DNA of 64,000 nt from Peptococcaceae bacterium BRH_c8a. GTDB taxonomy: Bacteria > Bacillota > Desulfotomaculia > Desulfotomaculales > Desulfallaceae. The stretch spans positions 1 through 64,000 of the forward strand of contig LADP01000032.1 in the NCBI GenBank assembly GCA_000961575.1. The letters run 5' to 3'. The notes beneath the pieces were generated by a model that was not told where the DNA came from, ran no database searches, and saw nothing but the letters and a program-made list of their open reading frames with translations. This document shows, piece after piece, positions 1-64,000 of the stretch; positions within the stretch are counted from its first letter, which is position 1, and the number at the start of each line of letters is the position of its first letter. Made by a program: the position numbers and the translations under genes.

Positions 1-507
1 TAAGTACTTATTTGTCCAGGAATAAACCTGCTGATAGGATACCTGAAATTTCTGGGCTGTTTCAGCATAATTGGATTGATGTTCAATGCAGTATTTAACG
101 ATTTCAACTCGTTCATCGAAAGTTGTTGCTCGTCCTTTGGTCATGGCGGCTACTCCTCCTGTCCCTGAGCTTTTCAACGTCTCATGACCAGTATACTTCA
201 TCACCCAGTGACGTAGTTGACGAGTTGATTTAATCCCATAGCGCTTGCATATCTCCATGTAAGAGCCAGCGCCAACCAGATAATCTTTGACCGCTGCATC
301 TTTTAATTCTGCGGGATAGGCGCTATTCTTGGATGCACTAAGTAGTCCTTCTGGCCCTAATGATTGATAAGTCTGAAGCCATTGTTGGACAGATGAAATG
401 TGAACATCAAGTACGGTGGCTAAATGATTTAATGAATCTTCTCCACGGAGATATTTTTCAATCGTTGCAATCTTTTCTGATCCTGATATTTTGCCTTTGC
501 GACCCAT
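1..507 (-). CDS. IS3-type transposase, helix-turn-helix subunit (partial, runs off window)
   Basis: Reading leftward from ATG at 507, 169 codons stay open to the window edge, so the C-terminus is missing. The protein starts MGRKGKISGSEK and carries two helix-turn-helix-like segments (around residues 8-45 and 55-95, the second with IKSTRQLRHWVMKY), then a third after TKGRATTFDERVEIVKYC. This pattern of repeated HTH units is usual for the OrfA part of IS3/IS150-family transposases, which binds the element ends. A strong Shine-Dalgarno (AGGAGG) precedes the ATG. A 14-bp inverted repeat lies just upstream at 525-561 and may be part of the IS end. Catalytic OrfB would lie left of the window. The family call rests on pattern recognition only. 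Confidence 0.75.
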   Translation of the reverse strand, partial: MGRKGKISGSEKIATIEKYLRGEDSLNHLATVLDVHISSVQQWLQTYQSLGPEGLLSASKNSAYPAELKDAAVKDYLVGAGSYMEICKRYGIKSTRQLRHWVMKYTGHETLKSSGTGGVAAMTKGRATTFDERVEIVKYCIEHQSNYAETAQKFQVSYQQVYSWTNKYL

Positions 508-524
508 AAAAAAAGCTCCTCCTC

Positions 525-561
525 GTGGTAGACAGTTTTTGTTTTTCAAACTGTCTACCAC
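525..561. repeat. Perfect 14-bp inverted repeat upstream of transposase
   Basis: GTGGTAGACAGTTT at 525-538 is the exact reverse complement of AAACTGTCTACCAC at 548-561, with a 9-base A/T-rich loop. It sits directly upstream of the transposase start and probably marks or overlaps the IS terminus; it could also act as a transcription barrier protecting the element from read-through. Confidence 0.6.
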
Positions 562-618
562 AGGGGGAGCATATCAAACCTTGCGGGTATGCTGATTTGC
601 GATTTAAATGGGTGTTTT

Positions 619-1299
619 TTATTGTGTTAGATCAGGGTTCTGAAAGCTTGGTGGTTGCGGTTTGCCAATATTAAAGTAGTTGCCGCCCTTGGATAAATCA
701 AAATAAAGGCGGGCGTCTTCATCCACGCCCCAGTCACGGTTTGAACCGGTATCCTGGATTTTTTGGAAAGCTTCCCGGAAAAGCGTATTGTGGGCTTCCT
801 CCCGGTTTAACAAGAAATCGATCATTTGCCTGACGTGTTGATCTGCAATCTGGCGGTGTAAGTACTCATATACTACCTTGGCTCTTTGTTCGGCAGCGAT
901 GTTTGAGAGGATGTCTGCCGGTAAATCACCGGTCACATTGACGTAGGCAGCTGTAAAAGGAAACCCGGAACCATTGGTCAAAAAAGGGGACAGGCCGGTA
1001 AGTACGTTGGCTTCGATATTGCCGGCCGGCTGGGTACCCTGCATGTCAATATCATGGCCGTTTAACAGGTTTACTGCAGTAGCGACCATTTCCATGTGGC
1101 TCAGTTCTTCAGAGCCGATATCCATGAACAAGTCTTTAATTTCCGGGTCTTTTATACGAAAACTTTGGGAAATGTACTGTAAGGCGGCTTTCAATTCTCC
1201 CTGCGGCCCACCCAACTGCTCTTGTAACATAGCTGCATATTGCGGGTTAGGGCGCTCCACCCGAACCATCTCCAACAGATTCTTATCATGTTTAAACAT
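619..1299 (-). CDS. Manganese catalase, CotJC-like
   Basis: This 226-residue protein matches the manganese (non-haem) catalase family in its spore-coat CotJC form, a di-Mn ferritin-like protein that breaks down hydrogen peroxide. Visible family features are the PNPQYAAMLQEQLGGPQGE opening, metal-ligand helices with EELSHMEMVATAVNLL and a second helix pair around AAEQRAKVVYEYLHRQ and LLNREEAHNTLFREAF. Length is close to CotJC and shorter than large Mn catalases. It is a single gene with GGGGGTA upstream of the ATG as a ribosome site. It fits a spore-forming anaerobe and the rubrerythrin/FprA oxygen-defence genes further along. Confidence 0.88.
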   Translation of the reverse strand: MFKHDKNLLEMVRVERPNPQYAAMLQEQLGGPQGELKAALQYISQSFRIKDPEIKDLFMDIGSEELSHMEMVATAVNLLNGHDIDMQGTQPAGNIEANVLTGLSPFLTNGSGFPFTAAYVNVTGDLPADILSNIAAEQRAKVVYEYLHRQIADQHVRQMIDFLLNREEAHNTLFREAFQKIQDTGSNRDWGVDEDARLYFDLSKGGNYFNIGKPQPPSFQNPDLTQ

Positions 1300-1391
1300 A
1301 AAATACCCCCATCATGATTTTCAAATTATTATCTCTGAATGTTTTTATCTTTATTCAACGGCACCCAACTAGGGCTGCTTAAAAAACTTGC

Positions 1392-1712
1392 TTAAGACTT
1401 GGTATTTAACAGATTTTGTTCAATCCATTTACGTACTTCGTCATCTATGGGATATATATTGTCAGCACTCATACTACCGTTTCGGTTGGTAATTGCCTTT
1501 ACCAGTAATCCCCGGGGTGGTTGCCTGTTTAGGGTGGTGCTGGTGCTGTGGTTTATTTTCATCCGGTACAGAGCCAACCGGGGAATCCCGTCGCACAGGT
1601 CGATGACAAAAGAGTACCCAGTTCGCCTGGGCCTCATAAATTCACGTTCCAAATTAACGTCCCAGCAAATGTTCTCTTCCACGCAGCTTAAATCAAATGA
1701 CTCTCTGTTCAT
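1392..1712 (-). CDS. Hypothetical protein, 106 aa
   Basis: I do not recognise this family. The 106-residue product is soluble and of mixed composition, with many Arg/Asn residues, no signal peptide or membrane segment, and a plausible protein-like sequence (FVIDLCDGIPRLALYRMKIN in the middle, DEVRKWIEQNLL amphipathic helix near the end). A weak purine-rich site precedes the ATG. An overlapping frame on the other strand (1399-1800) ends inside a hairpin repeat and looks like a shadow, so the minus-strand reading is preferred, without strong proof. Confidence 0.45.
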   Translation of the reverse strand: MNRESFDLSCVEENICWDVNLEREFMRPRRTGYSFVIDLCDGIPRLALYRMKINHSTSTTLNRQPPRGLLVKAITNRNGSMSADNIYPIDDEVRKWIEQNLLNTKS

Positions 1713-1746
1713 TGGTATTACGCCCCCGTTTCAATCCCAATTTACC

Positions 1747-1884
1747 TTCGCACAGCCTGTAAGACCCCTCCTGCATAAGGAAAGGGGACACACCTGCTGA
1801 AGTTTCGGTATTTCTCTGGGGCCAGGAATGTCCCCAACGTATGGGTCAAAACCCCACCTGAACCAAGTCTTCTTTATTACAGCA
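1747..1884. repeat. Remnant of a hairpin-ended element, interrupted by a GGGGACACACC repeat
   Basis: The outer parts (CGCACAGCCTGTAAGACCCC on the left, AACCCCACCTGAACCAAGTC on the right) are shared with 61779-61893. There the middle carries the complementary halves of both hairpins; here the middle is replaced by a GGGGACACACC...GGAATGTCCCC repeat (about 1783-1835). The paired hairpins resemble ends of IS200/IS605-type elements, but no transposase is present. Confidence 0.5.
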
Positions 1885-2052
1885 GTATTGCCTGGGGTTA
1901 AAAGAAACATACAGGCATGCAATTAAGGGTATTGTCAACAGTGTCTGGTAGTGCTATTATGTCACCAGGTAAACTAGATTAGGTGCTTTAGTTTACCTGG
2001 TTTTTTCCAAATAAAAAGTTTACTAACTAACTATTTGGGGCGGAGGGAATAC

Positions 2053-3042
2053 ATGGACAAAAAAAAACGTATTGCTTTGGTGTTGGTGGTTGTGCTGCTG
2101 TCCGCCGGGGGGTATTGGGGTTACCATAATTACCGGAACCGGGACTCTGGCTCCATTGAGGCCACCGGTACCATAGAAACTACCACTGTTGACCTGAGTG
2201 CAAAAATTCAAGGGGCCATTAAAACCGTGGCCGTTAAAGCCGGTGATACGGTGTCCCGGGGGCAATTGGTGGCCGAGCTTTCCCGCAACGAACTGGTAGC
2301 GCAGCGGGAGCGGGACGCCCTGACTGTTTTAAAAGCCGAAGCTGCCCTGGCTGACCTGCAGTCCGGAGCCCGGGGCCAGGAAATAGATGAGGCCGCTTTG
2401 ACTCTAGACACGGCCAAGGTGCATTATGAACAGGCCTCCACCGATTTTAAGCGACTGCAGACCCTATATGAAGCCGGGGCCATACCCCAATCGGAGTACG
2501 AAAACGCAGCCAACAGGCAAAAACTTACCGCCAACCAGCTCGAAGCCGCCGGGGTCAGGCTGAGCCTTTTAGAATCGGGCAGTCGGCCCCAGCAGGTTAA
2601 CGCTGCCCGGGTTGAGGTTGAGCGCAGCAAGGCTGTTTTAAAGGCGACTGAAGCAGTGCTGGAGGATCTGAAAGTAATTGCCCCTATCGACGGCAAGGTA
2701 CTGTCCAGGAACTATGAAGTGGGTGAATATGTTAACCCCGGTACGCCGGTGGTGACCATTGCCGACTTATCCGATATGTGGATTAGGGTGTATATCCCCA
2801 CCGACGACTTACCGCACGTCAAGCTGGGTCAGCAGGTTACCTTTACCGTAAGCGGCGGTGACGAGGTTTTTACCGGGATTATTGAGGAGATTGCCTCTAA
2901 AGGAGAATTCACACCCAAGACAATCCAGACCAAACAAGAACGGGCCAATATTGTTTTTGGGGTCAAAATTAGGGTACAGGACACCGACGGGGTGCTCAAG
3001 CCCGGTATGCCTGCGGACGTGGTATTCGGGACTAAACCATGA
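2053..3042 (+). CDS. HlyD/YbhG-type membrane fusion (adaptor) protein of ABC exporter
   Basis: The 329-residue protein begins [20 protein letters not shown], a basic start plus one membrane helix, so it is an anchored extracytoplasmic adaptor. A biotinyl-lipoyl-like half ([33 protein letters not shown]), a long coiled coil (about residues 80-200, two AxxxL-rich arms around [16 protein letters not shown]) and the returning half ([20 protein letters not shown]) are all visible, followed by a beta-barrel region. I chose ATG 2053 because GGAGGGAAT lies just upstream; a TTG at 2035 has no such site. It overlaps the next gene by ATGA, so the cluster is translationally coupled. It should link the ATPases and permease downstream. 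Confidence 0.9.
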
Positions 3043-3953
3043 TTAACGTTACAGGACTTAGTAAATCTTTTGGTGCCGTCAAGGCAGTTGACGAAGTGAG
3101 CATTAACGTCAAAAAACAGGATATTTTTGGGCTGGTAGGCCCCGACGGGGCTGGCAAGACCACTCTGATGCGCATGGTTTGCGGGCTGGCGGTGCCCGAT
3201 AACGGGGAAGTCAGGTTAATGGGGGAAACGCCGGGTAAACTGGAGCAGGCTCGGGAACACCTGGGCTACATGCCTCAACGGTTCAGTCTGTACGGAGACC
3301 TCACGGTGATGGAGAATATTAATTTTTTTGGTTCCATGTACGGGCTGGACAGGAAAACCATTGCCCATCGGGCTGATGAAATTTTGGAACTGACCGGACT
3401 AATCATGTTTAAGAGCCGGTTTGCCGATAACCTCTCCGGGGGGATGAAACAAAAACTGGCCCTGACCTGCTCCCTGGTAACCAGGCCCGCCCTGCTGGTG
3501 TTGGACGAGCCGACTTACGGTGTGGATCCTGAATCACGCAAGGAATTCTGGAAGATCTTGTACCGTTTGAACCGGGAAGGTATGACCATATTGGTTTCAA
3601 CTCCCTATATGGACGAGGCCGATTTATGTACAGTGGTGTCTTTTATGGATCGGGGTCGGGTAACGGCGGTGGACTCACCGGCCAACCTGAAAAAGAGCTT
3701 CCGGTACCAGGTATTGGAAGTCCGGGTGGACACCCGGGATCCGGAAATGTTCAGCGGCCTGGCCGAAACCCTGGATTACTCTTTCTACGGTGACAAGTAC
3801 CGGGTGGTGGTGGATGACATCGCGGTGGCCCGGCAAGCTATCGAGCGCCGCCTGGCCGAAAAAAACGTTCCTGTTGTCAGCATTCGGGAAATATCCCCAT
3901 CCATGGAAGAGGTCTTCATTTCCCTGGCTGAACCAGAGAGTTATGAATCGTAG
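3039..3953 (+). CDS. ABC exporter ATP-binding protein (first)
   Basis: A 304-residue ABC ATPase with Walker [10 protein letters not shown] (Asp where Asn is usual), Q-loop in [14 protein letters not shown], signature LSGGMKQK and Walker [17 protein letters not shown]. The C-terminal third matches the CcmA/YbhF accessory region found in drug-export ATPases. It is coupled to the adaptor gene by an ATGA overlap. YbhF-type exporters use two tandem ATPase domains in one chain; here they are two genes. The stop codon TAG at 3951-3953 lies at the first bases of a GTAGGGGCACC-type repeat, so the repeat insertion may have reset the C-terminus. Confidence 0.9.
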
Positions 3954-4024
3954 GGGCACCCCTTGCGGGTGCCTGGTTTACGCATACCCATACAATTATT
4001 AATTCGGGCACCCGCAAGAGGTGA
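3951..4024. repeat. GTAGGGGCACC...GGGTGCC hairpin repeat, copy 1 (double)
   Basis: Two inverted units of the GGGGCACCC/GGGTGCC hairpin lie here, one at 3951-3973 and its mirror at 4004-4024. Related copies occur at 11870-11900 and 21818-21844. The first unit supplies the stop codon of the preceding ATPase gene. Confidence 0.7.
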
Positions 4025-4037
4025 AAAACCAGCTCTC

Positions 4038-4231
4038 GCGGCGATCTGGTGATATTCGGAGCGAACGGTGCACCTGGGTGCGTTGATTAGCCCGTCATAG
4101 CCCCGAATTCATGGCTGCTTAGGGCGTTGCCAAACGGTTAAGCAGTTTATGCCATGCGGTAACAATAACCTGCTCCAATCACAACAATAAGAATTGCAAG
4201 AGAGAGCGTAGCGATATCACCGGAGCGCCGC
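4038..4231. mobile_element. Possible MITE-like element with 18-bp imperfect terminal inverted repeats
   Basis: Bases 4038-4055 and 4214-4231 are inverted repeats matching at 16 of 18 positions (core GGTGATAT / ATATCACC). The 194-bp interior has no open frame of note. It separates two ATPase genes that would normally abut, so it probably arrived after the operon formed. No target-site duplication was clearly seen. Confidence 0.35.
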
Positions 4232-4283
4232 GCCCACTACAACCAACGTTTAAAGAAATTCCAGGTAGCAACGAGGTGGTTTG

Positions 4284-5222
4284 ATGGAATACGCGGTAAC
4301 TACAAGTGAACTGACCAGGACCTTCGGCAGTTTTACCGCTGTGGATCGTTTGAACCTGAATATTAAGCCCGGGGAAATATACGGATTTATAGGGCCCAAC
4401 GGCGCCGGCAAGTCCACTGCCATCCGGATGCTGTGTGGTATCCTGGAACCTACTTCCGGCTCGGGCAGCGTACTGGGATACGACCTAGTTCGCGAAACCG
4501 AAGAGATCAAAAAGAGGATCGGTTATATGTCCCAGAAGTTCAGTCTTTATGAGGATCTTACTGTGGAAGAAAACTTAAATTTTTATGCCGGCCTGTACAG
4601 TGTACCGCGCCGGGAGTTAAAAGGCCGGGTACGGGAAATGGTGGTCATGGCCGGGCTTAGCGGTCGTGAAGAAGAATTAACCGCCAACCTTAGCGGCGGT
4701 TGGAAGCAGAGGCTGGCCCTGGGCTGTGCCATAATATCCAGACCCGCCATTGTGTTCCTGGATGAACCCACCAGTGGAGTCAGCCCGATCAGTCGACGGA
4801 TGTTTTTTAAAATTATTCAGCGGATGGCCGCTGCCGGAACCACGGTGATGGTGACCACCCATTTTATGGATGAAGCCGAATACTGCGATAAAATTGCTTT
4901 TATTTCTGTCGGGCGGTTAATGACAGTGAATACTCCGGATAATTTGAAGAAAAACGTAATCGACGGGCATCTGGTGGAACTGGAACTACCCGACGCAATG
5001 AATAGGCTGGACGAAATCGAGAATCTACCCTATGTAAAAGAATGCACCGTGCACGGACCATTGCTGCACGTGCTGCTGGCAAACGAGTCCCACCGGCCGG
5101 TGCTGCAGGAGTCTACCGGGAGTGAACCACGGTCCATTACGCCCTCGCTGGAAGACGTCTTTATCGCCCTGGCCAAGCTGAAAGGGGACACACCCCTTTC
5201 GGGGAATGTCCCCAACTTATGA
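4284..5222 (+). CDS. ABC exporter ATP-binding protein (second)
   Basis: A 312-residue ABC ATPase with Walker A GPNGAGKST, Q-loop YMSQKFSLYEDLTV, signature LSGGWKQRLALG, Walker B IVFLDEPTSGVSPISRR and H-loop VTTHFMDEAEYCD. It should pair with the first ATPase to drive the export complex. ATG 4284 follows GAGGTGG. The last residues, GDTPLSGNVPNL, are encoded by a GGGGACACACC...GGAATGTCCCC repeat (5183-5213), which also leads into the stop codon; the native C-terminus was therefore replaced or extended. The normal family core ends around LEDVFIALAKLK, so function is probably intact. Confidence 0.9.
   Translation: MEYAVTTSELTRTFGSFTAVDRLNLNIKPGEIYGFIGPNGAGKSTAIRMLCGILEPTSGSGSVLGYDLVRETEEIKKRIGYMSQKFSLYEDLTVEENLNFYAGLYSVPRRELKGRVREMVVMAGLSGREEELTANLSGGWKQRLALGCAIISRPAIVFLDEPTSGVSPISRRMFFKIIQRMAAAGTTVMVTTHFMDEAEYCDKIAFISVGRLMTVNTPDNLKKNVIDGHLVELELPDAMNRLDEIENLPYVKECTVHGPLLHVLLANESHRPVLQESTGSEPRSITPSLEDVFIALAKLKGDTPLSGNVPNL
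5183..5213. repeat. GGGGACACACC...GGAATGTCCCC repeat inside the end of a coding region
   Basis: A compact copy with short spacer, able to fold as GGGGACA/TGTCCCC. It lies inside the 3' end of the second ATPase gene and is translated. Confidence 0.8.
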
Positions 5223-5268
5223 AGTTAGAAGTTAGAGGTTGGAAGTTTGCTTAAGAGGATGTGGGTTA

Positions 5269-6378
5269 ATGAGCAGGATATTGGCTATTCTATACAAGGA
5301 ATTTCTGCAGATGCGCAGGGATCGGATGACCCTGGGGTTGATTTTCATGCTTCCGCTGGTGCAATTGCTGCTTTTTGGTTATGCCATTCAGACTGAGGTC
5401 AAGCATATACCCACCGTGGTGTTCGACCAGTCGCTTTCCCCCGAAAGCCGGGATTTGCTGAATTCCTTCGGCGCTTCGGGGTACTTTGACATCGCCTCGA
5501 CAGCGGCAAGTTACGACGAAGTCAACGGAGCCATTGACAGTGGTAAAGCCAAGGTGGGCATCATTTTCCCGCCTGACTTCGATCGCAGCGTCAAGCGGGG
5601 CACTCCCGCCCAGGTGCAGGTAATCGTGGACGCCAGCGATAACATGGTAGCCAACCAGGCCATAGCCATAGCCAACTCCATTGGTTTAATCAAATCCCAG
5701 GAGATATTGGCCCAAAGAAAAGCCATCGGCGGGCCTCCATATGACATCAGGGTGCGGCCCTGGTACAACCCGGACGGCATCACCGCCTATTACATGGTGC
5801 CCGCTATTTTAGGGGTTATTGTCACCATGACTATGGTGATTATGACTTCCATGGGCATCGTGCGGGAGCGTGAAAGGGGTACCCTGGAACAGTTAATCGT
5901 TACGCCGGTTAGAGCCTATGAACTGATGATCGGTAAAATCCTTCCTTATATAGTCCTGGGTTATCTGCAAATCACAGTGGCACTGCTGGTGGGGGTAATT
6001 GTTTTCCACGTGCCCATTCGAGGGAGCTTGCTGGAATTATACGTGTTGACCCTATTTTTCATCACCGCCTCGCTGGGCCTGGGCATCTTAATTTCTAATA
6101 TTGCCAAGACCCAGATGCAAGCTTTCCAGATGTCATTCTTTTTCATGCTGCCCAGTATACTGCTTTCCGGTTTCATGTTTCCCCGGGACGCCATGCCGCA
6201 GTTCATTTATTATTTAAGCACGCTGATTCCCCTGACCTATTACTTGGATATAATCAGGGGCATAGTGTTAAAAGGGATTGGCTTCCCATACCTGGTGGGG
6301 CAGGTCACTTCGCTGCTAATGTTTTCGGTGGTACTGTTGACGCTGAGTATACTAAAGTTTAAGAAAAAGATTGTTTAA
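5269..6378 (+). CDS. ABC-2 type exporter permease (YbhS/YbhR-like)
   Basis: The 369-residue protein has one N-terminal membrane helix (LIFMLPLVQLLLFGYA), a long extracytoplasmic domain (about residues 45-175), and then five to six membrane segments, the ABC-2 layout of drug and lipid exporters. The motif MTSMGIVRERERGTLEQLIVTP is the typical coupling helix that meets the ATPase. ATG 5269 has AGAGGA upstream; in-frame codons before it lack a site. Only one permease gene is present, whereas YbhFSR-type systems have two, so this one may work as a homodimer. Confidence 0.9.
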   Translation: MSRILAILYKEFLQMRRDRMTLGLIFMLPLVQLLLFGYAIQTEVKHIPTVVFDQSLSPESRDLLNSFGASGYFDIASTAASYDEVNGAIDSGKAKVGIIFPPDFDRSVKRGTPAQVQVIVDASDNMVANQAIAIANSIGLIKSQEILAQRKAIGGPPYDIRVRPWYNPDGITAYYMVPAILGVIVTMTMVIMTSMGIVRERERGTLEQLIVTPVRAYELMIGKILPYIVLGYLQITVALLVGVIVFHVPIRGSLLELYVLTLFFITASLGLGILISNIAKTQMQAFQMSFFFMLPSILLSGFMFPRDAMPQFIYYLSTLIPLTYYLDIIRGIVLKGIGFPYLVGQVTSLLMFSVVLLTLSILKFKKKIV

Positions 6379-6406
6379 TAAGCGGTTAAGCAAGGTGGTG
6401 TAAGTT

Positions 6407-6991
6407 TTGAATAAGCGGGAACAAATAATTACGGCCTTGGCGGAACTTTCCCGCACCAGGGGTTTTTACCGGGTGACCGTAGATGAACTGGCTGCCCATG
6501 CGGGGGTAAGCAAAAGGACAATTTATCGTCACTTTAGCAGCAAGGATCAGATAGTGGAAGCCCTGCTAGACAGGTTTATGAACTACATGGCGGGCCAACT
6601 GGAACAGATTATTAATTCCGGTCAAAAGCCGGCCGAAGTACTTACCGGCATCATCAGCTTTATTACCCAACACGGAATTCTTCTGAATAATATGCAGGTG
6701 CTGGATGATCTCAGACGCTATTACCCGGAGTTGTGGGCCAAGGTGGAACGTTTTCGGGCGGAAAAGATCCAACAGAATTTTGTCAAATTGCTGGTCACTA
6801 AAAATAACCAGGGCCTGCGGGAAACCGACCCCCGAATCCTGGCGGCGGCCCTTTCGGCTTCAGTACAGGCGGTAATCAATCCCGAGTTTATATTAAACAA
6901 TGAAATGACTTTTGAAGGCGCGGTTAAGCAGCTAATCGGGCTTTTTATGTATGGCGTCATTGAAGACGAACCGGGCCGCGCGACGGAATAA
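6407..6991 (+). CDS. TetR-family transcriptional regulator
   Basis: The 194-residue protein has an N-terminal TetR HTH (REQIITALAELSRTRGFYRVTVDELAAHAGVSKRTIYRHF split over residues 4-43) followed by an all-helical ligand domain. TTG start at 6407 with AAGGTGG upstream. It follows the exporter permease by 28 bases in the same direction and probably represses that operon in response to an exported compound; no operator could be picked out. Confidence 0.88.
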   Translation: MNKREQIITALAELSRTRGFYRVTVDELAAHAGVSKRTIYRHFSSKDQIVEALLDRFMNYMAGQLEQIINSGQKPAEVLTGIISFITQHGILLNNMQVLDDLRRYYPELWAKVERFRAEKIQQNFVKLLVTKNNQGLRETDPRILAAALSASVQAVINPEFILNNEMTFEGAVKQLIGLFMYGVIEDEPGRATE

Positions 6992-7138
6992 AACCGCGTT
7001 TCAACCATTAAAAAAGACGGTTGGGGGCATATTCTTTGCCTTCACAAGCGTTCAGCGGTTATGATTAATAAGTTGAATTATCAGAATAGTTAGTTTAAAA
7101 TGCGACATCTATGTTTGGTCATCAAAGGAGGCTATTTA

Positions 7139-7951
7139 ATGGTTGAACGTTCCCTGGAAAAACCGGTTCACTCAGTGGAACGGGCGCTGGCAATTCTAGA
7201 AACCTTGGGACAAAAGCCCGACGGCTACGGCTGCACGGAACTGGGGCAGTTGCTGAGCCTGCATAAAAGCACGGTGCACAGGTTTCTTACCACCCTGCAG
7301 GCCTACGGGTTTGCCGAACAGGATCCAGGTACCGAACGCTACAGGTTAGGGATGAAAATGGTCTATTTGGGCATGAAGGTGCTGGACAGCCTTGATTTTC
7401 GCAAAGTAGCTATTCCGTATATGCATGAACTGGTAGAGATATCGAGAGAAACAGTGCAACTGGCGGTTCTAGACGGTGACGAGGTTCTGGCATTGGAAAG
7501 GGAGCATTCTCCGGAGGCCATTACCGTCAACCTTGGTTTGCGCAGTCAGGTGCACTGTACTGCCGATGGTAAGGTGCTGCTGGCCGCACTGGCTAACGAA
7601 AACGCCATTGGTGTGCTAGAAAGAAACGGCATGCCGCAGAACACCGTCAACACGATAACGGATATCAACCAAATGCTTTCCCACCTGGAAAAGGTTCGCC
7701 AGCAGGGGTTTGCCATCAGTGCCGACGAACTGGTGGAAGGAGTAAGGAGCATTGCTGCACCGGTCTATAACCATAACGGGCTGGCCATTGCCGCCTTGAG
7801 CATTTTAGGTCCGGGCTCCAGGCTTACTCTGGAGAGGATCTCAAGACTGGTTACGGTGTTAAAGGAAACGTGTACATCTGTTTCCATGCAACTGGGTTAT
7901 GATCCGGAAATACTTAACAATTCGAGTTTACAAGGGGGGGGCGGCAGGTAA
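7139..7951 (+). CDS. IclR-family transcriptional regulator
   Basis: The 270-residue protein has the IclR winged helix at the N-terminus (SVERALAILETLG, HKSTVHRFLTTLQAYGF) and the IclR effector domain (ADGKVLLAAL, SADELVEGVRSIAAPVYN, ALSILGPGSRLT). ATG 7139 is preceded by AAAGGAGG; an in-frame ATG at 7100 has none. Its stop TAA is directly followed by the ATG of the acyl-CoA ligase, so the two are cotranscribed and coupled. IclR proteins usually sense small organic acids, so it probably controls activation of the ligase substrate. Confidence 0.9.
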   Translation: MVERSLEKPVHSVERALAILETLGQKPDGYGCTELGQLLSLHKSTVHRFLTTLQAYGFAEQDPGTERYRLGMKMVYLGMKVLDSLDFRKVAIPYMHELVEISRETVQLAVLDGDEVLALEREHSPEAITVNLGLRSQVHCTADGKVLLAALANENAIGVLERNGMPQNTVNTITDINQMLSHLEKVRQQGFAISADELVEGVRSIAAPVYNHNGLAIAALSILGPGSRLTLERISRLVTVLKETCTSVSMQLGYDPEILNNSSLQGGGGR

Positions 7952-9655
7952 ATGAACACGGGCTCATCAAGAAAACAACCACCGCAGGAACCATTTAACC
8001 TTGCCGATTATGACCAGGCTTACCACACTTTTACCTGGGGACAAACAGAGAAAGAGTTGGACTGGGTGAGGGGCGAGCCTGTAAATATTGCGTATACCTG
8101 TGTTGACCGCCATGTCGGGGCAGGTAAAGGCGAGCGGACGGCCCTATTGTGCGATGATGGCAGCAGTAAAAAAATATATACTTTTAATGATTTAAGCGAT
8201 CTGACTAACAGGTTTGCCAACGGGTTAAAAAAACTGGGTGTGCGCAGAGGGGAACGGGTGGTACTGTTTCTGCCGTCCGGACCCGAGTTTCAGATTAGCC
8301 TGCTGGGTGTGGTGAAGGCAGGCGCCATTGCCGTGCCACTGCACAGCAAGTTTATGGATGATGCGGTGCAGGAATTCCTGCTGGACAGCGAGCCTGCTGC
8401 GGTAGTTACCACCGCCACGCTGAAGATGCGAATAAACCACAATAATATGGCTTTCATCCGCCGGTTAATCGTGGTGGATGGGGAAGGTGATGACGACTGG
8501 CAGACCGTAATTAATAATTCCAGTGCCCAACCGGCCACTGAATGGATGCAGCGGGAAGATCCGATGCTGCTTCTTTATACATCGGGCTCCACTGGCGCTC
8601 CCAAGGGTGTGGTGCACGTGCATGAGGGAGCACTGCAGTATTACCAGACCGGACGTTGGGTGCTTGATATGAAAGAAAAGGATGTTTACTGGTGTAACGC
8701 CGACCCGGGCTGGGTCACCGCAATTTCTTACGGGGTATGGGCCCCGCTTCTAAACGGCGTGACCACACTTATATATTCCGGGCCGTTTAACGCCAGGCAG
8801 TGGTACGATGTGCTGGAGCGAAACAGAGTGGCAGTATGGTATACAACGCCCACTTACTTGAGGATGTTGATGGCCGGCGGCTTAGCCGCGGCCAGAAAGC
8901 GTACGTTTAATGCGCTGCGTTATATTTTCAGCGTGGGCGAGCCGCTGAATCCCATTGTTAGCCGGTGGAGTCAGAATGTTTTTAACCGCCCGGTGCATGA
9001 CAGTTGGTGGATGACTGAAACTGGCGGGCAAATGATTGCCAATTTCCCTTGCCTGTCTTTAAAACCGGGTTCCATGGGTAAACCGGTGCCCGGTGTTTAT
9101 GCCGCCGTAGTGGGCGAAAAGGGAGATGAATTACCGCCGCTGGAAATGGGCCAACTGGCCATCAGGACCGGGTGGCCGGCCATGATGCGGGATATCTGGA
9201 AAGACAGGGACAAATACAACAGCTATTTTCGCCAGCCGCCCTGGTATTTGACCGGTGACTTGGCGTACCGGGATCGGGACGGATATTTCTGGTTCCAGGG
9301 CCGGGCAGACGATATGATTAAAACCGGCGGGGAGCGGGTCGGCCCCTTTGAAATAGAAAGCAAGCTGGTTGAACACCCGGCGGTGGCGGAAGCCGGAGTG
9401 ATCGGCAAACCGGATTCCATGCGCGGCGAAATAATTAAGGCCTTCCTGGTGCTGGAGCGTCAATACATTTGGTCTGAAGAACTATGCCTGGAAATCAGGC
9501 ACTTTATTAAGACCAGGCTGGCTTATCATTTGGTACCGGATGAAATTGAGGTTTGCGACCAATTGCCCAGAACAAGGAGCGGTAAACTAATGCGCTGGGT
9601 ATTAAAGTCCAGGGAACTGGGCCTGCCGGTAAGCGATCCCGATAAGTGGGATTAG
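7952..9655 (+). CDS. AMP-forming acyl/acetyl-CoA synthetase
   Basis: A 567-residue ANL-superfamily ligase that activates a carboxylic acid through acyl-AMP to acyl-CoA. Seen: the phosphate loop LLYTSGSTGAPKGVVH, the YTTPTYLRM and DSWWMTETGGQ acetyl-CoA synthetase signatures, the hinge region YLTGDLAYRDRDGYFWFQGR followed by DDMIKTGGERVGPFE, and the C-terminal catalytic Lys region PRTRSGKLMRWVL. Length and motifs resemble Bacillus AcsA-like or medium-chain ligases. It is coupled to the IclR gene and followed by a terminator at 9732-9759. The substrate is not decided by sequence. Confidence 0.9.
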   Translation: MNTGSSRKQPPQEPFNLADYDQAYHTFTWGQTEKELDWVRGEPVNIAYTCVDRHVGAGKGERTALLCDDGSSKKIYTFNDLSDLTNRFANGLKKLGVRRGERVVLFLPSGPEFQISLLGVVKAGAIAVPLHSKFMDDAVQEFLLDSEPAAVVTTATLKMRINHNNMAFIRRLIVVDGEGDDDWQTVINNSSAQPATEWMQREDPMLLLYTSGSTGAPKGVVHVHEGALQYYQTGRWVLDMKEKDVYWCNADPGWVTAISYGVWAPLLNGVTTLIYSGPFNARQWYDVLERNRVAVWYTTPTYLRMLMAGGLAAARKRTFNALRYIFSVGEPLNPIVSRWSQNVFNRPVHDSWWMTETGGQMIANFPCLSLKPGSMGKPVPGVYAAVVGEKGDELPPLEMGQLAIRTGWPAMMRDIWKDRDKYNSYFRQPPWYLTGDLAYRDRDGYFWFQGRADDMIKTGGERVGPFEIESKLVEHPAVAEAGVIGKPDSMRGEIIKAFLVLERQYIWSEELCLEIRHFIKTRLAYHLVPDEIEVCDQLPRTRSGKLMRWVLKSRELGLPVSDPDKWD

Positions 9656-9731
9656 GTAGTGTTGTTGCGAAAATTAGTTTTATGTGGGGTTTGGTAGTCT
9701 TAATATGCAAGCATAAATAAAACGCGGTTAT

Positions 9732-9759
9732 AAAAAGAGGGTGCTTACCCTCTTTTTTT
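9732..9759 (+). terminator. Intrinsic terminator after acyl-CoA ligase
   Basis: Stem AAAAAGAGGGT / ACCCTCTTTTT with GCTT loop and a T run, 77 bases after the ligase stop. Confidence 0.85.
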
Positions 9760-10025
9760 CGTTACTTTTTCAAGATGCCAATATTTTTCACTAGGCTTTT
9801 TGACTGTTTTTAGGTATATTTACATAGTGTACTAAATTAAAAACAAACTCATTTATGTTGATTTATCTCTGGTTTAATCTCTAAAACTGTCAAATTAACT
9901 AAGATGCGTAATTATTCAATATAATCACAATTTTTAGAATCTTCTTGACTATCTAATGGACATAGGATATAAATATTGAAACAGCGTTTTTTTATTTGAC
10001 ACAAAAGGCATGTAAATGTTTGTTA
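9760..10025. other. AT-rich intergenic stretch, no gene seen
   Basis: No convincing open frame or RNA gene. It probably held the promoter of the acs gene that is now a remnant just downstream. Confidence 0.5.
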
Positions 10026-10473
10026 CAGGTTTTTAGTGTTAGAGGGCTGTTAAACCAATGATTAACGACTGCGGTGCCAGGTTGGTGGTCACGGCCGACG
10101 GTGGTTGGCGTCGGGGCGACATTATACCGTTGATTCTGTGATACAGTGTTGCAAAAATGCCCCGGCGTAGAAAGTGTACTAGTAGTCAGGCGCACGGGAA
10201 CAGAAGTTGAATTCAGGGAAGGGCGTGATTATCGGTATCATCATTTAATTAACGAAGTAGAAAGTATGTATGAGGGCAGTCCGGATTGGCCGGAAAGGAA
10301 CCGCTATTGGGGCATCGTGGAAAAATTACGCTGTGCTGCCCAAAACCCGTAGCGGCAAAATAATGCGCCAACTCCTAAGAGATATAGCGGAAGGGTTTGT
10401 GTTAGGAGATACAGCCGCATTGGAAGATGAATGCGTGGTGGAACACATTAAGGAAAGATTTGGGGGGGACAAG
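10026..10473 (+). pseudogene. acs: Remnant of acetyl-CoA synthetase (acs) with large internal deletions
   Basis: Three acetyl-CoA synthetase pieces lie in order but in different frames. First is FSVRGLLNQ then INDCGARLVVTADGGWRRGD (substrate-side domain). Next, after a shift, CPGVESVLVVRRTGTEVEF and EGRDYRYHHL joined to YEGSPDWPERNRYWGIVEK. Last comes VLPKTRSGKIMRQLLRDIAE (catalytic-lysine tail). A full Acs is about 650 residues; roughly 500 are gone, and there are at least two frame changes and one stop. The final piece runs without a stop into the MFS gene frame. It is non-functional as an enzyme. It suggests that the nearby ligase or another Acs took over. Confidence 0.85.
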
Positions 10474-11751
10474 ATGAGAAAAGATGACTCATCGATTTTC
10501 ACATCCAGGGCTTGGACGGTTACATTTAGCGGAATGGGAGTAAACCTGGGTCTGGGCGTGCTTTACGCCTGGAGCGTGTTTGCGGCTGCACTGGTGGATC
10601 AGCTTGGGTGGAGCAAAACCGAAGCGGCTTTGCCTTATACTGTTGCCTGTGTAGTATTTGCGTTAATTATGGTGCCCGCCGGGAAACTGGTGGATAAGTA
10701 CGGGCCCAGGTGGATTGCATCGCTGGGCGGTGTTTTCTGCGGCGCCGGGCTGATTATTGCCGGTGTAACTGAGTCGTTGGTGATGGCAGTGGTTGGTTTC
10801 GGTATCATTACCGGTATTGGCTTGGGCCTGGGTTACTCAGCTCCCACGCCGGCGGCAGTGCGCTGGTTCCCGCCGGAAAAAAGAGGCCAGATAGCCGGGT
10901 TTGTGGTAGCGGGGTTTGGTTTGGCGGCCTTATATATATCACCCATGACCAAGGCATTTATCGGTATCTGGGACGTAAAATACGCGTTCTTTGTCGAAGG
11001 TTTAATATTCATAGTCGTAATTTTGGTTCTATCCCAGTTCCTTTCTTTCCCGCCCAAGGGTTATACGCCCCCGGCGACAGTAAAAAAAGCGGTGCAATCT
11101 AAACGGGCGCCTGTTTCCTCCGGGTACGATTATTCACCCATGGAAATGATGTCCACGCCCCAATTTTGGATGCTCTGGATTATGTTTGCCTTGACTGCTT
11201 CAGCAGGCTTAATGATTATCGGCCACCTGGCCAAAATTGCCTCCATCCAGGCCGGGGTCAGCTGGGGTTATATCATGGTGGCAGCGCTGGCCATATTTAA
11301 CGCCGGCGGACGTTTTATCGCCGGCTTGTTATCTGACCGCCTGGGATTCGCCACCACCATGCTGCTGGTGTTCCTGCTCCAGGCCGGTAATATGTTGTTG
11401 TTTTCCAGTTATGTGAGTGGTTATACCCTTTTAATCGGTGGTTGTATTGCCGGTTTCTGTTACGGCTCGCTATTGTCCCTGTTCCCGTCGGCCACCTATT
11501 CATTCTTCGGCATGAAGAATGCTGGTGTGAACTACGGGCTGGTATTCACGGCCTGGGGTGCCGGTTCACTGATTGGACCCCTGGTGGCCGGTTGGATGGC
11601 TGACACTTATAACGTTTATAACAACGCTTACTTCATCTCAGCCGGGCTGTTGGTTCTGGCTGCTCTGATCACCCTGCTTACCAAAGCGCCCAAGACTGCT
11701 CCCGCCAGTGCTCTCAGCGGTGCGGCGTCAGCACTACAAAGTAGAAAATAA
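10474..11751 (+). CDS. MFS transporter, oxalate/formate antiporter (OFA) type
   Basis: The 425-residue protein has twelve predicted membrane segments and opens with FSGMGVNLGLGVLYAWSVF, the typical OFA-family first helix. Loop motifs GKLVDKYGPRW and GLLSDRLGF are the two MFS motif-A sites. Such carriers exchange small carboxylates. ATG 10474 is preceded by a G-rich run; the frame is open upstream only because the acs remnant lost its stop. Position beside an acyl-CoA ligase and an IclR regulator fits organic-acid uptake. A strong terminator lies at 11828-11869. Confidence 0.88.
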   Translation: MRKDDSSIFTSRAWTVTFSGMGVNLGLGVLYAWSVFAAALVDQLGWSKTEAALPYTVACVVFALIMVPAGKLVDKYGPRWIASLGGVFCGAGLIIAGVTESLVMAVVGFGIITGIGLGLGYSAPTPAAVRWFPPEKRGQIAGFVVAGFGLAALYISPMTKAFIGIWDVKYAFFVEGLIFIVVILVLSQFLSFPPKGYTPPATVKKAVQSKRAPVSSGYDYSPMEMMSTPQFWMLWIMFALTASAGLMIIGHLAKIASIQAGVSWGYIMVAALAIFNAGGRFIAGLLSDRLGFATTMLLVFLLQAGNMLLFSSYVSGYTLLIGGCIAGFCYGSLLSLFPSATYSFFGMKNAGVNYGLVFTAWGAGSLIGPLVAGWMADTYNVYNNAYFISAGLLVLAALITLLTKAPKTAPASALSGAASALQSRK

Positions 11752-11827
11752 GCTGTCATTGGTTATCATCAACATCCTTGCATTTAGCTAGGCTGTAACA
11801 ATGGCCGTTAAATAAAAGGGGGGGGAG

Positions 11828-11869
11828 AACAGGCTGCTTTGCGTATGCAAAGCAGCCTGTTTCTTTTTT
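11828..11869 (+). terminator. Strong intrinsic terminator after MFS gene
   Basis: A 15-bp perfect stem (AACAGGCTGCTTTGC with its complement), GTAT loop and T-rich tail. Confidence 0.9.
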
Positions 11870-11900
11870 GTAGGGGCACCCGCCAGGGGTGCCCCTATAG
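11870..11900. repeat. GTAGGGGCACC...GGGGTGCCCC hairpin repeat, copy 2
   Basis: GGGGCACCC at 11873 pairs with GGGTGCCCC ending at 11895. The repeat overlaps the stop codon (TAG on the minus strand, 11895-11897) of the M24 peptidase gene. Confidence 0.75.
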
Positions 11901-13076
11901 GTAGATAATGCCCTCGTCAAAATTGGTGATGGTTTCCAACCCGTTGTTCCGGACAACGAACGTATTTTCAATTCCCACGGCCCCTTCCGGGAATACGAAT
12001 TTAGGTTCCAGCGCTAGAACCATGCCTTCTTCCAGGGGAATTTTAAACCCTTTAGCCAGCACTGGCCACTCGTCCAACTCAATTCCAATGCCATGACCTA
12101 CAAAGGGTGCGGCTTCAGGATAACCCATAAAATGGTCACCCAGGCCGGCCTGGTAAGCTATATCAACAGCCCGGGTATATAGGTCTTCACACAGCGCTCC
12201 GGGCACCGCGTTTTGCTTCAGTGTCTCCTGGATGCTTATAATTGTCTCGTAGGCCCGGACCATTTTCTCCGGCAGCTGCCCAATGCAGAAAATCCTGGTT
12301 TGATCCACCATGTAGCCATCGTACACCCCAACGTAATCCACCATCACGGGCTCGTTAGCGTTAATTCTCTTGTAGCCTGCGCCTTGAGGGAAAGAGGGGT
12401 TGAGCCCCGGCCCGCCGGTGGGGCTGTCTAGAAAACTGGGCACCGCCAGGTTTGAGCCGGACAAAATATGACCGTAAACAATTTCCTGGTTAAACCCGCG
12501 GGCCCTAATATAGCCCTGATGCCCCTTTTGGCGATAAACCGACTCCAGCTTGGCCGCGAATTCCACCTCGGCAATACCTTGTTGTAAATAGTCCCTAACC
12601 CTTGAAAACATAGCATAATTGAGCCTGGCTGCGTCTTTAATAATTTCTATTTCGTAAGCAGACTTCACCATTTTGACCGTGCGGATTAATTTGCTGGCGT
12701 CTGTCAGCTTGGCGGGGGCAAATATTTTTTGGTAGCGCATAAATAGCGCCGCCGGCAGCACATCCATCTCGAACCCTATCACGCCCAAATCCCGATAGCC
12801 GTAATCTGCCAGCATGCCGGGGATTTCTTTGGCGTTAATAAGCGGTATTATTTCTTCCAGTGCCGATTCCTCTCTGGCCCGAGCCAGGCTTTTTTTAACC
12901 ATTAATACCGGTTTCCCGCTTGCGGGAACATACAGGTGAGATTGTTGGGCGGTGCCTGCGAAGTAAAATAAATCCGCGTTCTGAACTATAACGATCCCAT
13001 CAAACCCGGCGGCAGTTATTAATTGCTGCAGCTTGAGAATCCGCGCCATTAGTTCGCTTCTAGGAGTGAGCCGCAT
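11895..13076 (-). CDS. M24-family Xaa-Pro peptidase (aminopeptidase P/prolidase-like)
   Basis: A 393-residue two-domain protein: an N-terminal creatinase-like domain (residues 1-135) and a C-terminal pita-bread M24 domain. Metal ligands can be assigned by family pattern: Asp in VMVDYVGVYDGY and DQTRIF, His in FVGHGIGIELDE, Glu in LALEPKF and GIENTFVV. It should remove N-terminal residues next to proline or split Xaa-Pro dipeptides. AAAGGAGAGG stands before ATG 13076. The stop codon is contributed by a short hairpin repeat. It is a single gene with no partner. Confidence 0.9.
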   Translation of the reverse strand: MRLTPRSELMARILKLQQLITAAGFDGIVIVQNADLFYFAGTAQQSHLYVPASGKPVLMVKKSLARAREESALEEIIPLINAKEIPGMLADYGYRDLGVIGFEMDVLPAALFMRYQKIFAPAKLTDASKLIRTVKMVKSAYEIEIIKDAARLNYAMFSRVRDYLQQGIAEVEFAAKLESVYRQKGHQGYIRARGFNQEIVYGHILSGSNLAVPSFLDSPTGGPGLNPSFPQGAGYKRINANEPVMVDYVGVYDGYMVDQTRIFCIGQLPEKMVRAYETIISIQETLKQNAVPGALCEDLYTRAVDIAYQAGLGDHFMGYPEAAPFVGHGIGIELDEWPVLAKGFKIPLEEGMVLALEPKFVFPEGAVGIENTFVVRNNGLETITNFDEGIIYL

Positions 13077-13435
13077 GTATATCCCTCTCCTTTCTTTTAT
13101 CCTACTACCTGGTAACGCAATGGGTGTGCCACACCAGTTTTAAACGACCCGGGTGGTCGTTTTGCGCTGTTCAATTATCAGTTGTGAGAGGCGAATAGTA
13201 AATTCCACCGGCCTAAAGTCCTGTTTGGTAAAAATAAAAAGTTAATAAACATAGACATAAGCACCTGAATATGTCAATTAACCTGGAAACAGCAATATTT
13301 TTACAAACAGTCATCGAACTAGTCAGTCGAAAGGGGACACACAATTGTGTCCCCAACTTATGAATGTCCTCAAATTATCATCTTTAAATTCGCTTCATTA
13401 AGCAAGATCCAAATCTAGAATCTTTCACTGCCTCG
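13077..13435. other. Intergenic stretch with a GGGGACACA hairpin repeat
   Basis: No gene seen in 359 bases. At 13332-13354 a short self-complementary unit (GGGGACACA / TGTGTCCCC) belongs to the widespread GGGGACACACC family. Confidence 0.6.
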
Positions 13436-13774
13436 TTATACAGCCACCATTTTTTTACCGCAGTGGACACAAGTTTCTGCTTTTCTTTTGTTTCTGCCTT
13501 TGCAATGCGGGCAATTACGCATGGAAACCTTATATTCCATATAAAAGATGTTGGCTAAGGGAAGTGGGTAAAAAACTAGTTTCTCAACCCAGGTATGCTC
13601 GGAAACGGCAAAAACTAAAAATGCGGTAATACCAAGGGACACTTTAGATGCTTTATCGTGATCCATCTTGGTGAATTTGCCCATAAAAAAACTAAAAATG
13701 TAGTACACCAGGTATACGGCTAGAAATCCGCCAAGAAAACCCCAGAAAAGATCTGGACCGGTAAAACCAAACAC
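13436..13774 (-). CDS. Small membrane protein with C-terminal zinc ribbon
   Basis: The 112-residue product has two or three hydrophobic segments (FWGFLGGFLAVYLVYYIFSF and SLGITAFLVFAVS among them) and ends with CPHCKGRNKRKAETCVHCGK, a four-cysteine zinc-ribbon. I chose GTG 13774 because GGAGGTGG lies eight bases before it; an upstream ATG at 13807 would put that ribosome site inside the gene. No named family is recognised. Confidence 0.65.
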   Translation of the reverse strand: MFGFTGPDLFWGFLGGFLAVYLVYYIFSFFMGKFTKMDHDKASKVSLGITAFLVFAVSEHTWVEKLVFYPLPLANIFYMEYKVSMRNCPHCKGRNKRKAETCVHCGKKMVAV

Positions 13775-13857
13775 TATTACCCCACCTCCGCAAGAAAAAT
13801 GTTGCACTATTCAGATTATACCACAAATCACTGGTCAGTTAAACTTTCTAATGGTAA

Positions 13858-14997
13858 TCATGAACCTTTAGGTAACTTAGTGTCTATGTGCATTTCCCTA
13901 ATTACCTTTGCGTCAACGCTGCGCAGGTGCAAATCCCGCTGGGGGAAGGGTATCTCCACGCCGTGCTCTAGCAACAGTTCGTTAATTCTGAAATTGAGCG
14001 CGCTTTTTACCCGGGTGCGCAAAACCGGGTTGGGTATCCAGTATAGCAGGCGAAATTCCAAGGCTGAGTCACCAAAATTAAGGAAGTCCACCCGTGGCGG
14101 AGGATCATCCATGATGTCGTTATGTTCGCACGCCGTTTGTAATAGCAAGCGTTCCAGTAGCCTGACGTCTGAACCGTAAGCTACACCAATTAGTATTTTC
14201 TCCCGTACCATAGGATCACCATAAGACCAGTTCATTACCTGGCTCTCAATAAACTGGCTATTGGGGATGATAATATGCTCATTATTGCGGGTACGAACCA
14301 CTGTAGACCTGATGGAGATGTTTTTCACGTCACAATGCAATTCACCAATTTTAATCCGGTCACCCACCTTGATGGGTCGTTCAAAAAGGATAATCAAACC
14401 GGATATGAAATTGGAGGCGATATTACCGATGCCAAAACCAATCCCAATGCCGGCTACTCCGGCGAAAACTGTGAGGATGCTGAAGTTAAAACCGATAGCC
14501 GGCAGAGCTACCAGTATCGAAACAACAATGATTACGTAGTGCAGCAGCCTGGTAAAGGTATACTGGGTGCCGTGGTCCAGTTCGTATTTTTTATAGACCC
14601 GGTGCAGCAAGAACCTGGACAACAGATTGGAAAACTTAATACTCAGGCTGATAATGATAGCGGGGATGAGGAATGTCAGGGTGGTAACCGGGGTACTGCC
14701 GATGGTAAACCAAGTTTCCCCCAGCCAGATAGTGTCCCTAAAGTAAATGATGGCGTATATGGCAATGGCGTAAAACGTAACCCAGTTAGCTAAGGAAATT
14801 ATAAAGGGCCGCAATTCACTATCGCCGTTTTCACCGGCTCGTAAACTCATAAAATTATTAATTTTTCTGAGCAGTATTGAGCGCAGTAAAAAAAACAGCG
14901 GAATAAAGACCAGGAAGTTAATTTCGTTGAAGTATTGATATCCCTGCCAAGCTGCGTACCAGACCATTAACATAGACCATAATTCGGCTTGTCCCAT
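13858..14997 (-). CDS. Mechanosensitive ion channel, MscS family
   Basis: A 379-residue protein with four or five membrane helices and the MscS pore and beta domain: VFAGVAGIGIGFGIGNIASNF (pore-lining glycine/alanine helix, quoted in part), LFERPIKVGDRIKI, and VRTRNNEHIIIPNSQ. These channels open under membrane tension and protect from hypo-osmotic shock. ATG 14997 has TTGGAGGAATT directly upstream; an earlier in-frame ATG at 15024 lacks a site. It is transcribed alone. Confidence 0.92.
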   Translation of the reverse strand: MGQAELWSMLMVWYAAWQGYQYFNEINFLVFIPLFFLLRSILLRKINNFMSLRAGENGDSELRPFIISLANWVTFYAIAIYAIIYFRDTIWLGETWFTIGSTPVTTLTFLIPAIIISLSIKFSNLLSRFLLHRVYKKYELDHGTQYTFTRLLHYVIIVVSILVALPAIGFNFSILTVFAGVAGIGIGFGIGNIASNFISGLIILFERPIKVGDRIKIGELHCDVKNISIRSTVVRTRNNEHIIIPNSQFIESQVMNWSYGDPMVREKILIGVAYGSDVRLLERLLLQTACEHNDIMDDPPPRVDFLNFGDSALEFRLLYWIPNPVLRTRVKSALNFRINELLLEHGVEIPFPQRDLHLRSVDAKVIREMHIDTKLPKGS

Positions 14998-15233
14998 AAT
15001 TCCTCCAAGCTGGGGGCAGACCATGCAAATTTGCCATTTAGCTAGGTCTGACCCTTGTTACAGCAAGATTTTTCTTCATTAAACTTCTTTTTCAGACATC
15101 TTCTTCATTAAAGCCCCAATTTCCTTGTCCAAACCGACTAGAACAATAAATTGTCACCGAGTGGTTACCTGTTTTATACTGTTCCGTAATCCCGGCCATA
15201 ATAAGCAAAAAGTAATAGCCGGGAGGGTTATAA

Positions 15234-15764
15234 TTGTCCGACAATAAAAGGAATAAGGTCTTGGAACGCCAGGTGCAGGAAATGCTGGACGAAAGCAAAG
15301 AATTCAAGAGTTATGGGTTAAAAACCCAGGTTGTCGACGACGTGGTAATGGTCAGCGGTGTGGTGGACACGCTGTTTGAGAAAGACCGGCTCAGGGAATT
15401 GCTGGCGGGGCAGCAGGGCGTTACTAAAATCGATTTGGGTTTGGCAGTCAGCACCGACGGGGCTATTGACGATGAGGATGTCACCTGGGAAGTGATGGAG
15501 GAACTAAACGCCAACCACGGAGTAAATCTAAGACATGTGGGCGCCAAGTCGGTGGGCGGCAAGGTATTTCTGATGGGCACCGTAGAAACCGCGGATGAAG
15601 AACGTGAAGCCGTAAAGACGGCGGCCAAAGCCCGGGGGGTAACTGAGGTGGTCAGCCAACTGAACATCCGCCCCGGTGGCTATGATGATGAAAGCCTGGA
15701 GGCCATTTTCCACCACCAAGTGAACAACGATAACGAGGACGAGGGAGAGGCCAGAATTTTTTAG
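15234..15764 (+). CDS. BON-domain protein
   Basis: The 176-residue protein holds two BON-like alpha/beta repeats (about residues 5-75 and 85-150; second contains VGGKVFLMGTVETADEEREA and GVTEVVSQLNI). BON domains bind phospholipids or small ligands and are common in envelope and stress proteins. There is no signal peptide, so it is cytoplasmic. TTG start with GGGAGG upstream. The tail is very acidic (NNDNEDEGEARIF). It stands divergent from the MscS gene, which may hint at osmotic-stress linkage. Confidence 0.8.
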   Translation: MSDNKRNKVLERQVQEMLDESKEFKSYGLKTQVVDDVVMVSGVVDTLFEKDRLRELLAGQQGVTKIDLGLAVSTDGAIDDEDVTWEVMEELNANHGVNLRHVGAKSVGGKVFLMGTVETADEEREAVKTAAKARGVTEVVSQLNIRPGGYDDESLEAIFHHQVNNDNEDEGEARIF

Positions 15765-15779
15765 AATAACAACCGGTAA

Positions 15780-15843
15780 GGTGCCAGGGATAATAGTTGA
15801 GAATTGCGTATTTTACAGCTTTCAACTTTCAACACCTGGCACC
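15780..15843. repeat. GGTGCCAGG...CCTGGCACC hairpin repeat, copy 1
   Basis: Ends GGTGCCAGG and CCTGGCACC enclose an inner inverted pair (around GTTGAGAATTGC / TTTCAACTTTCAAC). Close relative at 19988-20052; partial or shorter copies at 51683-51729, 52070-52122 and 54617-54646. Confidence 0.8.
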
Positions 15844-15966
15844 AAAAGCCTGGCAAAGCTTACAACCAGTAAGTTGTATTCATTTATCGTGAGAGCGTCT
15901 TTCTTGCTATCTCAAGAATGATGGTGGATAATACTAAAAAATGTGCATACTGAGGGGGTAAAAAAA

Positions 15967-16656
15967 ATGAGTCAATTATTTGATGATATGGCCGATAGTT
16001 ACGACAGTTGGTACGAAACACCATCCGGTCGTGTGGTAGACCGTATTGAAAAGGAAGCTATTTACTCGTACCTGGAGCCCCGGGCGGGGATGAAAGTGCT
16101 GGATATTGGATGTGGAACCGGTCTATATGCCCTGGATCTGGCCGCCAGGGGGCTTGATGTCACCGGCGTAGATATATCGCGGCCCATGCTGGAGCGGGCC
16201 AGAACCAAGGCGAAGCACGCGGGGCTGGATATTCAGTTCCAGGAGTCCGATGCATCGCAACTACCGTTTAATGACCAGTTTTTTGACGCTGTATTATCTG
16301 TTACAGCCCTGGAGTTTGCCTCCGACTTACCCACTGTCTTGCGCGAAGCTTTTCGGGTGTTGAAAACCGGCGGCCGGCTGGTGGTGGGCCTAATTGGCCG
16401 CGACAGCGACTGGTGGCGGCTTTATGATGAAAAATCGCGCCGCGAGCCCGACAATATATTCAACCGGGCCCGGTTTTACACCCTTGAGGAACTGCTGGTA
16501 GCCATGCCCGGCCGGAACGTGCAGGGTAAGGCCGTGCTGTTCGTGCCGCCGGATTTTGATTACACCCGGGAAGATTTGGCTTTGGCCATAGAAGCCGAAG
16601 CCGTAAAATATGGCCGTACCGACGGGGGATTTATCTGCGCTGTTGCAGTGAAGTAG
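15967..16656 (+). CDS. Class I SAM-dependent methyltransferase
   Basis: The 229-residue protein has the Rossmann methyltransferase motifs: motif I VLDIGCGTGLYALDLA, acidic loop GVDISRPMLERA, motif II/III DAVLSVTALEFASDLP. The opening MSQLFDDMADSYDSWYETPSG resembles the UbiE/methyltransferase-11 group. The substrate is unknown. ATG 15967 has GAGGGGG upstream. The neighbouring tyrosinase-like gene is convergent and gives no functional clue. Confidence 0.85.
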   Translation: MSQLFDDMADSYDSWYETPSGRVVDRIEKEAIYSYLEPRAGMKVLDIGCGTGLYALDLAARGLDVTGVDISRPMLERARTKAKHAGLDIQFQESDASQLPFNDQFFDAVLSVTALEFASDLPTVLREAFRVLKTGGRLVVGLIGRDSDWWRLYDEKSRREPDNIFNRARFYTLEELLVAMPGRNVQGKAVLFVPPDFDYTREDLALAIEAEAVKYGRTDGGFICAVAVK

Positions 16657-16685
16657 CCAGTTCACCCCGAAAGCAAAATCCCTCA

Positions 16686-17204
16686 CTAGATGGTCTGCCA
16701 GTTAGCATATATATCATCTATGAAGCTGTGAAACGGCCAAAAAATAGGGGCCAGCGGAGCCATTCGCATATCATTCATAATGCCCCCTATTCTTTGGTGT
16801 ACCAGATTGTGTCTGGTCATGAGCGCTTCACCCAGCTCGGCAACAGTCCTGAAGTTGTTTAAATTCTCCAGGTCAAAATCAGGCGAGAAACTGACATTGG
16901 GGTTTAAATTACGTAACCGCCGGGGCCCGAAATTGGGAATATTAAACTCTCCCGGAATTGACTCAGCCGGGTTCCATGCCGGCAGTGGTGCGGCCATAGG
17001 GAAACTCTGCCCCAATAAAAATACTTCTAACCCGCCGATAAATTCCCTGTGGAAAGTAAGAAACATGACCGGGTCTCTATGAGCGCCGGCTTGGGCGGCA
17101 TTCCAGTGTAGGTCTATGATTTCCGGTGTTGCATATTGCTGAATCAGGCTGGCCAGTAATCTCCGGTCACCAACAGTAAGATTGTTCAGGTTGGGCCTGC
17201 TCAT
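16686..17204 (-). CDS. Tyrosinase-fold (type-3 copper-like) protein
   Basis: The 172-residue protein resembles the common central domain of tyrosinases. A CuA-like half shows DLHWNAAQAGAH and FLTFHREFIGGLE, where tyrosinases have FLPWHRxY. A CuB-like half shows RHNLVHQRIGGIMND and PIFWPFHSFIDDIYANW, matching HNxxH plus the third histidine. So at least five of the six metal-ligand histidine positions have a candidate. GGAGGAG stands before ATG 17204. Oxygen-using phenol chemistry is unexpected in an obligate anaerobe, so it may be non-enzymatic, an oxygen scavenger, or a spore protein. The family call is by motif only. Confidence 0.6.
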   Translation of the reverse strand: MSRPNLNNLTVGDRRLLASLIQQYATPEIIDLHWNAAQAGAHRDPVMFLTFHREFIGGLEVFLLGQSFPMAAPLPAWNPAESIPGEFNIPNFGPRRLRNLNPNVSFSPDFDLENLNNFRTVAELGEALMTRHNLVHQRIGGIMNDMRMAPLAPIFWPFHSFIDDIYANWQTI

Positions 17205-17350
17205 TTTTCTCCTCCTTGGCTTGTTTTTAACTAGTATTAAGATATGTAATTTGCGTTTAGGGGTGCGGAATAGGTATTTTAAAAGCCGCATTAACCACCG
17301 GCGCTCGTGGGATACTCAGGTTAGGTAAAGAAAACTGCGGGGGTGGGCGG

Positions 17351-19963
17351 ATGAGCGATCAAATTGAAGTGGTTCCGGGTGGTGATTTGCTGCGCGTTGT
17401 AGATGGACTTGCCGCAAGGGCCGAAGGGGCGCGCCGGGAAATGGCTACCTTGTCCCAGGAGCAAATCGACGGCATTGTGCGGGGCATGGCCCTGGCCGGC
17501 CTGGACAGGCACATGGAACTGGCCCGCCTGGCGGTGCAGGAAACCGGCCGGGGTGTTTACGAGGACAAGATGATTAAAAACATATTCGCCACCGAATCGG
17601 TATACCACAGCATTAAGTATAAGAAGACCGTGGGTGTAATTCGGGTGGACGAGGAAAACGACTACACCGAGGTAGCTGAACCGGTGGGGGTGATTGCCGC
17701 CGTAATTCCGGTGACCAACCCCACTTCCACCACGCTGTTCAAATCTTTAATCTGCATTAAAACAGCCAACCCGGTAATTTTCAGTTTCCATCCCGGCGCT
17801 GCCGGCTGCTGCGCAGCGGCGGCCCGGGTTATGCGCGATGCTGCAGTGGCGGAAGGGGCGCCGGAGCATTGTATCGGCTGGTTGGAGCATTCATCCCTTG
17901 AAGTCACCAGGTATTTGATGGCCCATCCCGGGGTGCACCTGATCCTGGCCACCGGTGGTGCCGGCCTGGTGCAGGCGGCTTACAGCACGGGCAAGCCCGC
18001 CCTTGGGGTGGGGCCGGGTAATGTGCCATGCTACATAGAAAAGTCGGCCCGGCTCAAAAGGGCAGTTACCGACCTGATTTTAAGCAAAACCTTTGACCAC
18101 GGTTTGATTTGCGCCTCCGAGCAATCGGTAGTCATAGACCGGGATATTTATGACGAAACCATAGCGTTGATGCAGGAGTACGGTTGTTATTTCCTGAACC
18201 CCGAAGAGGTGGCCCGACTGGAAGCCCTGGCCGCCAAGGGGGAGGCAGGGGAGTGTTCCCTGAACCCGAGTATTGTTGGCCGTTCGGCCCGGGATATTGC
18301 GCAAATGGCGGGCTTCGAGGTCCATCCCCGGACAAAGGTTCTGGTAACTGCCCTGGCAGGTGTGGGCCCCGGTTACCCCCTATCCATGGAGAAATTGAGC
18401 CCTATTCTGGCCTGCTACCAAGTGAGTGATTATCAGGAAGGTATTAAACGCTGCGAGGAAATAGTAAACTTCGGTGGGCTGGGGCACTCGGCGGTGCTGC
18501 ATTCTGAAAACCGGGCCGTAATCGACCTTTTTGCCCGGCGTATCCGCACCGGCCGAATTATTGTCAACGCTCCTTCCACCCACGGTGCCATCGGTGATAT
18601 ATACAATGTCAATGTACCCTCTCTGACTCTGGGTTGTGGGTCAATGGGGCACAACGCCACTACATCAAACGTCAGCGTGGATAACCTGATTAACGTCAAG
18701 CGCGTTACCGGCCGGCGGGAAAAACTGCAGTGGTTCAAGGTGCCCGAACGAATTTATTTTGCCCACGGAGCGGTACAGTACCTGGAAAAGATGCAGGGAC
18801 TGGGCCGGGTGGTTATTGTCACCGATCAGGGAATCGTCAGGCTCGGCTTTGTGGACAAGGTGGTATATCATTTAAACAAGCGCATCGAGCGGGTCAACGT
18901 CGAGGTGTTTGCCGACGTGGAGCCCGACCCCTCGATGGAGACAGTGCAAAAAGGAGTTGCACTGATGAAGCAGTTCCGTCCCGACACCATTATCGCCCTG
19001 GGGGGCGGTTCAGCCATTGATGCCGCCAAGGGCATGTGGCTTTTTTACGAGCACCCCGAGGTGGAGTTTGATTTCTTACGCCTTAAATTCCTGGATATTC
19101 GCAAACGAACCTACAAGTACCCCAAGTTGGGCCGCCGGGCCCGGTTGGTGGCCATTCCCACCACCAGCGGCACCGGTTCTGAAGTCAGCGCCTTTGCGGT
19201 AATCACCCACCGGGGTGAGGATGTTAAATATCCTCTGGCCGACTACGAACTTACCCCGGACGTAGCCATTATCGACCCGGACTTTGCAGCCACCATGCCG
19301 CCGGAAATAGCAGCGGATACCGGCTTGGACGTGCTGACCCACGCTGTGGAGGCCTATGTTTCGGTGATGGCTTCCGACTATACTGATGCCATGGCGTTAA
19401 AAGCTGCGGAACTGGTATTCCGGTACCTGCCCGCCAGTTGTCTGGACGAAGATAACCGTGAAGCCCGCGGCAAGATGCACAATGCCTCTTGTATCGCCGG
19501 CATGGCCTTTACAAACGCCTTTCTAGGCGTGTGTCATAGCCTGGCCCACAAGGTAGGGGGCGAATTCCACATCTCCCACGGCCGGGCCAACGCCATTTTG
19601 CTGCCCCACGTAATCAGGTATAATTCTTCCCCGCCCACCAAATTCGCTTCTTTTCCGCAGTACGAATACTTTCAGGCGCCGGAGAAATACCAGCAGTTGG
19701 CGACCTTCCTGGGCTTGCCGTCACGGACAGTCAAAGAGGGGGTTAACAGCCTGGTTACAGCAGTGGAAGATTTACGGAGCCGGGTGGGTGTTCCAGGTAA
19801 CATCGCAGCCTGCGGGGTGGATAAGAACCTGTTTAAAAGCAAAGTGCCGGAGTTGGCTGAAAATGCTTTTGCCGACCAGTCCACCACCACCAACCCCCGG
19901 ATGCCGTTAATTGAAGAGCTGGTCGAAATTCTTTCCAGGGCTTATGCAAACGACCGGGCTTGA
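17351..19963 (+). CDS. adhE: Bifunctional acetaldehyde-CoA/alcohol dehydrogenase
   Basis: The 870-residue AdhE fusion converts acetyl-CoA to acetaldehyde and then ethanol with NADH, or the reverse. The N-terminal aldehyde dehydrogenase half holds the catalytic cysteine in HGLICASEQ and the NAD region VIPVTNPTSTTLFK. The C-terminal iron alcohol dehydrogenase half has the nucleotide motif ALGGGSAIDAAKG and metal ligands in DTGLDVLTHAVEAY, VCHSLAHKVGG and ISHGRANA. Length is typical. GGGGGTGGG precedes ATG 17351. It is transcribed alone and followed by hairpin and tandem repeats. Confidence 0.95.
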   Translation: MSDQIEVVPGGDLLRVVDGLAARAEGARREMATLSQEQIDGIVRGMALAGLDRHMELARLAVQETGRGVYEDKMIKNIFATESVYHSIKYKKTVGVIRVDEENDYTEVAEPVGVIAAVIPVTNPTSTTLFKSLICIKTANPVIFSFHPGAAGCCAAAARVMRDAAVAEGAPEHCIGWLEHSSLEVTRYLMAHPGVHLILATGGAGLVQAAYSTGKPALGVGPGNVPCYIEKSARLKRAVTDLILSKTFDHGLICASEQSVVIDRDIYDETIALMQEYGCYFLNPEEVARLEALAAKGEAGECSLNPSIVGRSARDIAQMAGFEVHPRTKVLVTALAGVGPGYPLSMEKLSPILACYQVSDYQEGIKRCEEIVNFGGLGHSAVLHSENRAVIDLFARRIRTGRIIVNAPSTHGAIGDIYNVNVPSLTLGCGSMGHNATTSNVSVDNLINVKRVTGRREKLQWFKVPERIYFAHGAVQYLEKMQGLGRVVIVTDQGIVRLGFVDKVVYHLNKRIERVNVEVFADVEPDPSMETVQKGVALMKQFRPDTIIALGGGSAIDAAKGMWLFYEHPEVEFDFLRLKFLDIRKRTYKYPKLGRRARLVAIPTTSGTGSEVSAFAVITHRGEDVKYPLADYELTPDVAIIDPDFAATMPPEIAADTGLDVLTHAVEAYVSVMASDYTDAMALKAAELVFRYLPASCLDEDNREARGKMHNASCIAGMAFTNAFLGVCHSLAHKVGGEFHISHGRANAILLPHVIRYNSSPPTKFASFPQYEYFQAPEKYQQLATFLGLPSRTVKEGVNSLVTAVEDLRSRVGVPGNIAACGVDKNLFKSKVPELAENAFADQSTTTNPRMPLIEELVEILSRAYANDRA

Positions 19964-19987
19964 AAACCACTAAGCGCACTTCGGTCA

Positions 19988-20052
19988 GGTGCCAGGTGTT
20001 GCAAGTTGAAAGTTGCGTATTTTGCAGCTTTCAACTTGCAACACCTGGCACC
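19988..20052. repeat. GGTGCCAGG...CCTGGCACC hairpin repeat, copy 2
   Basis: A near-perfect long hairpin: GGTGCCAGGTGTTGCAAGTT with its complement ending CCTGGCACC. It lies 24 bases after adhE and may end its transcript. Confidence 0.85.
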
Positions 20053-20125
20053 AAAGCCCAACCAAAGCTTAACCAAAGCCCAACCAAAGCTTAACCAAAG
20101 CCCAACCAAAGCCCAACCAAAGCCC
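20049..20125. repeat. Seven tandem copies of an 11-bp unit
   Basis: Units read AACCAAAGCCC or AACCAAAGCTT, seven in a row (77 bases). The first overlaps the edge of the preceding GGTGCCAGG hairpin, whose flank (ACCAAAGCC) appears to have been the seed for expansion. Not a CRISPR: units are too short and lack spacers. Confidence 0.9.
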
Positions 20126-20213
20126 AGATCCTTCGCTACGCTCAGGATGACAAGCTAACCTGTAGGATTCCTCATTTCAGTGCGTTTCATTTAGAATGAC
20201 ACAGACCTAGGCT
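20126..20213. repeat. Degenerate interspersed repeat (CTTCGCTACGCTCAGGATGACA type)
   Basis: The sequence from GATCCTTCGCTACGCTCAGG to ACACAGACCTAG resembles 36134-36230 in opposite-facing halves (TCATTCTGAGCAGCGAAGATC, TTCATTTCACTTCGTTTCAT). Such small non-coding repeats recur across many bacterial genomes. Confidence 0.55.
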
Positions 20214-20231
20214 TTTTTACAAAATAGTATC

Positions 20232-20260
20232 TTGCATAAATTAATGGAAGCACATATAAT
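20232..20260 (+). promoter_or_regulatory. Sigma-A-like promoter of amtB1
   Basis: TTGCAT at 20232 and TATAAT at 20255 with a 17-base spacer. It stands upstream of both leader modules of the first ammonium transporter. Confidence 0.65.
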
Positions 20261-20276
20261 AAAATGTAAATAAATT

Positions 20277-20349
20277 GATACGAAGACGTATCGAATATCG
20301 GGTCAAAGTAGTCCTGATGCCGTGCTGCGCGCGGGTTAGGGCTTTTTTT
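20277..20349 (+). promoter_or_regulatory. ANTAR-type dual hexaloop leader with terminator, amtB1 module 1 (weaker)
   Basis: P1: stem GATAC/GTATC, loop GAAGAC (20277-20292). P2: GGTC/GTCC with one T-T mismatch, loop AAAGTA (20301-20314). The terminator stem AGTCCTGA/TTAGGGCT (20310-20343) and T run reuse the 3' arm of P2. This is the least regular of the thirteen modules. Confidence 0.55.
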
Positions 20350-20368
20350 GTCACCAAACAATTTAAAT

Positions 20369-20431
20369 CTCCAACGGGGGAGCAGGGCAAAGGCGCTCAA
20401 TTTGGCTGATTAAAGCCGGGGTGCTTTTTTT
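20369..20431 (+). promoter_or_regulatory. ANTAR-type dual hexaloop leader with terminator, amtB1 module 2
   Basis: P1: CTCC/GGAG, loop AACGGG (20369-20382). P2: GGGC/GCTC, loop AAAGGC (20385-20398). The terminator pairs GCGCTC (20393-20398) with GGGTGC (20419-20424) around an inner GGCT/AGCC stem, then seven T. The P2 3' arm is the terminator 5' arm, so the two folds exclude each other. Confidence 0.8.
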
Positions 20432-20462
20432 ATGCAATTCCAAAGACAGGAGCGTGAAATTA

Positions 20463-21785
20463 ATGGAAGTGGGTATCAGGGATCTGGTGGCCGGTATCGA
20501 TACCATGTGGGTAATATTGTGCGCGGCGCTGGTGCTGTTTATGGAAGCGGGGTTTGCTTTCCTGGAAGCAGGTTTTATCCGGGCTAAAAATTCATTGAAT
20601 ATAGTGATGAAGGTATTCACAGATACCACAGTGGGTATGCTGGGTTTCTGGGGCTTTGGTTTTGGTCTTATGTACGGACTTGATAAAGCAGGCATTATCG
20701 GGTTCAGCGGCTTTTTTATGGGTGGCAGCTTAGAGCATCTAGATTTGAATATTCCTATTCCGGCATTCTGGATTTTTCAGGCCGCATTCGCCATGGTGGT
20801 GGCATCCATTATATCCGGTGCCGTGGCGGAACGTATGAAATTTAGCGCGTATATCTTTTTTACCTTTTTTTGTACTGCGTTCATGTACCCGGTGGCCGGT
20901 CATTGGATTTGGGGCGCCGGTGGTTGGCTGGGCAATCTAAATATGATTGATTTTGCCGGTTCGGCCGCGGTGCACGCCGTGGGCGGTTGGGCCGCCCTGG
21001 CTGCGGTTATTGTATTGGGGCCGCGTACCGGCAAGTATAACAAAGACGGTACCGCCAACGTGCTGCCGGCTCACAACATGCACCTGGCCTTTTTGGGCAC
21101 CTTTATTCTCTGGCTGGGCTGGTTCGGGTTCAACCCCGGCAGCACCTTGTCCGGCATGGACATGAGCATCGCCCACATCGCCATGACCACCAACCTGTCC
21201 GCGGCGGCGGGCGGCGCCACCGGTATTCTTTTCACCATAAGCCGGTACGGTAAGGCCGACCCCAGTATGGCGGCCAACGGCGCCCTGGCCGGCTTGGCGG
21301 CCATTACCGCCGGGACTCCTTACGTGGGTTACGGCAGCGCTGTAATCATTGGTATCGTGGCGGGCATCCTGGTGGTGCTGGCAGTGGAATTCTTTGACCG
21401 GGTGAGGGCCGACGATCCGGTTGGTGCTATCGCCGTGCATGGCGTCTGCGGCACCTGGGGTGTGCTGGCTGTCGGGCTGTTTGCCCGGGACGGCGGGTTG
21501 TTCTTTGGCGGCGGTGTCGAGCAGTTAATGGTTCAGGCGCTGGGCGTGGCTAGTGTGTCGGTATGGGCCTTCGGCATGACTTTCCTGGCTTTCAAAGTGC
21601 TTAAAGCAACCATAGGCATTCGGGCAACTGTGGAAGAAGAGTTGGAAGGTCTGGACATCACTGAACACGGCATCAGTGCCTACAACGGTCTGGTAAACAG
21701 CCAGCTTAAGGGGCTAGGGCAACATGCCGGGCACGAAATGGAACGCAACTCTATTCCGCTTGGTGAGCCAATTAATTTAAGATAG
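20463..21785 (+). CDS. amtB: Ammonium transporter (first copy)
   Basis: The 440-residue Amt/Mep/Rh channel has eleven predicted membrane helices. Family signatures are visible: ALVLFMEAGFAFLEAGFIRAKN (in part), MYPVAGHWIWGAGG, DFAGSAAVHAVGGWAAL, LGTFILWLGWFGFNPGS and VHGVCGTWGVLAVGLF with the pore histidines. There is no signal peptide, unlike the second copy. ATG 20463 follows CAGGAGCG; in-frame codons back to 20421 lie inside the leader terminator and are not coding. It stands apart from the nif island, but two leader modules of the same kind control it, and no P-II gene follows it. Confidence 0.93.
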   Translation: MEVGIRDLVAGIDTMWVILCAALVLFMEAGFAFLEAGFIRAKNSLNIVMKVFTDTTVGMLGFWGFGFGLMYGLDKAGIIGFSGFFMGGSLEHLDLNIPIPAFWIFQAAFAMVVASIISGAVAERMKFSAYIFFTFFCTAFMYPVAGHWIWGAGGWLGNLNMIDFAGSAAVHAVGGWAALAAVIVLGPRTGKYNKDGTANVLPAHNMHLAFLGTFILWLGWFGFNPGSTLSGMDMSIAHIAMTTNLSAAAGGATGILFTISRYGKADPSMAANGALAGLAAITAGTPYVGYGSAVIIGIVAGILVVLAVEFFDRVRADDPVGAIAVHGVCGTWGVLAVGLFARDGGLFFGGGVEQLMVQALGVASVSVWAFGMTFLAFKVLKATIGIRATVEEELEGLDITEHGISAYNGLVNSQLKGLGQHAGHEMERNSIPLGEPINLR

Positions 21786-21817
21786 ACCCGCATTACCCAT
21801 AACCAATCATTAATAAT

Positions 21818-21844
21818 TAGGGCACCCGCAAGGGGTGCCCCTAC
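21818..21844. repeat. GGGCACCC...GGGTGCCC hairpin repeat, copy 3
   Basis: TAGGGCACCCGC pairs with AAGGGGTGCCCCTA. It sits between amtB1 and the convergent nrdJ gene. Confidence 0.75.
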
Positions 21845-21887
21845 AAATTACCTGATTAATTAGTTTTAGAGCATCAAAAAATAAGTT

Positions 21888-24083
21888 TTAGCACTTGGAA
21901 AAACCGCAGTTTCTGCACACCAGGCAGCCCTCGGCTCTTTTAAGTTCATGGCCGCATAATTCGCACTTGGGCGCGTTTCCCTGTTCGTTGTTGTGTCCGT
22001 TGGAATTGCCGTTGCACTTCAGATCGAGTTCGGCCTTAATTTCTAAAAGTTTTCTAGCAATTGCCGAGGCGCATGATTTGCCGGGTGACAGGTTCTTGCC
22101 TTTGCCCCTGGCCAGCATGTAAGAGGGGCAGGAGTGTGTGCCTGTCAACTGTTCGATAATCTCGTCCACTCCGATACCGCCGCGGATGGCCAGGCTGATT
22201 AAGCGGGAAGTGGCTTCGGTATATACCAGGCAACCACCGTCGGAGCCGGTGGTAATAAAGGTTTCCATAATTCTGCCGCTGACTTCCTGGTAGTTCACGG
22301 TCAGGTATATCTTGCCGCACCCCGTATCCAGGCGGTGGGTTACCCCGTGAGCGGATAAAGGCCGGGGCAGGATTTCACCGCGCCGCAGTTCGCCGGCGGG
22401 GCGTTGTTCTTTTTTCTGGCCCACAGTGATGGTACCTTTTTTGCACCCGTCACGGAACACTGTAATACCCTTAAGGTTTAAGTCGTATGCCATACGGTAG
22501 CACTGGTCAATTGTGTCCGGCGTTGCCGTGGAGGGCAGATTAATAGTTTTACTGACTGCGTTATCAACGTACTTTTGTACTTCTGCCTGCATCAATATAT
22601 GGTCTTGGTGGCTGATATCCTGGGCGCCCTTGAATATGCCGGCGATTTGATCCGGAACCCCCGGGATGTTCTGGCAGGTACCGTATTTGGCCACTACAGA
22701 TAGTACTTCCTGCGGTACCGCATGCTTGCGGCAGGCCTCTAGGAACAGCGGTGAAAAAACTTCGAAATCCCCGGCCACATTGGTTTTCTTAACGTAAGCC
22801 ACCGCAAAAATGGGTTCAATGCCATAACCCTCGCAGCCCGCCATAGCGGTAACGCTTCCGGTGGGGGCGATGGTAATGCAGGCGGCGTTGCGACGTTCTT
22901 CGTCAGGATAATGAACACTGTTTTCCCATTCTGGGAAGCACCCTTTTTCACTGGCCAATTCCCGGGTTGCTTCATGGGCCGACTGCTGCATAAACCGGGT
23001 AATCTCGCCGGCAAATGCTCGGCCTTCCGGTGAGTCGTAAGTCAGGTCGGCCATAATAAGGGCGTCATGCAGCCCGGTAAAGCCAAGGCCTATTTTGCGG
23101 GTAGCCTTGGTTGATTTTTCGATCAGTGGTAGCGGGTATTGGGCAACGTCGATGAGGTTGTCCAAAAAACGAACCGCTGTATACACTATATCACGGAGCA
23201 GTTCCTGGTTCAGTTTCCCCTCAGTCATCATGCGGGCCAGGTTAACGCTGCCTAACAGACAGGATTCACCCGGGCTAAGCGGCTGTTCTCCGCATGGATT
23301 AGTGCAGTCCAACACGTTTATGGGCACCGGGTTATGCTCCTGCAGGCGGTCAATGAAAATAATGCCAGGGTCGCCGCAAATATGGGCGGCCCTGGTGACA
23401 CGCTCCCATAGTTCACCGGCCCCAACTGTATCATAAACCTGGCCGTTGAAGACCAATTCCCACTCTGCGTCGCTGGCTAGTGCTTCCATAAACCTTCCGG
23501 TTACCCCGACAGATAAATTGAAGTTGGTCAGTCCGCCCTCCCGCTTGGCGTTTATGAAATCGATAATTTCCGGGTGGTCTATGTTCAGGATGCCCATTGA
23601 AGCGCCTCGGCGAACCCCGCCTTGCATCACCATATTGGAAGATGCGTCATAAAGCTTAATCAGTTCCACCACGCCGGATGCTTTGCCCTTGGTGGAGTGC
23701 ACCAGCGAACCCTTAGGCCGGATGTTACTAAAGTTATAGCCCACGCCGCCCCCGGATTTAAAGACCATGGCGGTATCCCGGAGTGTTTGGTACATTGATT
23801 CCAGGCTGTCTTCCACCGCCAGCACAAAGCAAGCGCCCGGCTGCCAGGCCCGGTCGTCTTTGCCCATGTTGGCCCAAATCGGGGTTGAGGGTACAAACAG
23901 CAAACCGCCTATGGCAGCAGCAAACTTTTCTTCCCAGTGCCGTTGGTTTTCTTTTTCGGGACCAGCGGCGGCGCTCGCCAGCCGGTAAACCGCCTGCTCG
24001 AAGGTTTCAATAACGTCGCCTTCTTCGTTCCGGCGCGCGTAACGCGCGTCAAATACCTTTTGCCCGTTCTCGGTCAGTTTCAT
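21888..24083 (-). CDS. nrdJ: Adenosylcobalamin-dependent (class II) ribonucleotide reductase
   Basis: The 731-residue enzyme reduces ribonucleotides to deoxyribonucleotides with B12. Visible: the substrate-loop PSTPIWANMG, FKSGGGVGYNFSNIRPKG, LDCTNPCGEQPLSPGESC with an active-site cysteine and the NxCxE-like NPCGE radical region, IAPTGSVTAMAGCEGYGIEP, and a C-terminal zinc-ribbon CELCGHELKRAEGCLVCRNCG that also serves in redox recycling. ATG 24083 has AAGGAG upstream; an in-frame ATG at 24113 has none. Oxygen-independent, as expected of an anaerobe. No cobalamin riboswitch was recognised upstream. Confidence 0.95.
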   Translation of the reverse strand: MKLTENGQKVFDARYARRNEEGDVIETFEQAVYRLASAAAGPEKENQRHWEEKFAAAIGGLLFVPSTPIWANMGKDDRAWQPGACFVLAVEDSLESMYQTLRDTAMVFKSGGGVGYNFSNIRPKGSLVHSTKGKASGVVELIKLYDASSNMVMQGGVRRGASMGILNIDHPEIIDFINAKREGGLTNFNLSVGVTGRFMEALASDAEWELVFNGQVYDTVGAGELWERVTRAAHICGDPGIIFIDRLQEHNPVPINVLDCTNPCGEQPLSPGESCLLGSVNLARMMTEGKLNQELLRDIVYTAVRFLDNLIDVAQYPLPLIEKSTKATRKIGLGFTGLHDALIMADLTYDSPEGRAFAGEITRFMQQSAHEATRELASEKGCFPEWENSVHYPDEERRNAACITIAPTGSVTAMAGCEGYGIEPIFAVAYVKKTNVAGDFEVFSPLFLEACRKHAVPQEVLSVVAKYGTCQNIPGVPDQIAGIFKGAQDISHQDHILMQAEVQKYVDNAVSKTINLPSTATPDTIDQCYRMAYDLNLKGITVFRDGCKKGTITVGQKKEQRPAGELRRGEILPRPLSAHGVTHRLDTGCGKIYLTVNYQEVSGRIMETFITTGSDGGCLVYTEATSRLISLAIRGGIGVDEIIEQLTGTHSCPSYMLARGKGKNLSPGKSCASAIARKLLEIKAELDLKCNGNSNGHNNEQGNAPKCELCGHELKRAEGCLVCRNCGFSKC

Positions 24084-24193
24084 GTTGTTAAGCTCCTTGT
24101 CCAAAATCTTCATATAGACTTAATTATACAAAAAAAATCTGGTTTATTGTAGACAAAAAAGTTTATAGTTGGCAAAAACATTACAAACATCCT

Positions 24194-24236
24194 TTTAAAA
24201 AGGCCGGCTTTCCCACGGGCGGGGGCTGCCGGCCTT
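24194..24236 (-). terminator. Intrinsic terminator (minus strand) after small gene
   Basis: AAGGCCGGC / GCCGGCCTT stem with a T-run on the minus strand, downstream of the 49-codon gene at 24275-24424. Confidence 0.7.
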
Positions 24237-24274
24237 AATCAAGACTGAAAATAATTGTTTTTTAAAACCCGAAT

Positions 24275-24424
24275 TCAATCTTTACTAGACACATAATACG
24301 GGCCGTTGCCGTAATGGGGAGGGGCCGTGGTTTGTCCGTTGGTGTTCTTTAAGTGCGCTGCTTTTACTTTGTACTTGTTGAGGCCGTTTCTTTGACCGGG
24401 CGGTTTTATTTTTATGTCTGGCAT
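24275..24424 (-). CDS. Small hypothetical protein, 49 aa
   Basis: This short frame was found by reading the minus strand. It opens MPDIKIKPPGQRNGLNKYKV and ends HYGNGPYYVSSKD. It is basic, hydrophilic, and has no cysteine or membrane segment. AAAGGTG lies upstream of the ATG and a clear terminator follows the stop, so it has all parts of a single-gene unit. I recognise no family; the composition (Lys, Asn, Gly, Tyr) recalls small spore proteins, which is only a guess. Confidence 0.5.
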   Translation of the reverse strand: MPDIKIKPPGQRNGLNKYKVKAAHLKNTNGQTTAPPHYGNGPYYVSSKD

Positions 24425-24559
24425 GCGTAAGACACACCTTTCTTAATTTTATATGCTCTTATCGTTTCCCGGTCGCCTGTTTATTTTTCAGGTTATTTTT
24501 GAATTTATGTGTTCTCCTTCGGTATCCGGGTTTATGTTATGGCTATGATGAAGTTAAAT

Positions 24560-24600
24560 AAAAAGGAGCTGACCGTTTGGCCAGCCCTTTATTTTTTTTG
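24560..24600. terminator. Terminator after rubrerythrin gene (possibly bidirectional)
   Basis: AAAAGGAGCTGACC / GGCCAGCCCTTT imperfect stem flanked by T-runs on both strands, just past the rubrerythrin stop. Confidence 0.7.
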
Positions 24601-24611
24601 TGACGTTTAGC

Positions 24612-25145
24612 TTAATAATTTTCGCAAAGCAACTCATAGTGGGCTTGGGGATGGGCACAGGCCGGGCATTCCTCAGGGGCTTCTTTACCCTTGTGCACAT
24701 AACCGCAGTTCCGGCATTTCCATTTTACTTCTTCATCTCGCTTAAACACTTTACCCGCTTCAATATTCTTGAGCAAGGCCAGGAAGCGTTTTTCGTGCTC
24801 CTCTTCCACTTCGCCAATTTCCCGGAAGACATCAGCTATTTCGTTAAATCCTTCTTCCCGGGCCACCTTTTCAAACTCCACATACATGCTGGTATACTCG
24901 TAGTTTTCACCTTCCGCAGCTTCTTTAAGGTGCGTTTTGGTATCGGTAATACCATTTAAAAACTTAAAAAGTCTTTTGGCATGTTCTTTTTCGTTATCGG
25001 CGGTTTCAATAAAGATACCGGCGATTTGTTCATAGCCTTCCTTTTTGGCTGCACTGGCCCAGTAGTTATATTTATTGCGGGCTTGACTTTCACCGGCAAA
25101 AGCAGCTTTTAAATTCGCTTCGGTTTTGGTTCCTTTTAAACTCAT
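24612..25145 (-). CDS. Rubrerythrin
   Basis: The 177-residue protein joins a ferritin-like di-iron domain (AFAGESQARNKYNYWASAAK, ETADNEKEHAKRLF, REIGEVEEEHEKRF; the Glu and His metal ligands are visible) to a C-terminal rubredoxin domain with CRNCGYVHKG and CPACAHPQ. It reduces hydrogen peroxide with electrons from rubredoxin-type carriers. ATG 25145 has GAGGAGG upstream. Divergent from the FprA flavodiiron gene; together they form the anaerobe's oxygen/peroxide defence. Confidence 0.95.
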   Translation of the reverse strand: MSLKGTKTEANLKAAFAGESQARNKYNYWASAAKKEGYEQIAGIFIETADNEKEHAKRLFKFLNGITDTKTHLKEAAEGENYEYTSMYVEFEKVAREEGFNEIADVFREIGEVEEEHEKRFLALLKNIEAGKVFKRDEEVKWKCRNCGYVHKGKEAPEECPACAHPQAHYELLCENY

Positions 25146-25401
25146 TATAAACCTCCTCATGTTTAAGAACTGTTATATTTTTCTAGTAATACTATTCTGA
25201 CCTATATTCCTGAAACCCTTTTTAAAAGAGAGGATTTAAGAAATTGTTAATATTTTAAGGTGAGCACGGTATAGGGTAGTTAATGACCGTGAGCAATATC
25301 ACACCGGCTTTGTGATAACCGTAATATAATCTACTCACCGGTACATAATAAAATTATTCCATAAATGGTTCGTAAAAATACAATTAAAGGAGGCAGCGAT
25401 A

Positions 25402-26586
25402 GTGATTGAAATTAAAGATAAAATTTTCTGGGTTGGGGTTAAGGACTGGGAATTAAGACACTTTCACGGCGAGGAGTATTCTACGCACCGGGGTTCTACA
25501 TATAATTCATATTTAATTAAAGACCAAAAGATAGCCCTGGTGGACACTGTTTGGACGCCTTTTCATGAGGATTTTGTCAAACAAATAGATCAAGATTTTG
25601 GTTTGCAAAATATTGACTTGATTGTAATTAATCATACCGAACAGGATCATGCCGGCAGCCTTTTATACCTGATGGAAAAGATACCTGATACCCCGATTTA
25701 CTGCACCAAAAACGGCGCGGCCATGATTAAAGGACATTTCCATAAGGACTGGAATTTTAATATTGTCAAAACAGGGGACAGCGTGGACTTGGGAGAATAC
25801 AAGCTGGTTTTCGTGGAAACACCCATGCTGCACTGGCCAGACAACATGGCTACCTACGTGACGGGCGCCAATGTGTTGCTTTCCAATGATGCCTTCGGCC
25901 AGCACTATGCGTCCCCGTACCTGTTCAACGACCTGGTGGATCAAGGTGAGTTGTTCCAAGAGGCCCTGAAATATTACGCCAACATACTAACTCCTTTCAG
26001 CAAGCTGGTTCGATCCAAGTTAAAGGAGATTAAGGGGTTAAACATACCCATTGATATGATTGCTCCCAGTCACGGGATTATCTGGCGTGACAACCCGATG
26101 CAGATTGTAGAAAAGTATGACCAGTGGGCTGACAACTACAATGAAGGAACAGTCGCCGTGTTATATGATACCATGTGGGGTGCCACCAGGAAGATGGCTC
26201 TGTCCATTGCCCGGGGACTGGAAAACAAGGGGTTAGGAGCCAAGGTTTTGAACATCGGTACCAGCGATAAAAACGACGTGATCACTGAAATCTTCAAATC
26301 GAAAGCGGTAATCGTGGGCAGTTCCACCATTAACGGCGGGATTCTCAGTGCCACCGCTGCCATTCTTGAAGTTATCAAGGGGCTGAAGTTTAAGGAAAAG
26401 GCGGCCGCTGCTTTCGGTTCCTATGGGTGGAGCGGTGAATCGCCAGTGATTGTTGAAAAAAGGCTGGTTGAGGCAGGTTTTAATGTGCTAATGCCGTCGA
26501 TTAAGATGAAGTATGATCCGACAGACGAAAATCTAAAGGAATGCGAGGCCTTCGGAGAAACTTTCGCTGAAAAGATGCGTGCTTGA
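25402..26586 (+). CDS. FprA-type flavodiiron protein
   Basis: A 394-residue A-type flavoprotein. The N-terminal metallo-beta-lactamase-like domain has the di-iron ligands HTEQDHAGS, the later HW region MLHWPDNM, SNDAFGQHYA and PSHGIIW. The C-terminal flavodoxin domain has YDTMWGATRKMA for FMN binding and SSTINGGILSATAAIL. It reduces O2 to water or NO to N2O. GTG 25402 follows AAAGGAGG. Divergent from rubrerythrin. Confidence 0.95.
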   Translation: MIEIKDKIFWVGVKDWELRHFHGEEYSTHRGSTYNSYLIKDQKIALVDTVWTPFHEDFVKQIDQDFGLQNIDLIVINHTEQDHAGSLLYLMEKIPDTPIYCTKNGAAMIKGHFHKDWNFNIVKTGDSVDLGEYKLVFVETPMLHWPDNMATYVTGANVLLSNDAFGQHYASPYLFNDLVDQGELFQEALKYYANILTPFSKLVRSKLKEIKGLNIPIDMIAPSHGIIWRDNPMQIVEKYDQWADNYNEGTVAVLYDTMWGATRKMALSIARGLENKGLGAKVLNIGTSDKNDVITEIFKSKAVIVGSSTINGGILSATAAILEVIKGLKFKEKAAAAFGSYGWSGESPVIVEKRLVEAGFNVLMPSIKMKYDPTDENLKECEAFGETFAEKMRA

Positions 26587-26691
26587 TATATTGTGCTATG
26601 ATGAATATAAGATGGTTTTAGAATAAAGAAAAGTCCGGTGCGCAGTTAAACAGCGCGCCGGGCGATATTTCACCCGGTAAAGGAGAGGCAT

Positions 26692-27123
26692 ATGATGAGA
26701 AAATATTTGCTTGCGACAGACGGCTCTGAAGGCTCAAGGCGGGCGGCCTATTTCCTGTTGGATCTTGTCCGGGAGGCCAGTGGATTCGAGGTAACTGTTA
26801 TACAGGTGGTCAATGTTAAGAAAGAAATATATAATTATCCCCTGCTTACGAACATACCCGAAATTGAAAAATTTGTGCAAGAGCAGGCCGGGGAGATCGT
26901 TGATGAAACGGCCGTAATTTTTGAAAATGAGGGCATCCAGGTAAATAAATTAGTGTTGGATGGCGACCCCGGTCATGAAATTGCCGAATACGCAAGGCAG
27001 GAAAACGTTAATCAAATCATTATGGGTTCCCGGGGCTTGGGTAACATTAAGGGGTTGGTACTGGGAAGCGTCAGCCAAAAAGTAATTCACTTGGCCTCTA
27101 ATCCAGTTACACTGGTTAAATAA
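26692..27123 (+). CDS. Universal stress protein (UspA family)
   Basis: The 143-residue protein shows the UspA fold: LLATDGSEGSRRAAYFLLDL at the start and the ATP-binding GSRGLGNIKGLVLGSVSQ motif with G-2x-G-9x-G(S) at the end, so it is probably of the ATP-binding subtype. AAGGAGAGG precedes the start; an alternative ATG lies three bases later. It is followed 17 bases on by the HPP-family gene and may be cotranscribed. Confidence 0.9.
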   Translation: MMRKYLLATDGSEGSRRAAYFLLDLVREASGFEVTVIQVVNVKKEIYNYPLLTNIPEIEKFVQEQAGEIVDETAVIFENEGIQVNKLVLDGDPGHEIAEYARQENVNQIIMGSRGLGNIKGLVLGSVSQKVIHLASNPVTLVK

Positions 27124-27140
27124 TTGAACGGGGATTTAAT

Positions 27141-27716
27141 ATGTCAACTAAAGAATCAAATGAGCAAACCAAACAGGATTCCACACCCACAACAGGTGAA
27201 GCGTTTAAAAATTACTTTTGTAAAATGAAAGGGGGCAGGAATCAAAACCTGCCCGCCATGTCCCTTTCGGGGTTGTTGGTAACTGCCCTGGGCAGTTTTG
27301 CCGGCGTGGGACTGGTAACTCTGCTTTCAATTTATTATCAGCTGCCGCTTTTATTGCCCTCATTCGGCGCATCGGCTGTTTTACTGTATGCCGCCTGTAG
27401 CGTGCCCATGGCTCAGCCCAGGAACGTCATTGGCGGCCACGTCATATCGGCGCTGGTGGGAGTAATTGTATACCAATTAATGGGTGATGCCTGGTGGGCT
27501 ATTACCCTGGGTGTCACGCTGGCCATACTGGCCATGACCGTGACCTACACTCTGCACCCACCCGGTGGAGCTACCGCCTTCATGGCGGTATACAACGGAC
27601 AAGATTTTAGTTTTATCCTGTCTCCCGTTGGATTGGGCGCGTTGTGCCTGGTGCTTATCGCCGTACTGGTTAATAACCTGTCCCGTGAGCGCAAATACCC
27701 TTACTACTGGTTCTAA
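27141..27716 (+). CDS. HPP-family integral membrane protein
   Basis: The 191-residue protein has four hydrophobic segments and the name-giving motif in YTLHPPGGATAFMA, plus LLLPSFGASAVLLYA and PRNVIGGHVISA. HPP proteins are membrane proteins, some of which transport nitrite in plastids and cyanobacteria; the bacterial role is mostly unknown. A soluble 45-residue N-terminal tail precedes the first helix. The stop codon overlaps that of the convergent tautomerase gene. Confidence 0.85.
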   Translation: MSTKESNEQTKQDSTPTTGEAFKNYFCKMKGGRNQNLPAMSLSGLLVTALGSFAGVGLVTLLSIYYQLPLLLPSFGASAVLLYAACSVPMAQPRNVIGGHVISALVGVIVYQLMGDAWWAITLGVTLAILAMTVTYTLHPPGGATAFMAVYNGQDFSFILSPVGLGALCLVLIAVLVNNLSRERKYPYYWF

Positions 27717-27901
27717 CCCTGTTTATCTGACAGTAATACGCCACCCACGCCAACGTTGTCTCGATCCCGCTCTTCAATCAGCACGATAAAGGCCTTTTCG
27801 GGTATTTTGGTGACTTCACTGGCAACGCGGGTAAAACCTTTAACCAGTTCGGCTTTCTGCTCTTTGGTTAACTTTGGGCCATCCATGTAAATTACGGGCA
27901 T
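27713..27901 (-). CDS. 4-oxalocrotonate tautomerase-like protein
   Basis: A 62-residue tautomerase subunit with the catalytic Pro at position 2 (MPVIYMDGPKLTKEQKAELV) that becomes N-terminal after Met removal. The Arg-rich segment EERDRDNVGVGG fits the family. Such enzymes form hexamers and catalyse keto-enol shifts; the physiological substrate is unknown. The stop overlaps the end of the HPP gene. Confidence 0.85.
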   Translation of the reverse strand: MPVIYMDGPKLTKEQKAELVKGFTRVASEVTKIPEKAFIVLIEERDRDNVGVGGVLLSDKQG

Positions 27902-28035
27902 CTAAATCCACCTCCGGCTAGGTTGTTTAAATTTTAATCCTGGTGCTTTTTTCTCCTATGTAAGGAGATTGTTATTATGATACCATATTGACAAAACTAT
28001 TAAAAATAGGTAGCATGAAAAGTGAAAAGACATAG

Positions 28036-28152
28036 TTGGGGACATTCCATTAGTTGGGGACATTCCTGTCCCCAGAAAAATGCCCAAGCTTCAGCAGGTG
28101 TGTCCCCTTACCCTATTTAGAAATGCCCAAGCTTCAGCAGGTGTGTCCCCTT
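28036..28152. repeat. Compound GGGGACATTCC / GGTGTGTCCCC repeat block
   Basis: Several half-units of the GGGGACACACC family lie in mixed order: GGGGACATTCC twice, then GCAGGTGTGTCCCC twice with the identical spacer CCCAAGCTTCAGCAGG. It fills most of the gap before the FmdE gene. Confidence 0.85.
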
Positions 28153-28216
28153 TCCGCTTTAGAGGGAGTATTAGCGGCGGTTAGTTATCGGGATTAAACA
28201 ACCACGGTTCGGAAAC

Positions 28217-28276
28217 AGGCCATGAAGGTCGGCTCTTAGAAGGGTCTTCTTTATGGCCTTTATTATTAGTCTTTTT
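28217..28276 (+). promoter_or_regulatory. Terminator-like hairpin in leader of FmdE gene
   Basis: AGGCCAT (28217) pairs with ATGGCCT (28253), followed by TTTATTATTAG. An inner alternative pairing exists, so this could be an attenuator. It does not fit the dual hexaloop pattern of the nitrogen leaders and I cannot assign a known riboswitch. Confidence 0.35.
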
Positions 28277-28304
28277 AAATACTTATAAAAAACGAGGTGT
28301 TTTT

Positions 28305-28910
28305 ATGTGCATGGAAAAGTCACCCTGGGAAAAGGCTATTGAATTTCACGGTCACAGCTGCCCCGGATTGGCCATTGGCTACCGGGTGGCCGAAATAGCC
28401 ATGAAGCGGCTGCAGGAATTTAGATCCGCCGACGAGGAACTGGTGGCGGTGGTGGAAAACGACGCCTGTGGTGTGGATGCGGTGATGTTGCTGACAGGTT
28501 GCACTTTAGGCAAGGGCAACTTGATTTACCGCGATTTGGGCAAGCAGGTTTATACGTTCGGCAGCCGCAACGGTAACCGGGCGCTGCGCATAGCGGTGAA
28601 CAATACGGGCCAGCCGGATCCAGAAGGAGCCCAATTGCGTAAAAAGGTGTTTGGCGGCACCGCCAGCCCGGCTGAACAGGTCAAATTTCAGTTAATGCAG
28701 GGCAGGCGCATTGAAGAAATACTGCACATGCCCGAAGAAGATTTCTGCCAGGTACGGGAGATAGATTTTAGCCTCCCAGCAAAGGCCCAAATATTTCCCT
28801 CGGTGGAGTGTGCCCAATGCGGGGAGCGGGTAATGGAGCCCCGGGCTAGGCTGCGGGACGGCAAGGCTGTTTGCCTGGACTGCTTTAATGATTACAGTCG
28901 GGGCTGGTAG
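28305..28910 (+). CDS. FmdE-family protein with C-terminal zinc ribbon
   Basis: The 201-residue protein has the FmdE signature FHGHSCPGLAIGYRVAEIA and ENDACGVDAVMLLTGCTLGKGN, with conserved His and Cys residues that bind metal. The C-terminus adds CAQCGERVMEPRARLRDGK and CLDC, a zinc ribbon. FmdE was named from a subunit of formylmethanofuran dehydrogenase and is often linked to molybdenum or tungsten enzymes; here its role is unknown. The next gene, trmO, starts 36 bases on and is probably cotranscribed. Confidence 0.88.
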   Translation: MCMEKSPWEKAIEFHGHSCPGLAIGYRVAEIAMKRLQEFRSADEELVAVVENDACGVDAVMLLTGCTLGKGNLIYRDLGKQVYTFGSRNGNRALRIAVNNTGQPDPEGAQLRKKVFGGTASPAEQVKFQLMQGRRIEEILHMPEEDFCQVREIDFSLPAKAQIFPSVECAQCGERVMEPRARLRDGKAVCLDCFNDYSRGW

Positions 28911-28946
28911 CTAAAATACTATCAAAATTGGGGGCATGATGTCTAA

Positions 28947-29426
28947 ATGACACCGCAGGCAGACTCCGGGCTTGACACCGAATCAAAATTAATATTGCAG
29001 CCGATCGGTGTTATACGCACACCTTATAAAAATCCGGGGGATGCCCCCCGGCAGGGCAGGTTTTCCGACGCCGTGTGTATTTTGGAATTGTGGCCCGAAT
29101 TTGTGCCGGGGTTAAAAGACGTAGATAAGGCCTCGCACCTGGTAGTGCTATACTGGTGCCACCGGTCGGAGAGGAACAAACTGCAGACCAGGACACCCTA
29201 CGGGGAAACAACCAGGGGTGTTTTTGCCACCCGGTCGCCGTCCCGCCCTAACCCCATTGCCCTGTGCGTGGCCGAACTGCTGGAGGTGAACGGCTGTCGG
29301 CTTAAGGTGCACGGTCTGGACGCCCTGGACGGCAGTCCCCTGCTGGATCTTAAACCGTATTCCCCGGGCATTGACGCGATTCCGGACGCTTGGGTGGATT
29401 TGCCGGGGGAAGTAAATAAAAAATAA
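28947..29426 (+). CDS. trmO: tRNA N6-threonylcarbamoyladenosine methyltransferase TrmO-like
   Basis: The 159-residue protein matches the TrmO/YaeB (TsaA-like beta-barrel) family: VIRTPYKNPGDAPRQGR, YWCHRSERNKLQ, GVFATRSPSRPNPIALC and GLDALDGSPLLDLKPY. TrmO adds a methyl group from SAM to t6A37 in tRNA. The family also occurs next to molybdenum-related genes, and here it follows FmdE, so a role other than tRNA modification is possible. Confidence 0.88.
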   Translation: MTPQADSGLDTESKLILQPIGVIRTPYKNPGDAPRQGRFSDAVCILELWPEFVPGLKDVDKASHLVVLYWCHRSERNKLQTRTPYGETTRGVFATRSPSRPNPIALCVAELLEVNGCRLKVHGLDALDGSPLLDLKPYSPGIDAIPDAWVDLPGEVNKK

Positions 29427-29436
29427 CGGACAAAAA

Positions 29437-29490
29437 AAGGGGCAGGCTACTGTTTTCGCTTAGCGATGCGAAAAAGTTGCCTGCCCCTTT
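29437..29490. repeat. GGGGCAGGC...GCCTGCCCC hairpin repeat, copy 1
   Basis: AGGGGCAGGCTACT / AGTTGCCTGCCCCT stem around a TTTTCGC..GCGAAAA inner stem. Copy 2 at 36684-36735 has paired substitutions that keep the stem. Both lie between genes and may end transcripts. Confidence 0.8.
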
Positions 29491-29506
29491 GGGTACCATG
29501 CCAGGT

Positions 29507-29890
29507 TTAGCTTTGCAATTTGCTCGGTTCTGCACCGTTGTAATTGACCTCCAACATTCTTTCCCGGTAGTAATAAGCCAGTACCGCCTCGGCAAAGGCC
29601 ACCATTTTTTTGGTCATCCCCCCGCCAACCTTACCGTTTTGCCTGCTGGGTAAATCACCTTTGTCTATAAACTCATAATCAGGTAGCCCCAACTCAGTGG
29701 CCATATCATATTTAAACTCATCCAAGGCTGGTTTAACAAAGGGCTGCAGTTCCCGGGGAACCAAACTGGTGGTGGAAGTTATTTGCATCAGATCCGTTAT
29801 GGTGTGTTTGTCTACTGTAGCTACCAGACCATTTTCCAAAATAGTTTCACCTCGGTAAATTTTTTTGAAGAAATTTTTTAGAATATCCAA
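29507..29890 (-). CDS. Alpha/beta-type small acid-soluble spore protein with N-terminal extension
   Basis: The last 75 residues match SASP: VKPALDEFKYDMATELGL, a variable segment, then SRQNGKVGGGMTKKMVAFAE, where SASPs read ARxNGSVGGxITKRLVxxAE. These proteins coat and protect spore DNA and are cut by the GPR protease at germination. Usual length is 60-90; this one is 127 because about 50 residues precede the SASP core. The adjacent dam-type gene is probably unrelated. It supports an endospore-forming host. Confidence 0.8.
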   Translation of the reverse strand: MDILKNFFKKIYRGETILENGLVATVDKHTITDLMQITSTTSLVPRELQPFVKPALDEFKYDMATELGLPDYEFIDKGDLPSRQNGKVGGGMTKKMVAFAEAVLAYYYRERMLEVNYNGAEPSKLQS

Positions 29891-29999
29891 AATTCATTAT
29901 TATTATTCCTATTTAAAAAATAATTATGCTGGCAATTAAAGATAATTAATTTGATATTGAGGGAGGAAAAATATTATTTATTAAAAAAATAGGATCATC

Positions 30000-30950
30000 C
30001 TAATCCGGTATATAGTTAGTGATAATAAGTTCTGATATGAGCCCGCGGCGATCGCTTCTGGAGTTAATTAACCGGCGGGCGTGTACGGTGTGGATGCAGT
30101 ACCCCTGGTACAACTGGTCGAAAAAAGAATCGCCGGTGTCGGTATTCCTGGGGTTGGAGTTGCTTAGCATCAGCAGGGCGCCTTTCTGATCCATAGCGCG
30201 GTAAAATGCTGCTAATTTCGCCTGATCCCGGTCACTAAAACTGGCACTGCTGTATGATGTAAAACTGGCAGTTGGGCTAAGGGGCCGGTAAGGCGGGTCG
30301 AAGTAAACGAAACTTTTTTTATCTATATAACGGGCACAGTCCCTGTAGTCGCCCCGCAGAATGGTTGTCCTTTGCAGCACCTGACTTACCGCCCGCAGAT
30401 TTTTGGCGTTGCAAATACGTGGTTTTTTATAACTGCCCGGGGGTACGTTGAACAGCCCCGCCCGGTTTACCCGGTACAGTCCGTTATAGCAGGTGCGGTT
30501 CAGAAACTGGAACAATCCCGCCTGGTTTACGTCCCGCCTGTCTCGCTTTAGACCGCGCGCTCCACTGTCTTCACCCTCAACCACCATCCGGTTGTACCTG
30601 TCTCTTTGGGTGTAGAAAAATTTTCTGCGCTCTTTTTCATTTAGTGGCAGGTATTCTTTTTCAATTGCCGCCAGAAAATCAATTAACTGCTCCACGTTTT
30701 CCCTTACCACTGTATAGGCTGCTGTCAAGGCTGGGTTTACGTCGGCAATAAACGCCTCCCGTACCGGATGCTGTTGCATTATGTACAGTAGTACCGCGCC
30801 GCTGCCTGCAAAAGGTTCAATATATCGGTCAATCTCTCCCCGGTGCAGAGCTGCCGGGTAAAATTGCCGGAAAGTCCCCAACAGTTGGGTTTTCCCTCCC
30901 GCCCATTTGACGAAGGGCTTAGCCCTTTTTGTTTCCGTAACCTTACCCAT
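30000..30950 (-). CDS. DNA adenine methyltransferase (Dam/DpnM type)
   Basis: The 316-residue protein has the alpha-class N6-adenine methylase order: SAM motif FVKWAGGKTQLL, RYIEPFAGSGAVLLY, then catalytic FVYFDPPYRPLS. The recognition sequence is probably GATC by family. GGAGG stands ahead of ATG 30950. No restriction endonuclease gene lies beside it, so it looks like an orphan or housekeeping methylase. It is divergent from DNA polymerase IV. Confidence 0.92.
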   Translation of the reverse strand: MGKVTETKRAKPFVKWAGGKTQLLGTFRQFYPAALHRGEIDRYIEPFAGSGAVLLYIMQQHPVREAFIADVNPALTAAYTVVRENVEQLIDFLAAIEKEYLPLNEKERRKFFYTQRDRYNRMVVEGEDSGARGLKRDRRDVNQAGLFQFLNRTCYNGLYRVNRAGLFNVPPGSYKKPRICNAKNLRAVSQVLQRTTILRGDYRDCARYIDKKSFVYFDPPYRPLSPTASFTSYSSASFSDRDQAKLAAFYRAMDQKGALLMLSNSNPRNTDTGDSFFDQLYQGYCIHTVHARRLINSRSDRRGLISELIITNYIPD

Positions 30951-31100
30951 CCGCCAACCTCCAAAACTAGTGCTTGGTGATATAAATTATTGCACAATTT
31001 TGGGCTATGTAACTAGCTTATCCTTCACAAATTATACCATTTCATCCGGTTCAGGTCACCCCGATAAGAAATTTTCCTCTTTTATACCATTTATATCCTG

Positions 31101-31150
31101 TTGATCAACTGGGGAATAAAATCTATAATAATAACCAAACATACGTTTGG
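31101..31150 (+). promoter_or_regulatory. Promoter of DNA polymerase IV gene with LexA-like operator
   Basis: TTGATC at 31101 and TATAAT at 31124 are 17 bases apart. Directly downstream, CCAAACATACGTTTGG (31135-31150) is an inverted repeat close to the Gram-positive LexA box CGAACNNNNGTTCG. A repressor there would cover the transcription start. Confidence 0.65.
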
Positions 31151-31161
31151 TGATGATGAAT

Positions 31162-32349
31162 ATGAAACGAGTTATTTTGCTGGCCGATATGAACAGTTTT
31201 TTTGCCAGTTGCCACCAGGCTGTACAGTCGGAACTGCAGGGCAAACAGGTGATCGTGGCCGGTGACCCGAAAAAGAGAACCGGCATTGTGCTGGCAGCCT
31301 CCTACCCGGCTAAGGCGCTGGGAATTAAAACCGGTATGGCACTATGGGAGGCTAGGGCGCTGTGTCCGCAGGGTTATTTCTTTAAGCCGGATTACCAGCT
31401 GTACGTGGACACTTCCACCCGCATCCTAAAAATTATGCGCGACTTTACCGACCTGGTAGAACCGTTTTCCATTGACGAGTCCTTTGCCGACCTTACCGGG
31501 GTAATCCATCTGTGGGGGCCGCCGGAAGAGATAGCCCTGCTTTTGAAGGCGCGCATCCGTTCCGAGGTCGGGGTGCTCTGCAGCGTGGGTATCGGTCCCA
31601 ACAAGTTGGCTGCCAAGATGGCGGCCGGGGTGCAGAAACCCGACGGGCTCACCATGTTGGAAACCGTGGACGACTTCAAACGGTTGTTCTGGCCCCGGCC
31701 GGTGCGAAAATTGTTCGGTATCGGTTCACGCTACGAGAGACACCTGCGTTACTACAACGTGCATACCATCGGGGAACTGGCGGCTTTTCCCCTGGATATT
31801 TTAAAGAAGCGGTGGGGTAAAAACGGGGAAATGCTGTGGCTGTGCGCCAACGGCATTGACAGCAGCCCGGTGGTGCCCACCAGCCTGGATATTGCCAAAA
31901 GTATCGGACAGCAGCGAACCCTGCCCCGGGACATTCGTGGTTTCGATAAGATTAGAGTGGTAATGCTGGAACTGTGCGAGATGGTGGGCCGCCGGGTGCG
32001 CCAGGGGGGGTACGTGGGCCGCACCGTTTCCCTGACCCTGCGGGACAGCCAGATGCGTTTTTTCTCCAGTTCCCAGGGTATGGGCGACTGCACCGACCTG
32101 CCGGACGAAATTTACCGCATTGCCTGCCAAATTCTTTACAAACACTGGGATGAGGCCTGGGCGGTGCGCTTGGTGGGGTTAACCTTAAGTAACTTGGTAA
32201 AGCGGGAGCACTTCCAGTACGATATTTTCGGGGAACGGATGCGCCTGTCCAACTTGGCCCGGGCCTGCGACGCCATTAAGGATCGCTTTGGTGAACGGGC
32301 CATAATGCGGGGCGTGTCCCTGACGGAAGGGAGCATAAACCGTGGATAA
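31162..32349 (+). CDS. dinB: DNA polymerase IV (Y family)
   Basis: A 395-residue translesion polymerase. Catalytic carboxylates are in LADMNSFFASCHQ and SIDESFADLTG; CSVGIGPNKLAAKMA is the helix-hairpin and palm region; the little-finger domain follows around residue 230. ATG 31162 fits GGTGATG six bases upstream; in-frame starts at 31147 and 31153 overlap the operator. It overlaps the next gene by eight bases. The LexA-like box puts it in the SOS response. Confidence 0.92.
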   Translation: MKRVILLADMNSFFASCHQAVQSELQGKQVIVAGDPKKRTGIVLAASYPAKALGIKTGMALWEARALCPQGYFFKPDYQLYVDTSTRILKIMRDFTDLVEPFSIDESFADLTGVIHLWGPPEEIALLLKARIRSEVGVLCSVGIGPNKLAAKMAAGVQKPDGLTMLETVDDFKRLFWPRPVRKLFGIGSRYERHLRYYNVHTIGELAAFPLDILKKRWGKNGEMLWLCANGIDSSPVVPTSLDIAKSIGQQRTLPRDIRGFDKIRVVMLELCEMVGRRVRQGGYVGRTVSLTLRDSQMRFFSSSQGMGDCTDLPDEIYRIACQILYKHWDEAWAVRLVGLTLSNLVKREHFQYDIFGERMRLSNLARACDAIKDRFGERAIMRGVSLTEGSINRG

Positions 32350-32638
32350 GCGAAACGTGCTGTGGGAGAAACACCGCATGATGCTGCCCCAAATGCGGGA
32401 AAAGGCGGTGCACCGCTGTGGGCACTGCCGGTTTTTCGTGTCCATCCGGGGGCTTAAGGAGACCCGGTATGGCTGCGTGGTAGACGTAAAGGCCTACGGC
32501 AACCTGGAAAAACGAATCCCGCCGGTGGTACCGGTGCTGGAGATTATCAAACGGGTCGGCCTGGAGGGTCTAGAGCGGTGCCTGGAAAAAGGTGAACCTG
32601 AACGGCAAAGCTGCGGCAAGTTCAGGCTAAAAGGCTAA
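32342..32638 (+). CDS. Small cysteine-containing protein cotranscribed with dinB
   Basis: A 98-residue basic protein, GTG start within the end of dinB. It has CGHCRFFVSI, then two later cysteines (YGCVVDV, RQSCGKF) that could bind a metal. Unknown function. Overlap with dinB means translational coupling and suggests a partner or SOS role. Confidence 0.7.
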   Translation: MDKRNVLWEKHRMMLPQMREKAVHRCGHCRFFVSIRGLKETRYGCVVDVKAYGNLEKRIPPVVPVLEIIKRVGLEGLERCLEKGEPERQSCGKFRLKG

Positions 32639-32754
32639 AGGGGAACATAAATAACGGCAGGCCCGTCATTATGCTGTACCACTTACTGAGTTAAAGGTAT
32701 AATTATTAGAATTAAAGACTACAAAGGGGTGTCCAACTTAGAGTGCTGCACGTA

Positions 32755-33291
32755 ATGAAAAAATGCCGAGCCTTGGCGGTAGTTACTATGGTTTTGACCC
32801 TGGTGATAACGTTAACGGCTACCGGGTGTTCGAAACCCCCGGAATCGCCGGCTCCGAATAAAGATGCTGAGCTTAGTAACATATTTAAAGTGGAAAAAAT
32901 TAAAGTTGGCCAGAAGATTGCGGGGCTGGAAGTCACTTCAGCATCTGTTGACAGCCTGGAATGGAGCGAGGAACCCGGGTTGGTTGCGGAATTCAAAGGC
33001 CAGGTTACCCTCGGTGGGACTTATACCCACTTTGAGAACAGCCCGCTTTTAGATCATGAAATTATTTTTGAAGTGGATGAAGCGAGTGTCCATAAACTGC
33101 CCAGGCTTAACATTGATAAACGGGATAATGTTTTTGTGTTTACCAACCACGACCGGGCGGAAGATGAGCTTGGGCCCAAGGGTAGTTCCGGCGGGGCAAC
33201 AATTGTGGTTGATAATTTTAATATTTATTACGTACCTAACTCAGACTCGCTCAATTATGCCGAACTGGTGCAGGTAATGGAGAAAGAGTAG
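32755..33291 (+). CDS. Putative lipoprotein, unknown function
   Basis: A 178-residue protein with a signal peptide and lipobox (TLVITLTATGCSKPP), so it is lipid-anchored outside the membrane. The mature part is acidic and rich in beta-type segments. No family recognised. ATG 32755 was chosen as it starts the signal peptide; GTG 32743 is an alternative. Confidence 0.75.
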   Translation: MKKCRALAVVTMVLTLVITLTATGCSKPPESPAPNKDAELSNIFKVEKIKVGQKIAGLEVTSASVDSLEWSEEPGLVAEFKGQVTLGGTYTHFENSPLLDHEIIFEVDEASVHKLPRLNIDKRDNVFVFTNHDRAEDELGPKGSSGGATIVVDNFNIYYVPNSDSLNYAELVQVMEKE

Positions 33292-33365
33292 GAAGTAGGT
33301 TTTTGCCTAGTACTAAAAACGGACAGGCGCCGGCTAAGTACAAAACCCGGCCCTGCCCTAATTTA

Positions 33366-33944
33366 TTACAAGTTCCTGATGAATTCCCGCACTTCCTCCA
33401 GCATGCGTTTGCGTTCGGCGTCTGAAACCAGGGGCACGGCGTAACAGTTCATGTACTTGACGTCCTCGAAACCGCAAAAGTCGAAAACACCATGCACTAC
33501 AGAAGCTTTGATGGACTCCATCATGCCGGACTGTTTGGCGGTGTTCTCGTCGGCGCCCGTGGTGGTAATCACTGCCGCCCGCTTGCCTTTCAAGAGACCC
33601 ACCGGTCCGGTTTCGGTATACTGGTAGGCAAATCCCTGGCTCATTACCCGGTCAATGTAACCCTTGAGCATAGCCGGTACCGTGAACCACCAAATGGGGC
33701 ACACCACCACCAGCAAATCCGCCCAAGCCACGTCGGCTTGCTCTTTGGCGACGTCCTGGGGCATCTGGCCTGCCAGCATCTGCTGGAAGTCGTCAGCACT
33801 CAATACCGGGTTCCAGTTCATGGCGTACAGGTCTTTCACCCGAACCTCGGCACCTTGTTGACCCAGTTCTTCTTTCAACGCCCCCAGTATAGCAGCGTTG
33901 AAACTTTTGGGGTTGGGATGGGTAAATAATACAAGTGTTTTCAA
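33366..33944 (-). CDS. NAD(P)H:quinone oxidoreductase-like flavoprotein (NQO1/MdaB type)
   Basis: The 192-residue flavodoxin-fold protein starts MKTLVLFTHPNPKSFNAAI and has VVCPIWWFTVPAMLKGYIDRV and ITTTGADE, typical FAD/FMN sites of the NQO1 family. It probably reduces quinones or other electrophiles by two electrons. A purine-rich site with GGGAGG lies upstream. Single gene. Confidence 0.9.
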   Translation of the reverse strand: MKTLVLFTHPNPKSFNAAILGALKEELGQQGAEVRVKDLYAMNWNPVLSADDFQQMLAGQMPQDVAKEQADVAWADLLVVVCPIWWFTVPAMLKGYIDRVMSQGFAYQYTETGPVGLLKGKRAAVITTTGADENTAKQSGMMESIKASVVHGVFDFCGFEDVKYMNCYAVPLVSDAERKRMLEEVREFIRNL

Positions 33945-34036
33945 TTTGTTACCTCCCTGCAGGGTTGTTTATCTATAACATTATTATGCCGGGGATGGTG
34001 CATTTTACATACCTGCAAAACGCAAAAAGCGATGTT

Positions 34037-34062
34037 AATGATAAATGATAAATGATAAATGA
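34037..34062. repeat. Short tandem ATGATAA repeat
   Basis: Three to four copies of the 7-bp unit ATGATAA precede the SRAP gene. Each holds an ATG directly followed by a stop, so it may be a slippage tract without function. Confidence 0.7.
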
Positions 34063-34096
34063 AAAAACAATGACAAAAAAAGACGGATGTGATAAC

Positions 34097-34762
34097 ATGT
34101 GCGGTCGTTTTATTATGACGGTGGATTTTGAAATGATTAAGGCCGCTTTCCGGCTGCGGGCGGAACTTTATGACCTGCAGCCCAGGTATAACATTGCTCC
34201 CGGTCAGGATATACCGGTCATCACAAACACACCCGGGGGGCGGGAAATCTCCCCCATGCGTTGGGGTTTAATTCCTCACTGGGCCAAGGATACTAAAATC
34301 GGTTACAAGATGATTAACGCTCGCGCAGAAACAGTGGGGGAAAAACCAGCTTTTAAAGGCGCGTTCCGGCGCCGGCGCTGCCTAATCCCCGCCAGCGGTT
34401 TTTATGAATGGAAAAAGGAAGGCAAGGTTAAACAGCCCATGCTGATTACTCTGCCGGGGGAAAAAGTTTTTGCGCTGGCCGGCATTTGGGAACACTGGTT
34501 GGCGCCGGACGGTTCGATGGTTTATTCATGCAGCATCATCACTACTAAACCCAACAAGTACCTCGAGGGCATCCATAACCGGATGCCGGTGATTTTGGCC
34601 GGGGAGCAGGAGTATGAGCCGTGGCTCTCTCTGGATGACCCGCTTTTTTTGCAGCACCTTTTACGGCCTTACGAGGGGGATATGTCGGTTTACCCTGTGA
34701 CCACCAGGGTAAATTCCCCCCTAGATGATGACCCGGGGCTAATTGAACCGCATGACGATTAA
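34097..34762 (+). CDS. SRAP (YedK/HMCES-like) abasic-site protein
   Basis: A 221-residue SOS-response-associated peptidase. The catalytic Cys is residue 2 (MCGRFIMT), which bonds covalently to abasic sites in single-stranded DNA. Other marks: RYNIAPGQDIPV, RWGLIPHWAKD, NARAETV, CLIPASGFYEWKK and CSIITTKPN...HNRMPVIL. ATG 34097 is fixed by the need for Cys2; the in-frame ATG at 34052 would bury it. Near dinB, which is also a damage gene. Confidence 0.93.
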   Translation: MCGRFIMTVDFEMIKAAFRLRAELYDLQPRYNIAPGQDIPVITNTPGGREISPMRWGLIPHWAKDTKIGYKMINARAETVGEKPAFKGAFRRRRCLIPASGFYEWKKEGKVKQPMLITLPGEKVFALAGIWEHWLAPDGSMVYSCSIITTKPNKYLEGIHNRMPVILAGEQEYEPWLSLDDPLFLQHLLRPYEGDMSVYPVTTRVNSPLDDDPGLIEPHDD

Positions 34763-34815
34763 CATAGACCGTGCTACAATAGAAAAAATGGTAATTATGA
34801 CCGGGAGGTATTCCT

Positions 34816-35151
34816 TTGGACAAGACTACCACATTGCAGGAAATAAAAGACCTTGTGGCTGAGTTTGTAGATGAACGGAATTGGAGTCAGTTCCATAGCC
34901 CTAAAAACCTATCCATGTCTATTGCCATAGAAGCTGCCGAGTTAATGGAACTTTTTCAATGGTCGGGCGCCGGGGAGCCTTTAGACGAACAACAAACGGA
35001 CAAGCTAAATGAAGAACTGGCCGATGTAGTGATTTACTGCCTCTCCCTGGCTAATGCCACGGGGATGGATCTGTCCACCACGGTGCGTAACAAAGTGGCC
35101 AAAAATGCCGGTAAGTATCCGGTTGAGAAGTACCTGGGCCGGTATAAGTGA
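34816..35151 (+). CDS. MazG-like nucleotide pyrophosphohydrolase
   Basis: A 111-residue all-helical protein with the EAAELMELFQW and EELADVVIYCLSLAN ExxE/ExxD Mg-binding helices of the MazG/dCTPase (RS21-C6) family. It should hydrolyse non-canonical or excess nucleoside triphosphates. TTG start after GGGAGG. Confidence 0.88.
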   Translation: MDKTTTLQEIKDLVAEFVDERNWSQFHSPKNLSMSIAIEAAELMELFQWSGAGEPLDEQQTDKLNEELADVVIYCLSLANATGMDLSTTVRNKVAKNAGKYPVEKYLGRYK

Positions 35152-35164
35152 TTGGTGTTATGGT

Positions 35165-36079
35165 TTATCTCCTAAAAGCCCTCATCCACCACAGCATTGG
35201 TCGGGTGCAGGGCTTTTTCCCGGCTAGGGCCTGGCCGAGTAATGTCAAGGTTGTTTCAATGTGGCCTTTTAGCATCTGTTCTCCCGCCGCAACCGTGGCC
35301 AACCCGGGCGTGCCGAGGTAAGTTAGTTCATTGGGACTGTTAACCCAAGCCAGCATATTCTCCAGGTGTTTAAGTTCGGCTTTGGTCTGGGTGAAACCAA
35401 ATCGGCCCATGATATTGCCAATCCGCCCCAGTATGGCCGCCAAGCCTGTGGCCCTGGGAATCTCACCAGGAGGCAGCTCTTTGTAGCCTTCCGTGGGCGT
35501 AATACCAGAGGCCAGGGCCAGGGAAGTTTCGTTTGTGCCGGCATGAGCGTCTGCATTATCTCCGCACCGGCCTGGGATTAAGTTGATAAAATTTAAAAAA
35601 GAGTGGTCATTTTGTACCATTCTGCGGTATAACACATTAAAGGGGTTTATTAGAGCGAAATGATAACGGCTCCACACCCTTTGGGAGCAAATCTCCATAG
35701 CCAGTTGATGGCTGGGACCACCGTGGTTATCACAGATAATAAGATAACGGAAACCCTGCCCGGCCAGGCTGCTTACATAATCATAAAGCAGATTCTCCAG
35801 AGTTCTGGCCCTTACCGTGATGGAGCCCTTAACGGGTAAAGGGTCACATCCGGCGTACAGAGCGGGTAGCACCAGCAAGCCATAACCGGGGTAACGTTCC
35901 AGAATTGCTTTACAGTACTCCCGCTGCAGCTTTTCACCAACCAGCACATCGGTACCCAGCGGCAGGTGCGGCCCGTGAACTTCCAGGGGGCTGACGGTCA
36001 TCAAACAGATTGTTTTAGCAGGATCAATCATTCGCAATTCCGGCAATGTTAAATTTTTATATTCATATATACCGGGCAC
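35165..36079 (-). CDS. Creatininase-family amidohydrolase
   Basis: A 304-residue member of the creatininase family, with metal ligands in EVHGPHLPLGTD, CDNHGGPSH and DAHAGTNETS. The family cuts cyclic amides (creatinine, formamides in flavin and archaeal riboflavin synthesis, mycofactocin). Substrate unknown. GTG start after GAGGTG. The final residues (TRPMLWWMRAFRR) look non-conserved. Confidence 0.85.
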   Translation of the reverse strand: MPGIYEYKNLTLPELRMIDPAKTICLMTVSPLEVHGPHLPLGTDVLVGEKLQREYCKAILERYPGYGLLVLPALYAGCDPLPVKGSITVRARTLENLLYDYVSSLAGQGFRYLIICDNHGGPSHQLAMEICSQRVWSRYHFALINPFNVLYRRMVQNDHSFLNFINLIPGRCGDNADAHAGTNETSLALASGITPTEGYKELPPGEIPRATGLAAILGRIGNIMGRFGFTQTKAELKHLENMLAWVNSPNELTYLGTPGLATVAAGEQMLKGHIETTLTLLGQALAGKKPCTRPMLWWMRAFRR

Positions 36080-36133
36080 CTGAAAACACCTCGAACCTAT
36101 GTATTTAATCGGTTAATTCTTTATTGCCGATTA

Positions 36134-36230
36134 GCCAAGATTGTCATTCTGAGCAGCGAAGATCTGAGTAGTTAAGCGGCTTTAGAGATCTTCATTTCAC
36201 TTCGTTTCATTCAGAGTAACACGGATCTAG
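36134..36230. repeat. Degenerate interspersed repeat (TTCTGAGCAGCGAAGATC type), copy 2
   Basis: Related to 20126-20213. Halves TTCTGAGCAGCGAAGATC and GATCTTCATTTCACTTCG are partly complementary, so the unit may fold. Confidence 0.55.
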
Positions 36231-36365
36231 ACTTTTTCAGTGGTTTCCCTGTTGACCGCAGCTTTTTATAAATTGTTTGTAACCATAACCGTAATTGCGA
36301 CAATCTTAGATAAGATTTTTAAGTAAAACTGGTTTATAATTTCTTTAGTAGATTATAAAGCTTGT

Positions 36366-36602
36366 TTGAAATTAAGGCTAATGTTTTCAGTGAAAGGGTT
36401 GGAAGATTTGTTTAAGAAGTTATGCCCTTATTGTCATGAAGATTCATACAGTGCTTCCGGGGTGGGGAACTGGGTTTGCCCCTATTGCAGCAAAAACATA
36501 ACTGATGTGCTACCGGAAACAGCCGGGTCTAAAAAATTGTACCAGGTTGATACTAACCAAGAAGTCATTGATAATGAGGAAATAAAAAGTAATAAGGTAT
36601 AA
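36366..36602 (+). CDS. Small zinc-ribbon protein
   Basis: A 73-78-residue protein with CPYCHEDSYSASGVGNWVCP and CSKN, four cysteines spaced as a zinc ribbon, then an acidic tail. The start is uncertain: TTG 36366 or ATG 36381. A TTTATAAT box lies near 36341. A terminator follows directly (36623-36666). No family recognised. Confidence 0.55.
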   Translation: MKLRLMFSVKGLEDLFKKLCPYCHEDSYSASGVGNWVCPYCSKNITDVLPETAGSKKLYQVDTNQEVIDNEEIKSNKV

Positions 36603-36622
36603 CCAAAAGGCAGGTTGCTATA

Positions 36623-36666
36623 AAAAAAAACTAAACCCGTGATTTTCTCCGGGTTTAGTTTTTTTA
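36623..36666 (+). terminator. Intrinsic terminator after zinc-ribbon gene
   Basis: AAACTAAACCCG / CGGGTTTAGTTT perfect 12-bp stem with a long T run. Confidence 0.9.
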
Positions 36667-36683
36667 TTGTGAAAGTATACCAA

Positions 36684-36735
36684 AATAGGGACAGGCTATT
36701 GTTTTCGTTTTTTGAAAGAGTTGCCTGTCCCTATT
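36684..36735. repeat. AGGGACAGGC...GCCTGTCCCT hairpin repeat, copy 2
   Basis: Same plan as 29437-29490, with the stem change G to A matched by C to T on the other arm. Confidence 0.8.
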
Positions 36736-36740
36736 GTTTT

Positions 36741-37985
36741 TCACAAATTCTGGTTTAAGTCGATGCACAGTATGTACCGGCGGTCGTTTTCCGGTACTTT
36801 GAACAGCGTGGAAATAGTAATGCACAGGTTGCCCGAGGCCAGTGATATGTATGGGGCAGTGGTAAACCTTTGCATGCCGGTATTGGTTAACAGGTAATAA
36901 TAGTCCTTTAGGGAATGATCCGCCCCCTTGGGAGCGGGGCGGAATATGGAGCCTCTGTGACTTAAAATGTTCCGGTAGTTACAAAAGGTGTCACTGATCT
37001 GGATGCCCTGCTCGTCAAGCAGGTAAATACATTCCAGGTTAGGATGCTGGCTGATTAAATCTTTTAGTAGAGCGTTGTACGCTCCTGAATTTACTGCCGA
37101 CAAGTTGTGAATAATGTGGTTGGCGATGGTCTGGTAGCGCATGTGCCTGTATTTGGCATCATTAATCTTATTTACCATGTAGTTCTTAAACTTGTCCGAA
37201 ATTAAATTAATGCGCTCTTTAAAAACCTGCAAATCATTTCCTAACATCGCCATCGGCCTTGAGAAATAAAATCCCTGGAGCATGTCTACGCCTAATTCCA
37301 GGGAAGTTATGGCTTCATCTTCCCGTTCCACACCTTCTGCCACCACCAGGGTACCAATTCTTTTAGCCAGATTGACCAATGATTTAAGCACTTCCTGCTT
37401 GTGATAGTTTATGTCGATTCCTGAGATCAAAGAGCGATCAATTTTTAGCAGGTCCGGCTTGGTAATGGTAATCCGGTCCAGGTTGGAGTAACCCGAGCCG
37501 ATGTCATCAAGGGCAAACAAAAAACCGTATTCCCGGTGTCTGTTGATAAACTCATTCAGCGCCCTAGTGTCGTTGACCCTGGATTCAATTATTTCAATGA
37601 CCACATTGTTGGGGTTAAGATTAAGCTGCCGCACCTGGTTCAGCAGGTGTCCGGAACCCACTATGCCCAGGTCGATTATAGATGTGTCAAAATTCATGAA
37701 CAGGATTATATCCCGGTTCTTAAGATCCAGGCTATTGAAATTTTCCATGGCTTTTTGCCTGCACAACCGATCCAGGTCCAGAGTCAGGTTGTTTTCTTCA
37801 GCCAGGCTAAAAAGGGTATTGGGGGGCAATATACCGCCACTGTCGGGACAGATGCCCCGGGATAGAGCTTCCAACCCAATGACGGATTTCTTTTTTACAG
37901 ATACGATGGGCTGAAAATGTGTGATTATGCCCTTGTCATTGATTATTTTGCTGATGCTGCTGCTTCTCTTAACTGCCAGAGTCAT
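36741..37985 (-). CDS. EAL-domain protein (c-di-GMP phosphodiesterase) with C-terminal sensor
   Basis: The 414-residue protein has an N-terminal EAL domain (residues 10-250): IVSVKKKSVIGLEALSRG, MNFDTS, ALDDIGSGYSNLDR, KIDRSLISG and VVAEGVERE with the metal-binding acidic residues present, so it should be active. There is no GGDEF domain and no membrane segment. The C-terminal 160 residues look like a PAS/Cache-type sensor (CIYLLDEQGIQISDTF, YISLASGNLCITIS). The adjacent disrupted receptor gene has a similar C-terminal sensor. Confidence 0.9.
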   Translation of the reverse strand: MTLAVKRSSSISKIINDKGIITHFQPIVSVKKKSVIGLEALSRGICPDSGGILPPNTLFSLAEENNLTLDLDRLCRQKAMENFNSLDLKNRDIILFMNFDTSIIDLGIVGSGHLLNQVRQLNLNPNNVVIEIIESRVNDTRALNEFINRHREYGFLFALDDIGSGYSNLDRITITKPDLLKIDRSLISGIDINYHKQEVLKSLVNLAKRIGTLVVAEGVEREDEAITSLELGVDMLQGFYFSRPMAMLGNDLQVFKERINLISDKFKNYMVNKINDAKYRHMRYQTIANHIIHNLSAVNSGAYNALLKDLISQHPNLECIYLLDEQGIQISDTFCNYRNILSHRGSIFRPAPKGADHSLKDYYYLLTNTGMQRFTTAPYISLASGNLCITISTLFKVPENDRRYILCIDLNQNL

Positions 37986-38033
37986 AATATGTGCACCCTA
38001 CGTTTTTAGTTTCGTAACAAGCAATTGTTCAGG

Positions 38034-39413
38034 TTAATTTAATATCTGCGCCATAACACCGATTACCCCGCGCCCGTCAAGGATGGGAATCGAAACCGTG
38101 ATGCAGGGCTGCCTGGTTATGGCCGATATGTATACCGGTGATGTGATTGCTTGCCCGGCCATGGCCTTTTGCCACCATTCCCTGACCCCGGCATTAGCCA
38201 AACCGGCGGGGGGCTGAGAGTAAATAAAGCTGCCCGTGTTATCGTTGGACCAAATTGCTTCTATATCCGTGTTTTCTGTTTTTAATTCCGACAAAACTGT
38301 TTTGTGGCTGTAGGGTTCCATGGTTTGAATATCCCTCTGGTTGGCTGCCCGGAGCATAATCTCTTTTAAGTCGTTGATGCGTGATGCCACTTCCTGATTA
38401 ACCAGGTATGTTAAACTATTATCGTGAGCGACCTGTTCCAGATTTTCGGCCAACTCATGCATTAACCGGCCGGTATTTTTTACCCCTTCCAGGTCTTTTT
38501 GGCGTGATTCCAACACTGCCGCTGTTTGCTGGAGTGAATCGTTGGCGGTATTCAGGCTGTCCCCGGCTGTGGTGCTGACCCTTTGCATCAGATTGAAACT
38601 ATTGCTTAGAGTTTCCTCGGCGTTTTTAATCTGAGCCGCGGCAGAGGTTGATGAATTTAAGCTGTCGGTAATGCTTTCCACCACTGAATCCACTTTTTGC
38701 TGCATTTCTGCCAACACGCTGAAGGCTTGCTGAACTGCTCCGGCGGTATGATCGGAAAGTTTGCTTATTTCTTCCAGCTACCACCGAAAAGCCCCGGCCG
38801 TGTTCACCTGCCCGTGCTGCTTCAATGGTGGCGTTCAGGGCCAGCAGCTTGGTTCGGCCGGATATGGCGCCAATATTCTCTGCAATGGATTGAACTTGGC
38901 CAACGGCAGTTTCCAGGTGCCTATGTGTTCTTTTAACTCTTTATTGCCGCCGGTAATGTCAAGCACGGCCTTATTTACCCGCCCCATGGCGAAATTAACT
39001 TCCCGGACTGCGGTTTCGCTGGCGGAAAAGTCATTTTCCAGGGCGGCGCTGGTTTGCCGCAGGGCAGCAGCCAGCTGTTGCATTTGTTTAAATGCTACCG
39101 CAATGTCGGAAACTGAATGTACCGAGGTTTCCATCTGGCTGTGGGCCGCCCGGACCTGCTGAGAGGTCAGCTGTATTTCCTGGGCCATTGTTTTTGCCTG
39201 GCCAGACAACTCGTACACGGCCGTACTTAAAACTGCTAATTCGCCTGTGCCGATGATTTTTTTTGTAGCTGGGAGTTCAACATTACGCCAGCCAGATGCC
39301 CTGCTGGCTATTTTTTTAGCGCCATTAATATAGCGTTTACGCAAATTGATACAAACAGCTGTTCCCAGGGTGGCGGCCACCGCAAAACCGGTTAGAAATT
39401 CGATCAGAACCAT
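38034..39413 (-). pseudogene. Methyl-accepting chemotaxis-like receptor, broken by two compensating frameshifts
   Basis: Read leftward from ATG 39413 (after AAGGGGG), one membrane helix (LIEFLTGFAVAATLGTAV) leads to a helical signalling region. Near 38917 the frame slips by one base; the signalling hairpin [20 protein letters not shown] then [17 protein letters not shown] continues in the new frame to about 38774, where a second slip restores the first frame ([17 protein letters not shown], then AEMQQKVDS). The C-terminal part ends in a Cache-like sensor (WSNDNTGSFIYSQPP, CITVSIPILDGRG). Sequencing error is possible, but two slips 140 bases apart suggest decay. Confidence 0.8.
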
Positions 39414-39596
39414 TAAAAACCCCCTTGTATAAAAAATAAAGCCACCCGCAAAACGGGCAGCTTCTTCGCCTAGTTGATACAACTTTGTATCTGTATTTAA
39501 TTAAGGCAGATTATAGTCTATTGTGTCGAAGTTGTCAATAAATTTAAAGCATAAAATGGATTTATTGCCAGCTGGTCAATCTTCCAAAAGTTGTTG

Positions 39597-39626
39597 TTGA
39601 TTTTTAATTCAACCAGGAATTATAAT
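39597..39626 (+). promoter_or_regulatory. Sigma-A-like promoter of nifV
   Basis: TTGATT at 39597 and TATAAT at 39621, 18-base spacer, upstream of the nifV leader. Confidence 0.5.
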
Positions 39627-39656
39627 TTCTTATACCCTAATAAAATTAAGAAATGA

Positions 39657-39735
39657 AAATACGATGTCGTATTTAAGGCAAAGATGCCCCCGTGACAGAG
39701 GTTAATTAATTCTCTGCAGGGGGTTTTTGTTTTTA
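39657..39735 (+). promoter_or_regulatory. ANTAR-type dual hexaloop leader with terminator, nifV
   Basis: P1: AAATAC/GTATTT, loop GATGTC (39657-39674). P2: GGC/GCC, loop AAAGAT (39677-39688). The terminator pairs CCCCC (39687-39691) with GGGGG (39719-39723), inner AGAG/CTCT, then TTTTTGTTTTT. P2 and terminator share the GCC bases. Confidence 0.8.
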
Positions 39736-39765
39736 TAAATCATAAGCAGGGGAGTGATAGTAAAA

Positions 39766-40653
39766 GTGCCGGTAGAGAAGAAACTATTTGCGCGCGGGCC
39801 TGCCATTGTTGACACCACTTTGCGAGACGGTGAACAGGCCCCGGGTGTGGCGTTTACCTTGCGGGAGAAAGTAACCATTGCCAGGCTTTTGGATCTGCTG
39901 GGGGTGGAAGTCATTGAGGCTGGTGTTCCAGCCATGGGAAAAATGGAACAGGATGTTGTGCGGGCTATATGCGAACTGGGTTTGAAATCCCGGGTGGCAT
40001 CCTGGAACCGCGTTCTACTTGCGGATATCAGGGCCTCACTGGCCTGCGGTGTTCGGGAAGTGCATATAACCGCCCCGGTATCGGATCTGCATATCAGGGA
40101 TAAATTGGGCAAGACCAGACACTGGGTAATGGATTGCTTGGTCAGGGCGGTCCGCTATGCCCGGGAACACGGATGCCGGGTATCAGTGGGTGCTGAGGAT
40201 GCTTCGAGGGCGGATTTTGGTTTTTTGCTTGAATATGCCCTATTGGCACAGGATGCGGGTGCCGAAAGACTGCGTTACGCCGACACGGTGGGGGCACTGG
40301 AACCTTTTACCACGCGGCGGATGGTAAGTATGCTAGTAAGCAAGCTGGATATTCCGGTGGAGTTTCACGGGCACAATGATTTTGGTCTGGCCACCGCCAA
40401 CAGCCTGGCGGCTTTTGCTGGCGGCGCGGCGTTTATCAGCACCACGGTGGGAGGTCTGGGTGAGCGGGCCGGCAATGCCAGTTTGGAGGATATGGTGTTG
40501 TTGTTCGGTGACAACTTTTGCTCTGCAAATGGTTTAAAAACCGGTGTCCTTGGGGCGCTGGGCAGGTACGTGGCCCGGGCCGCGAACCGGCCACAGCACC
40601 ACCATGTAATCCTGCGTCGGCCGGCATTAACCAGATTGATGATTGACAATTAA
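39766..40653 (+). CDS. nifV: Homocitrate synthase NifV, short form
   Basis: The 295-residue TIM-barrel protein condenses 2-oxoglutarate and acetyl-CoA to homocitrate, the organic ligand of FeMo-cofactor. [38 protein letters not shown] and [19 protein letters not shown] hold the substrate and metal residues. Typical NifV is about 380 residues; here the protein stops soon after the barrel ([14 protein letters not shown]), lacking the C-terminal helical part. Clostridial species are known with a two-gene NifV, but no second half is in this window. GTG 39766 fits GGGGAG upstream. Confidence 0.88.
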
Positions 40654-40680
40654 ACCTAAATGATATAAATTAAGCATAGT

Positions 40681-40754
40681 AAATACAAAGTTGTGTTTCT
40701 GGCGAAGGCGCCTTTGAGGTGAGTTTTTACCTGCGAAGGGCGTTTTGTGTTTTT
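40681..40754 (+). promoter_or_regulatory. ANTAR-type dual hexaloop leader with terminator, AAA+ regulator module 1
   Basis: P1: AAATAC/GTGTTT, loop AAAGTT (40681-40698). P2: GGC/GCC, loop GAAGGC (40701-40712). Terminator CGCC...GGCG with inner TTGAGGT/ACCT, 40709-40742, then TTTTGTGTTTTT. A TTGACA at 40643 overlaps the end of nifV and could be the -35 site. Confidence 0.75.
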
Positions 40755-40775
40755 AAGGATAAAAGTAAAATTAAA

Positions 40776-40840
40776 GCCCAACGTTGGGCATTATGGGCAT
40801 TGGGGCTGTTTCCGGTTAAATATCCGGCGGCCCTTTTTTG
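40776..40840 (+). promoter_or_regulatory. ANTAR-type dual hexaloop leader with terminator, AAA+ regulator module 2
   Basis: P1: GCCC/GGGC, loop AACGTT (40776-40789). P2: GGC/GCT, loop ATTGGG (40796-40807). Terminator GGGC/GCCC (40803-40806 with 40830-40833) around CCGG/CCGG, then six T. It ends 23 bases before the regulator start. Confidence 0.75.
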
Positions 40841-40862
40841 TTTTATTAGGGAGGTTTTAGTT

Positions 40863-42272
40863 TTGCAAGACGTACTTAAACTTTTAATCAACCTGACCCA
40901 AAAACTGGGGAGCGTACATCATTTCAACCGGGAAGTGGATGCTGTTATGGACTTATCCTACGATGGTATTTGGATTACAGACGGGACGGGAAAAACCGTC
41001 CGGGTCAACGGAGCGGTAGAAAGGATCACCGGTCTGGCCTCCGGGGCACTGCTGGGGCGTAACATCGATGCAGTAATGGATGGGGACATTATGGAAACTT
41101 GTTCCGGTTTGGATGCCTCCCAACAATCTATTAACGGAAGGCTGGTTATTGTTAATGGCTGCCCCATCCTGGATGATGCGGGAATCGTTGAGAGTTTGGT
41201 TTTTAACCTGCGGGAGCTGTCTGAACTGAACGAACTGAAGTCGGAATTGGAACAAGCCCGCTTCAAAATGGAAAAATACCATCGTGAGGCTGCCGAACTA
41301 CGCGCCCTTCGTATGGGCACCCAACGTCTGGTGGCCAACAGCAAGGCCATGGCTGACGTTATCGATGCCGTGCACAGGGTGGCACGGCTAAAAACCAGCG
41401 TATTGCTGGTGGGTAAGTCCGGGGTGGGCAAAGAAGCAGTGGCCAGGCTGGTTCACATGTCTGGCGGACAGAATGGTTCCTTCGTCAAGGTTAACTGCCG
41501 GTCCATTCCCGGCGAAATGCTGGAGATAATACTGTTTGGCCGTGAGCAGCAAGGAATGGCCGGCGAAAAAAGCTTGTTTGAGTTGGCTTCGGGAGGCACG
41601 CTTTTTATTAAGGAAGTGGCTGATATTCCTCCTAACCTGCAAAAAAAGTTGCTGGATGCCATTGCGGACGGGCAGATTACCAGGGTGGGCGGCACCATAC
41701 CGGTCAAGGTAGACGTGCGGGTTATCGCTGCGACCGAGAGGAATCTCAATAAGTTGGTTAAGTACAACAGAGTCCGTAAGGACTTTTGTACCGGTTTGAA
41801 TGCAGTTGCTATTTCCATTCCTCCGCTTAATAAGCGTAGGGAGGATATTCCGGTGCTGCTTCAATACTACACCCGCTTGTACAACGAAAAACATGACTGC
41901 AACAAGCGGTTGTCGATTAGGGCTATGGAACTGCTGGTAGACTACGAGTGGCCGGAGAATGTAAGGGAATTGGTTAACTTGGTGGAAAGGCTGATTATCA
42001 CTGTGGAACAAAAATTGATTATGCCTAAACACCTGCCTTCGTACATTTTTAAGAGTGTGAACAGGAGAGAAAACAATAACTTCAAGCCGCTTAAAGAGGC
42101 GGTGGCGGAGTTGGAATTCGAGCTGATTAAAAATGCCGTTGACATTTATGGAAGCACGTATAAAGCTGCCCATATCCTGGGCGTGAGCCAGCCGACAGTG
42201 GTGCGCAAGCTCCAGAAATATGCAAAGAAGGCGCCCGAGGTGCCCAGTGTTTCCGCGGCTGAAGGGAGTTAA
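40863..42272 (+). CDS. PAS/AAA+/TyrR-type HTH regulator with degenerate sigma-54 motifs
   Basis: The 469-residue protein has a PAS domain (residues 25-110, MDLSYDGIWITDGTGKTVRV), a coiled linker, an AAA+ domain (155-395) and a C-terminal HTH (KAAHILGVSQPTVVRKL). It sits where nifA would be. But the GAFTGA loop needed to touch sigma-54 is reduced to EQQGMAGEKS, Walker B reads LFIKEV instead of LFLDE, and one arginine-finger position is lost (FCTGLNA for YYRLNV). Walker A (GKSGVGKE) is kept. It probably acts like TyrR, without sigma-54. TTG 40863 follows GGGAGG; open codons upstream are leader. Confidence 0.82.
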   Translation: MQDVLKLLINLTQKLGSVHHFNREVDAVMDLSYDGIWITDGTGKTVRVNGAVERITGLASGALLGRNIDAVMDGDIMETCSGLDASQQSINGRLVIVNGCPILDDAGIVESLVFNLRELSELNELKSELEQARFKMEKYHREAAELRALRMGTQRLVANSKAMADVIDAVHRVARLKTSVLLVGKSGVGKEAVARLVHMSGGQNGSFVKVNCRSIPGEMLEIILFGREQQGMAGEKSLFELASGGTLFIKEVADIPPNLQKKLLDAIADGQITRVGGTIPVKVDVRVIAATERNLNKLVKYNRVRKDFCTGLNAVAISIPPLNKRREDIPVLLQYYTRLYNEKHDCNKRLSIRAMELLVDYEWPENVRELVNLVERLIITVEQKLIMPKHLPSYIFKSVNRRENNNFKPLKEAVAELEFELIKNAVDIYGSTYKAAHILGVSQPTVVRKLQKYAKKAPEVPSVSAAEGS

Positions 42273-42407
42273 TAAAATAATTGGCTATTATCTAATATTT
42301 AGCGGTATTTTAATAAATAAGTTAACGAATTAGTTAAAGGTTTAATTAAATGAATTATTTAAAAATTACAATATAATTGCATTAACCGATTTATTATTAA
42401 TTAACCA

Positions 42408-42436
42408 TTGCGCTACAATATTGAATCTGTTATAAT
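42408..42436 (+). promoter_or_regulatory. Sigma-A-like promoter of nif operon
   Basis: TTGCGC at 42408 and TATAAT at 42431 with a 17-base spacer. Transcription would start near 42443, a few bases before the first leader hairpin. No sigma-54 TGGCAC-N5-TTGC element was found. Confidence 0.75.
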
Positions 42437-42455
42437 GCAATTAATTCAATTAGCG

Positions 42456-42518
42456 GGTACGTTGTTGTACCAACAGAAGATGGCATTGACGCCGGTGAAG
42501 CAGCCGGCGTTTAGTATT
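42456..42518 (+). promoter_or_regulatory. ANTAR-type dual hexaloop leader, nifH module 1 (weak terminator)
   Basis: P1: GGTAC/GTACC, loop GTTGTT (42456-42471). P2: GGC/GCC, loop ATTGAC (42482-42493). Terminator ACGCCGG/CCGGCGT (42489-42510) is followed by TTTAGTATTT, a broken T run. Confidence 0.75.
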
Positions 42519-42530
42519 TAATTAAATATC

Positions 42531-42601
42531 CGATACGTTGCAGTATCGATACCAGTTTTAGGCGAGGGCGCCGGTATTTAAACACCGGTGCCCTTCCCTT
42601 T
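42531..42601 (+). promoter_or_regulatory. ANTAR-type dual hexaloop leader, nifH module 2 (weak terminator)
   Basis: P1: CGATAC/GTATCG, loop GTTGCA (42531-42548). P2: GGC/GCC, loop GAGGGC (42561-42572). Terminator GGGCGCCGGT / ACCGGTGCCC (42566-42593), tail TTCCCTTT. Confidence 0.75.
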
Positions 42602-42629
42602 ACAAGGAGATCTCCCGATCCCAGGGTAA

Positions 42630-42698
42630 TTACATTGTGGTAACAAAGCAGGCATTGAGGCCGTTGCAGCCCGTCAGGGTTTCGCCGGCCTCTTTTTT
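42630..42698 (+). promoter_or_regulatory. ANTAR-type dual hexaloop leader, nifH module 3 (strong terminator)
   Basis: P1: TTAC/GTAA, loop ATTGTG (42630-42643). P2: GGC/GCC, loop ATTGAG (42651-42662). Terminator GAGGCCG/CGGCCTC (42657-42692), tail of six T. It ends 36 bases before the nifH ATG. Confidence 0.8.
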
Positions 42699-42727
42699 AT
42701 TAACCAAAATCAGTATGGGAGGAATGA

Positions 42728-43558
<831 letters not shown>

Positions 43559-43569
43559 AGGGTCTGGCC

Positions 43570-43647
43570 CTTAACTTATTATTAATACACCAGCAAGCTC
43601 TTTAACGCTAACATTAACACTCAGAAAAAAAGTTTCAATAAGTTAAG
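43570..43647 (+). other. Long-range hairpin between nifH and nifI1
   Basis: CTTAACTTATT at 43570 is the exact complement of AATAAGTTAAG at 43637, and flanking bases extend the pairing imperfectly (GGTCTGG / CCTAACC). No T run follows. It may protect the nifH 3' end and so give more NifH than the downstream proteins. Confidence 0.55.
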
Positions 43648-43684
43648 AGCCTAACCCCAAATATTTCGATTGGAGTGATAACCA

Positions 43685-44014
43685 ATGTTAATGATTAGAG
43701 CCATAGTACGTCCGGAAAAAACTAATATCATCCTGGCCGAACTAAACAGCGCCGGTTTCCCCGCGGTAACCCGGATCGACGTGGTGGGCCGTGGCAAACA
43801 GCGGGGCGTAAAAGTGGGCGAAGTGATTTACGATGAGATCCCCAAAGATATGCTGATGCTGGTGGTGCAGGACGAAAAAGATAAGGAAGACGTAATCAGC
43901 ATCGTATCCAAGTACGCCAAAACAGGCGAAAAGGGCGCCTTCGGTGACGGCAAGATTTTCGTCACCCCGGTGGAGGAAGCTTATACCATCAGCAGCGGCA
44001 CTAAGGGTTTATAG
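43685..44014 (+). CDS. nifI1: P-II-like nitrogenase switch-off regulator NifI1
   Basis: The 109-residue P-II-family protein starts MLMIRAIVRPEKTNIILAEL and has the GKIFVTPVEEAYTISSG end strand. The T-loop region (VVGRGKQRGVKVGEVIYDEIPK) lacks the uridylylation tyrosine setting of GlnB. In methanogens and clostridia NifI1 and NifI2 form a complex that binds NifDK and stops activity when ammonium is high, sensing 2-oxoglutarate and ATP/ADP. Location between nifH and nifD is diagnostic. Confidence 0.95.
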   Translation: MLMIRAIVRPEKTNIILAELNSAGFPAVTRIDVVGRGKQRGVKVGEVIYDEIPKDMLMLVVQDEKDKEDVISIVSKYAKTGEKGAFGDGKIFVTPVEEAYTISSGTKGL

Positions 44015-44017
44015 ATG

Positions 44018-44072
44018 AAAGGGGACACACCTCAGCTTATGGGTCAATGCTTTGGGGTCGAGGAATGTCCCC
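44018..44072. repeat. GGGGACACACC...GGAATGTCCCC repeat between nifI1 and nifI2
   Basis: AAAGGGGACACACCTCAGCT and GGTCGAGGAATGTCCCC flank a short centre. Nearly the same unit lies between nifI2 and nifD. Confidence 0.9.
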
Positions 44073-44093
44073 ATTTGAGGAGGGAGGAACAAC

Positions 44094-44474
44094 ATGAAAG
44101 AGATTATTGCTATTATCCGGATGAATAAAGTTAACCCCACCAAAAAGGCCCTGGCCGATATCGGGGTTTGCGGACTGCATGCTATGAAAGTGATGGGCCG
44201 GGGCAAAATTCACGTGGACCTGTCCGTGCTGCACGAGATAGGCGCCACCGAGGAAATAGCCGGTATAGTTACCGACAGTCTGTCCAAGGGCAGCAGGTTG
44301 ATCCCCAAACGTTTGCTCACCATCTTGGTTCAGGATAACGAAGTTGAAAAAGTGGTTTCCACCATCACCAGTGTCAACAAGGAAGGCAATAAAGGCGACG
44401 GTAAGATATTCATTTGCCCGATTTTGGACGCCGCACGGGTAAGAACCGGCGAGCGGGGCGAATTGGCAGTGTAG
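44094..44474 (+). CDS. nifI2: P-II-like nitrogenase switch-off regulator NifI2
   Basis: A 126-residue P-II-family protein, MKEIIAIIRMNKVNPTKKAL at the start and GDGKIFICPILDAARVRTGE at the end. The central T-loop section (LHEIGATEEIAGIVTDSLSKGS, in part) is longer and unlike GlnB/GlnK, as usual for NifI2. It partners NifI1. GAGGAGGGAGG stands upstream. Confidence 0.95.
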   Translation: MKEIIAIIRMNKVNPTKKALADIGVCGLHAMKVMGRGKIHVDLSVLHEIGATEEIAGIVTDSLSKGSRLIPKRLLTILVQDNEVEKVVSTITSVNKEGNKGDGKIFICPILDAARVRTGERGELAV

Positions 44475-44477
44475 TGG

Positions 44478-44532
44478 AAAGGGGACACACCTCAGCTCAA
44501 AGGACGGGCTTTGGGGTCGAGGAATGTCCCCA
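44478..44532. repeat. GGGGACACACC...GGAATGTCCCC repeat between nifI2 and nifD
   Basis: Second nif-internal copy, ending 23 bases before the nifD start. Shares GGTTTTGGGGTCGAGGAATG-like centre (TTTGGGGTCGAGGAATGTCC) with the previous copy. Confidence 0.9.
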
Positions 44533-44554
44533 AGTAATAAAGGGGGCGGTAGTT

Positions 44555-46192
44555 TTGGCTATCAGTGAAAAAATGCTCGACGAAATTCTAAACAAGTATC
44601 CCGCCAAGGTGAAGCGCAACCGTAAAAAACACATCCTGGTTAAGGATTTGGGCCAGGATCAACAGGAAATAGAGGCCAACACCCGGACCATCCCGGGGGT
44701 CATCACCAACCGCGGCTGTGCCTTTGCCGGTTGCAAGGGCGTGGTGCTGGGACCGCTCAAGGACATGGTGCACATCGTACACGGTCCCATCGGCTGCGCT
44801 TACTACAGTTGGCTGACCCGGCGCAATAAGGCGAAGACGGACGACCCGAAGAAAAACTTCTTGGCCTACTGCGTGTCCACCGACATGCAGGAAAGCGATA
44901 TCGTATTCGGGGGCGAAAAGAAACTGGCCCGCATGATCGACGAAGTGGTGGAAGTATTCAAACCCAACGCCATCACCATCTCCGCCACCTGCCCGGTGGG
45001 CCTGATCGGCGACGATATCCAGGGCGTGGCCAGGGCGGCCCGGGACAAACACGGCCTAAACATTACGGCTTACAATTGCGAGGGGTACAAGGGAGTCAGC
45101 CAGTCCGCCGGTCACCACATCGCCAACAATAACTTAATGGAACATATTATCGGCCAGGGCGACCTGGAAGAGCCGCCCGGCAGGTACACCATTAACATCC
45201 TGGGTGAGTACAACATCGGTGGCGACAGCTGGGAAGTGGAACGGGTACTGTCCGAGATTGGCTACGAGATCCAGGTGGTGATGACCGGCAACGGCTCATA
45301 TGAAAAACTGAAAAATGCCCACGTGGCACAGCTCAACCTGGTGCAGTGCCACCGGTCGATCAATTATATTGCCGATATGCTGGAAACCAGGTACGGCACC
45401 CCGTGGTTAAAGGTGAACTTCATCGGCATCCGGGGCATCTCTGAGTCGCTGCGCAATATGGCCCGCTATTTCGGAGACGAAGCTTTAATCCAACGCACCG
45501 AAGAGGTTATTGAGAGAGAACTGGCCGAGATTGAGCCGCAGCTTGAGCCATACCGCAAAATATGTGCGGGTAAAACTGCCTTTTGTTTCGTAGGTGGTTC
45601 CCGCGGCCACCATTACCAGGGCTTATATGAGGAACTGGGCATTACCACGGTGCTGGCGGGTTACGAATTTGCCCACCGGGACGATTACGAGGGCCGGGAA
45701 GTGCTGCCGCACGTAAAAACCGACGCCGACAGTAAGAATATCCCCGACCTGCATGTGACCCCGGATGAGCGACGCTACCGGCTTAAAATCCCGGTGGAAA
45801 GAATGGATGAACTAAAAAAAGAAATCCCTTTAAGCAATTATAACGGCATGATTGAAGAAATGATGGAAGGCAGTATCGTGGTGGACGATCTGAACCACTA
45901 CGAAACCGAGGAGTTCATTCGCATCTTGAAACCCGATATTTTTTCCTCGGGCATCAAGGACAAATATATACCCCAGAAGATGGGCATACCCACCAAACAG
46001 CTGCACAATTACGATTACAGCGGGCCTTACGCAGGTTTCAGGGGCGCGGTGAATTTTGCCCGGGACGTGGCCATGGGGTTTGCCACTCCCACCTGGAACT
46101 TCATCGAGCCGCCGTGGAAAAGTAAACCGCTACTGGAGGGCACCATCGAACCATGCTCGACTAATAAATGTGCGGAGGAGGTAGGAGCTTAA
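44555..46192 (+). CDS. nifD: Nitrogenase molybdenum-iron protein alpha chain
   Basis: The 545-residue subunit carries FeMo-cofactor and half of the P-cluster. P-cluster cysteines are in NRGCAFAGCKG, HGPIGCAYYSW and ISATCPVGLIGDD; the cofactor cysteine is in LVQCHRSINY and the cofactor histidine in KQLHNYDYSGPYAG. An additional segment of about 50 residues (between AHRDDYEG and DDLNHYET, with LKIPVERMDELKK) is typical of clostridial NifD. TTG 44555 after GGGGGCGG is chosen; codons before it are repeat sequence. Its TAA touches the nifK ATG. Confidence 0.97.
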   Translation: MAISEKMLDEILNKYPAKVKRNRKKHILVKDLGQDQQEIEANTRTIPGVITNRGCAFAGCKGVVLGPLKDMVHIVHGPIGCAYYSWLTRRNKAKTDDPKKNFLAYCVSTDMQESDIVFGGEKKLARMIDEVVEVFKPNAITISATCPVGLIGDDIQGVARAARDKHGLNITAYNCEGYKGVSQSAGHHIANNNLMEHIIGQGDLEEPPGRYTINILGEYNIGGDSWEVERVLSEIGYEIQVVMTGNGSYEKLKNAHVAQLNLVQCHRSINYIADMLETRYGTPWLKVNFIGIRGISESLRNMARYFGDEALIQRTEEVIERELAEIEPQLEPYRKICAGKTAFCFVGGSRGHHYQGLYEELGITTVLAGYEFAHRDDYEGREVLPHVKTDADSKNIPDLHVTPDERRYRLKIPVERMDELKKEIPLSNYNGMIEEMMEGSIVVDDLNHYETEEFIRILKPDIFSSGIKDKYIPQKMGIPTKQLHNYDYSGPYAGFRGAVNFARDVAMGFATPTWNFIEPPWKSKPLLEGTIEPCSTNKCAEEVGA

Positions 46193-47578
46193 ATGCTGGA
46201 CTGTACGCCCAAGGAACTAATTGAACGTACCGGCGGGATGATTAACCCCGCCAAGACATGTCAGCCCATCGGCGCCATGTACGCCGCCCTGGGCATTCAC
46301 AACTGTATGCCGCACAGCCACGGTTCCCAGGGCTGCTGCGCCTATCACCGCTCGCACTTGACCCGGCACTTCCGGGAACCGGTGATGGCCACCACCAGCT
46401 CTTTCACCGAGGGCGCCTCGGTGTTCGGGGGCGGCGGCAACCTGAAAACCGCCATTAAAAACGTATTTGCCATCTATAACCCGGACGTTATGGCGGTACA
46501 CACCACCTGCCTGTCGGAAACTATCGGGGACGACGTTCCCACCATCATCAAGTCCGCCGAAGTTCCCGAGGGTAAACTGGTTATCCACGCCAACACGCCC
46601 AGTTACCAGGGTTCACATATCACGGGCTTTTCCAACATGGTCAAGGGAATGGTAACTTACTTGGCCCGGGCCACAGCAGAGGATAAAAAGGAGCAGGTGA
46701 ATATCATCCCCGGCTTTGTCAATCCCGGAGACATGCGGGAAATCAAGCGCCTGGCGGACAGTATGGGCATCAAGTTCATCATGTTTCCGGACACTTCGGG
46801 GGTGCTGGACTCGCCCATGACCGGCAAGTTTCACATGTTCCCCGCCGGCGGCGCCCGGGTGGATGATATCAGGGACGCGGGAAATTCCAAACTTACTCTG
46901 GCCCTGGGCTACTATGCATCCAGTGATGCCGCCCACCTGCTGGAAAGAAACTGCCAGGTGCCGGCGGTTACGCTTAAAACACCTATCGGGATCAAGGCCA
47001 CCGATGAATTATTGATGCTGCTGCGGGGCAAGTTCGTCCGGGAAATACCCTATGAGCTGGAAGAGGAACGCGGCCAACTGGTGGATGTAATGACTGACTG
47101 TCACCACCACTTTTACGGCAAGAAAGTGGCTATTTTCGGCGACCCGGACATCATTATCGGACTGACGGAATTCGTTTTGAGCCTCGGCATGCGGCCGGTT
47201 CATGTGCTCACCGGTACCCCCGGTGCAACGCTGGGCGGCCCCAAGGGCATATTGGAAAAGGAAATTAAAGCCATGCTGGCTGCCTCCGGGCTGGAAGGCC
47301 GGGTTAAGGCGGCGGGTGACCTGTTTGAACTACACCAATGGATTAAAAACGAGCCCGTTGATCTTTTAATGGGCAACACTTACGGCAAGTACATCGCCCG
47401 GGCCGAAGACATCCCCTTCGTGCGGGTGGGATTCCCGGTAATGGATCGCAGCACCCACCCCTATATGCCTATCGTAGGCTACCGGGGCGCCTTGCGACTG
47501 GTGGAGATGATCAGCAGCGCGTTGCTGGATCGCCAAGACCGTGACGCCGCGGACGAAGACTTGGAACTGGTGATGTAG
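46193..47578 (+). CDS. nifK: Nitrogenase molybdenum-iron protein beta chain
   Basis: The 461-residue beta subunit has the P-cluster cysteines in AKTCQPIGAMYAALG, SHGSQGCCAYHR and HTTCLSETIGDD. It is the short clostridial form without the N-terminal extension of proteobacterial NifK (about 520 residues). ATG directly follows the nifD stop (TAAATG), so the two are made in equal amounts. GGAGC lies upstream within nifD. Confidence 0.97.
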   Translation: MLDCTPKELIERTGGMINPAKTCQPIGAMYAALGIHNCMPHSHGSQGCCAYHRSHLTRHFREPVMATTSSFTEGASVFGGGGNLKTAIKNVFAIYNPDVMAVHTTCLSETIGDDVPTIIKSAEVPEGKLVIHANTPSYQGSHITGFSNMVKGMVTYLARATAEDKKEQVNIIPGFVNPGDMREIKRLADSMGIKFIMFPDTSGVLDSPMTGKFHMFPAGGARVDDIRDAGNSKLTLALGYYASSDAAHLLERNCQVPAVTLKTPIGIKATDELLMLLRGKFVREIPYELEEERGQLVDVMTDCHHHFYGKKVAIFGDPDIIIGLTEFVLSLGMRPVHVLTGTPGATLGGPKGILEKEIKAMLAASGLEGRVKAAGDLFELHQWIKNEPVDLLMGNTYGKYIARAEDIPFVRVGFPVMDRSTHPYMPIVGYRGALRLVEMISSALLDRQDRDAADEDLELVM

Positions 47579-47608
47579 GGGGAGAGTGAAGGAGACAGTA
47601 GTCAGTAG

Positions 47609-47730
47609 TCAGGAGTCAGGAGAAAACGGAAAGATTTAAATAAAGAATTCAGGATAGGGGCCAGGGGACGGAGTCAGGTATTGCAATTCTTCTTACTTGT
47701 TCATTCTGAATTCTGACTCCTGACTCCTGA
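47609..47730. repeat. Inverted AGGAGTC repeat between nifK and nifE
   Basis: TCAGGAGTCAGGAG at 47609 and its exact complement CTCCTGACTCCTGA at 47717 can form a 14-bp stem enclosing about 94 bases. The same 7-bp unit occurs in tandem at 56174-56206. Confidence 0.8.
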
Positions 47731-47761
47731 ATTCCTATATTTAAGAAAGATGTGATTAAAA

Positions 47762-49177
47762 ATGTCAACGGCTGTACCGAATGAAAATTTGATTACGGAA
47801 AGGCAATTATCTATCCTGGTCAAGGGAAGGCAGCGGAAAAACCAGCTCAAGTGCGACGCCGAAAGTATCGCCGGATGCGTCAGCCAGCGGGCCTGCGTAT
47901 ACTGCGGGGCCAGGGTGGTGCTGAACCCGGTTACCGACGCCATCCACCTGGTGCACGGCCCCATCGGCTGCGCCAGTTACACCTGGGACATCCGGGGCAG
48001 CCTGAGCAGCGGGTCTGAACTGTACCGCAATAGCTTTTCCACTGATTTGAAGGAAAACGACGTCATCTTCGGCGGCGAAAAGAAACTGGCCCGGGCCATC
48101 GATGAACTGGTGGAAAAGTACCCCGCCGAACTGGTATTCGTGTACTCCACCTGCGTGGTGGGAGTAATCGGTGACGATCTGGAGGCAGTCTGCCGGGCGG
48201 CATCCCAAAAGCATGGCATCAAAATAATTCCCGTCCAGTCCAGCGGCTTTATCGGCAACAAATCGGCGGGTTACCGGGCGGCCTGTGATGCCCTGCTGCG
48301 GCTTATCGAGCCGGCGGGGGAACCCCGCCCGGTGAAAAGGTTAAACCCGGTGCCAAGCGTCAACTACCTGGGGGACTTCAACCTGGCCGGCGAGGCCTGG
48401 ATCATCGGCGACTACCTGAAACAGATCGGCGTCGAAGTTAACGTGGTGTTCACCGGGGACAGCAACTACCGGGATTTGAAAAAGGCCCCGCAGGCTACAC
48501 TGAATATCATGCAGTGCGCCGGTTCCATGGCTTACCTGGCTCGGCGCATGGAGGAGCTTTACGGCATTCCATCCATGCAGGTCTCGTTCCTGGGACTGGA
48601 TGACACCGCGGCGTCACTGCGTAACATAGCATCATTCTTAAACGACCCGGAGATGAAGCGCCGGGTCGAGGAATTAATCCGCCGTGAAACCGCTGCCGTC
48701 AAGCCGCAAATTGAACATTACAGGAGCAAATTGCTGGGTAAGAAAGCGGCGGTTTACGTGGGCGGTGGTTTTAAGGCTATCTCGTTAATCAAACAGTTCA
48801 GGGAAATAGGCATTGATGTGGTCATGGTGGGTACTCAAACCGGCCGGGAAGAAGAATACCAGACACTGCACGACATATCCGATGACGGCACGGTGATCCT
48901 GGATGACGCCAACCCCTCCGAACTGGAGCGGTTCATGACTGAAAAGGGCGCTCACCTTTTGGTCGGTGGGGTTAAGGAAAGGCCCCTGGCTTACAAGCTG
49001 GGGGTAGCTTTCATCGACCACAACCACGACCGCAAGCACCCTTTAAGCGGTTACGTGGGCGCGGTGAACTTTGCCCGGGAGGTTTACTCCACGGTGTGCT
49101 CACCGGTTTGGAAATATACCCGGGAGATTGGAGGTGGACTCTTTGCCGCGGGAAAAAACGCACTACCGGAACGTTAA
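47762..49177 (+). CDS. nifE: Nitrogenase cofactor scaffold NifE
   Basis: A 471-residue NifD paralogue that with NifN matures the iron-sulfur core (NifB-co) into FeMo-co before transfer. Cluster cysteines in RACVYCGARVV, HGPIGCASYTW and YSTCVVGVIGDD; another in IMQCAGSMAYL. No strong ribosome site, only a purine stretch (AAGAAAGATG). It overlaps nifN by 35 bases. Confidence 0.96.
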   Translation: MSTAVPNENLITERQLSILVKGRQRKNQLKCDAESIAGCVSQRACVYCGARVVLNPVTDAIHLVHGPIGCASYTWDIRGSLSSGSELYRNSFSTDLKENDVIFGGEKKLARAIDELVEKYPAELVFVYSTCVVGVIGDDLEAVCRAASQKHGIKIIPVQSSGFIGNKSAGYRAACDALLRLIEPAGEPRPVKRLNPVPSVNYLGDFNLAGEAWIIGDYLKQIGVEVNVVFTGDSNYRDLKKAPQATLNIMQCAGSMAYLARRMEELYGIPSMQVSFLGLDDTAASLRNIASFLNDPEMKRRVEELIRRETAAVKPQIEHYRSKLLGKKAAVYVGGGFKAISLIKQFREIGIDVVMVGTQTGREEEYQTLHDISDDGTVILDDANPSELERFMTEKGAHLLVGGVKERPLAYKLGVAFIDHNHDRKHPLSGYVGAVNFAREVYSTVCSPVWKYTREIGGGLFAAGKNALPER

Positions 49178-50534
49178 CGAAAATCCATGCAATATGTGCA
49201 TGCCCATGGGCGGCATCCTGCCCTTCAAAGGCATCGAGGACGCCATGGTGATTATCCACGGTTCCCAGGGTTGCAGCACTTACATGCGGCGGCATATCGC
49301 CGAGCATTTCAACGAGCCCATCGACGTAGGGTCCTCATCGCTGAACGAAAAAGGGACTATTTACGGCGGGGCCCAAAACCTATTCCAGGCCCTGAATAAT
49401 ATCCGCCGGGTGTATAAACCCCGGTTAATCGGCATCCTCACCTCCTGCCTGGCGGAAACCATCGGGGATGATGTGGGTGGTATCGCCCGCGATTACCTGA
49501 AACAACAGGGGTTGGATGAATTTCCGCTGGTGGCGGTTGCCACTCCCGGCTACGGCGGCACCCACAGCGAGGGCTACTGGATGGCGGTGTACAAGATAGT
49601 GGCCGGCCTGGCCCGGCCCACCGCAAAGCACGGCGGCATAAACATCATCGTGCCCAACCTGAGCCCCGCCGATATCAGGGAAATCAAGCGCATCCTGGAA
49701 ATGATGGGCGTCCGGTACACCCTGCTGCCCGATATTTCGGAAACCTTGGACCGGCCCATCGCCCGCCCTTATACCAAGATCCCGCCCGGCGGCACAGGGT
49801 TGGAAGACATCCGGTGTATGCCGGGGGCAGCGGCCACTATCCAATTCGGCTTAACAGTTGAAGAGAGCCTATCGCCGGGACATTATTTACAATCCGAGTT
49901 CGGGGTACCCCTGTATAACCTGCCGGTGCCCATGGGTGTGGAGGCCACCGATCTGTTGGTCAGTCGGCTTTTGGAAATAACTGGTGGCAGTTTGCCCCGG
50001 GCGCTGGAACTGGAGCGAGGCCGGCTGTTGGATTGCATGGTGGATTCACACAAGTACAATGCCCAGGGCCGGGGGGCTGTTTTTGGTGACCCGGAACTGG
50101 TTTACGCCATGGCGCGGACCTGTGCGGAAAACGGCCTGCACCCGGCCGTAGTGGCCACCGGCAGCGGGAACAGCGGTCTTAAAAGATTGATGGAACCAGT
50201 ACTGGCGGAGTGTCCGGAAGATGTACTGTTTTTGGACCAGGCTGATTTTATGAGCATCCGAACAGCGTGCCGGGATGCCGGGGTGAACATAGCCATCGGC
50301 CATTCCGACGGTAAATTTCTCACCGAAAAGGAAGGTATTCCCCTGGTGCGAATGGGTTTTCCCATCCACGACCATGTGGGCGGGCAGCGGTTGCTTTCGA
50401 TTGGGTATACCGGCACCGCCATGTTCCTGGATCGGGTCACCAACACTTTACTGGATAACAAGCATAAAAACTACCGCGCTGCCATGTACCGGAAGTTTTA
50501 TTGGGGCTTTAAGGAAAGGGGACACACCTGCTGA
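49143..50534 (+). CDS. nifN: Nitrogenase cofactor scaffold NifN
   Basis: A 463-residue NifK paralogue and partner of NifE: ENPCNMCMPMGGILPFKG, IIHGSQGCSTYMRRH, LTSCLAETIGDDVGG. TTG 49143 with GGAGGTGG upstream, inside the nifE end, is chosen. The last residues (after FYWGFK) ERGHTC come from a GGGGACACACC repeat, which also provides the stop, so the natural C-terminus was overwritten. No NifB or NifX fusion. Confidence 0.95.
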   Translation: MPREKTHYRNVNENPCNMCMPMGGILPFKGIEDAMVIIHGSQGCSTYMRRHIAEHFNEPIDVGSSSLNEKGTIYGGAQNLFQALNNIRRVYKPRLIGILTSCLAETIGDDVGGIARDYLKQQGLDEFPLVAVATPGYGGTHSEGYWMAVYKIVAGLARPTAKHGGINIIVPNLSPADIREIKRILEMMGVRYTLLPDISETLDRPIARPYTKIPPGGTGLEDIRCMPGAAATIQFGLTVEESLSPGHYLQSEFGVPLYNLPVPMGVEATDLLVSRLLEITGGSLPRALELERGRLLDCMVDSHKYNAQGRGAVFGDPELVYAMARTCAENGLHPAVVATGSGNSGLKRLMEPVLAECPEDVLFLDQADFMSIRTACRDAGVNIAIGHSDGKFLTEKEGIPLVRMGFPIHDHVGGQRLLSIGYTGTAMFLDRVTNTLLDNKHKNYRAAMYRKFYWGFKERGHTC

Positions 50535-50661
50535 ACTAAAGAGGACAGGGGACACACCTCTCAAATAGGAACGGGGACACACCTCTCTTAAAGGTATGTT
50601 TTTGGGGCTGAGGAATGTCCCCAATTGGTGGGTCAAGACTTTGATGTCGAGGAATGTCCCT
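50515..50661. repeat. Compound GGGGACACACC repeat block between nifN and nifB
   Basis: Three left halves (GGGGACACACC) and two right halves (GAGGAATGTCCC) in series. The first left half is translated as the end of NifN. Several alternative hairpins are possible. Confidence 0.9.
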
Positions 50662-50702
50662 AAATATACAGCGTTACTGCGCGGAGAGTTGAGGTGAATA
50701 CA

Positions 50703-51656
50703 ATGACCTGTGGCTGTGATAAGAACACTCATGCGGAGCGGGTATTGCCCGGCACTCTTGAAATGACCGGGCGGCATCCCTGCTATTCATACCAGGCCCA
50801 TCATAAGTACGCCCGGATGCACCTGCCGGTGGCACCCAGGTGCAATATTGGCTGCAATTACTGCAACCGCAAATTCGACTGTGTTAACGAGAGCAGGCCC
50901 GGTGTAACCAGCGAGGTGCTGACCCCCGAAGCCGCCCGGGACAAATTCCTGCTGGTGCGGGAAAAGGTGCCCAACCTCAGCGTGGTGGGTATCGCCGGGC
51001 CGGGGGACGCCCTGGCCAATTGGGGTAGCACTAAAAAATCTATTAAACTGATCAGGGAAGCCGACCCCGAAGCTATTTTCTGCTTGTCCACCAACGGTCT
51101 GATGCTGCCGGATTACGCCGGAGAGATAGTTGAGCTGGACGTCAGGCACGTAACTGTAACCGTTAACTGCCTTGATTCCGCTACCGGAGCCCGGATTTAC
51201 CGGCATGTCAATTACCGGGGCCAGGTATTGCGGGGAACGGCGGGGGTCGAAATTCTGCTGGGCAACCAGCAAAAAGGGGTCGAGTACTTGGCCCGCAGCG
51301 GGGTATTGGTGAAAGTGAACATAGTAATGATTAAGGGTATCAACGACGGGCATATTCCCGCAGTGGTGCAGCGGGTGAAGGAACTGGGCGCTTTTATTAC
51401 CAACATCATGCCTCTGGTGCCCGCGCCGGGTAGCGTATTCCAGCACTTTGCCCCCACCAACAAATCGGAACTGGATCGCATGCGCGATCTTTGCGGCCAG
51501 GATATGCGCCAGATGCGCCACTGCAAACAGTGCAGGGCCGATGCCATCGGCCTGCTGGGCGACGACCGATCCCTGGAATTCAGCACCGCCGGAAAGCAAA
51601 GGGATGCAAATTGCAGCGACTGTGCCCAGTCGGACAAAGTGGCCGCGGTATCATAA
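50703..51656 (+). CDS. nifB: FeMo-cofactor biosynthesis radical SAM protein NifB
   Basis: The 317-residue radical SAM enzyme makes NifB-co, the 8Fe-9S-C core. SAM-cluster motif CNIGCNYCNRKFDC, VVGIAGPGDALANW, and additional cluster cysteines near the end (MRHCKQCRADAIG). It lacks the C-terminal NifX-like domain, the compact form common in Firmicutes and archaea. ATG 50703 after GAGGTGA is preferred over GTG 50694. Two further cysteines follow (ANCSDCAQ). Confidence 0.96.
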   Translation: MTCGCDKNTHAERVLPGTLEMTGRHPCYSYQAHHKYARMHLPVAPRCNIGCNYCNRKFDCVNESRPGVTSEVLTPEAARDKFLLVREKVPNLSVVGIAGPGDALANWGSTKKSIKLIREADPEAIFCLSTNGLMLPDYAGEIVELDVRHVTVTVNCLDSATGARIYRHVNYRGQVLRGTAGVEILLGNQQKGVEYLARSGVLVKVNIVMIKGINDGHIPAVVQRVKELGAFITNIMPLVPAPGSVFQHFAPTNKSELDRMRDLCGQDMRQMRHCKQCRADAIGLLGDDRSLEFSTAGKQRDANCSDCAQSDKVAAVS

Positions 51657-51682
51657 AAAAGAATTATTGCAATTGGGTTTAA

Positions 51683-51729
51683 ATGCCAGCAACTTGCAAC
51701 AAAATCAACTTGCAACACCTGGCACCAAA
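51683..51729. repeat. Partial GGTGCCAGG-family repeat (AACTTGCAACACCTGGCACC)
   Basis: Right half of the family, preceded by a short second copy of CAACTTGCAAC. Directly before the ferredoxin ribosome site. Confidence 0.7.
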
Positions 51730-51751
51730 GCCAGAGGGAGGTTTACATTGG

Positions 51752-52063
51752 ATGAACAAACCCAAACATCATATATTCGTGTGCACCAGCGCCAGGGCTG
51801 TAGGTCAGCCCAAGGGTTTGTGCCACGGCAAGTCATCGGTGGATATACTATCGGCTTTTCTGGAGGAAATTGAAGACCAGGGATTGTCCGGAGAGATATT
51901 TATCTCCAACACCGGTTGCCTGGGCCTCTGCGAGCAGGGCCCCGTGGTAATCGTTTACCCTGGCAACGTCTGGTACGGGGGCGTGTCTCCCGACGATGTG
52001 GAGGAAATCATGGAGGAACACATCCTGGGCGGTAAAGTGGTGGAGCGCCTGTTGATTAGTTAA
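51752..52063 (+). CDS. Thioredoxin-like [2Fe-2S] ferredoxin
   Basis: A 103-residue ferredoxin of the clostridial/Azotobacter nif-linked type. FVCTSARAVGQPKGLCHGKS gives the first two cysteines and NTGCLGLCEQGP the last two, the family pattern for one [2Fe-2S] cluster in a thioredoxin fold. In the nif setting it may donate electrons or bind NifDK. ATG 51752 follows GAGGGAGG. Confidence 0.9.
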   Translation: MNKPKHHIFVCTSARAVGQPKGLCHGKSSVDILSAFLEEIEDQGLSGEIFISNTGCLGLCEQGPVVIVYPGNVWYGGVSPDDVEEIMEEHILGGKVVERLLIS

Positions 52064-52069
52064 TGGCTA

Positions 52070-52122
52070 TATTTTACAGTCAACTTGCAACAAATTTAAC
52101 TTGCAACACCTGGCACCAAAGC
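52070..52122. repeat. Partial GGTGCCAGG-family repeat before AnfO-like gene
   Basis: Two CAACTTGCAAC half-units and CACCTGGCACC end, as in the preceding junction. Confidence 0.7.
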
Positions 52123-52141
52123 CGGGGGGGGGTGGACAATA

Positions 52142-52771
52142 GTGGCGTTTGACATAGCGGTTTATGTGAATGATCACGGTAAAACAGCATCCCTGAACGA
52201 TTCGGGAAAGCTGGTAGTATACCGTAAAAGGCAGGGCGCTTGGAAAGTATGCCGGGAAAAGGAGTTTATCCCGGCTGAGGCGTCCGGCATGAGCGGGCTG
52301 CGCCGGATGATGGGTGATTTTCTTGATTTTATGGGCGAGTGCAAGTTTTTCGTGGGGCATGCTGTGACCGGGATACCTTATTTCGAGCTGGAAAAATCGG
52401 GCTGCACGGTCTGGGAAATGCCGGATAGACCCGGTGAATGGCTGGATTACATCCTAGAACAAGAGGAAAGCGAGCAGCGGCAGGAAAATAAAAAACCGCT
52501 GGTAGCAGTGCCGGTGCCGGAAGAAGTTGGTGCAGGGCGCTTCCGGGTTTCCATAAAAGAAATTCAGGACAGCGGCGGCGGCATTACTTCCAAGCAGGTG
52601 CTGCAGCCTTTCCTGCGGCGGGGCAAGTTTTACGAGCTGGAAGTTTTCTGCAGCCATGTGCCGCCCTGGTTGGAAGCGGAATTTGCCACCGGCGTGCTTA
52701 AGGGAGACGTGGTTAGCGCCAGTAACGACGAAATCAGGCTTATTATTTCAAGGCGGTGCTGTCTAACGTAA
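52142..52771 (+). CDS. AnfO-like nitrogenase accessory protein
   Basis: A 209-residue soluble protein that resembles the AnfO family, named from iron-only nitrogenase clusters. An N-terminal half (MAFDIAVYVNDHGKTASL, CKFFVGHAVTGIPYF) looks like the NifX/ribonuclease-H-like fold of cofactor-binding proteins; the C-terminal half has RVSIKEIQDSGGGITSKQVL. No anfHDGK genes are in the window, so it probably serves the molybdenum enzyme. GTG start after GGGGGGTGG. Family call moderately sure. Confidence 0.6.
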   Translation: MAFDIAVYVNDHGKTASLNDSGKLVVYRKRQGAWKVCREKEFIPAEASGMSGLRRMMGDFLDFMGECKFFVGHAVTGIPYFELEKSGCTVWEMPDRPGEWLDYILEQEESEQRQENKKPLVAVPVPEEVGAGRFRVSIKEIQDSGGGITSKQVLQPFLRRGKFYELEVFCSHVPPWLEAEFATGVLKGDVVSASNDEIRLIISRRCCLT

Positions 52772-52788
52772 TAATAAATGGTATGGCA

Positions 52789-52833
52789 AATCCCGCTCGA
52801 TTACAAATCGGGCGGGGTTATTCTTGCTTTTTG
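52789..52833 (+). terminator. Terminator-like hairpin after nif operon
   Basis: CCCGCTCGATT / AATCGGGCGGG stem followed by a T-rich tail, 18 bases after the AnfO-like gene. Probable end of the nif transcript. Confidence 0.65.
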
Positions 52834-53022
52834 GGCAACGTAAAGAACCACAGCAACATATGAGTGCACACTAGGGTAGCCATGTTAGGTTGGCCCCGCT
52901 TTTAAAACATAAAGCCACACAGGCTCCGGTAAATCGAGTGAAAAAACCTTGACAGGGAAAGTTTGCAATAATACCTTATATTAAAACAGGCAATTAATCA
53001 TTTTGGGTTGGAGGTTGAAGCT

Positions 53023-53709
53023 TTGCAAGATAATCATTTTAAATTTGTCGTAACCCCGGAAATAATCGGCCTCGGGATTAAGGTGTCGGGGTTTTTACTG
53101 GAAGGCATAAAAATTGACTCATACCGCCCGGAATTTTTCTCTTACAGGCAGGACTTTTTAAAAGGCCTGAAAGCAAGCTGTGCTCCGAACCTTATTGAAC
53201 AGGACCCGGTCATCCGGGGCTATCGCCAACTGCACTATAAAACCGATGTAAATAAAAAACTTGTTCCCTCGCCGGAGAGTTTGTTTAAATATTTTTTTAA
53301 AAACGGGGACATGCCCGCCATAAATCCCCTGGTAGACGTCTACAACTGTGTTTCCCTGGAAACCAGGTTATCCATAGGAGCCCATGACTTGGATCAAGTG
53401 CACGGCTGTATCAACCTCCGCATTGCCAGTGGCCATGAGCATTTTATCCCCTTAGGCAGCGGCACGGTGGAAAAAATTAAGACCGGCGAGTACTGTTACC
53501 TCGATGACAGCGATGAGGTGCTCTGCCGACTGGAGTGCCGTCAGTCGGACAAGACAAAAATCGTAACAACAACCCGGAGGTGTTTTCTGATTGTCCAGGG
53601 CAATGAGTTTACGCCCGCTGATTTGGTTTTGAAGACTTCCCGCCGGCTGTCGAACCTGATTCATAGATTTTGCGGCGGGGAGGAGAAATCGTTTTTCATG
53701 TATCCTTAA
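53023..53709 (+). CDS. B3/B4 tRNA-binding domain protein
   Basis: A 228-residue protein like the B3/B4 editing domain of phenylalanyl-tRNA synthetase beta subunit as a free-standing unit: IRGYRQLHYKTDVNKKLVPS, NPLVDVYNCVSLETRLSIGAHD and YLDDSDEVLCRLECRQSD. Such proteins may clear mischarged tRNA or bind amino acids. TTG 53023 after GGAGG. Not obviously linked with nitrogen fixation. Confidence 0.82.
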   Translation: MQDNHFKFVVTPEIIGLGIKVSGFLLEGIKIDSYRPEFFSYRQDFLKGLKASCAPNLIEQDPVIRGYRQLHYKTDVNKKLVPSPESLFKYFFKNGDMPAINPLVDVYNCVSLETRLSIGAHDLDQVHGCINLRIASGHEHFIPLGSGTVEKIKTGEYCYLDDSDEVLCRLECRQSDKTKIVTTTRRCFLIVQGNEFTPADLVLKTSRRLSNLIHRFCGGEEKSFFMYP

Positions 53710-53839
53710 AGAGACTTAGTATCTGAGTAAAAATTATTAAAAATAAAAACCCTTTTAATATGACTAAAATATATAATAGTTTTAAATATGAGTCGATCAA
53801 GTGGAAAAAAATATACATAGTGGATTAAGGTGATAAATT

Positions 53840-54367
53840 ATGTTATTAGATAATATCGATTTAACCACGCTGCAAATACTCCAGGATAACGCCCGCTGTT
53901 CCTACCAGGAAATCGCCAACAGACTGGGAGTCTCCCGGGTAACTATCTACGAAAGGGTGCGCAAGTTGACGGAGAACGGTTTTATCGAGGGGTTCCACGT
54001 CAAGGTCAATGCACGGCGGATCGGTTACCCCGTAACCGCCATTGTGGGATTGATCACCATTCAGGGTAGTGAAGCATACCGAACCATTAATGAACTGCGA
54101 GCAATTTACGAAGTGGAAGAAATTCACGTCGTTACCGGCAGGTACGATTATCTGGTTAAAGTCCGCGCCAGGGACAACGAGGATCTGCAGCAGATACTGC
54201 TGACCAGGATAGACCAGGTGCACGGTTTTCAAAGAGCTGAAACCATGGTGGTGCTTTCGTCCCCCGTGGAAAAGTGCGGCATCGACATGCGCCAGGTGAG
54301 CGCGGATGCCGGTCTAAATACGGGTGAAAACATACCGGAGCAGACTGGAAAATTACCGCTGGTTTAA
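53840..54367 (+). CDS. Lrp/AsnC-family transcriptional regulator
   Basis: A 175-residue protein with an N-terminal HTH (LDNIDLTTLQILQDNARCSY, NRLGVSRVTIYERVRKL) and a C-terminal RAM ligand domain (VTGRYDYLVKVRARD). Such regulators sense amino acids, often glutamine or leucine. Standing just before glnA, it may control the assimilation operon. AAGGTG precedes the ATG. Confidence 0.9.
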   Translation: MLLDNIDLTTLQILQDNARCSYQEIANRLGVSRVTIYERVRKLTENGFIEGFHVKVNARRIGYPVTAIVGLITIQGSEAYRTINELRAIYEVEEIHVVTGRYDYLVKVRARDNEDLQQILLTRIDQVHGFQRAETMVVLSSPVEKCGIDMRQVSADAGLNTGENIPEQTGKLPLV

Positions 54368-54439
54368 CAATAGTTAATATTAATTATTATTCGAGCTAAC
54401 AAAAGTATATTAAATTTAAAAAATATTTTCAATTTGTAG

Positions 54440-54468
54440 TTGACATGGATGATTTACTGTACTAAAAT
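54440..54468 (+). promoter_or_regulatory. Sigma-A-like promoter of glnA-glx operon
   Basis: Perfect TTGACA at 54440 and TAAAAT at 54463, spacer 17. Confidence 0.75.
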
Positions 54469-54531
54469 AAATTCATAATCGGTGTTGCTTTTTAAATTCG
54501 GATTTGGGCTTTCATCAGTTATAGACCTGTA

Positions 54532-54600
54532 ATACAGTGTTGTATGCAGCGGCGAGGACGCCTTGAGGAAGAAATTTTCCCAAAGGCGTTTTTATTTTTT
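54532..54600 (+). promoter_or_regulatory. ANTAR-type dual hexaloop leader with terminator, glnA module 1
   Basis: P1: ATAC/GTAT, loop AGTGTT (54532-54545). P2: GGC/GCC, loop GAGGAC (54551-54562). Terminator ACGCCTT/AAGGCGT (54558-54589) and T run. Confidence 0.8.
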
Positions 54601-54616
54601 TATTCGGGTGGTAAGC

Positions 54617-54646
54617 TTTGGCGCCAGGTGTACACCTGGCACCAAA
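54617..54646. repeat. Palindromic GGCGCCAGGTGT / ACACCTGGCACC repeat between glnA leaders
   Basis: Short member of the GGTGCCAGG family, inserted between the two antitermination modules. Confidence 0.8.
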
Positions 54647-54660
54647 TTGATAACCAGCAA

Positions 54661-54722
54661 GTCCAACGGTGGACGTAGGCACAGTGGCCTTGGCAGAACT
54701 TAGTTCTGCGGGGCCTTTTTTT
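54661..54722 (+). promoter_or_regulatory. ANTAR-type dual hexaloop leader with terminator, glnA module 2
   Basis: P1: GTCC/GGAC, loop AACGGT (54661-54674). P2: AGGC/GCCT, loop ACAGTG (54677-54690). Terminator GGCC...GGCC with inner GCAGAAC/GTTCTGC (54686-54715) then seven T. Confidence 0.85.
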
Positions 54723-54825
54723 GTATCAGAAAGTCAAAGATCGAAGGTTTTTTTAGGTGACTTTTTGACCTTGGACTTTCGCCTTAGATTGACCAGTTTA
54801 CAGATTATTCAAGGAGGTGCTTGTA

Positions 54826-56157
54826 ATGAACATAACCGAAGTGGCGGATTTGGTTCAAAAGAAGGGCATCCGGTTCTTCATGGTCTCCTTTGTTGAAATG
54901 AACGGCGTCAGCCGGGCCAAGCTGGTACCGGCTGAAACCCTGGAGACGGTGGCTGACGATGGCGTGGGCTTTGCCGGGTTCGCGGCCGGGGAACTGGGCC
55001 AAGGGCCTCACGACCCCGACATAATGGCCATCCCCGACCTGGGTTCCATGTGCATACTGCCCTGGCAGCGGGACGTGGCCTGGTTTGCCTCCAACCTGTA
55101 CGTTGAGGGTGAAGCGTGGCCCTGCTGCCCACGCACCATACTGCAGCGTGTGACGGAGGATGCCGCTGCCAGAGGGTACCGGCTGATGGCCGGAATGGAG
55201 CCCGAGTTCCTGCTGGTACGCCGGGAAAATGGCGGGATCGTGCCCTTCGACCCGCTGGACGTATCCGCCAAGCCCTGTTACAACCAGCAGGCATTGACCA
55301 GGAACCTGGATTTTGTCAGCCGGTTGGTCACCCACATGAACGAAATGGGCTGGGGCGTTTACCAATGCGATCATGAGGACGCCAACTGTCAGTTTGAAAT
55401 CAACTGGCAGTATTCCGGAGTGATGAATCAGTGCGACCGGCTTACTTTCGCCAGGTACCTGATTCGTAGCCTGGCGGAGCAACAGGGACTTACGGCCACC
55501 TTTATGCCCAAACCCTTTAAAAATCTTACCGGTAACGGTTGCCATTACCACCTGAGTCTGTGGGACACCGCCGGAAACACCAACCTGTTCCTGAACCGGG
55601 ACGACTCCCTGGGCCTGTCTGAAACCGCTTACTGGTTTATAGGCGGGCTCCTCAAACACGCCCGGGCCCTGGCGGCCATTACCTCACCCACGGTTAATTC
55701 CTATAAGCGGCTGGTCACCAGGCCCACCGATTCCGGATCCACCTGGGCACCAGTATACATTACTTACGGCGGAAACAACCGCACCGTAATGATCCGGGTG
55801 CCGGGACCGGGCCGGATTGAGAAACGCACCGTGGACGGGGCGTCAAACCCGTACCTGGCGACGGCAGCCATCATCGCGGCCGGCCTGGACGGTATCGCCA
55901 ACCGGGTTGACCCGGGCTTGCGGTTTGAAGGCAACGCCTACGCTTACAACGTGGACCAACTGGCGGAGCGCGGATATAAACTACTTCCGTCCAATCTCAG
56001 CGAGGCGCTGGACGAACTGGAGGCGGACGAAGTGCTGACCGCCGCTTTGGGTGAAGAATACACCAGGCTATACATCCGGGCCAAGCGGCGCGAGTGGGAC
56101 GAATACCATAACACCGTGTCCCAATGGGAAGTTGAACGTTACCTGACTGTGGGCTAG
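54826..56157 (+). CDS. glnA: Glutamine synthetase (GlnT/GSIII-like subgroup) or gamma-glutamylmethylamide synthetase
   Basis: The 443-residue enzyme has the GS core: MAGMEPEFLL, CDHEDANCQFEINW, NGCHYHLSLWD, YGGNNRTVMIRVPG and RIEKRTVDGASNPYLA. It is close to the GlnT-like branch that sits with glxBCD in rhizobia and with N-methylglutamate synthase genes in methylotrophs. So the product could be glutamine or, if methylamine is the substrate, gamma-glutamylmethylamide. Nitrogen-type leaders favour ammonium. No adenylylation-site tyrosine of GSI-beta is evident. ATG 54826 after AAGGAGG. Confidence 0.9.
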   Translation: MNITEVADLVQKKGIRFFMVSFVEMNGVSRAKLVPAETLETVADDGVGFAGFAAGELGQGPHDPDIMAIPDLGSMCILPWQRDVAWFASNLYVEGEAWPCCPRTILQRVTEDAAARGYRLMAGMEPEFLLVRRENGGIVPFDPLDVSAKPCYNQQALTRNLDFVSRLVTHMNEMGWGVYQCDHEDANCQFEINWQYSGVMNQCDRLTFARYLIRSLAEQQGLTATFMPKPFKNLTGNGCHYHLSLWDTAGNTNLFLNRDDSLGLSETAYWFIGGLLKHARALAAITSPTVNSYKRLVTRPTDSGSTWAPVYITYGGNNRTVMIRVPGPGRIEKRTVDGASNPYLATAAIIAAGLDGIANRVDPGLRFEGNAYAYNVDQLAERGYKLLPSNLSEALDELEADEVLTAALGEEYTRLYIRAKRREWDEYHNTVSQWEVERYLTVG

Positions 56158-56173
56158 GGCAAACAGGAAAATA

Positions 56174-56206
<33 letters not shown>

Positions 56207-56311
56207 AATGAGGGACGGTTTATCGTCTCGGAGTATTTTAGAGTTCTAAAGCTGAAGTCTGAATGCGGTGAATGGTAACAAATTGTGCATAAGGATCTAG
56301 GAGGTAAGCAT

Positions 56312-57286
56312 ATGTGCGGCATTGGAGGCGTGTTATACAAGGGTAAGAACGGTCCGGTGGGCGATGACCTAAAGCAACTGGTTTACGGTATTCGCCACCG
56401 CGGCGAGGACTCCAGCGGGGTGGCTGTTTTCAGTGCCCGGGAAAACTGCGGTGACGGGGCAGAGCTCATACTTAACGTTCGGGTCGAAAAGTGTGGTTGC
56501 CAATCGGGCGGGGAAACGCTGAACGTGATTAGAAAACTGCTGACAGATACAGGCGGGCGGGTGATCGACACCCGGGTAAACGGCACCATAATGAGCATCC
56601 GGATCCTTTACGGGGGTTCCGTGCTGGACCTGTGTTACCTGCTTGATCAGTATAATGTACAAACCATCAGCGTGGGCAACCGGCTGAGAATCTACAAGGA
56701 CCTGGGCACCTCGGATCGGCTGGATGAAGCATATAATTACAGCGGTCTGGCAGGGACGCACGGCATCGGCCACGCCAGGCTGGCCACCGAAAGCGTGGTC
56801 AGCCCGGATCGGGCGCATCCTTTTTGGGCCTATGGGTTTAGCGACGTGGCCATCGTACATAACGGCCAGCTGACCAACTACTGGAAGTTAAGACGGCGGT
56901 TTGAACGGTGGGGCTACCGGTTCCGCACCGATAACGATTCGGAGCTGATTGCTATTTACTCGGCCCATTACCTGAAGCAAGGGCTGGAATTACAAGGCGT
57001 GCTGGAGCAAAGCCTGGCGGACCTGGACGGGACTTATACCTTTCTGGTGGCTACCCCGACGGAGATTGGTTTTGCCAAGGACAAACTGGCTGCCAAGCCC
57101 CTGGTTTACGTGGAGCTTGAAGACAGAGTGGTGCTGGCTTCCGAGGAAATCAGCCTGCGCGCCCTGCTGCCCGGTGAAGAAGGATACACCGTGGAAGAGC
57201 CGCCGCCTTATATTGCCGGCACCTGGAACGTCAGCGGCGAGCGCCGTATGAAAAAACTAACTTACCGGGCGGTGGGACTGGAATGA
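56312..57286 (+). CDS. Class II glutamine amidotransferase subunit (GlxB/MgsA or split glutamate synthase)
   Basis: The 324-residue protein starts MCGIGGVLYKG; after Met removal Cys1 is the nucleophile of class II amidotransferases. RHRGEDSSGVAVFS, GIGHARLATESV and HNGQLTNYWKLRR with DNDSELIA complete the site. It corresponds to the first domain of glutamate synthase as a separate protein. ATG 56312 follows GGAGG and is fixed by the Cys. Its stop overlaps the next gene by ATGA. Confidence 0.9.
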   Translation: MCGIGGVLYKGKNGPVGDDLKQLVYGIRHRGEDSSGVAVFSARENCGDGAELILNVRVEKCGCQSGGETLNVIRKLLTDTGGRVIDTRVNGTIMSIRILYGGSVLDLCYLLDQYNVQTISVGNRLRIYKDLGTSDRLDEAYNYSGLAGTHGIGHARLATESVVSPDRAHPFWAYGFSDVAIVHNGQLTNYWKLRRRFERWGYRFRTDNDSELIAIYSAHYLKQGLELQGVLEQSLADLDGTYTFLVATPTEIGFAKDKLAAKPLVYVELEDRVVLASEEISLRALLPGEEGYTVEEPPPYIAGTWNVSGERRMKKLTYRAVGLE

Positions 57287-57954
57287 TGATCCTGGACGCA
57301 GATAAATTAACCGTGACCGAGATAAACCGTAGCCTGCGGGATGCTTCCGGGACGGGGGAAAAGGTGGAAATAGTCAATCCCCGATCCCGGCACCACCTGG
57401 GCGTGGGTATACTGGGACAACTGGAGATGGCCATTCGCGGTAGCGCTGGTTACTTCTGCGGCTGTCTCAGCGAGGGGTTGCGGTTGCGGGTGGGCGGTAG
57501 CGTGGGCTGGTTTGCGGCCGATAACTTGATGTCAGGGGAAATTATCATCGAGCGCAACGCCGGCAGCTGCGCCGCACCGGGTATGTGCGGCGGCACCCTG
57601 GTGGTAAAGGGGCACCTGGGCTCGCGCCCCGGCCAGGTAATGAAGGGCGGCACCATTATCGTGGGAGGCAACTCCGGTTTTATGACCGGGTTCATGATGA
57701 TTAACGGCACCATCGTGGTGCTGGGGGACGCCGGGGACCTGGTGGGGCACTACATGGTGGGCGGCGCCATTTACGTGGCCGGCAAGGTGGAAAGTTTGGG
57801 TGTGGATGTGATAGAAACCGCTTACACCACCGAGGATGACGAGTGTTTGGCCGGGCTGTTGGAGTCCTACGGGCTGGCCAAACCCGGGTCCTTCCGTAAA
57901 TTTGTATCCGGGCAGCGGCACCACCATTACGGGAGAGAAGGTGTTGAAGCATGA
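57283..57954 (+). CDS. GXGXG-domain subunit (GlxC/MgsB or split glutamate synthase)
   Basis: A 223-residue right-handed beta-helix protein corresponding to the last domain of glutamate synthase alpha chain: SVGWFAADNLMSGEIIIE, GTLVVKGHLGSRPGQVMKGG, GDAGDLVGHYMVGGAIYV. It holds the tunnel side for ammonia channelling. ATGA overlaps at both ends give strict coupling with the subunits around it. Confidence 0.9.
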   Translation: MMILDADKLTVTEINRSLRDASGTGEKVEIVNPRSRHHLGVGILGQLEMAIRGSAGYFCGCLSEGLRLRVGGSVGWFAADNLMSGEIIIERNAGSCAAPGMCGGTLVVKGHLGSRPGQVMKGGTIIVGGNSGFMTGFMMINGTIVVLGDAGDLVGHYMVGGAIYVAGKVESLGVDVIETAYTTEDDECLAGLLESYGLAKPGSFRKFVSGQRHHHYGREGVEA

Positions 57955-59198
57955 GTGGCAACAAGCTGTGGAGCAAGGAAGTGCGCAAGCAGATTGAAAC
58001 CAAGTCACTGACCGGTCGTAGCGTGATCGAGGGGTTCGGCGGCAAGCGGTCTATTCCTTCATTTAACGACCTGACTTTTCTATCTGCAGCCCTGAGTCGA
58101 TTGTGTATCGACGTGCACCGGGAGGAATGCGATACCGCTACCGTACTGGGGGCACGGTTCGCTCAGCGGCCGCTGGTGCTGCAAACCCCGATAATCATTG
58201 CCCCCATGAGCTACGGAGCGGTTTCCAAGGAGGTCAAAATGGCCTTTGCCAGGGCCGCCACTCTGGCGGGCACGGTGGAAAATACCGGCGAGGGCGGTAT
58301 GCTGGAAGAGGAAAGACAACTAGCCGAAAGATTGATTTACCAATGCACCCCGGGCCGTTACGGCTTCAACCCCCGGGACCTGCGGTGCGCCGACGCCGTG
58401 GAGATGTTTATCAGCCAGGGCGCCAAACCCGGCTCCGGCGGGCACCTGATGGGGGCCAAAATTACACCGGAAATTGCCAGGCAGCGGGCCCTGCCCATAG
58501 GCATCGATTTACGCAGCCCCAGCCGGCATCCGGATTTCCTGGGACCGGACGACCTGGTGCTGAAAATACTGGAACTGCGCGAGGCCACCGACTGGCAGAT
58601 CCCGGTGTCACTGAAGATTGGCGCCAGCAGGGTTAAGGAGGACGTTAAGATCGCTTGTAAAATCGGCGCCGACATTATAGTGCTGGACGGTATGCAAGGA
58701 GGCACCGGCGCGGGACCGGAAACTTTCAAGGATAACGTGGGCATACCCACCATGGCGGCGCTGGTGGCGGCCATGGATGGCTTACGGGATGAAGGCCTGG
58801 AGGACGAAATTGATATCGTTGTAATGGGCGGGATCAGAGACGGTGTAGATGCGGCCAAAGCCCTGGCCTTGGGCGCCAAGGCTGTGGGCATCGGCACGGC
58901 GGCGCTGGTGGCCCTTGGCTGCGTCGCTTGCCGGCAGTGTGCTACCGGCGCCTGCCCGGCAGGGCTGTGCACCCAGGATCCCGAACTGCGCCAGCGGCTG
59001 GACTGGGAGCAGGGCGCCCGGCGGTTGGCTAATTTTATCCAGGCCCTGACCGAGGAGGTTAGGATGATCACCCGAATTTGCGGCAAAACCAACTGCCACA
59101 ACCTTGAGCCCGAGGACCTGCGAGCGATGACCTGGGAGGCATCGGCCATCACCCGGCTGCCCCTGGTGGGTTCTGATATTGTGGCCGGCCGAGCGTGA
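57951..59198 (+). CDS. FMN-binding glutamate-synthase-like subunit (GlxD/MgsC)
   Basis: The 415-residue central-domain subunit: IIAPMSYGAVSKEVKMAFAR, GGHLMGAKIT, VSLKIGASRVKEDVKIACK, DGMQGGTGAGPETFKDN and GGIRDGVDAAKALALGAKAV hold FMN. CRQCATGACPAGLC carries the [3Fe-4S] cluster. Together with the two upstream genes it makes either a split glutamate synthase (glutamine + 2-oxoglutarate to glutamate) or N-methylglutamate synthase. No separate NADPH subunit is next to it, so electrons may come from ferredoxin. Confidence 0.92.
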   Translation: MSGNKLWSKEVRKQIETKSLTGRSVIEGFGGKRSIPSFNDLTFLSAALSRLCIDVHREECDTATVLGARFAQRPLVLQTPIIIAPMSYGAVSKEVKMAFARAATLAGTVENTGEGGMLEEERQLAERLIYQCTPGRYGFNPRDLRCADAVEMFISQGAKPGSGGHLMGAKITPEIARQRALPIGIDLRSPSRHPDFLGPDDLVLKILELREATDWQIPVSLKIGASRVKEDVKIACKIGADIIVLDGMQGGTGAGPETFKDNVGIPTMAALVAAMDGLRDEGLEDEIDIVVMGGIRDGVDAAKALALGAKAVGIGTAALVALGCVACRQCATGACPAGLCTQDPELRQRLDWEQGARRLANFIQALTEEVRMITRICGKTNCHNLEPEDLRAMTWEASAITRLPLVGSDIVAGRA

Positions 59199-59273
59199 TA
59201 TTGTTGTCATTTATGTATTATTAAGCCCCCCATTTTTTAATGCAAAAGTAAATTGAAATTATTGAATTGGGTA

Positions 59274-59303
59274 TTGACAATCTGTAATCGAATAATGTAT
59301 AAT
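59274..59303 (+). promoter_or_regulatory. Sigma-A-like promoter of amtB2-glnK
   Basis: TTGACA at 59274 and TATAAT at 59298 with an 18-base spacer, 76 bases after the glxD-like gene. Confidence 0.8.
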
Positions 59304-59317
59304 TTTATCATACTTGA

Positions 59318-59386
59318 ATACACAGTTGTATACATTTGGCAATGATGCCTTTTGAGGTTTAACAAACTTCAAAAGGCATTTTTATT
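59318..59386 (+). promoter_or_regulatory. ANTAR-type dual hexaloop leader with terminator, amtB2 module 1
   Basis: P1: ATAC/GTAT, loop ACAGTT (59318-59331). P2: GGC/GCC, loop AATGAT (59338-59349). Terminator of 11 bp ATGCCTTTTGA/TCAAAAGGCAT (59345-59379) and T run. Confidence 0.85.
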
Positions 59387-59420
59387 TTAAAAACTAAATT
59401 AACTTAAAAGCTAATAATTA

Positions 59421-59491
59421 GTCCAATGTTGGACAGCAGGCAGAGGGGCCTTTTCGGTAATTTAATTGCTTACCGAAAGCCCCCTTTTTTA
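59421..59491 (+). promoter_or_regulatory. ANTAR-type dual hexaloop leader with terminator, amtB2 module 2
   Basis: P1: GTCC/GGAC, loop AATGTT (59421-59434). P2: GGC/GCC, loop AGAGGG (59439-59450). Terminator GGGGC/GCCCC with inner TTCGGTAA/TTACCGAA (59445-59483), six T. Confidence 0.85.
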
Positions 59492-59497
59492 TTTTAA

Positions 59498-59548
59498 AAG
59501 CGAAGGCGCTTAATTAGAGCATTGATGCTCTTTTGAAGCGTCTTTTTT
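59498..59548 (+). promoter_or_regulatory. ANTAR-type dual hexaloop leader with terminator, amtB2 module 3
   Basis: P1: AAGC/GCTT, loop GAAGGC (59498-59511). P2: AGAGC/GCTCT, loop ATTGAT (59516-59531). Terminator GATGCT/AGCGTC (59524-59542) and six T. From here to the gene (about 150 bases) no further structure was seen. Confidence 0.75.
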
Positions 59549-59705
59549 AATTCTTAAGGGGGGTGAGCCGTATTGAGAGTAATACATAAAAATTTGCAGG
59601 CAGGGAGATGAGGCCTGCCGGTGACCGAGTTGCTAATACAGATGCTATTTTACTTTATTGATCCTTAAATGTTATTTAACTTAAATTATTCAGGAGGTAT
59701 TTCCA

Positions 59706-60989
59706 ATGAAAAAAAGAATGGGTGTAATTGCATTACTTGCACTAATGATGATCTTTATTTTACCCATGTTTGCCTGGGCGGCGGAAGAAGGCATTGATAC
59801 CGGAGACACTGCCTGGATGTTGGTGTCTTCAGCGATTGTAATGTTGATGGTACCAGGACTGGCGCTGTTTTACGGCGGTATGGTGCGGCAAAAGAACGTG
59901 TTGAACACCATGATGATGTCATTTATTTGCCTTGGTGTAATCACTATCCAATGGATGCTCTGGGGCTACACCCTGTCATTCGGTTCCGACATCGGAAAAC
60001 TCATCGGCGGCATGGACTTCTTCGCGTTGAACGGTGTAGGTTTGGAACCCGCAGGTACTATCCCACACCAATTGTTCATGGTTTTTCAAATGATGTTTGC
60101 CATTTTGACCCCGGCACTGATTACCGGTGCTATTGTGGAACGGATGCGCTTCCCCGCCTATCTGTTGTTCCTGGTTCTGTGGGCCACCCTGGTTTATGAC
60201 CCCATCTGCCACTGGGTATGGGGCGGCGGATGGCTGGCCGAGCTGGGCGCGCTGGACTTTGCCGGCGGCACCGTGGTGCACATCTCTTCCGGTGTATCCG
60301 CCCTGGTGGCGGCCCTTGTGTTGGGTAGGCGCAGAGGTTATGGTACCGAGCGCATGGTTCCGCATAATATTCCGTATGTAGTAATTGGCGCGGCTATACT
60401 GTGGTTCGGTTGGTTCGGTTTCAACGGCGGTAGCGCCCTTGCCTCTGACGGACTGGCGGCGAGCGTATTTGTGAATACCCAAATTGCCGCCGGCGCTGCC
60501 GTCATGTCCTGGGTAATTGTCGAGTGGCTGCGGCACGGTAAACCCACTGTACTGGGCGCGGCCTCTGGTGCCATCGCCGGTCTGGTGGCTATTACTCCGG
60601 CCTGCGGTTTCGTAACCCCAATGGGTTCGCTGGCTATCGGTCTTGTGGCGGGTGCACTCTGCTACTTCGCGGTTAGTTACGCCAAGGTTAAGCTGGGTTA
60701 CGACGATTCCCTCGACGTATTTGGCATCCACGGTGTGGGCGGCATGTGGGGTGCCCTGGCCACCGGGTTGTTTTCGGTTGAAGCTGGAGCTGAAGGCCTG
60801 TTCTACGGCAACGTCGCGCAGGTTGGCATCCAGGCTATAAGTGTAGTGGCAACAATAGCTCTGGCCGCGATAGCTACATTTGTCATCCTCAAAGTGGTGG
60901 GTGCAATTACCAAACTGCGCGCTGACGACGAAGCCGAGGTACTGGGCCTGGATGTGAATGAACACAGCGAAAAAGCTTATTCGGTTTAG
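59706..60989 (+). CDS. amtB: Ammonium transporter (second copy) with signal peptide
   Basis: A 427-residue Amt channel with a cleavable signal (MKKRMGVIALLALMMIFILP, ending FAWAAEEG), then eleven membrane helices: MVPGLALFYGGMVRQKNVLN, YDPICHWVWGGGWL, LDFAGGTVVHISSGVSALVA, WFGWFGFNGGSAL and FGIHGVGGMWGALATGLFS with the pore His pair. GGAGGT precedes the ATG. The glnK gene follows by 43 bases; GlnK blocks the channel when nitrogen is plentiful. Confidence 0.95.
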   Translation: MKKRMGVIALLALMMIFILPMFAWAAEEGIDTGDTAWMLVSSAIVMLMVPGLALFYGGMVRQKNVLNTMMMSFICLGVITIQWMLWGYTLSFGSDIGKLIGGMDFFALNGVGLEPAGTIPHQLFMVFQMMFAILTPALITGAIVERMRFPAYLLFLVLWATLVYDPICHWVWGGGWLAELGALDFAGGTVVHISSGVSALVAALVLGRRRGYGTERMVPHNIPYVVIGAAILWFGWFGFNGGSALASDGLAASVFVNTQIAAGAAVMSWVIVEWLRHGKPTVLGAASGAIAGLVAITPACGFVTPMGSLAIGLVAGALCYFAVSYAKVKLGYDDSLDVFGIHGVGGMWGALATGLFSVEAGAEGLFYGNVAQVGIQAISVVATIALAAIATFVILKVVGAITKLRADDEAEVLGLDVNEHSEKAYSV

Positions 60990-61032
60990 TAAAATATGGT
61001 AATATAAAAATCTAAAGGAAAGGATGCTGAGC

Positions 61033-61371
61033 ATGGTTAAAATAGAAGCTATCGTCAGACCAGGCGTGTTGGAGGACATCAAGGATGGTCTGTCCAAGTT
61101 TGGGATTCATGGCTTGACGGTGTCTCAGGTAATGGGCTGCGGACTGCAAAAAGGCCGCAAAGAAGTATACCGCGGCACTGAATACAGCATCAACCTGCTC
61201 CCCAAGGTAAAGATTGAAATTGTTTTAGCTGCAAAGGATGCAGACGGCGTTATAGAGGTGATTATCAAAGCGGCTAGAACTGGTGAAATCGGTGACGGCA
61301 AAATCTTTATCACTAAAATTGATAATGCTGTCCGGATTCGCACCGGTGAAAAAGGCGATGCAGCACTGTAG
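61033..61371 (+). CDS. glnK: P-II regulatory protein GlnK
   Basis: The 112-residue P-II protein has KIEAIVRPGVLEDIKDGLSK, a T-loop with GRKEVYRGTEYSINLLPK including the tyrosine that is uridylylated in many bacteria, and GDGKIFITKIDNAVRIRTGE at the C-terminal loop. ATG 61033 follows AAGGATG. Paired with amtB as usual. It is the third P-II homologue in this island besides NifI1 and NifI2. Confidence 0.95.
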   Translation: MVKIEAIVRPGVLEDIKDGLSKFGIHGLTVSQVMGCGLQKGRKEVYRGTEYSINLLPKVKIEIVLAAKDADGVIEVIIKAARTGEIGDGKIFITKIDNAVRIRTGEKGDAAL

Positions 61372-61397
61372 TTGAGATGTATGAATGGGATAAAAAA

Positions 61398-61428
61398 GTC
61401 CCGGCACCTGCAGTCAAGGTGTCGGGAC
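61398..61428 (+). terminator. Terminator-like hairpin after glnK
   Basis: GTCCCGGCACCT / AGGTGTCGGGAC 12-bp stem (one G-T pair); the T run is short. Confidence 0.7.
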
Positions 61429-61776
61429 ATTCTATGTATGGATGTGAAAAGTTTTGCGGGCAGCAGCATTCACCAGGTGCTTTGAGTCGATGGCGTATCC
61501 CTCGCCGTCACACATGTTCAAGCATTCAGTGGAACGGGCCGTCTTCGCCATGGTGATGAAATAAAATCTTGCTTGTTTCAGCAAAATCGTACAATAAATT
61601 CTTCTCAGCCGATTAGACAAGCGGAAATTAGATTTAGATATTAGATATTATATAGGTTAGATATAATTCATCAAGCCCGGCAAGCAATACTTTCCAAGCT
61701 TTCCGAACAAGAACTCAAAGATCTTCTCTGGGGTTAGACCATACATGATATAATTATTATAATACATGCAGGTTAT
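61429..61776. other. Intergenic stretch, no gene supported
   Basis: Short frames only. A 25-codon end (IHQARQAILSKLSEQELKDL) at about 61650-61737 looks like the tail of a lost gene, possibly a recombinase or regulator, but cannot be assigned. Confidence 0.4.
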
Positions 61777-61900
61777 CTTCGCACAGCCTGTAAGACCCCG
61801 CCCTCTTAGGTCGGGGATTAACAGGCTGTAAGCTCGAAATAAGTGCGACTAAGGTTCAGGTGGAGTCAAAACCCCACCTGAACCAAGTCTTCTTTATAAT
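61777..61900. repeat. Element with two hairpins, IS200/IS605-end-like, intact copy
   Basis: CACAGCCTGTAAGACCCC pairs with GGGGATTAACAGGCTGT, and GGTTCAGGTGG pairs with CCACCTGAACC. The same outer sequences are at 1747-1884 with the middle replaced. No transposase adjoins. Confidence 0.55.
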
Positions 61901-61946
61901 TGTTTGATTTAGACCCTTAAGAATATTTCCATTGGAGATGCACGTA

Positions 61947-62375
61947 ATGATAAAACCAATGCGTTTTGTTACCGGCAATCACAGAAAAATTGAAGAATAC
62001 ACCCGACTTCTGGAGCCGTATACCTTTATCCCGGTTCGTCTTATTGTTCGTGAGCCCCAGGGAGATGATCAGCGGGAAATAGTGCGCAGGAAAGTGTTGA
62101 TGGCCTTTGCCGAAAAAAGGGCCTCCCTTTTTGTAGATCATACCGGGTTAAGTATTGAGGCCTGGAATGAACTGCCGGGCGGGCTGACCCCCGAAATCTG
62201 GAGCAAGCTGGGGATGCAGGGCTTTTTGCGGCTGATGCAGTGTGAAACCAACCGGCAGGCCACGCTGCGCACCATTATCGGGTATTGCTGCAGTCGCCGC
62301 ATTCATATTTTTGAGGCTGAAATGCAGGGAATCGTAGCCACCCATCCGGACGGTTCCGGGGATACCTGGGAATGA
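61947..62375 (+). pseudogene. Truncated RdgB/HAM1-like nucleotide triphosphatase
   Basis: The frame starts MIKPMRFVTGNHRKIEEYTRLL and has VDHTGLSIEAWNELPGGLTP, the Ham1 substrate-pocket signatures for hydrolysis of dITP/XTP. It stops at GSGDTWE, where the family continues for about 40-50 residues with the FGYDPxF section. The break coincides with the first base of an HD-GYP fragment, so two genes were joined by a deletion. Probably not functional. ATG 61947 follows GGAG. Confidence 0.75.
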
Positions 62376-62772
62376 TATTGGGAAAATTGTGATTAAAGAT
62401 AATATTCTTAATAAGCCGGGGAAACTTTCAGAGCAAGAATGGAATGAAATGAAGCGGCATACTGATATTGGATATAAAATAATAAGCTCTTCTTTCAACA
62501 TGCTGGAATTAGCAGACGGTATATTGTCACATCATGAAAGATGGGATGGTACAGGCTATCCAAGGGGCTTAAAAGGTGAAGCTATACCAAGAGTAGCAAG
62601 AATCATTGCGCTAGCCGACAGTTATGATGCAATGATCAGTGAACGACCATATCGAAAGGCTTTAAGTGAAGAAGAAGCATTTGCGGAAATTCGGGAAAAC
62701 GCAGGTAAGCAATTTGAACCTGAAATTGCCAGAATATTTATTGAAAAGGTACTAGGGAAGCGTTTAAGCTAA
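62376..62772 (+). pseudogene. HD-GYP domain fragment
   Basis: From NDIGKIVIKDNILNKPGKLS, HTDIGYKII, ILSHHERWDGTGYPRGLKG to ADSYDAMISERPYRKALS this is the C-terminal two-thirds of an HD-GYP c-di-GMP phosphodiesterase. The first HD motif histidine is replaced at the junction (ND in place of HD) and everything upstream is missing. Base composition is more AT-rich than the neighbours. A 3' pseudogene fragment. Confidence 0.8.
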
Positions 62773-63245
62773 TACGAAAACAACCATGTATGAGAGGATT
62801 TAACTATCTTAATCAAGGCAGGAAATGAAAAAGCGATTTTTGCGGGAGTATCCTGAGTTTTGTGTAAATGGGTAAATCCACCGAATAATGGAGAACCTAA
62901 TAAAGGCTCTTACTTCGCTTTTTCACTGTATTTTTTAGCAAAGAAGGATTTTTTATCTATAGTATCGAATTTAAATTTTTTAATCTGTCGACTATTGTAA
63001 AGATTTGCAAAAAATTAAAAAAATCCAAAACAAGCACATGGGCACATGGGCCATGGCTTATTTTACCATAAAGCTATTATAACACACTTGGCTTTGACAG
63101 GGAACTTATCGACTATATTGATTTGATTGACGATACACTTTCTTTATGACTTAGGGCTTGCTGAACGGAACAAAAACCCAATAGAATCAAGGATTTAGGA
63201 GTATATTTGTCGAAATAAGATACATGGAAAACGCGGTAGAGATTG
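62773..63245. other. Long AT-rich intergenic stretch, nothing recognised
   Basis: No open frame, repeat or RNA gene could be supported; it looks like decayed sequence next to the pseudogene junction. Confidence 0.5.
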
Positions 63246-63280
63246 CAAAAACTAGGGGCGGACGAATCTGTCCGCCCGCC
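63246..63280 (-). terminator. Terminator of SoxG/GcvT-like gene
   Basis: GGGCGGAC / GTCCGCCC stem (63256-63277) with T run on the minus strand. Confidence 0.7.
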
Positions 63281-63311
63281 TCTATGCTAGATGATAGGCT
63301 TGGGTATCTAG

Positions 63312-64000
63312 TTAAAGATTTTCCCGGGTAGTTACCAAATGCATTACGCTCGGCGCCTGAGCTGATCCCGGCTTTCCGGACAGGCCGGAAGCCCAGGCGC
63401 TGAAACGCTGCTCTCCTGCCGGGCGCAGGCCGAATTCGGCGCCGGCATCCAGAATGGCATGCACCATGCTCCGGGCATACCCTCGCGAGCAGGTGAGCAG
63501 CAAACCGCCATCAAATCCGTGGCCCCTTTCCAGGGTAACCACCTGGCAGGGAAGGTGCGAAAACGGTCCCTGTAGCAGAAAAGGCGTCTGTTTTTGAGGA
63601 TCCATCAGATCCAGGGCGGTCAGCTTTTCGGCGATGGCCAGAGCATTGGGACCGAACAACGCCAAAAGTACCGTGGATTCGGTGACATCGGTGTACCCCG
63701 GCTCGCCCGGCAATGCGGGCGCATCGGCCAGCAGGTGCCAGATGGCGCACTGGGTACGATTCAGGCGATTAATCAGTACGCTTTTCTGAAAGGCGCAAGC
63801 ACCGGGCAACGTTGGAATATCCAGCCCCAGCGGTTTGTGGGTGGCCAGATTTTTATCCTGCAGGTCCCACTTGGCCTTATGGGTCAGATCCACCACAAAG
63901 GGGCCCCGGCCTTCGTTGCTATACTCCAACACCACGGGCCAGTTGTCTCGCATGGCGATCTTTTGGGCGTCAGCCTTGAATTGAACGGGCGATTGTCTTT
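63312..64000 (-). CDS. SoxG/GcvT-like protein (partial, starts beyond window)
   Basis: The reading frame is open from the right edge (KADAQKIAMRDNWPVVLEY) to a stop at 63312; an in-frame ATG at 63953 is unlikely to be the start because the upstream codons look equally conserved. VDLTHKAKWDLQDKNL, INRLNRTQCAIWHL, and FLLQGPFSHLPCQVV with LLTCSRGYARSMV resemble the sarcosine-oxidase gamma/GcvT-like folate-binding fold. A role in one-carbon or methylated-amine metabolism is likely but unproven. Confidence 0.55.
   Translation of the reverse strand, partial: RQSPVQFKADAQKIAMRDNWPVVLEYSNEGRGPFVVDLTHKAKWDLQDKNLATHKPLGLDIPTLPGACAFQKSVLINRLNRTQCAIWHLLADAPALPGEPGYTDVTESTVLLALFGPNALAIAEKLTALDLMDPQKQTPFLLQGPFSHLPCQVVTLERGHGFDGGLLLTCSRGYARSMVHAILDAGAEFGLRPAGEQRFSAWASGLSGKPGSAQAPSVMHLVTTRENL

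Follow-up and report, generated by a model that had tools for sequence, protein, structure and literature searches.

Sigma-54 activators, their GAFTGA-less relatives and ANTAR regulons

In sigma-54 activators (bEBPs), the GAFTGA loop L1 contacts sigma-54, and the Walker B glutamate and the arginine fingers drive the power stroke in PspF and NtrC1, according to excerpts of PMC7175178. Some bEBPs act without this contact. As described in excerpted text of PMC10274813, the GAFTGA-less NtrC proteins of R. capsulatus and Caulobacter and VpsR of Vibrio act at sigma-70 promoters, and two of the three control nitrogen genes; R. capsulatus NtrC needs ATP binding and no hydrolysis, and one GAFTGA-less bEBP needs no ATP. 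A second described system acts on RNA. ANTAR antitermination of nif and other nitrogen genes has been published, with at least 13 modules in Desulfotomaculum acetoxidans (Ramesh et al., 2012; PMC3369931, in part), where dual hexaloop hairpins with A/G at loop position 1 and G at position 4, overlapping a terminator, lie 5' of nif, gln and ammonium transport genes.

The locus described here lies in the nif island of a Firmicute whose family includes Desulfoscipio geothermicus DSM 3669 and Desulfotruncus alcoholivorax; the window is the whole 64,000-nt stretch of DNA that was analysed. To our knowledge, nif regulation has been little studied in this Gram-positive diazotroph group. The ANTAR layer of the window, with the same hairpins, terminators and target genes, is a new member of the already published regulon type. 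It differs from the regulons in the excerpts of PMC3369931 in that a bEBP-derived regulator gene itself belongs to the regulon. Like the two NtrC proteins and VpsR, the regulator has a bEBP fold without the L1 sigma-54 contact; unlike these response-regulator-type proteins of Proteobacteria (PMC10274813, in part), it is a Firmicutes protein with a PAS domain, and the Walker B aspartate and one arginine finger are missing as well. The loss of GAFTGA likely arose independently in the regulator and in NtrC/VpsR, which were compared by description, outside our alignment. A limited open-access search, which included parts of PMC3369931, PMC10274813, PMC12316311 and PMC7175178, found no description of a sigma-54-dead bEBP under ANTAR control or in the nif cluster of a Firmicute. 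On balance, the sequence of the regulator points to a former sigma-54 activator that now probably serves as a DNA-binding regulator at sigma-A promoters.

Domains and lost motifs of the regulator

The interval singled out by the first-pass annotation (40681-42272) comprises a leader and the regulator gene. The coding sequence (40863-42272, plus strand; 469 aa) likely starts at the TTG at 40863, with GGGAGG just 5' of it. Since the TTG-CAA-GAY start is common to both D. geothermicus copies of the gene, 40681-40862 is the leader. The gene order of the island is nifV-like, regulator, nifH, nifI1, nifI2, nifD, nifK, nifE, nifN, nifB-like, fdx and anfO, where the names nifH to nifN were assigned from the sequences without a family search. 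The nifV-like gene 5' of the regulator (39754-40653, plus strand) has its own ANTAR module at 39658-39689, and downstream of the regulator lies nifH (42734-43558, plus strand), the first gene of the nif operon. The homocitrate-synthase-like product of 39754-40653 is short, covering positions 3-266 of the 365-position NifV model with a score below the cut-off. Divergent from nifV, behind an ANTAR module at 39486, the minus strand (36741-39482) carries an EAL-domain gene and an MCP-like region in two frames (38034-38717 and 38835-39482); an EAL homologue (52%) also adjoins nif in Pelotomaculum PtaU1.Bin035.

The Pfam domains of the regulator are PAS (residues ~24-130), Sigma54_activat (PF00158, 145 bits; the degenerate AAA+ domain, 157-322), AAA_lid_14 (324-403) and HTH_50 (44.6 bits; 410-453), the last of which we take to be the TyrR-type HTH. 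They bear out the PAS, AAA+ and Fis/TyrR-type HTH architecture proposed in the first-pass annotation, and the presence of the Sigma54_activat and Fis/TyrR-class HTH domains shows that the protein is of the sigma-54 activator type by descent. In the alignment, GAFTGA is replaced by LFGREQQGMA-----GEKS (L1 codons 41535-41573, plus strand; aa 225-237), and Walker B reads LFIKE in place of the usual LFLDE (I-K-E at aa 249-251; 41607-41615, plus strand). In the arginine-finger region (41775-41795, plus strand), the first finger is kept (R305) and the second is changed to glycine (R311G). The Walker A lysine, the Walker B glutamate and the sensor II arginine stretch (NVREL) are all kept.

The alignment holds the window protein and a homologue from each of 38 loci, beyond which further matches existed. 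At 36 of the 38 loci the homologue is canonical, in that it has G[AS]F[TS]GA, the DE of Walker B and the two arginine fingers. GAFTGA, the Walker B aspartate and the second arginine finger are absent only in the window protein and in two D. geothermicus copies, together called the trio below. L1 is variable within the trio (QQGMA-----GEKS in the window protein, QSGVV-----SQTG and PVDSRKYGTRGEKG in the D. geothermicus copies), with a five-residue deletion in two members and a scrambled sequence in one. In the same order, Walker B reads IKE, ITE and IKE, and the finger region VRKDFCTGL, FLRDLSKEL and FKKDLYDSL. The replacement of GAFTGA and of the Walker B aspartate, noted before from the window sequence, thus extends to both D. 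geothermicus copies; the loss of one arginine finger holds for the window protein but not for these relatives, in both of which both fingers are gone. Position 2 of Walker A is basic throughout the trio (K/R/K) and is E, D or P in all 36 canonical homologues. VARNLH and LFRS are presumably c-di-GMP-binding residues in FleQ; the former corresponds to VARLVH in the regulator and the latter is absent. An AlphaFold model of the regulator built from two sequences reached a pLDDT of 40 and was not used.

Conservation, origin and distribution of the trio

We compared the conservation of the domains between the trio, which amounts to three sequences from two genomes, and the canonical homologues. In the core, 52 columns reach at least 95% invariance among the 36 canonical homologues; 10 of these are changed in all three trio members, including G230, F232 and T233 of GAFTGA, D250 of Walker B and R311 of the finger. 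The near-invariant columns of the lid are kept in 10 of 11 cases, the exception being G365E with the same residue in each member, and those of the HTH in 4 of 4. Within the trio, identity is 83-91% in the HTH, 68-72% in the lid and 50-64% in the AAA+ core. Canonical pairs have the opposite order, the core being better conserved than the HTH in 625 of 630 pairs with a largest HTH excess of 0.02, whereas the excess of HTH over core in the three trio pairs is 0.27, 0.38 and 0.33. Even among the 493 canonical pairs with a core identity of.48-.66, HTH identity reaches a maximum of 0.58, compared with 0.83-0.91 in the trio.

The motif loss together with this inverted conservation indicates that the ATPase and sigma-54 functions are gone and that DNA binding is held. 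The relaxed AAA+ core, the variable L1 and the narrow distribution of the gene (2 of 113 genomes of the order) would also suit a decaying bEBP that has lost its sigma-54 function, is drifting towards a pseudogene and lies beside nif incidentally. We regard such decay as improbable, because the HTH and the lid have been held at 83-91% and 68-72% while the core drifted, the frames are open in all three copies, the gene has been duplicated and retained in D. geothermicus, and the leader and promoter are conserved between the window and one D. geothermicus copy (C40). The pattern in the sequences is that of a conversion in which selection would have kept DNA binding and released the ATPase, and not that of random decay.

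In the tree, the trio is monophyletic (support 1.00) within Firmicutes PAS-type bEBPs, with a weakly placed neighbour (locus L004, 0.78); E. coli TyrR and R. phaseoli NifA, the one NifA included, lie on branches distant from it. The NCBIfam scores are all far under their cut-offs, with PrdR the best (294 bits, cut-off 795), followed by NifA (TIGR01817; 226.5, cut-off 528.85) and TyrR (184, cut-off 576). PrdR and other Firmicutes PAS-type bEBPs are therefore closest by profile and tree neighbourhood and have the same architecture, and the aligned homologues among them are canonical sigma-54 activators. The likeness to NifA is that of a bEBP next to nif genes; the aligned NifA differs in its canonical motifs, its HTH and its distant branch. 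The motif losses, the tree placement and the NifA score agree with the earlier view that the protein is neither a standard NifA nor a working sigma-54 activator. TyrR has a PAS-type N-terminus and a TyrR-type HTH. The description of the regulator as TyrR-like stands for the HTH type and the absence of GAFTGA, which is also missing from E. coli TyrR in the alignment, but not for the Walker B aspartate and the two arginine fingers, all of which E. coli TyrR keeps.

At E <= 1e-110, the regulator gene occurs in 2 of 16 family genomes. All further matches, in 113 genomes of the order and 398 across the phylum, have E >= 1e-109 and 42-44% identity, and the loci retrieved from these weaker matches are all canonical. 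Among 17 named nif loci, the regulator gene is present only in D. geothermicus; a 35% match on the opposite strand at one further nif locus (L090) is a distant bEBP. In Desulfotruncus alcoholivorax, D. arcticus and one more relative genome (G013), nifV is followed by the nifH leader with no regulator between them. The term nifA-position, applied to the gene in the first-pass annotation, is thus misleading, since relatives have nifV-nifH without the regulator and the regulator groups apart from NifA. Its absence from other nif loci indicates that the regulator was inserted or arose at the nif site in one lineage, and it is non-essential for nif control because relatives with ANTAR-controlled nifH manage without the gene.

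The window copy is 63% identical to the D. geothermicus C40 copy, with the same five-residue L1 deletion and a near-identical leader, and 56% identical to the copy at the nif position of that species (C53). This closer likeness to the C40 copy suggests, from the sequences compared, that the gene was duplicated and that copies were exchanged. The C40 copy lies behind an aconitase-like gene; the opposite strand carries an NAD-synthase-like gene (both names read from sequence), and amtB-glnK is found 3 kb further on, so that the copy neighbours amtB without being its operon partner. A nif remnant without nifH or regulator occurs in a species of the same genus as the source of the window (G001:C73, reverse strand, 3037-4214); it consists of the first 194 residues of nifV (91% identity), a short nifD-like fragment and two ANTAR modules of a nifH leader.

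Antitermination, promoters and the proposed circuit

The leader contains two units of a dual hairpin and a terminator, as the two antitermination modules of the first-pass annotation implied. Module 1 (40682-40713, plus strand) has P1 AATAC-AAAGTT-GTGTT and P2 GGC-GAAGGC-GCC, and its covariance-model match (9.2e-5) is that of a member of the training set; the 5' arm of terminator 1 (40708-40755, plus strand; -17.1 kcal/mol, z -2.4) overlaps its P2. Module 2 (40775-40808, plus strand), also in the training set, has P1 GCCC-AACGTT-GGGC and P2 GGC-ATTGGG-GCT, the latter overlapped by the 5' arm of terminator 2 (40802-40848, plus strand; T-run, -17.5 kcal/mol, z -2.8). The dual hairpins of the regulator on their own are indistinct from shuffles (z -1.2 and -0.3). 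Three further modules (42456, 42532 and 42629) lie in the nifH leader (42456-42702, plus strand).

A search of the window for two C-G-closed hexaloop hairpins with A/G at loop position 1 and G at position 4 gave 14 matches, of which 13 were kept; five mononucleotide shuffles gave 0 each. The match at 17666 was dropped as it has no terminator and its second stem is not GGC. By search position, the kept modules precede an amt gene (20373), the MCP-like gene (39486, minus strand), nifV (39663), the regulator (40687, 40780), nifH (42461, 42537, 42634), gln (54536, 54665) and amtB (59322, 59425, 59502). A T-run is present in 11 of the module-search matches and absent at 42461 and 42537. On 20 aligned modules, hairpin covariation is 0.498 compared with 0.152 in shuffles (0 of 500 as high), five pairs have substitutions on both sides (30 of 500 shuffles reach this number), and slid controls stay at or below 0.119. 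The covariance model has 17 matches in the genome at E <= 0.5, 15 of them on the contig of the window, and all 16 family genomes contain matches. Because window modules were in its training set, the independent support comes from a second amtB leader (71109-71309), a match on another contig (C39:147152) and the relatives. This second amtB-glnK pair, just beyond the window on the same contig, has the same three-module ANTAR leader. At the gathering threshold, Rfam gave no match.

Two ANTAR response regulators are encoded in the genome (C39), both immediately behind a glnA-type gene; such a pair possibly forms a glutamine-synthetase-to-ANTAR signalling unit, and a histidine kinase was not found inside 1.5 kb. 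One of the two also adjoins a glutamate-synthase-like gene; in D. geothermicus, a third ANTAR regulator (C40:72986) lies beside a histidine-kinase-like gene. In tandem, the first module has a TAC/GTA P1 stem and the second a CC/GG stem, an order that recurs at 40687/40780, 54536/54665 and 59322/59425/59502, and the amtB set adds AGC/GCT as a third. The number of ANTAR proteins does not explain the order. A simple two-class code with one protein per stem class was rejected because five single-ANTAR genomes (G006, G011, G012, G014 and G015) also carry CC/GG modules.

The regulator has a sigma-A-like promoter (TTGACA-17-TAAATT; 40643-40671, plus strand), and the D. geothermicus C40 copy has TTGACA-17-TATAAA at the same place. 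Sigma-A-like hexamers also lie 5' of nifV, nifH, gln, amtB and the MCP-like gene, and a sigma-A-like box pair is present in 13 of 14 promoter stretches examined, the D. geothermicus C53 regulator having only a poor pair. A simpler scan of 39400-42800 gave five sigma-70-like sites compared with 4.8 in shuffles, which is no enrichment. No sigma-54 site of the -24/-12 type with at least 10 of 11 matches is present in 39400-54400, and a relaxed sigma-54 pattern gave 22 matches in the window compared with 40 expected. Applied to the 36 canonical bEBP loci, the scan for at least 10 matches picked up sites at 11 of them (shuffled mean 3.8, maximum 11) and perfect sites at 3 (shuffled 0.1, maximum 1), indicating that it has some, modest power. 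The island promoters look sigma-A-like, as first proposed, and no strong sigma-54 site accompanies the nif island, while the two closest relatives of the regulator share its losses, so that no close homologue with an intact GAFTGA was found.

The check for rpoN that had been called for found it present and intact in the genome (476-residue frame); it is present in 15 of 16 family genomes, and the genome without a match is 86% complete. With rpoN present and nine further homologues (E <= 1e-60) in the same genome, the regulator could in principle still work through sigma-54 by other contacts or sit as an inactive subunit in rings of canonical bEBPs. We consider this very unlikely, as all three key elements are lost in every trio member and no strong sigma-54 sites lie near the nif, amtB or gln promoters.

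The regulator could also silence without activating, either as a DNA-binding repressor or by competing with another activator for its site. DNA binding is the part preserved, and repression is among the actions of at least one bEBP without GAFTGA, namely Caulobacter NtrC at hvyA and sciP (PMC10274813, in part). At E <= 1e-9 the genome encodes no further protein with a similar HTH, which leaves the regulator without an obvious canonical competitor. The nifH -35 box is weakest (3 of 6 matches) in the two promoters with the regulator and stronger (4-5 of 6) in four without it, taking the top-scoring pair, which fits activation better, although these numbers are too small to argue from. Silencing is a secondary reading to which we assign a modest chance, somewhat above that of decay. 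In an operator search of 12 promoter stretches of the two regulator-bearing genomes, the only gapped dyad beyond chance was ATTGACAAT, which contains the -35 box, and the two nifH upstream regions share one 11-mer, TTAAAGGTTTA, within chance expectation.

Returning to the favoured reading of a former bEBP at sigma-A promoters, we propose that the AAA+ domain would serve as a nucleotide-binding oligomerisation scaffold without ATP hydrolysis, with the PAS domain supplying the signal. The HTH would bind sites in nitrogen promoters, nifH being the first candidate, in a nucleotide-gated or constitutive manner. The regulator would be made only once ANTAR antitermination is on, so ANTAR would permit elongation and the regulator would tune initiation. 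RNA polymerase needs ANTAR to read through two terminators ahead of the regulator gene and as many as three further ones ahead of nifH, which would make the arrangement a feed-forward loop. The earlier idea of a DNA-binding regulator placed under an RNA-level switch is thus probably right, with expression under antitermination and a sigma-A-type action. More tentatively, and with less confidence than in the general reading, a Firmicutes lineage may have turned a sigma-54 activator into an ATP-gated sigma-A activator (binding without hydrolysis) under ANTAR control, in a coherent feed-forward loop with nifH that bypasses rpoN.

The trio would represent a sigma-54 activator caught after conversion, with its ATPase and sigma-54 contacts eroded, its DNA-binding domain nearly frozen and rpoN retained in the genome. 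The change from a bEBP to an ordinary regulator is open to test with the three natural variants and the 36 canonical homologues aligned with them. In this group of Gram-positive diazotrophs, such a regulator would link two separate levels at which nitrogen fixation is controlled, antitermination on the RNA and regulation of the promoter.

Follow-up and report, generated by a model that had tools for sequence, protein, structure and literature searches.

A sigma-A-type promoter and three tandem ANTAR-type modules predicted to govern the nif operon of a Peptococcaceae bacterium

How is transcription of a nitrogenase operon governed when three complete attenuator-like modules stand in series between its promoter and nifH, and what might three such modules do that one would not? 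The question is raised by contig LADP01000032.1 of Peptococcaceae bacterium BRH_c8a, of which positions 1 to 64,000 (the window, 64 kb) were analyzed here. The initial annotation had placed three complete modules at 42456-42698 behind a sigma-A-like promoter. All three are present, each with two hexaloop hairpins (P1 and P2), of which P2 overlaps a terminator-like stem, and the tails quoted after the three stems proved correct on re-reading the sequence. The locus comprises the following features:

42408-42436, + strand: sigma-A-type promoter, -35 TTGCGC at 42408-42413, 17-nt spacer, extended -10 TGTTATAAT at 42428-42436
42456-42519, + strand: module 1, P1 42456-42471, P2 42482-42493, terminator stem about 42488-42511, tail TAGTATTT
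42531-42601, + strand: module 2, P1 42531-42548, P2 42561-42572, terminator-like stem 42566-42593, poor tail TTCCCTTT
42630-42701, + strand: module 3, P1 42630-42643 (4 bp), P2 42651-42662, terminator 42657-42692, tail TTTTTTATT
42734-43558, + strand: nifH, first gene of the nif operon (NCBIfam TIGR01287, 457.6 bits against a cut-off of 394)
44414-46192: nifD (TIGR01282, above cut-off)

The open reading frames that follow nifH comprise two nifI/P-II-like genes, nifD and more nif genes.

The P1 and P2 hairpins (loops bracketed) read GGTAC[GTTGTT]GTACC and GGC[ATTGAC]GCC in module 1, CGATAC[GTTGCA]GTATCG and GGC[GAGGGC]GCC in module 2, and TTAC[ATTGTG]GTAA and GGC[ATTGAG]GCC in module 3, with P1-P2 linkers of 10, 12 and 7 nt, respectively. 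Loop position 4 is G in all six loops of the nifH leader and is invariant in module alignments A1 and A2, as the first selection of modules demanded. Loop position 1 is always a purine (A in three of the six loops, G in the rest). In each of the three modules P2 overlaps the 5' arm of the terminator, and the two folds are therefore mutually exclusive. With only 4 bp, P1 of module 3 is absent from the minimum-energy fold of its segment; the tail of module 2 can pair with it in the computed fold. The gap between modules 2 and 3 (42602-42629) is occupied in relatives by a short hairpin that keeps roughly its place but varies in sequence (GGGGAAC...GTTCCCC in L007, for instance).

The sigma-A-like promoter is likewise borne out. 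TTGCGC-N17-TATAAT with its extended -10 can be read in the sequence and recurs in related nifH leaders, most of which (of 17) carry TTGnnn-N17-TGnTATAAT 11-18 nt 5' of the first P1. A generic sigma-70 scan with a 9-of-12 rule missed the nifH-leader promoter because the -35 agrees at 3 of 6 positions only. A sigma-54 (-24/-12) promoter was also sought ahead of nifH, with no convincing match.

Any leader can contain some hairpins, and an Rfam search at gathering thresholds returned no match for this one; ordinary stacked terminators or chance hairpins 3' of the upstream activator gene, with no ANTAR connection, might give the same picture. This explanation is nonetheless highly improbable. A first covariance model (R1) was built from 34 modules and is circular for the window, whereas a second (R2) contained only modules from other families, some of them first found via R1. 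R2 recovered nifH modules 1, 2 and 3 in the window with E-values of 2.2e-5, 2.5e-4 and 2.8e-4, which are rough owing to a short calibration. In the window it gave eight matches under E 0.01, every one of them a leader module, and the matches cluster in nitrogen-gene leaders. P1 base pairs covary well beyond shuffles, in a set biased towards structure because the scan that first selected many of them required pairing. A conserved promoter lies immediately 5' of the modules, and tandem modules stand ahead of nifH throughout the order, in which modules are found in 87 of 113 genomes at E 0.05 and ANTAR domains in 99 of 113.

The genome itself encodes two proteins whose ANTAR domain exceeds the Pfam cut-off, and each also has a receiver domain (REC-ANTAR; G000:C39). 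Their genes alternate on one strand with two glutamine synthetase genes and one glutamate-synthase-like gene (L003:4960-11123), and one of them has a module of its own upstream. No histidine kinase was seen beside them among the open reading frames listed for that interval. The proposal that nif is under ANTAR-type antitermination stands as far as anatomy goes, dual hexaloops and terminator overlap both fitting it. We read 42408-42701 as a tandem ANTAR-type attenuator, preceded by a sigma-A promoter, that would govern the nif operon, predicted antitermination mechanism included, with a probability of roughly 85%.

The nifH leader does not stand alone. When R2 matches, weaker matches and one module found by eye are counted together, about 14 modules are spread over seven leaders in the window, mostly before nitrogen-metabolism genes. 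The other six leaders, with the activator gene, are as follows:

20276-20424, + strand: leader of a second ammonium transporter, two weaker modules (R2 E 0.46 and 1.3; terminator scores 19.6 and 4.6)
39441-39492, - strand: single module of chemoreceptor-like open reading frames (R2 E 1.3e-5; terminator score 16.4)
39657-39723, + strand: single module in the leader of a nifV-like gene (HMGL-like, 39754-40653; R2 E 7e-5; terminator score 14.3)
40681-40742, + strand: first module of the sigma-54 activator leader (R2 E 5.1e-5; terminator score -6.8)
40774-40833, + strand: second module of the same leader (weak, R2 E 0.19; strong terminator, 19.7)
40863-42272, + strand: PAS / sigma-54 activator / HTH gene (Pfam Sigma54_activat 144.8 bits, PAS, HTH_50)
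54530-54715, + strand: leader of a glutamine-synthetase-like gene (54817-56157), two modules (R2 E 2.4e-4 for the first)
59316-59542, + strand: leader of amtB (59706-60989) and glnB (61024-61371), three modules (R2 E 1.8e-4, 0.14 and 0.039)

The activator gene sits between nifV and nifH and itself carries two ANTAR-type modules; it likely starts at a TTG after GGGAGG, and its protein scored under the cut-off of the NCBIfam nifA model. The minus-strand module at 39441-39492 precedes open reading frames 38835-39482 and 38034-38717 and an EAL-domain gene (36741-37985, - strand). The two frames were judged chemoreceptor-like by eye, had no Pfam match and are possibly one broken or misread gene; the position of the module suggests a signalling operon beside nif under nitrogen control. 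The second module of the glutamine synthetase leader (54659-54715, terminator score 24.0) is the one spotted by eye. The amtB triple has terminator scores of 15.1, 3.7 and 3.5. A second, close amtB copy farther along the same contig is also preceded by modules (L154:8109-8310), and the second ammonium transporter gene, behind 20276-20424, is a more distant one.

Do the three terminators of the nifH leader rise in strength, as had been claimed? Strength was measured as a d'Aubenton-Carafa-type d score with energies from ViennaRNA; in 1500 random 20-nt start ranges of the window its 99.5th percentile was -4.1. Over the stem registers tried, module 1 scored -4.6 to -25.5, module 2 -12.3 to -39.4 and module 3 +20.8. 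The first two terminators look leaky and the third strong, and module 3 is clearly the strongest, but there is no steady rise, module 2 being weaker than module 1. Module 2 combines the strongest stem energy with the poorest U-tract, so that the two measures disagree, and because of this poor U-tract it possibly fails to stop polymerase altogether unless helper factors assist. Poor-tailed terminators may still work with the help of NusA and NusG (PMC8060035). Among eight related triples, seven from family f1 plus G112, the d order was module 2 < module 1 < module 3 in every case, and in 7/8 by U-tract alone, although these are related genomes with inherited modules and not eight independent events. 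Rising strength as a general rule was discarded in view of the falling amtB triple and the two-module leaders: in just four of nine Desulforamulus-type ones does the second module outscore the first. That the last terminator is the strongest holds, on these scores, at nifH in this genome's family; it is neither a steady rise nor a general design.

The order of strengths bears on what three modules would achieve. If they acted as successive, independent checkpoints, read-through would be pseudo-cooperative and nif nearly all-or-none, and precedents exist: tandem complete riboswitches respond more steeply, in a "more digital" fashion (PMC9481103), and measurements on a natural triple c-di-GMP riboswitch showed greater stringency and a more digital response than with one or two units (PMC4759541). 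Such steepness requires, however, an efficient stop at each module, and here modules 1 and 2 fall below zero by d score, as does module 2 in 7/8 of the related triples, although NusA and NusG may rescue poor tails. Read-through was modeled as the product of 1 - T(1 - occupancy) over independent modules, with assumed termination efficiencies. Three strong terminators increased both measures of steepness, the 10-90% Hill slope (1.00 to 1.26) and the maximal log-log slope (0.75 to 2.26). A weak-weak-strong series gave only 1.04-1.09 and 0.85-0.97, that is, nearly the curve of a single strong terminator with a basal level about two- to four-fold lower, and reversing the terminator order had no effect. 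The idea that the layout makes nif nearly all-or-none is not supported by this comparison, leaky modules 1 and 2 adding the least steepness under the assumed efficiencies: with only the last stop looking strong, the layout by itself does not imply such behaviour. We consider a steep switch of this kind unlikely. Modules 1 and 2 might instead be mainly extra ANTAR sites, for recruitment or titration, with module 3 doing the stopping. In module 2 the stem remains strong and model scores high, yet the U-tract is poor in seven of the eight related triples; better tails are seen at the corresponding position in Desulforamulus-type genomes, and the ANTAR sites of the EutX RNA are discussed as decoys sequestering EutV (PMC8934654). 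A poor U-tract may nevertheless still pause or terminate with factors, and a pure binding site would not need its stem kept, which leaves the proposal doubtful.

The history of the modules offers another perspective, namely that copy number is neutral; the upstream copies would then be redundant products of tandem duplication, in partial decay. A tree of the nifH-leader modules, which are short sequences, groups them by position: proximal modules of families f1 and f8 fall together, the middle modules of f1 mostly lie beside upstream modules of f8, and the first modules of f1 mostly form a separate set. The f1 triple is best read, from this tree, as an old pair plus an added upstream copy. The G036 triple has two proximal-type copies, and the added copies therefore differ between f1 and G036, as might be expected of neutral gains; the proximal pair is retained in two-module relatives. 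Module 2 tails are weak, and in G017 module 2 has a good tail and a degenerate P1. Neutrality is unlikely all the same, in that modules 1 and 2 show good conservation of both loops and stems over several genera. The U-tract of the f1 middle module is poorer than that of its f8 counterpart, with values that do not overlap (Mann-Whitney p 0.001, kinship uncorrected, with G017, whose module 2 was hand-placed, and G112, of another family, left out). The f1 middle module seems to have kept its predicted protein site while its terminator weakened. A more speculative step still is that this module ceased to be an attenuator and became an ANTAR loading or titration site with a poor terminator, setting the threshold for nif induction; if true, the leader would have three parts with divided roles and not three equal checkpoints.

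For the attenuator reading that we favor, we infer binding, antitermination, the nitrogen signal and terminator strengths in the cell from the sequence, and the mechanism would run as follows. As long as no active ANTAR protein is present, each P2 would give up its 3' half to the downstream stem, and most RNA polymerase would be released at the strong third terminator, some at the first and little at the second terminator. When nitrogen is limiting, an activated REC-ANTAR dimer would bind the G4 hexaloops of P1 and P2 and hold P2, by which each terminator would be prevented. The three modules would multiply their effects, lowering basal read-through, chiefly via module 3, and shifting the response to higher activator levels, with modest extra steepness.

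The dual-hairpin antiterminator architecture and its mechanism were established for EutV by Ramesh et al. (2012; PMC3369931), who also predicted such RNAs ahead of nitrogenase subunit genes and counted at least 13 predicted attenuators, spread over six transcription units, in Desulfotomaculum acetoxidans. The structure of a EutV-RNA complex identified loop G4 as the key contact and A1 as making no specific contact (PMC8934654). In the Enterococcus faecalis EutV/EutW system the eut leaders have the same architecture as the leader described here, and the mechanism is presumably shared. Those leaders, however, contain single modules spread through the operon and answer to ethanolamine through a known kinase, whereas here three modules share one leader. 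Like tandem riboswitches, the nifH leader places complete sensor-plus-terminator units in series, which may act as successive checkpoints; in the riboswitches, by contrast, the sensors are small-molecule aptamers and not protein-bound elements, and the steepness described for them depends on every unit terminating effectively.

In the open-licence literature, no studied tandem ANTAR nif leader was found beyond Ramesh et al. (2012). Their ANTAR nitrogen regulons (D. acetoxidans and the nitrogenase regulon of Pelobacter carbinolicus) have the same dual hexaloop hairpins and the same overlap of P2 with the terminator as here, likewise involve nitrogen genes including nitrogenase, and also have several RNAs per transcription unit. 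The leader studied here differs in that G often replaces A at loop position 1, and the order of terminator strengths in tandem leaders, analyzed here, is not dealt with in the text consulted (PMC3369931). The nifH leader is a further case of this described kind of ANTAR nitrogen control. It extends a predicted and little-tested form of nif control, a sigma-A promoter combined with antitermination, to a family of Desulfotomaculum-like anaerobes, and within a single 64-kb window about 14 modules link nif, nifV, the activator, glutamine synthetase and ammonium transport. Relative to the regulons already described, the conserved weak middle module raises the one new question: its split from a strong last terminator poses a testable question about the purpose of serial protein-controlled attenuators.
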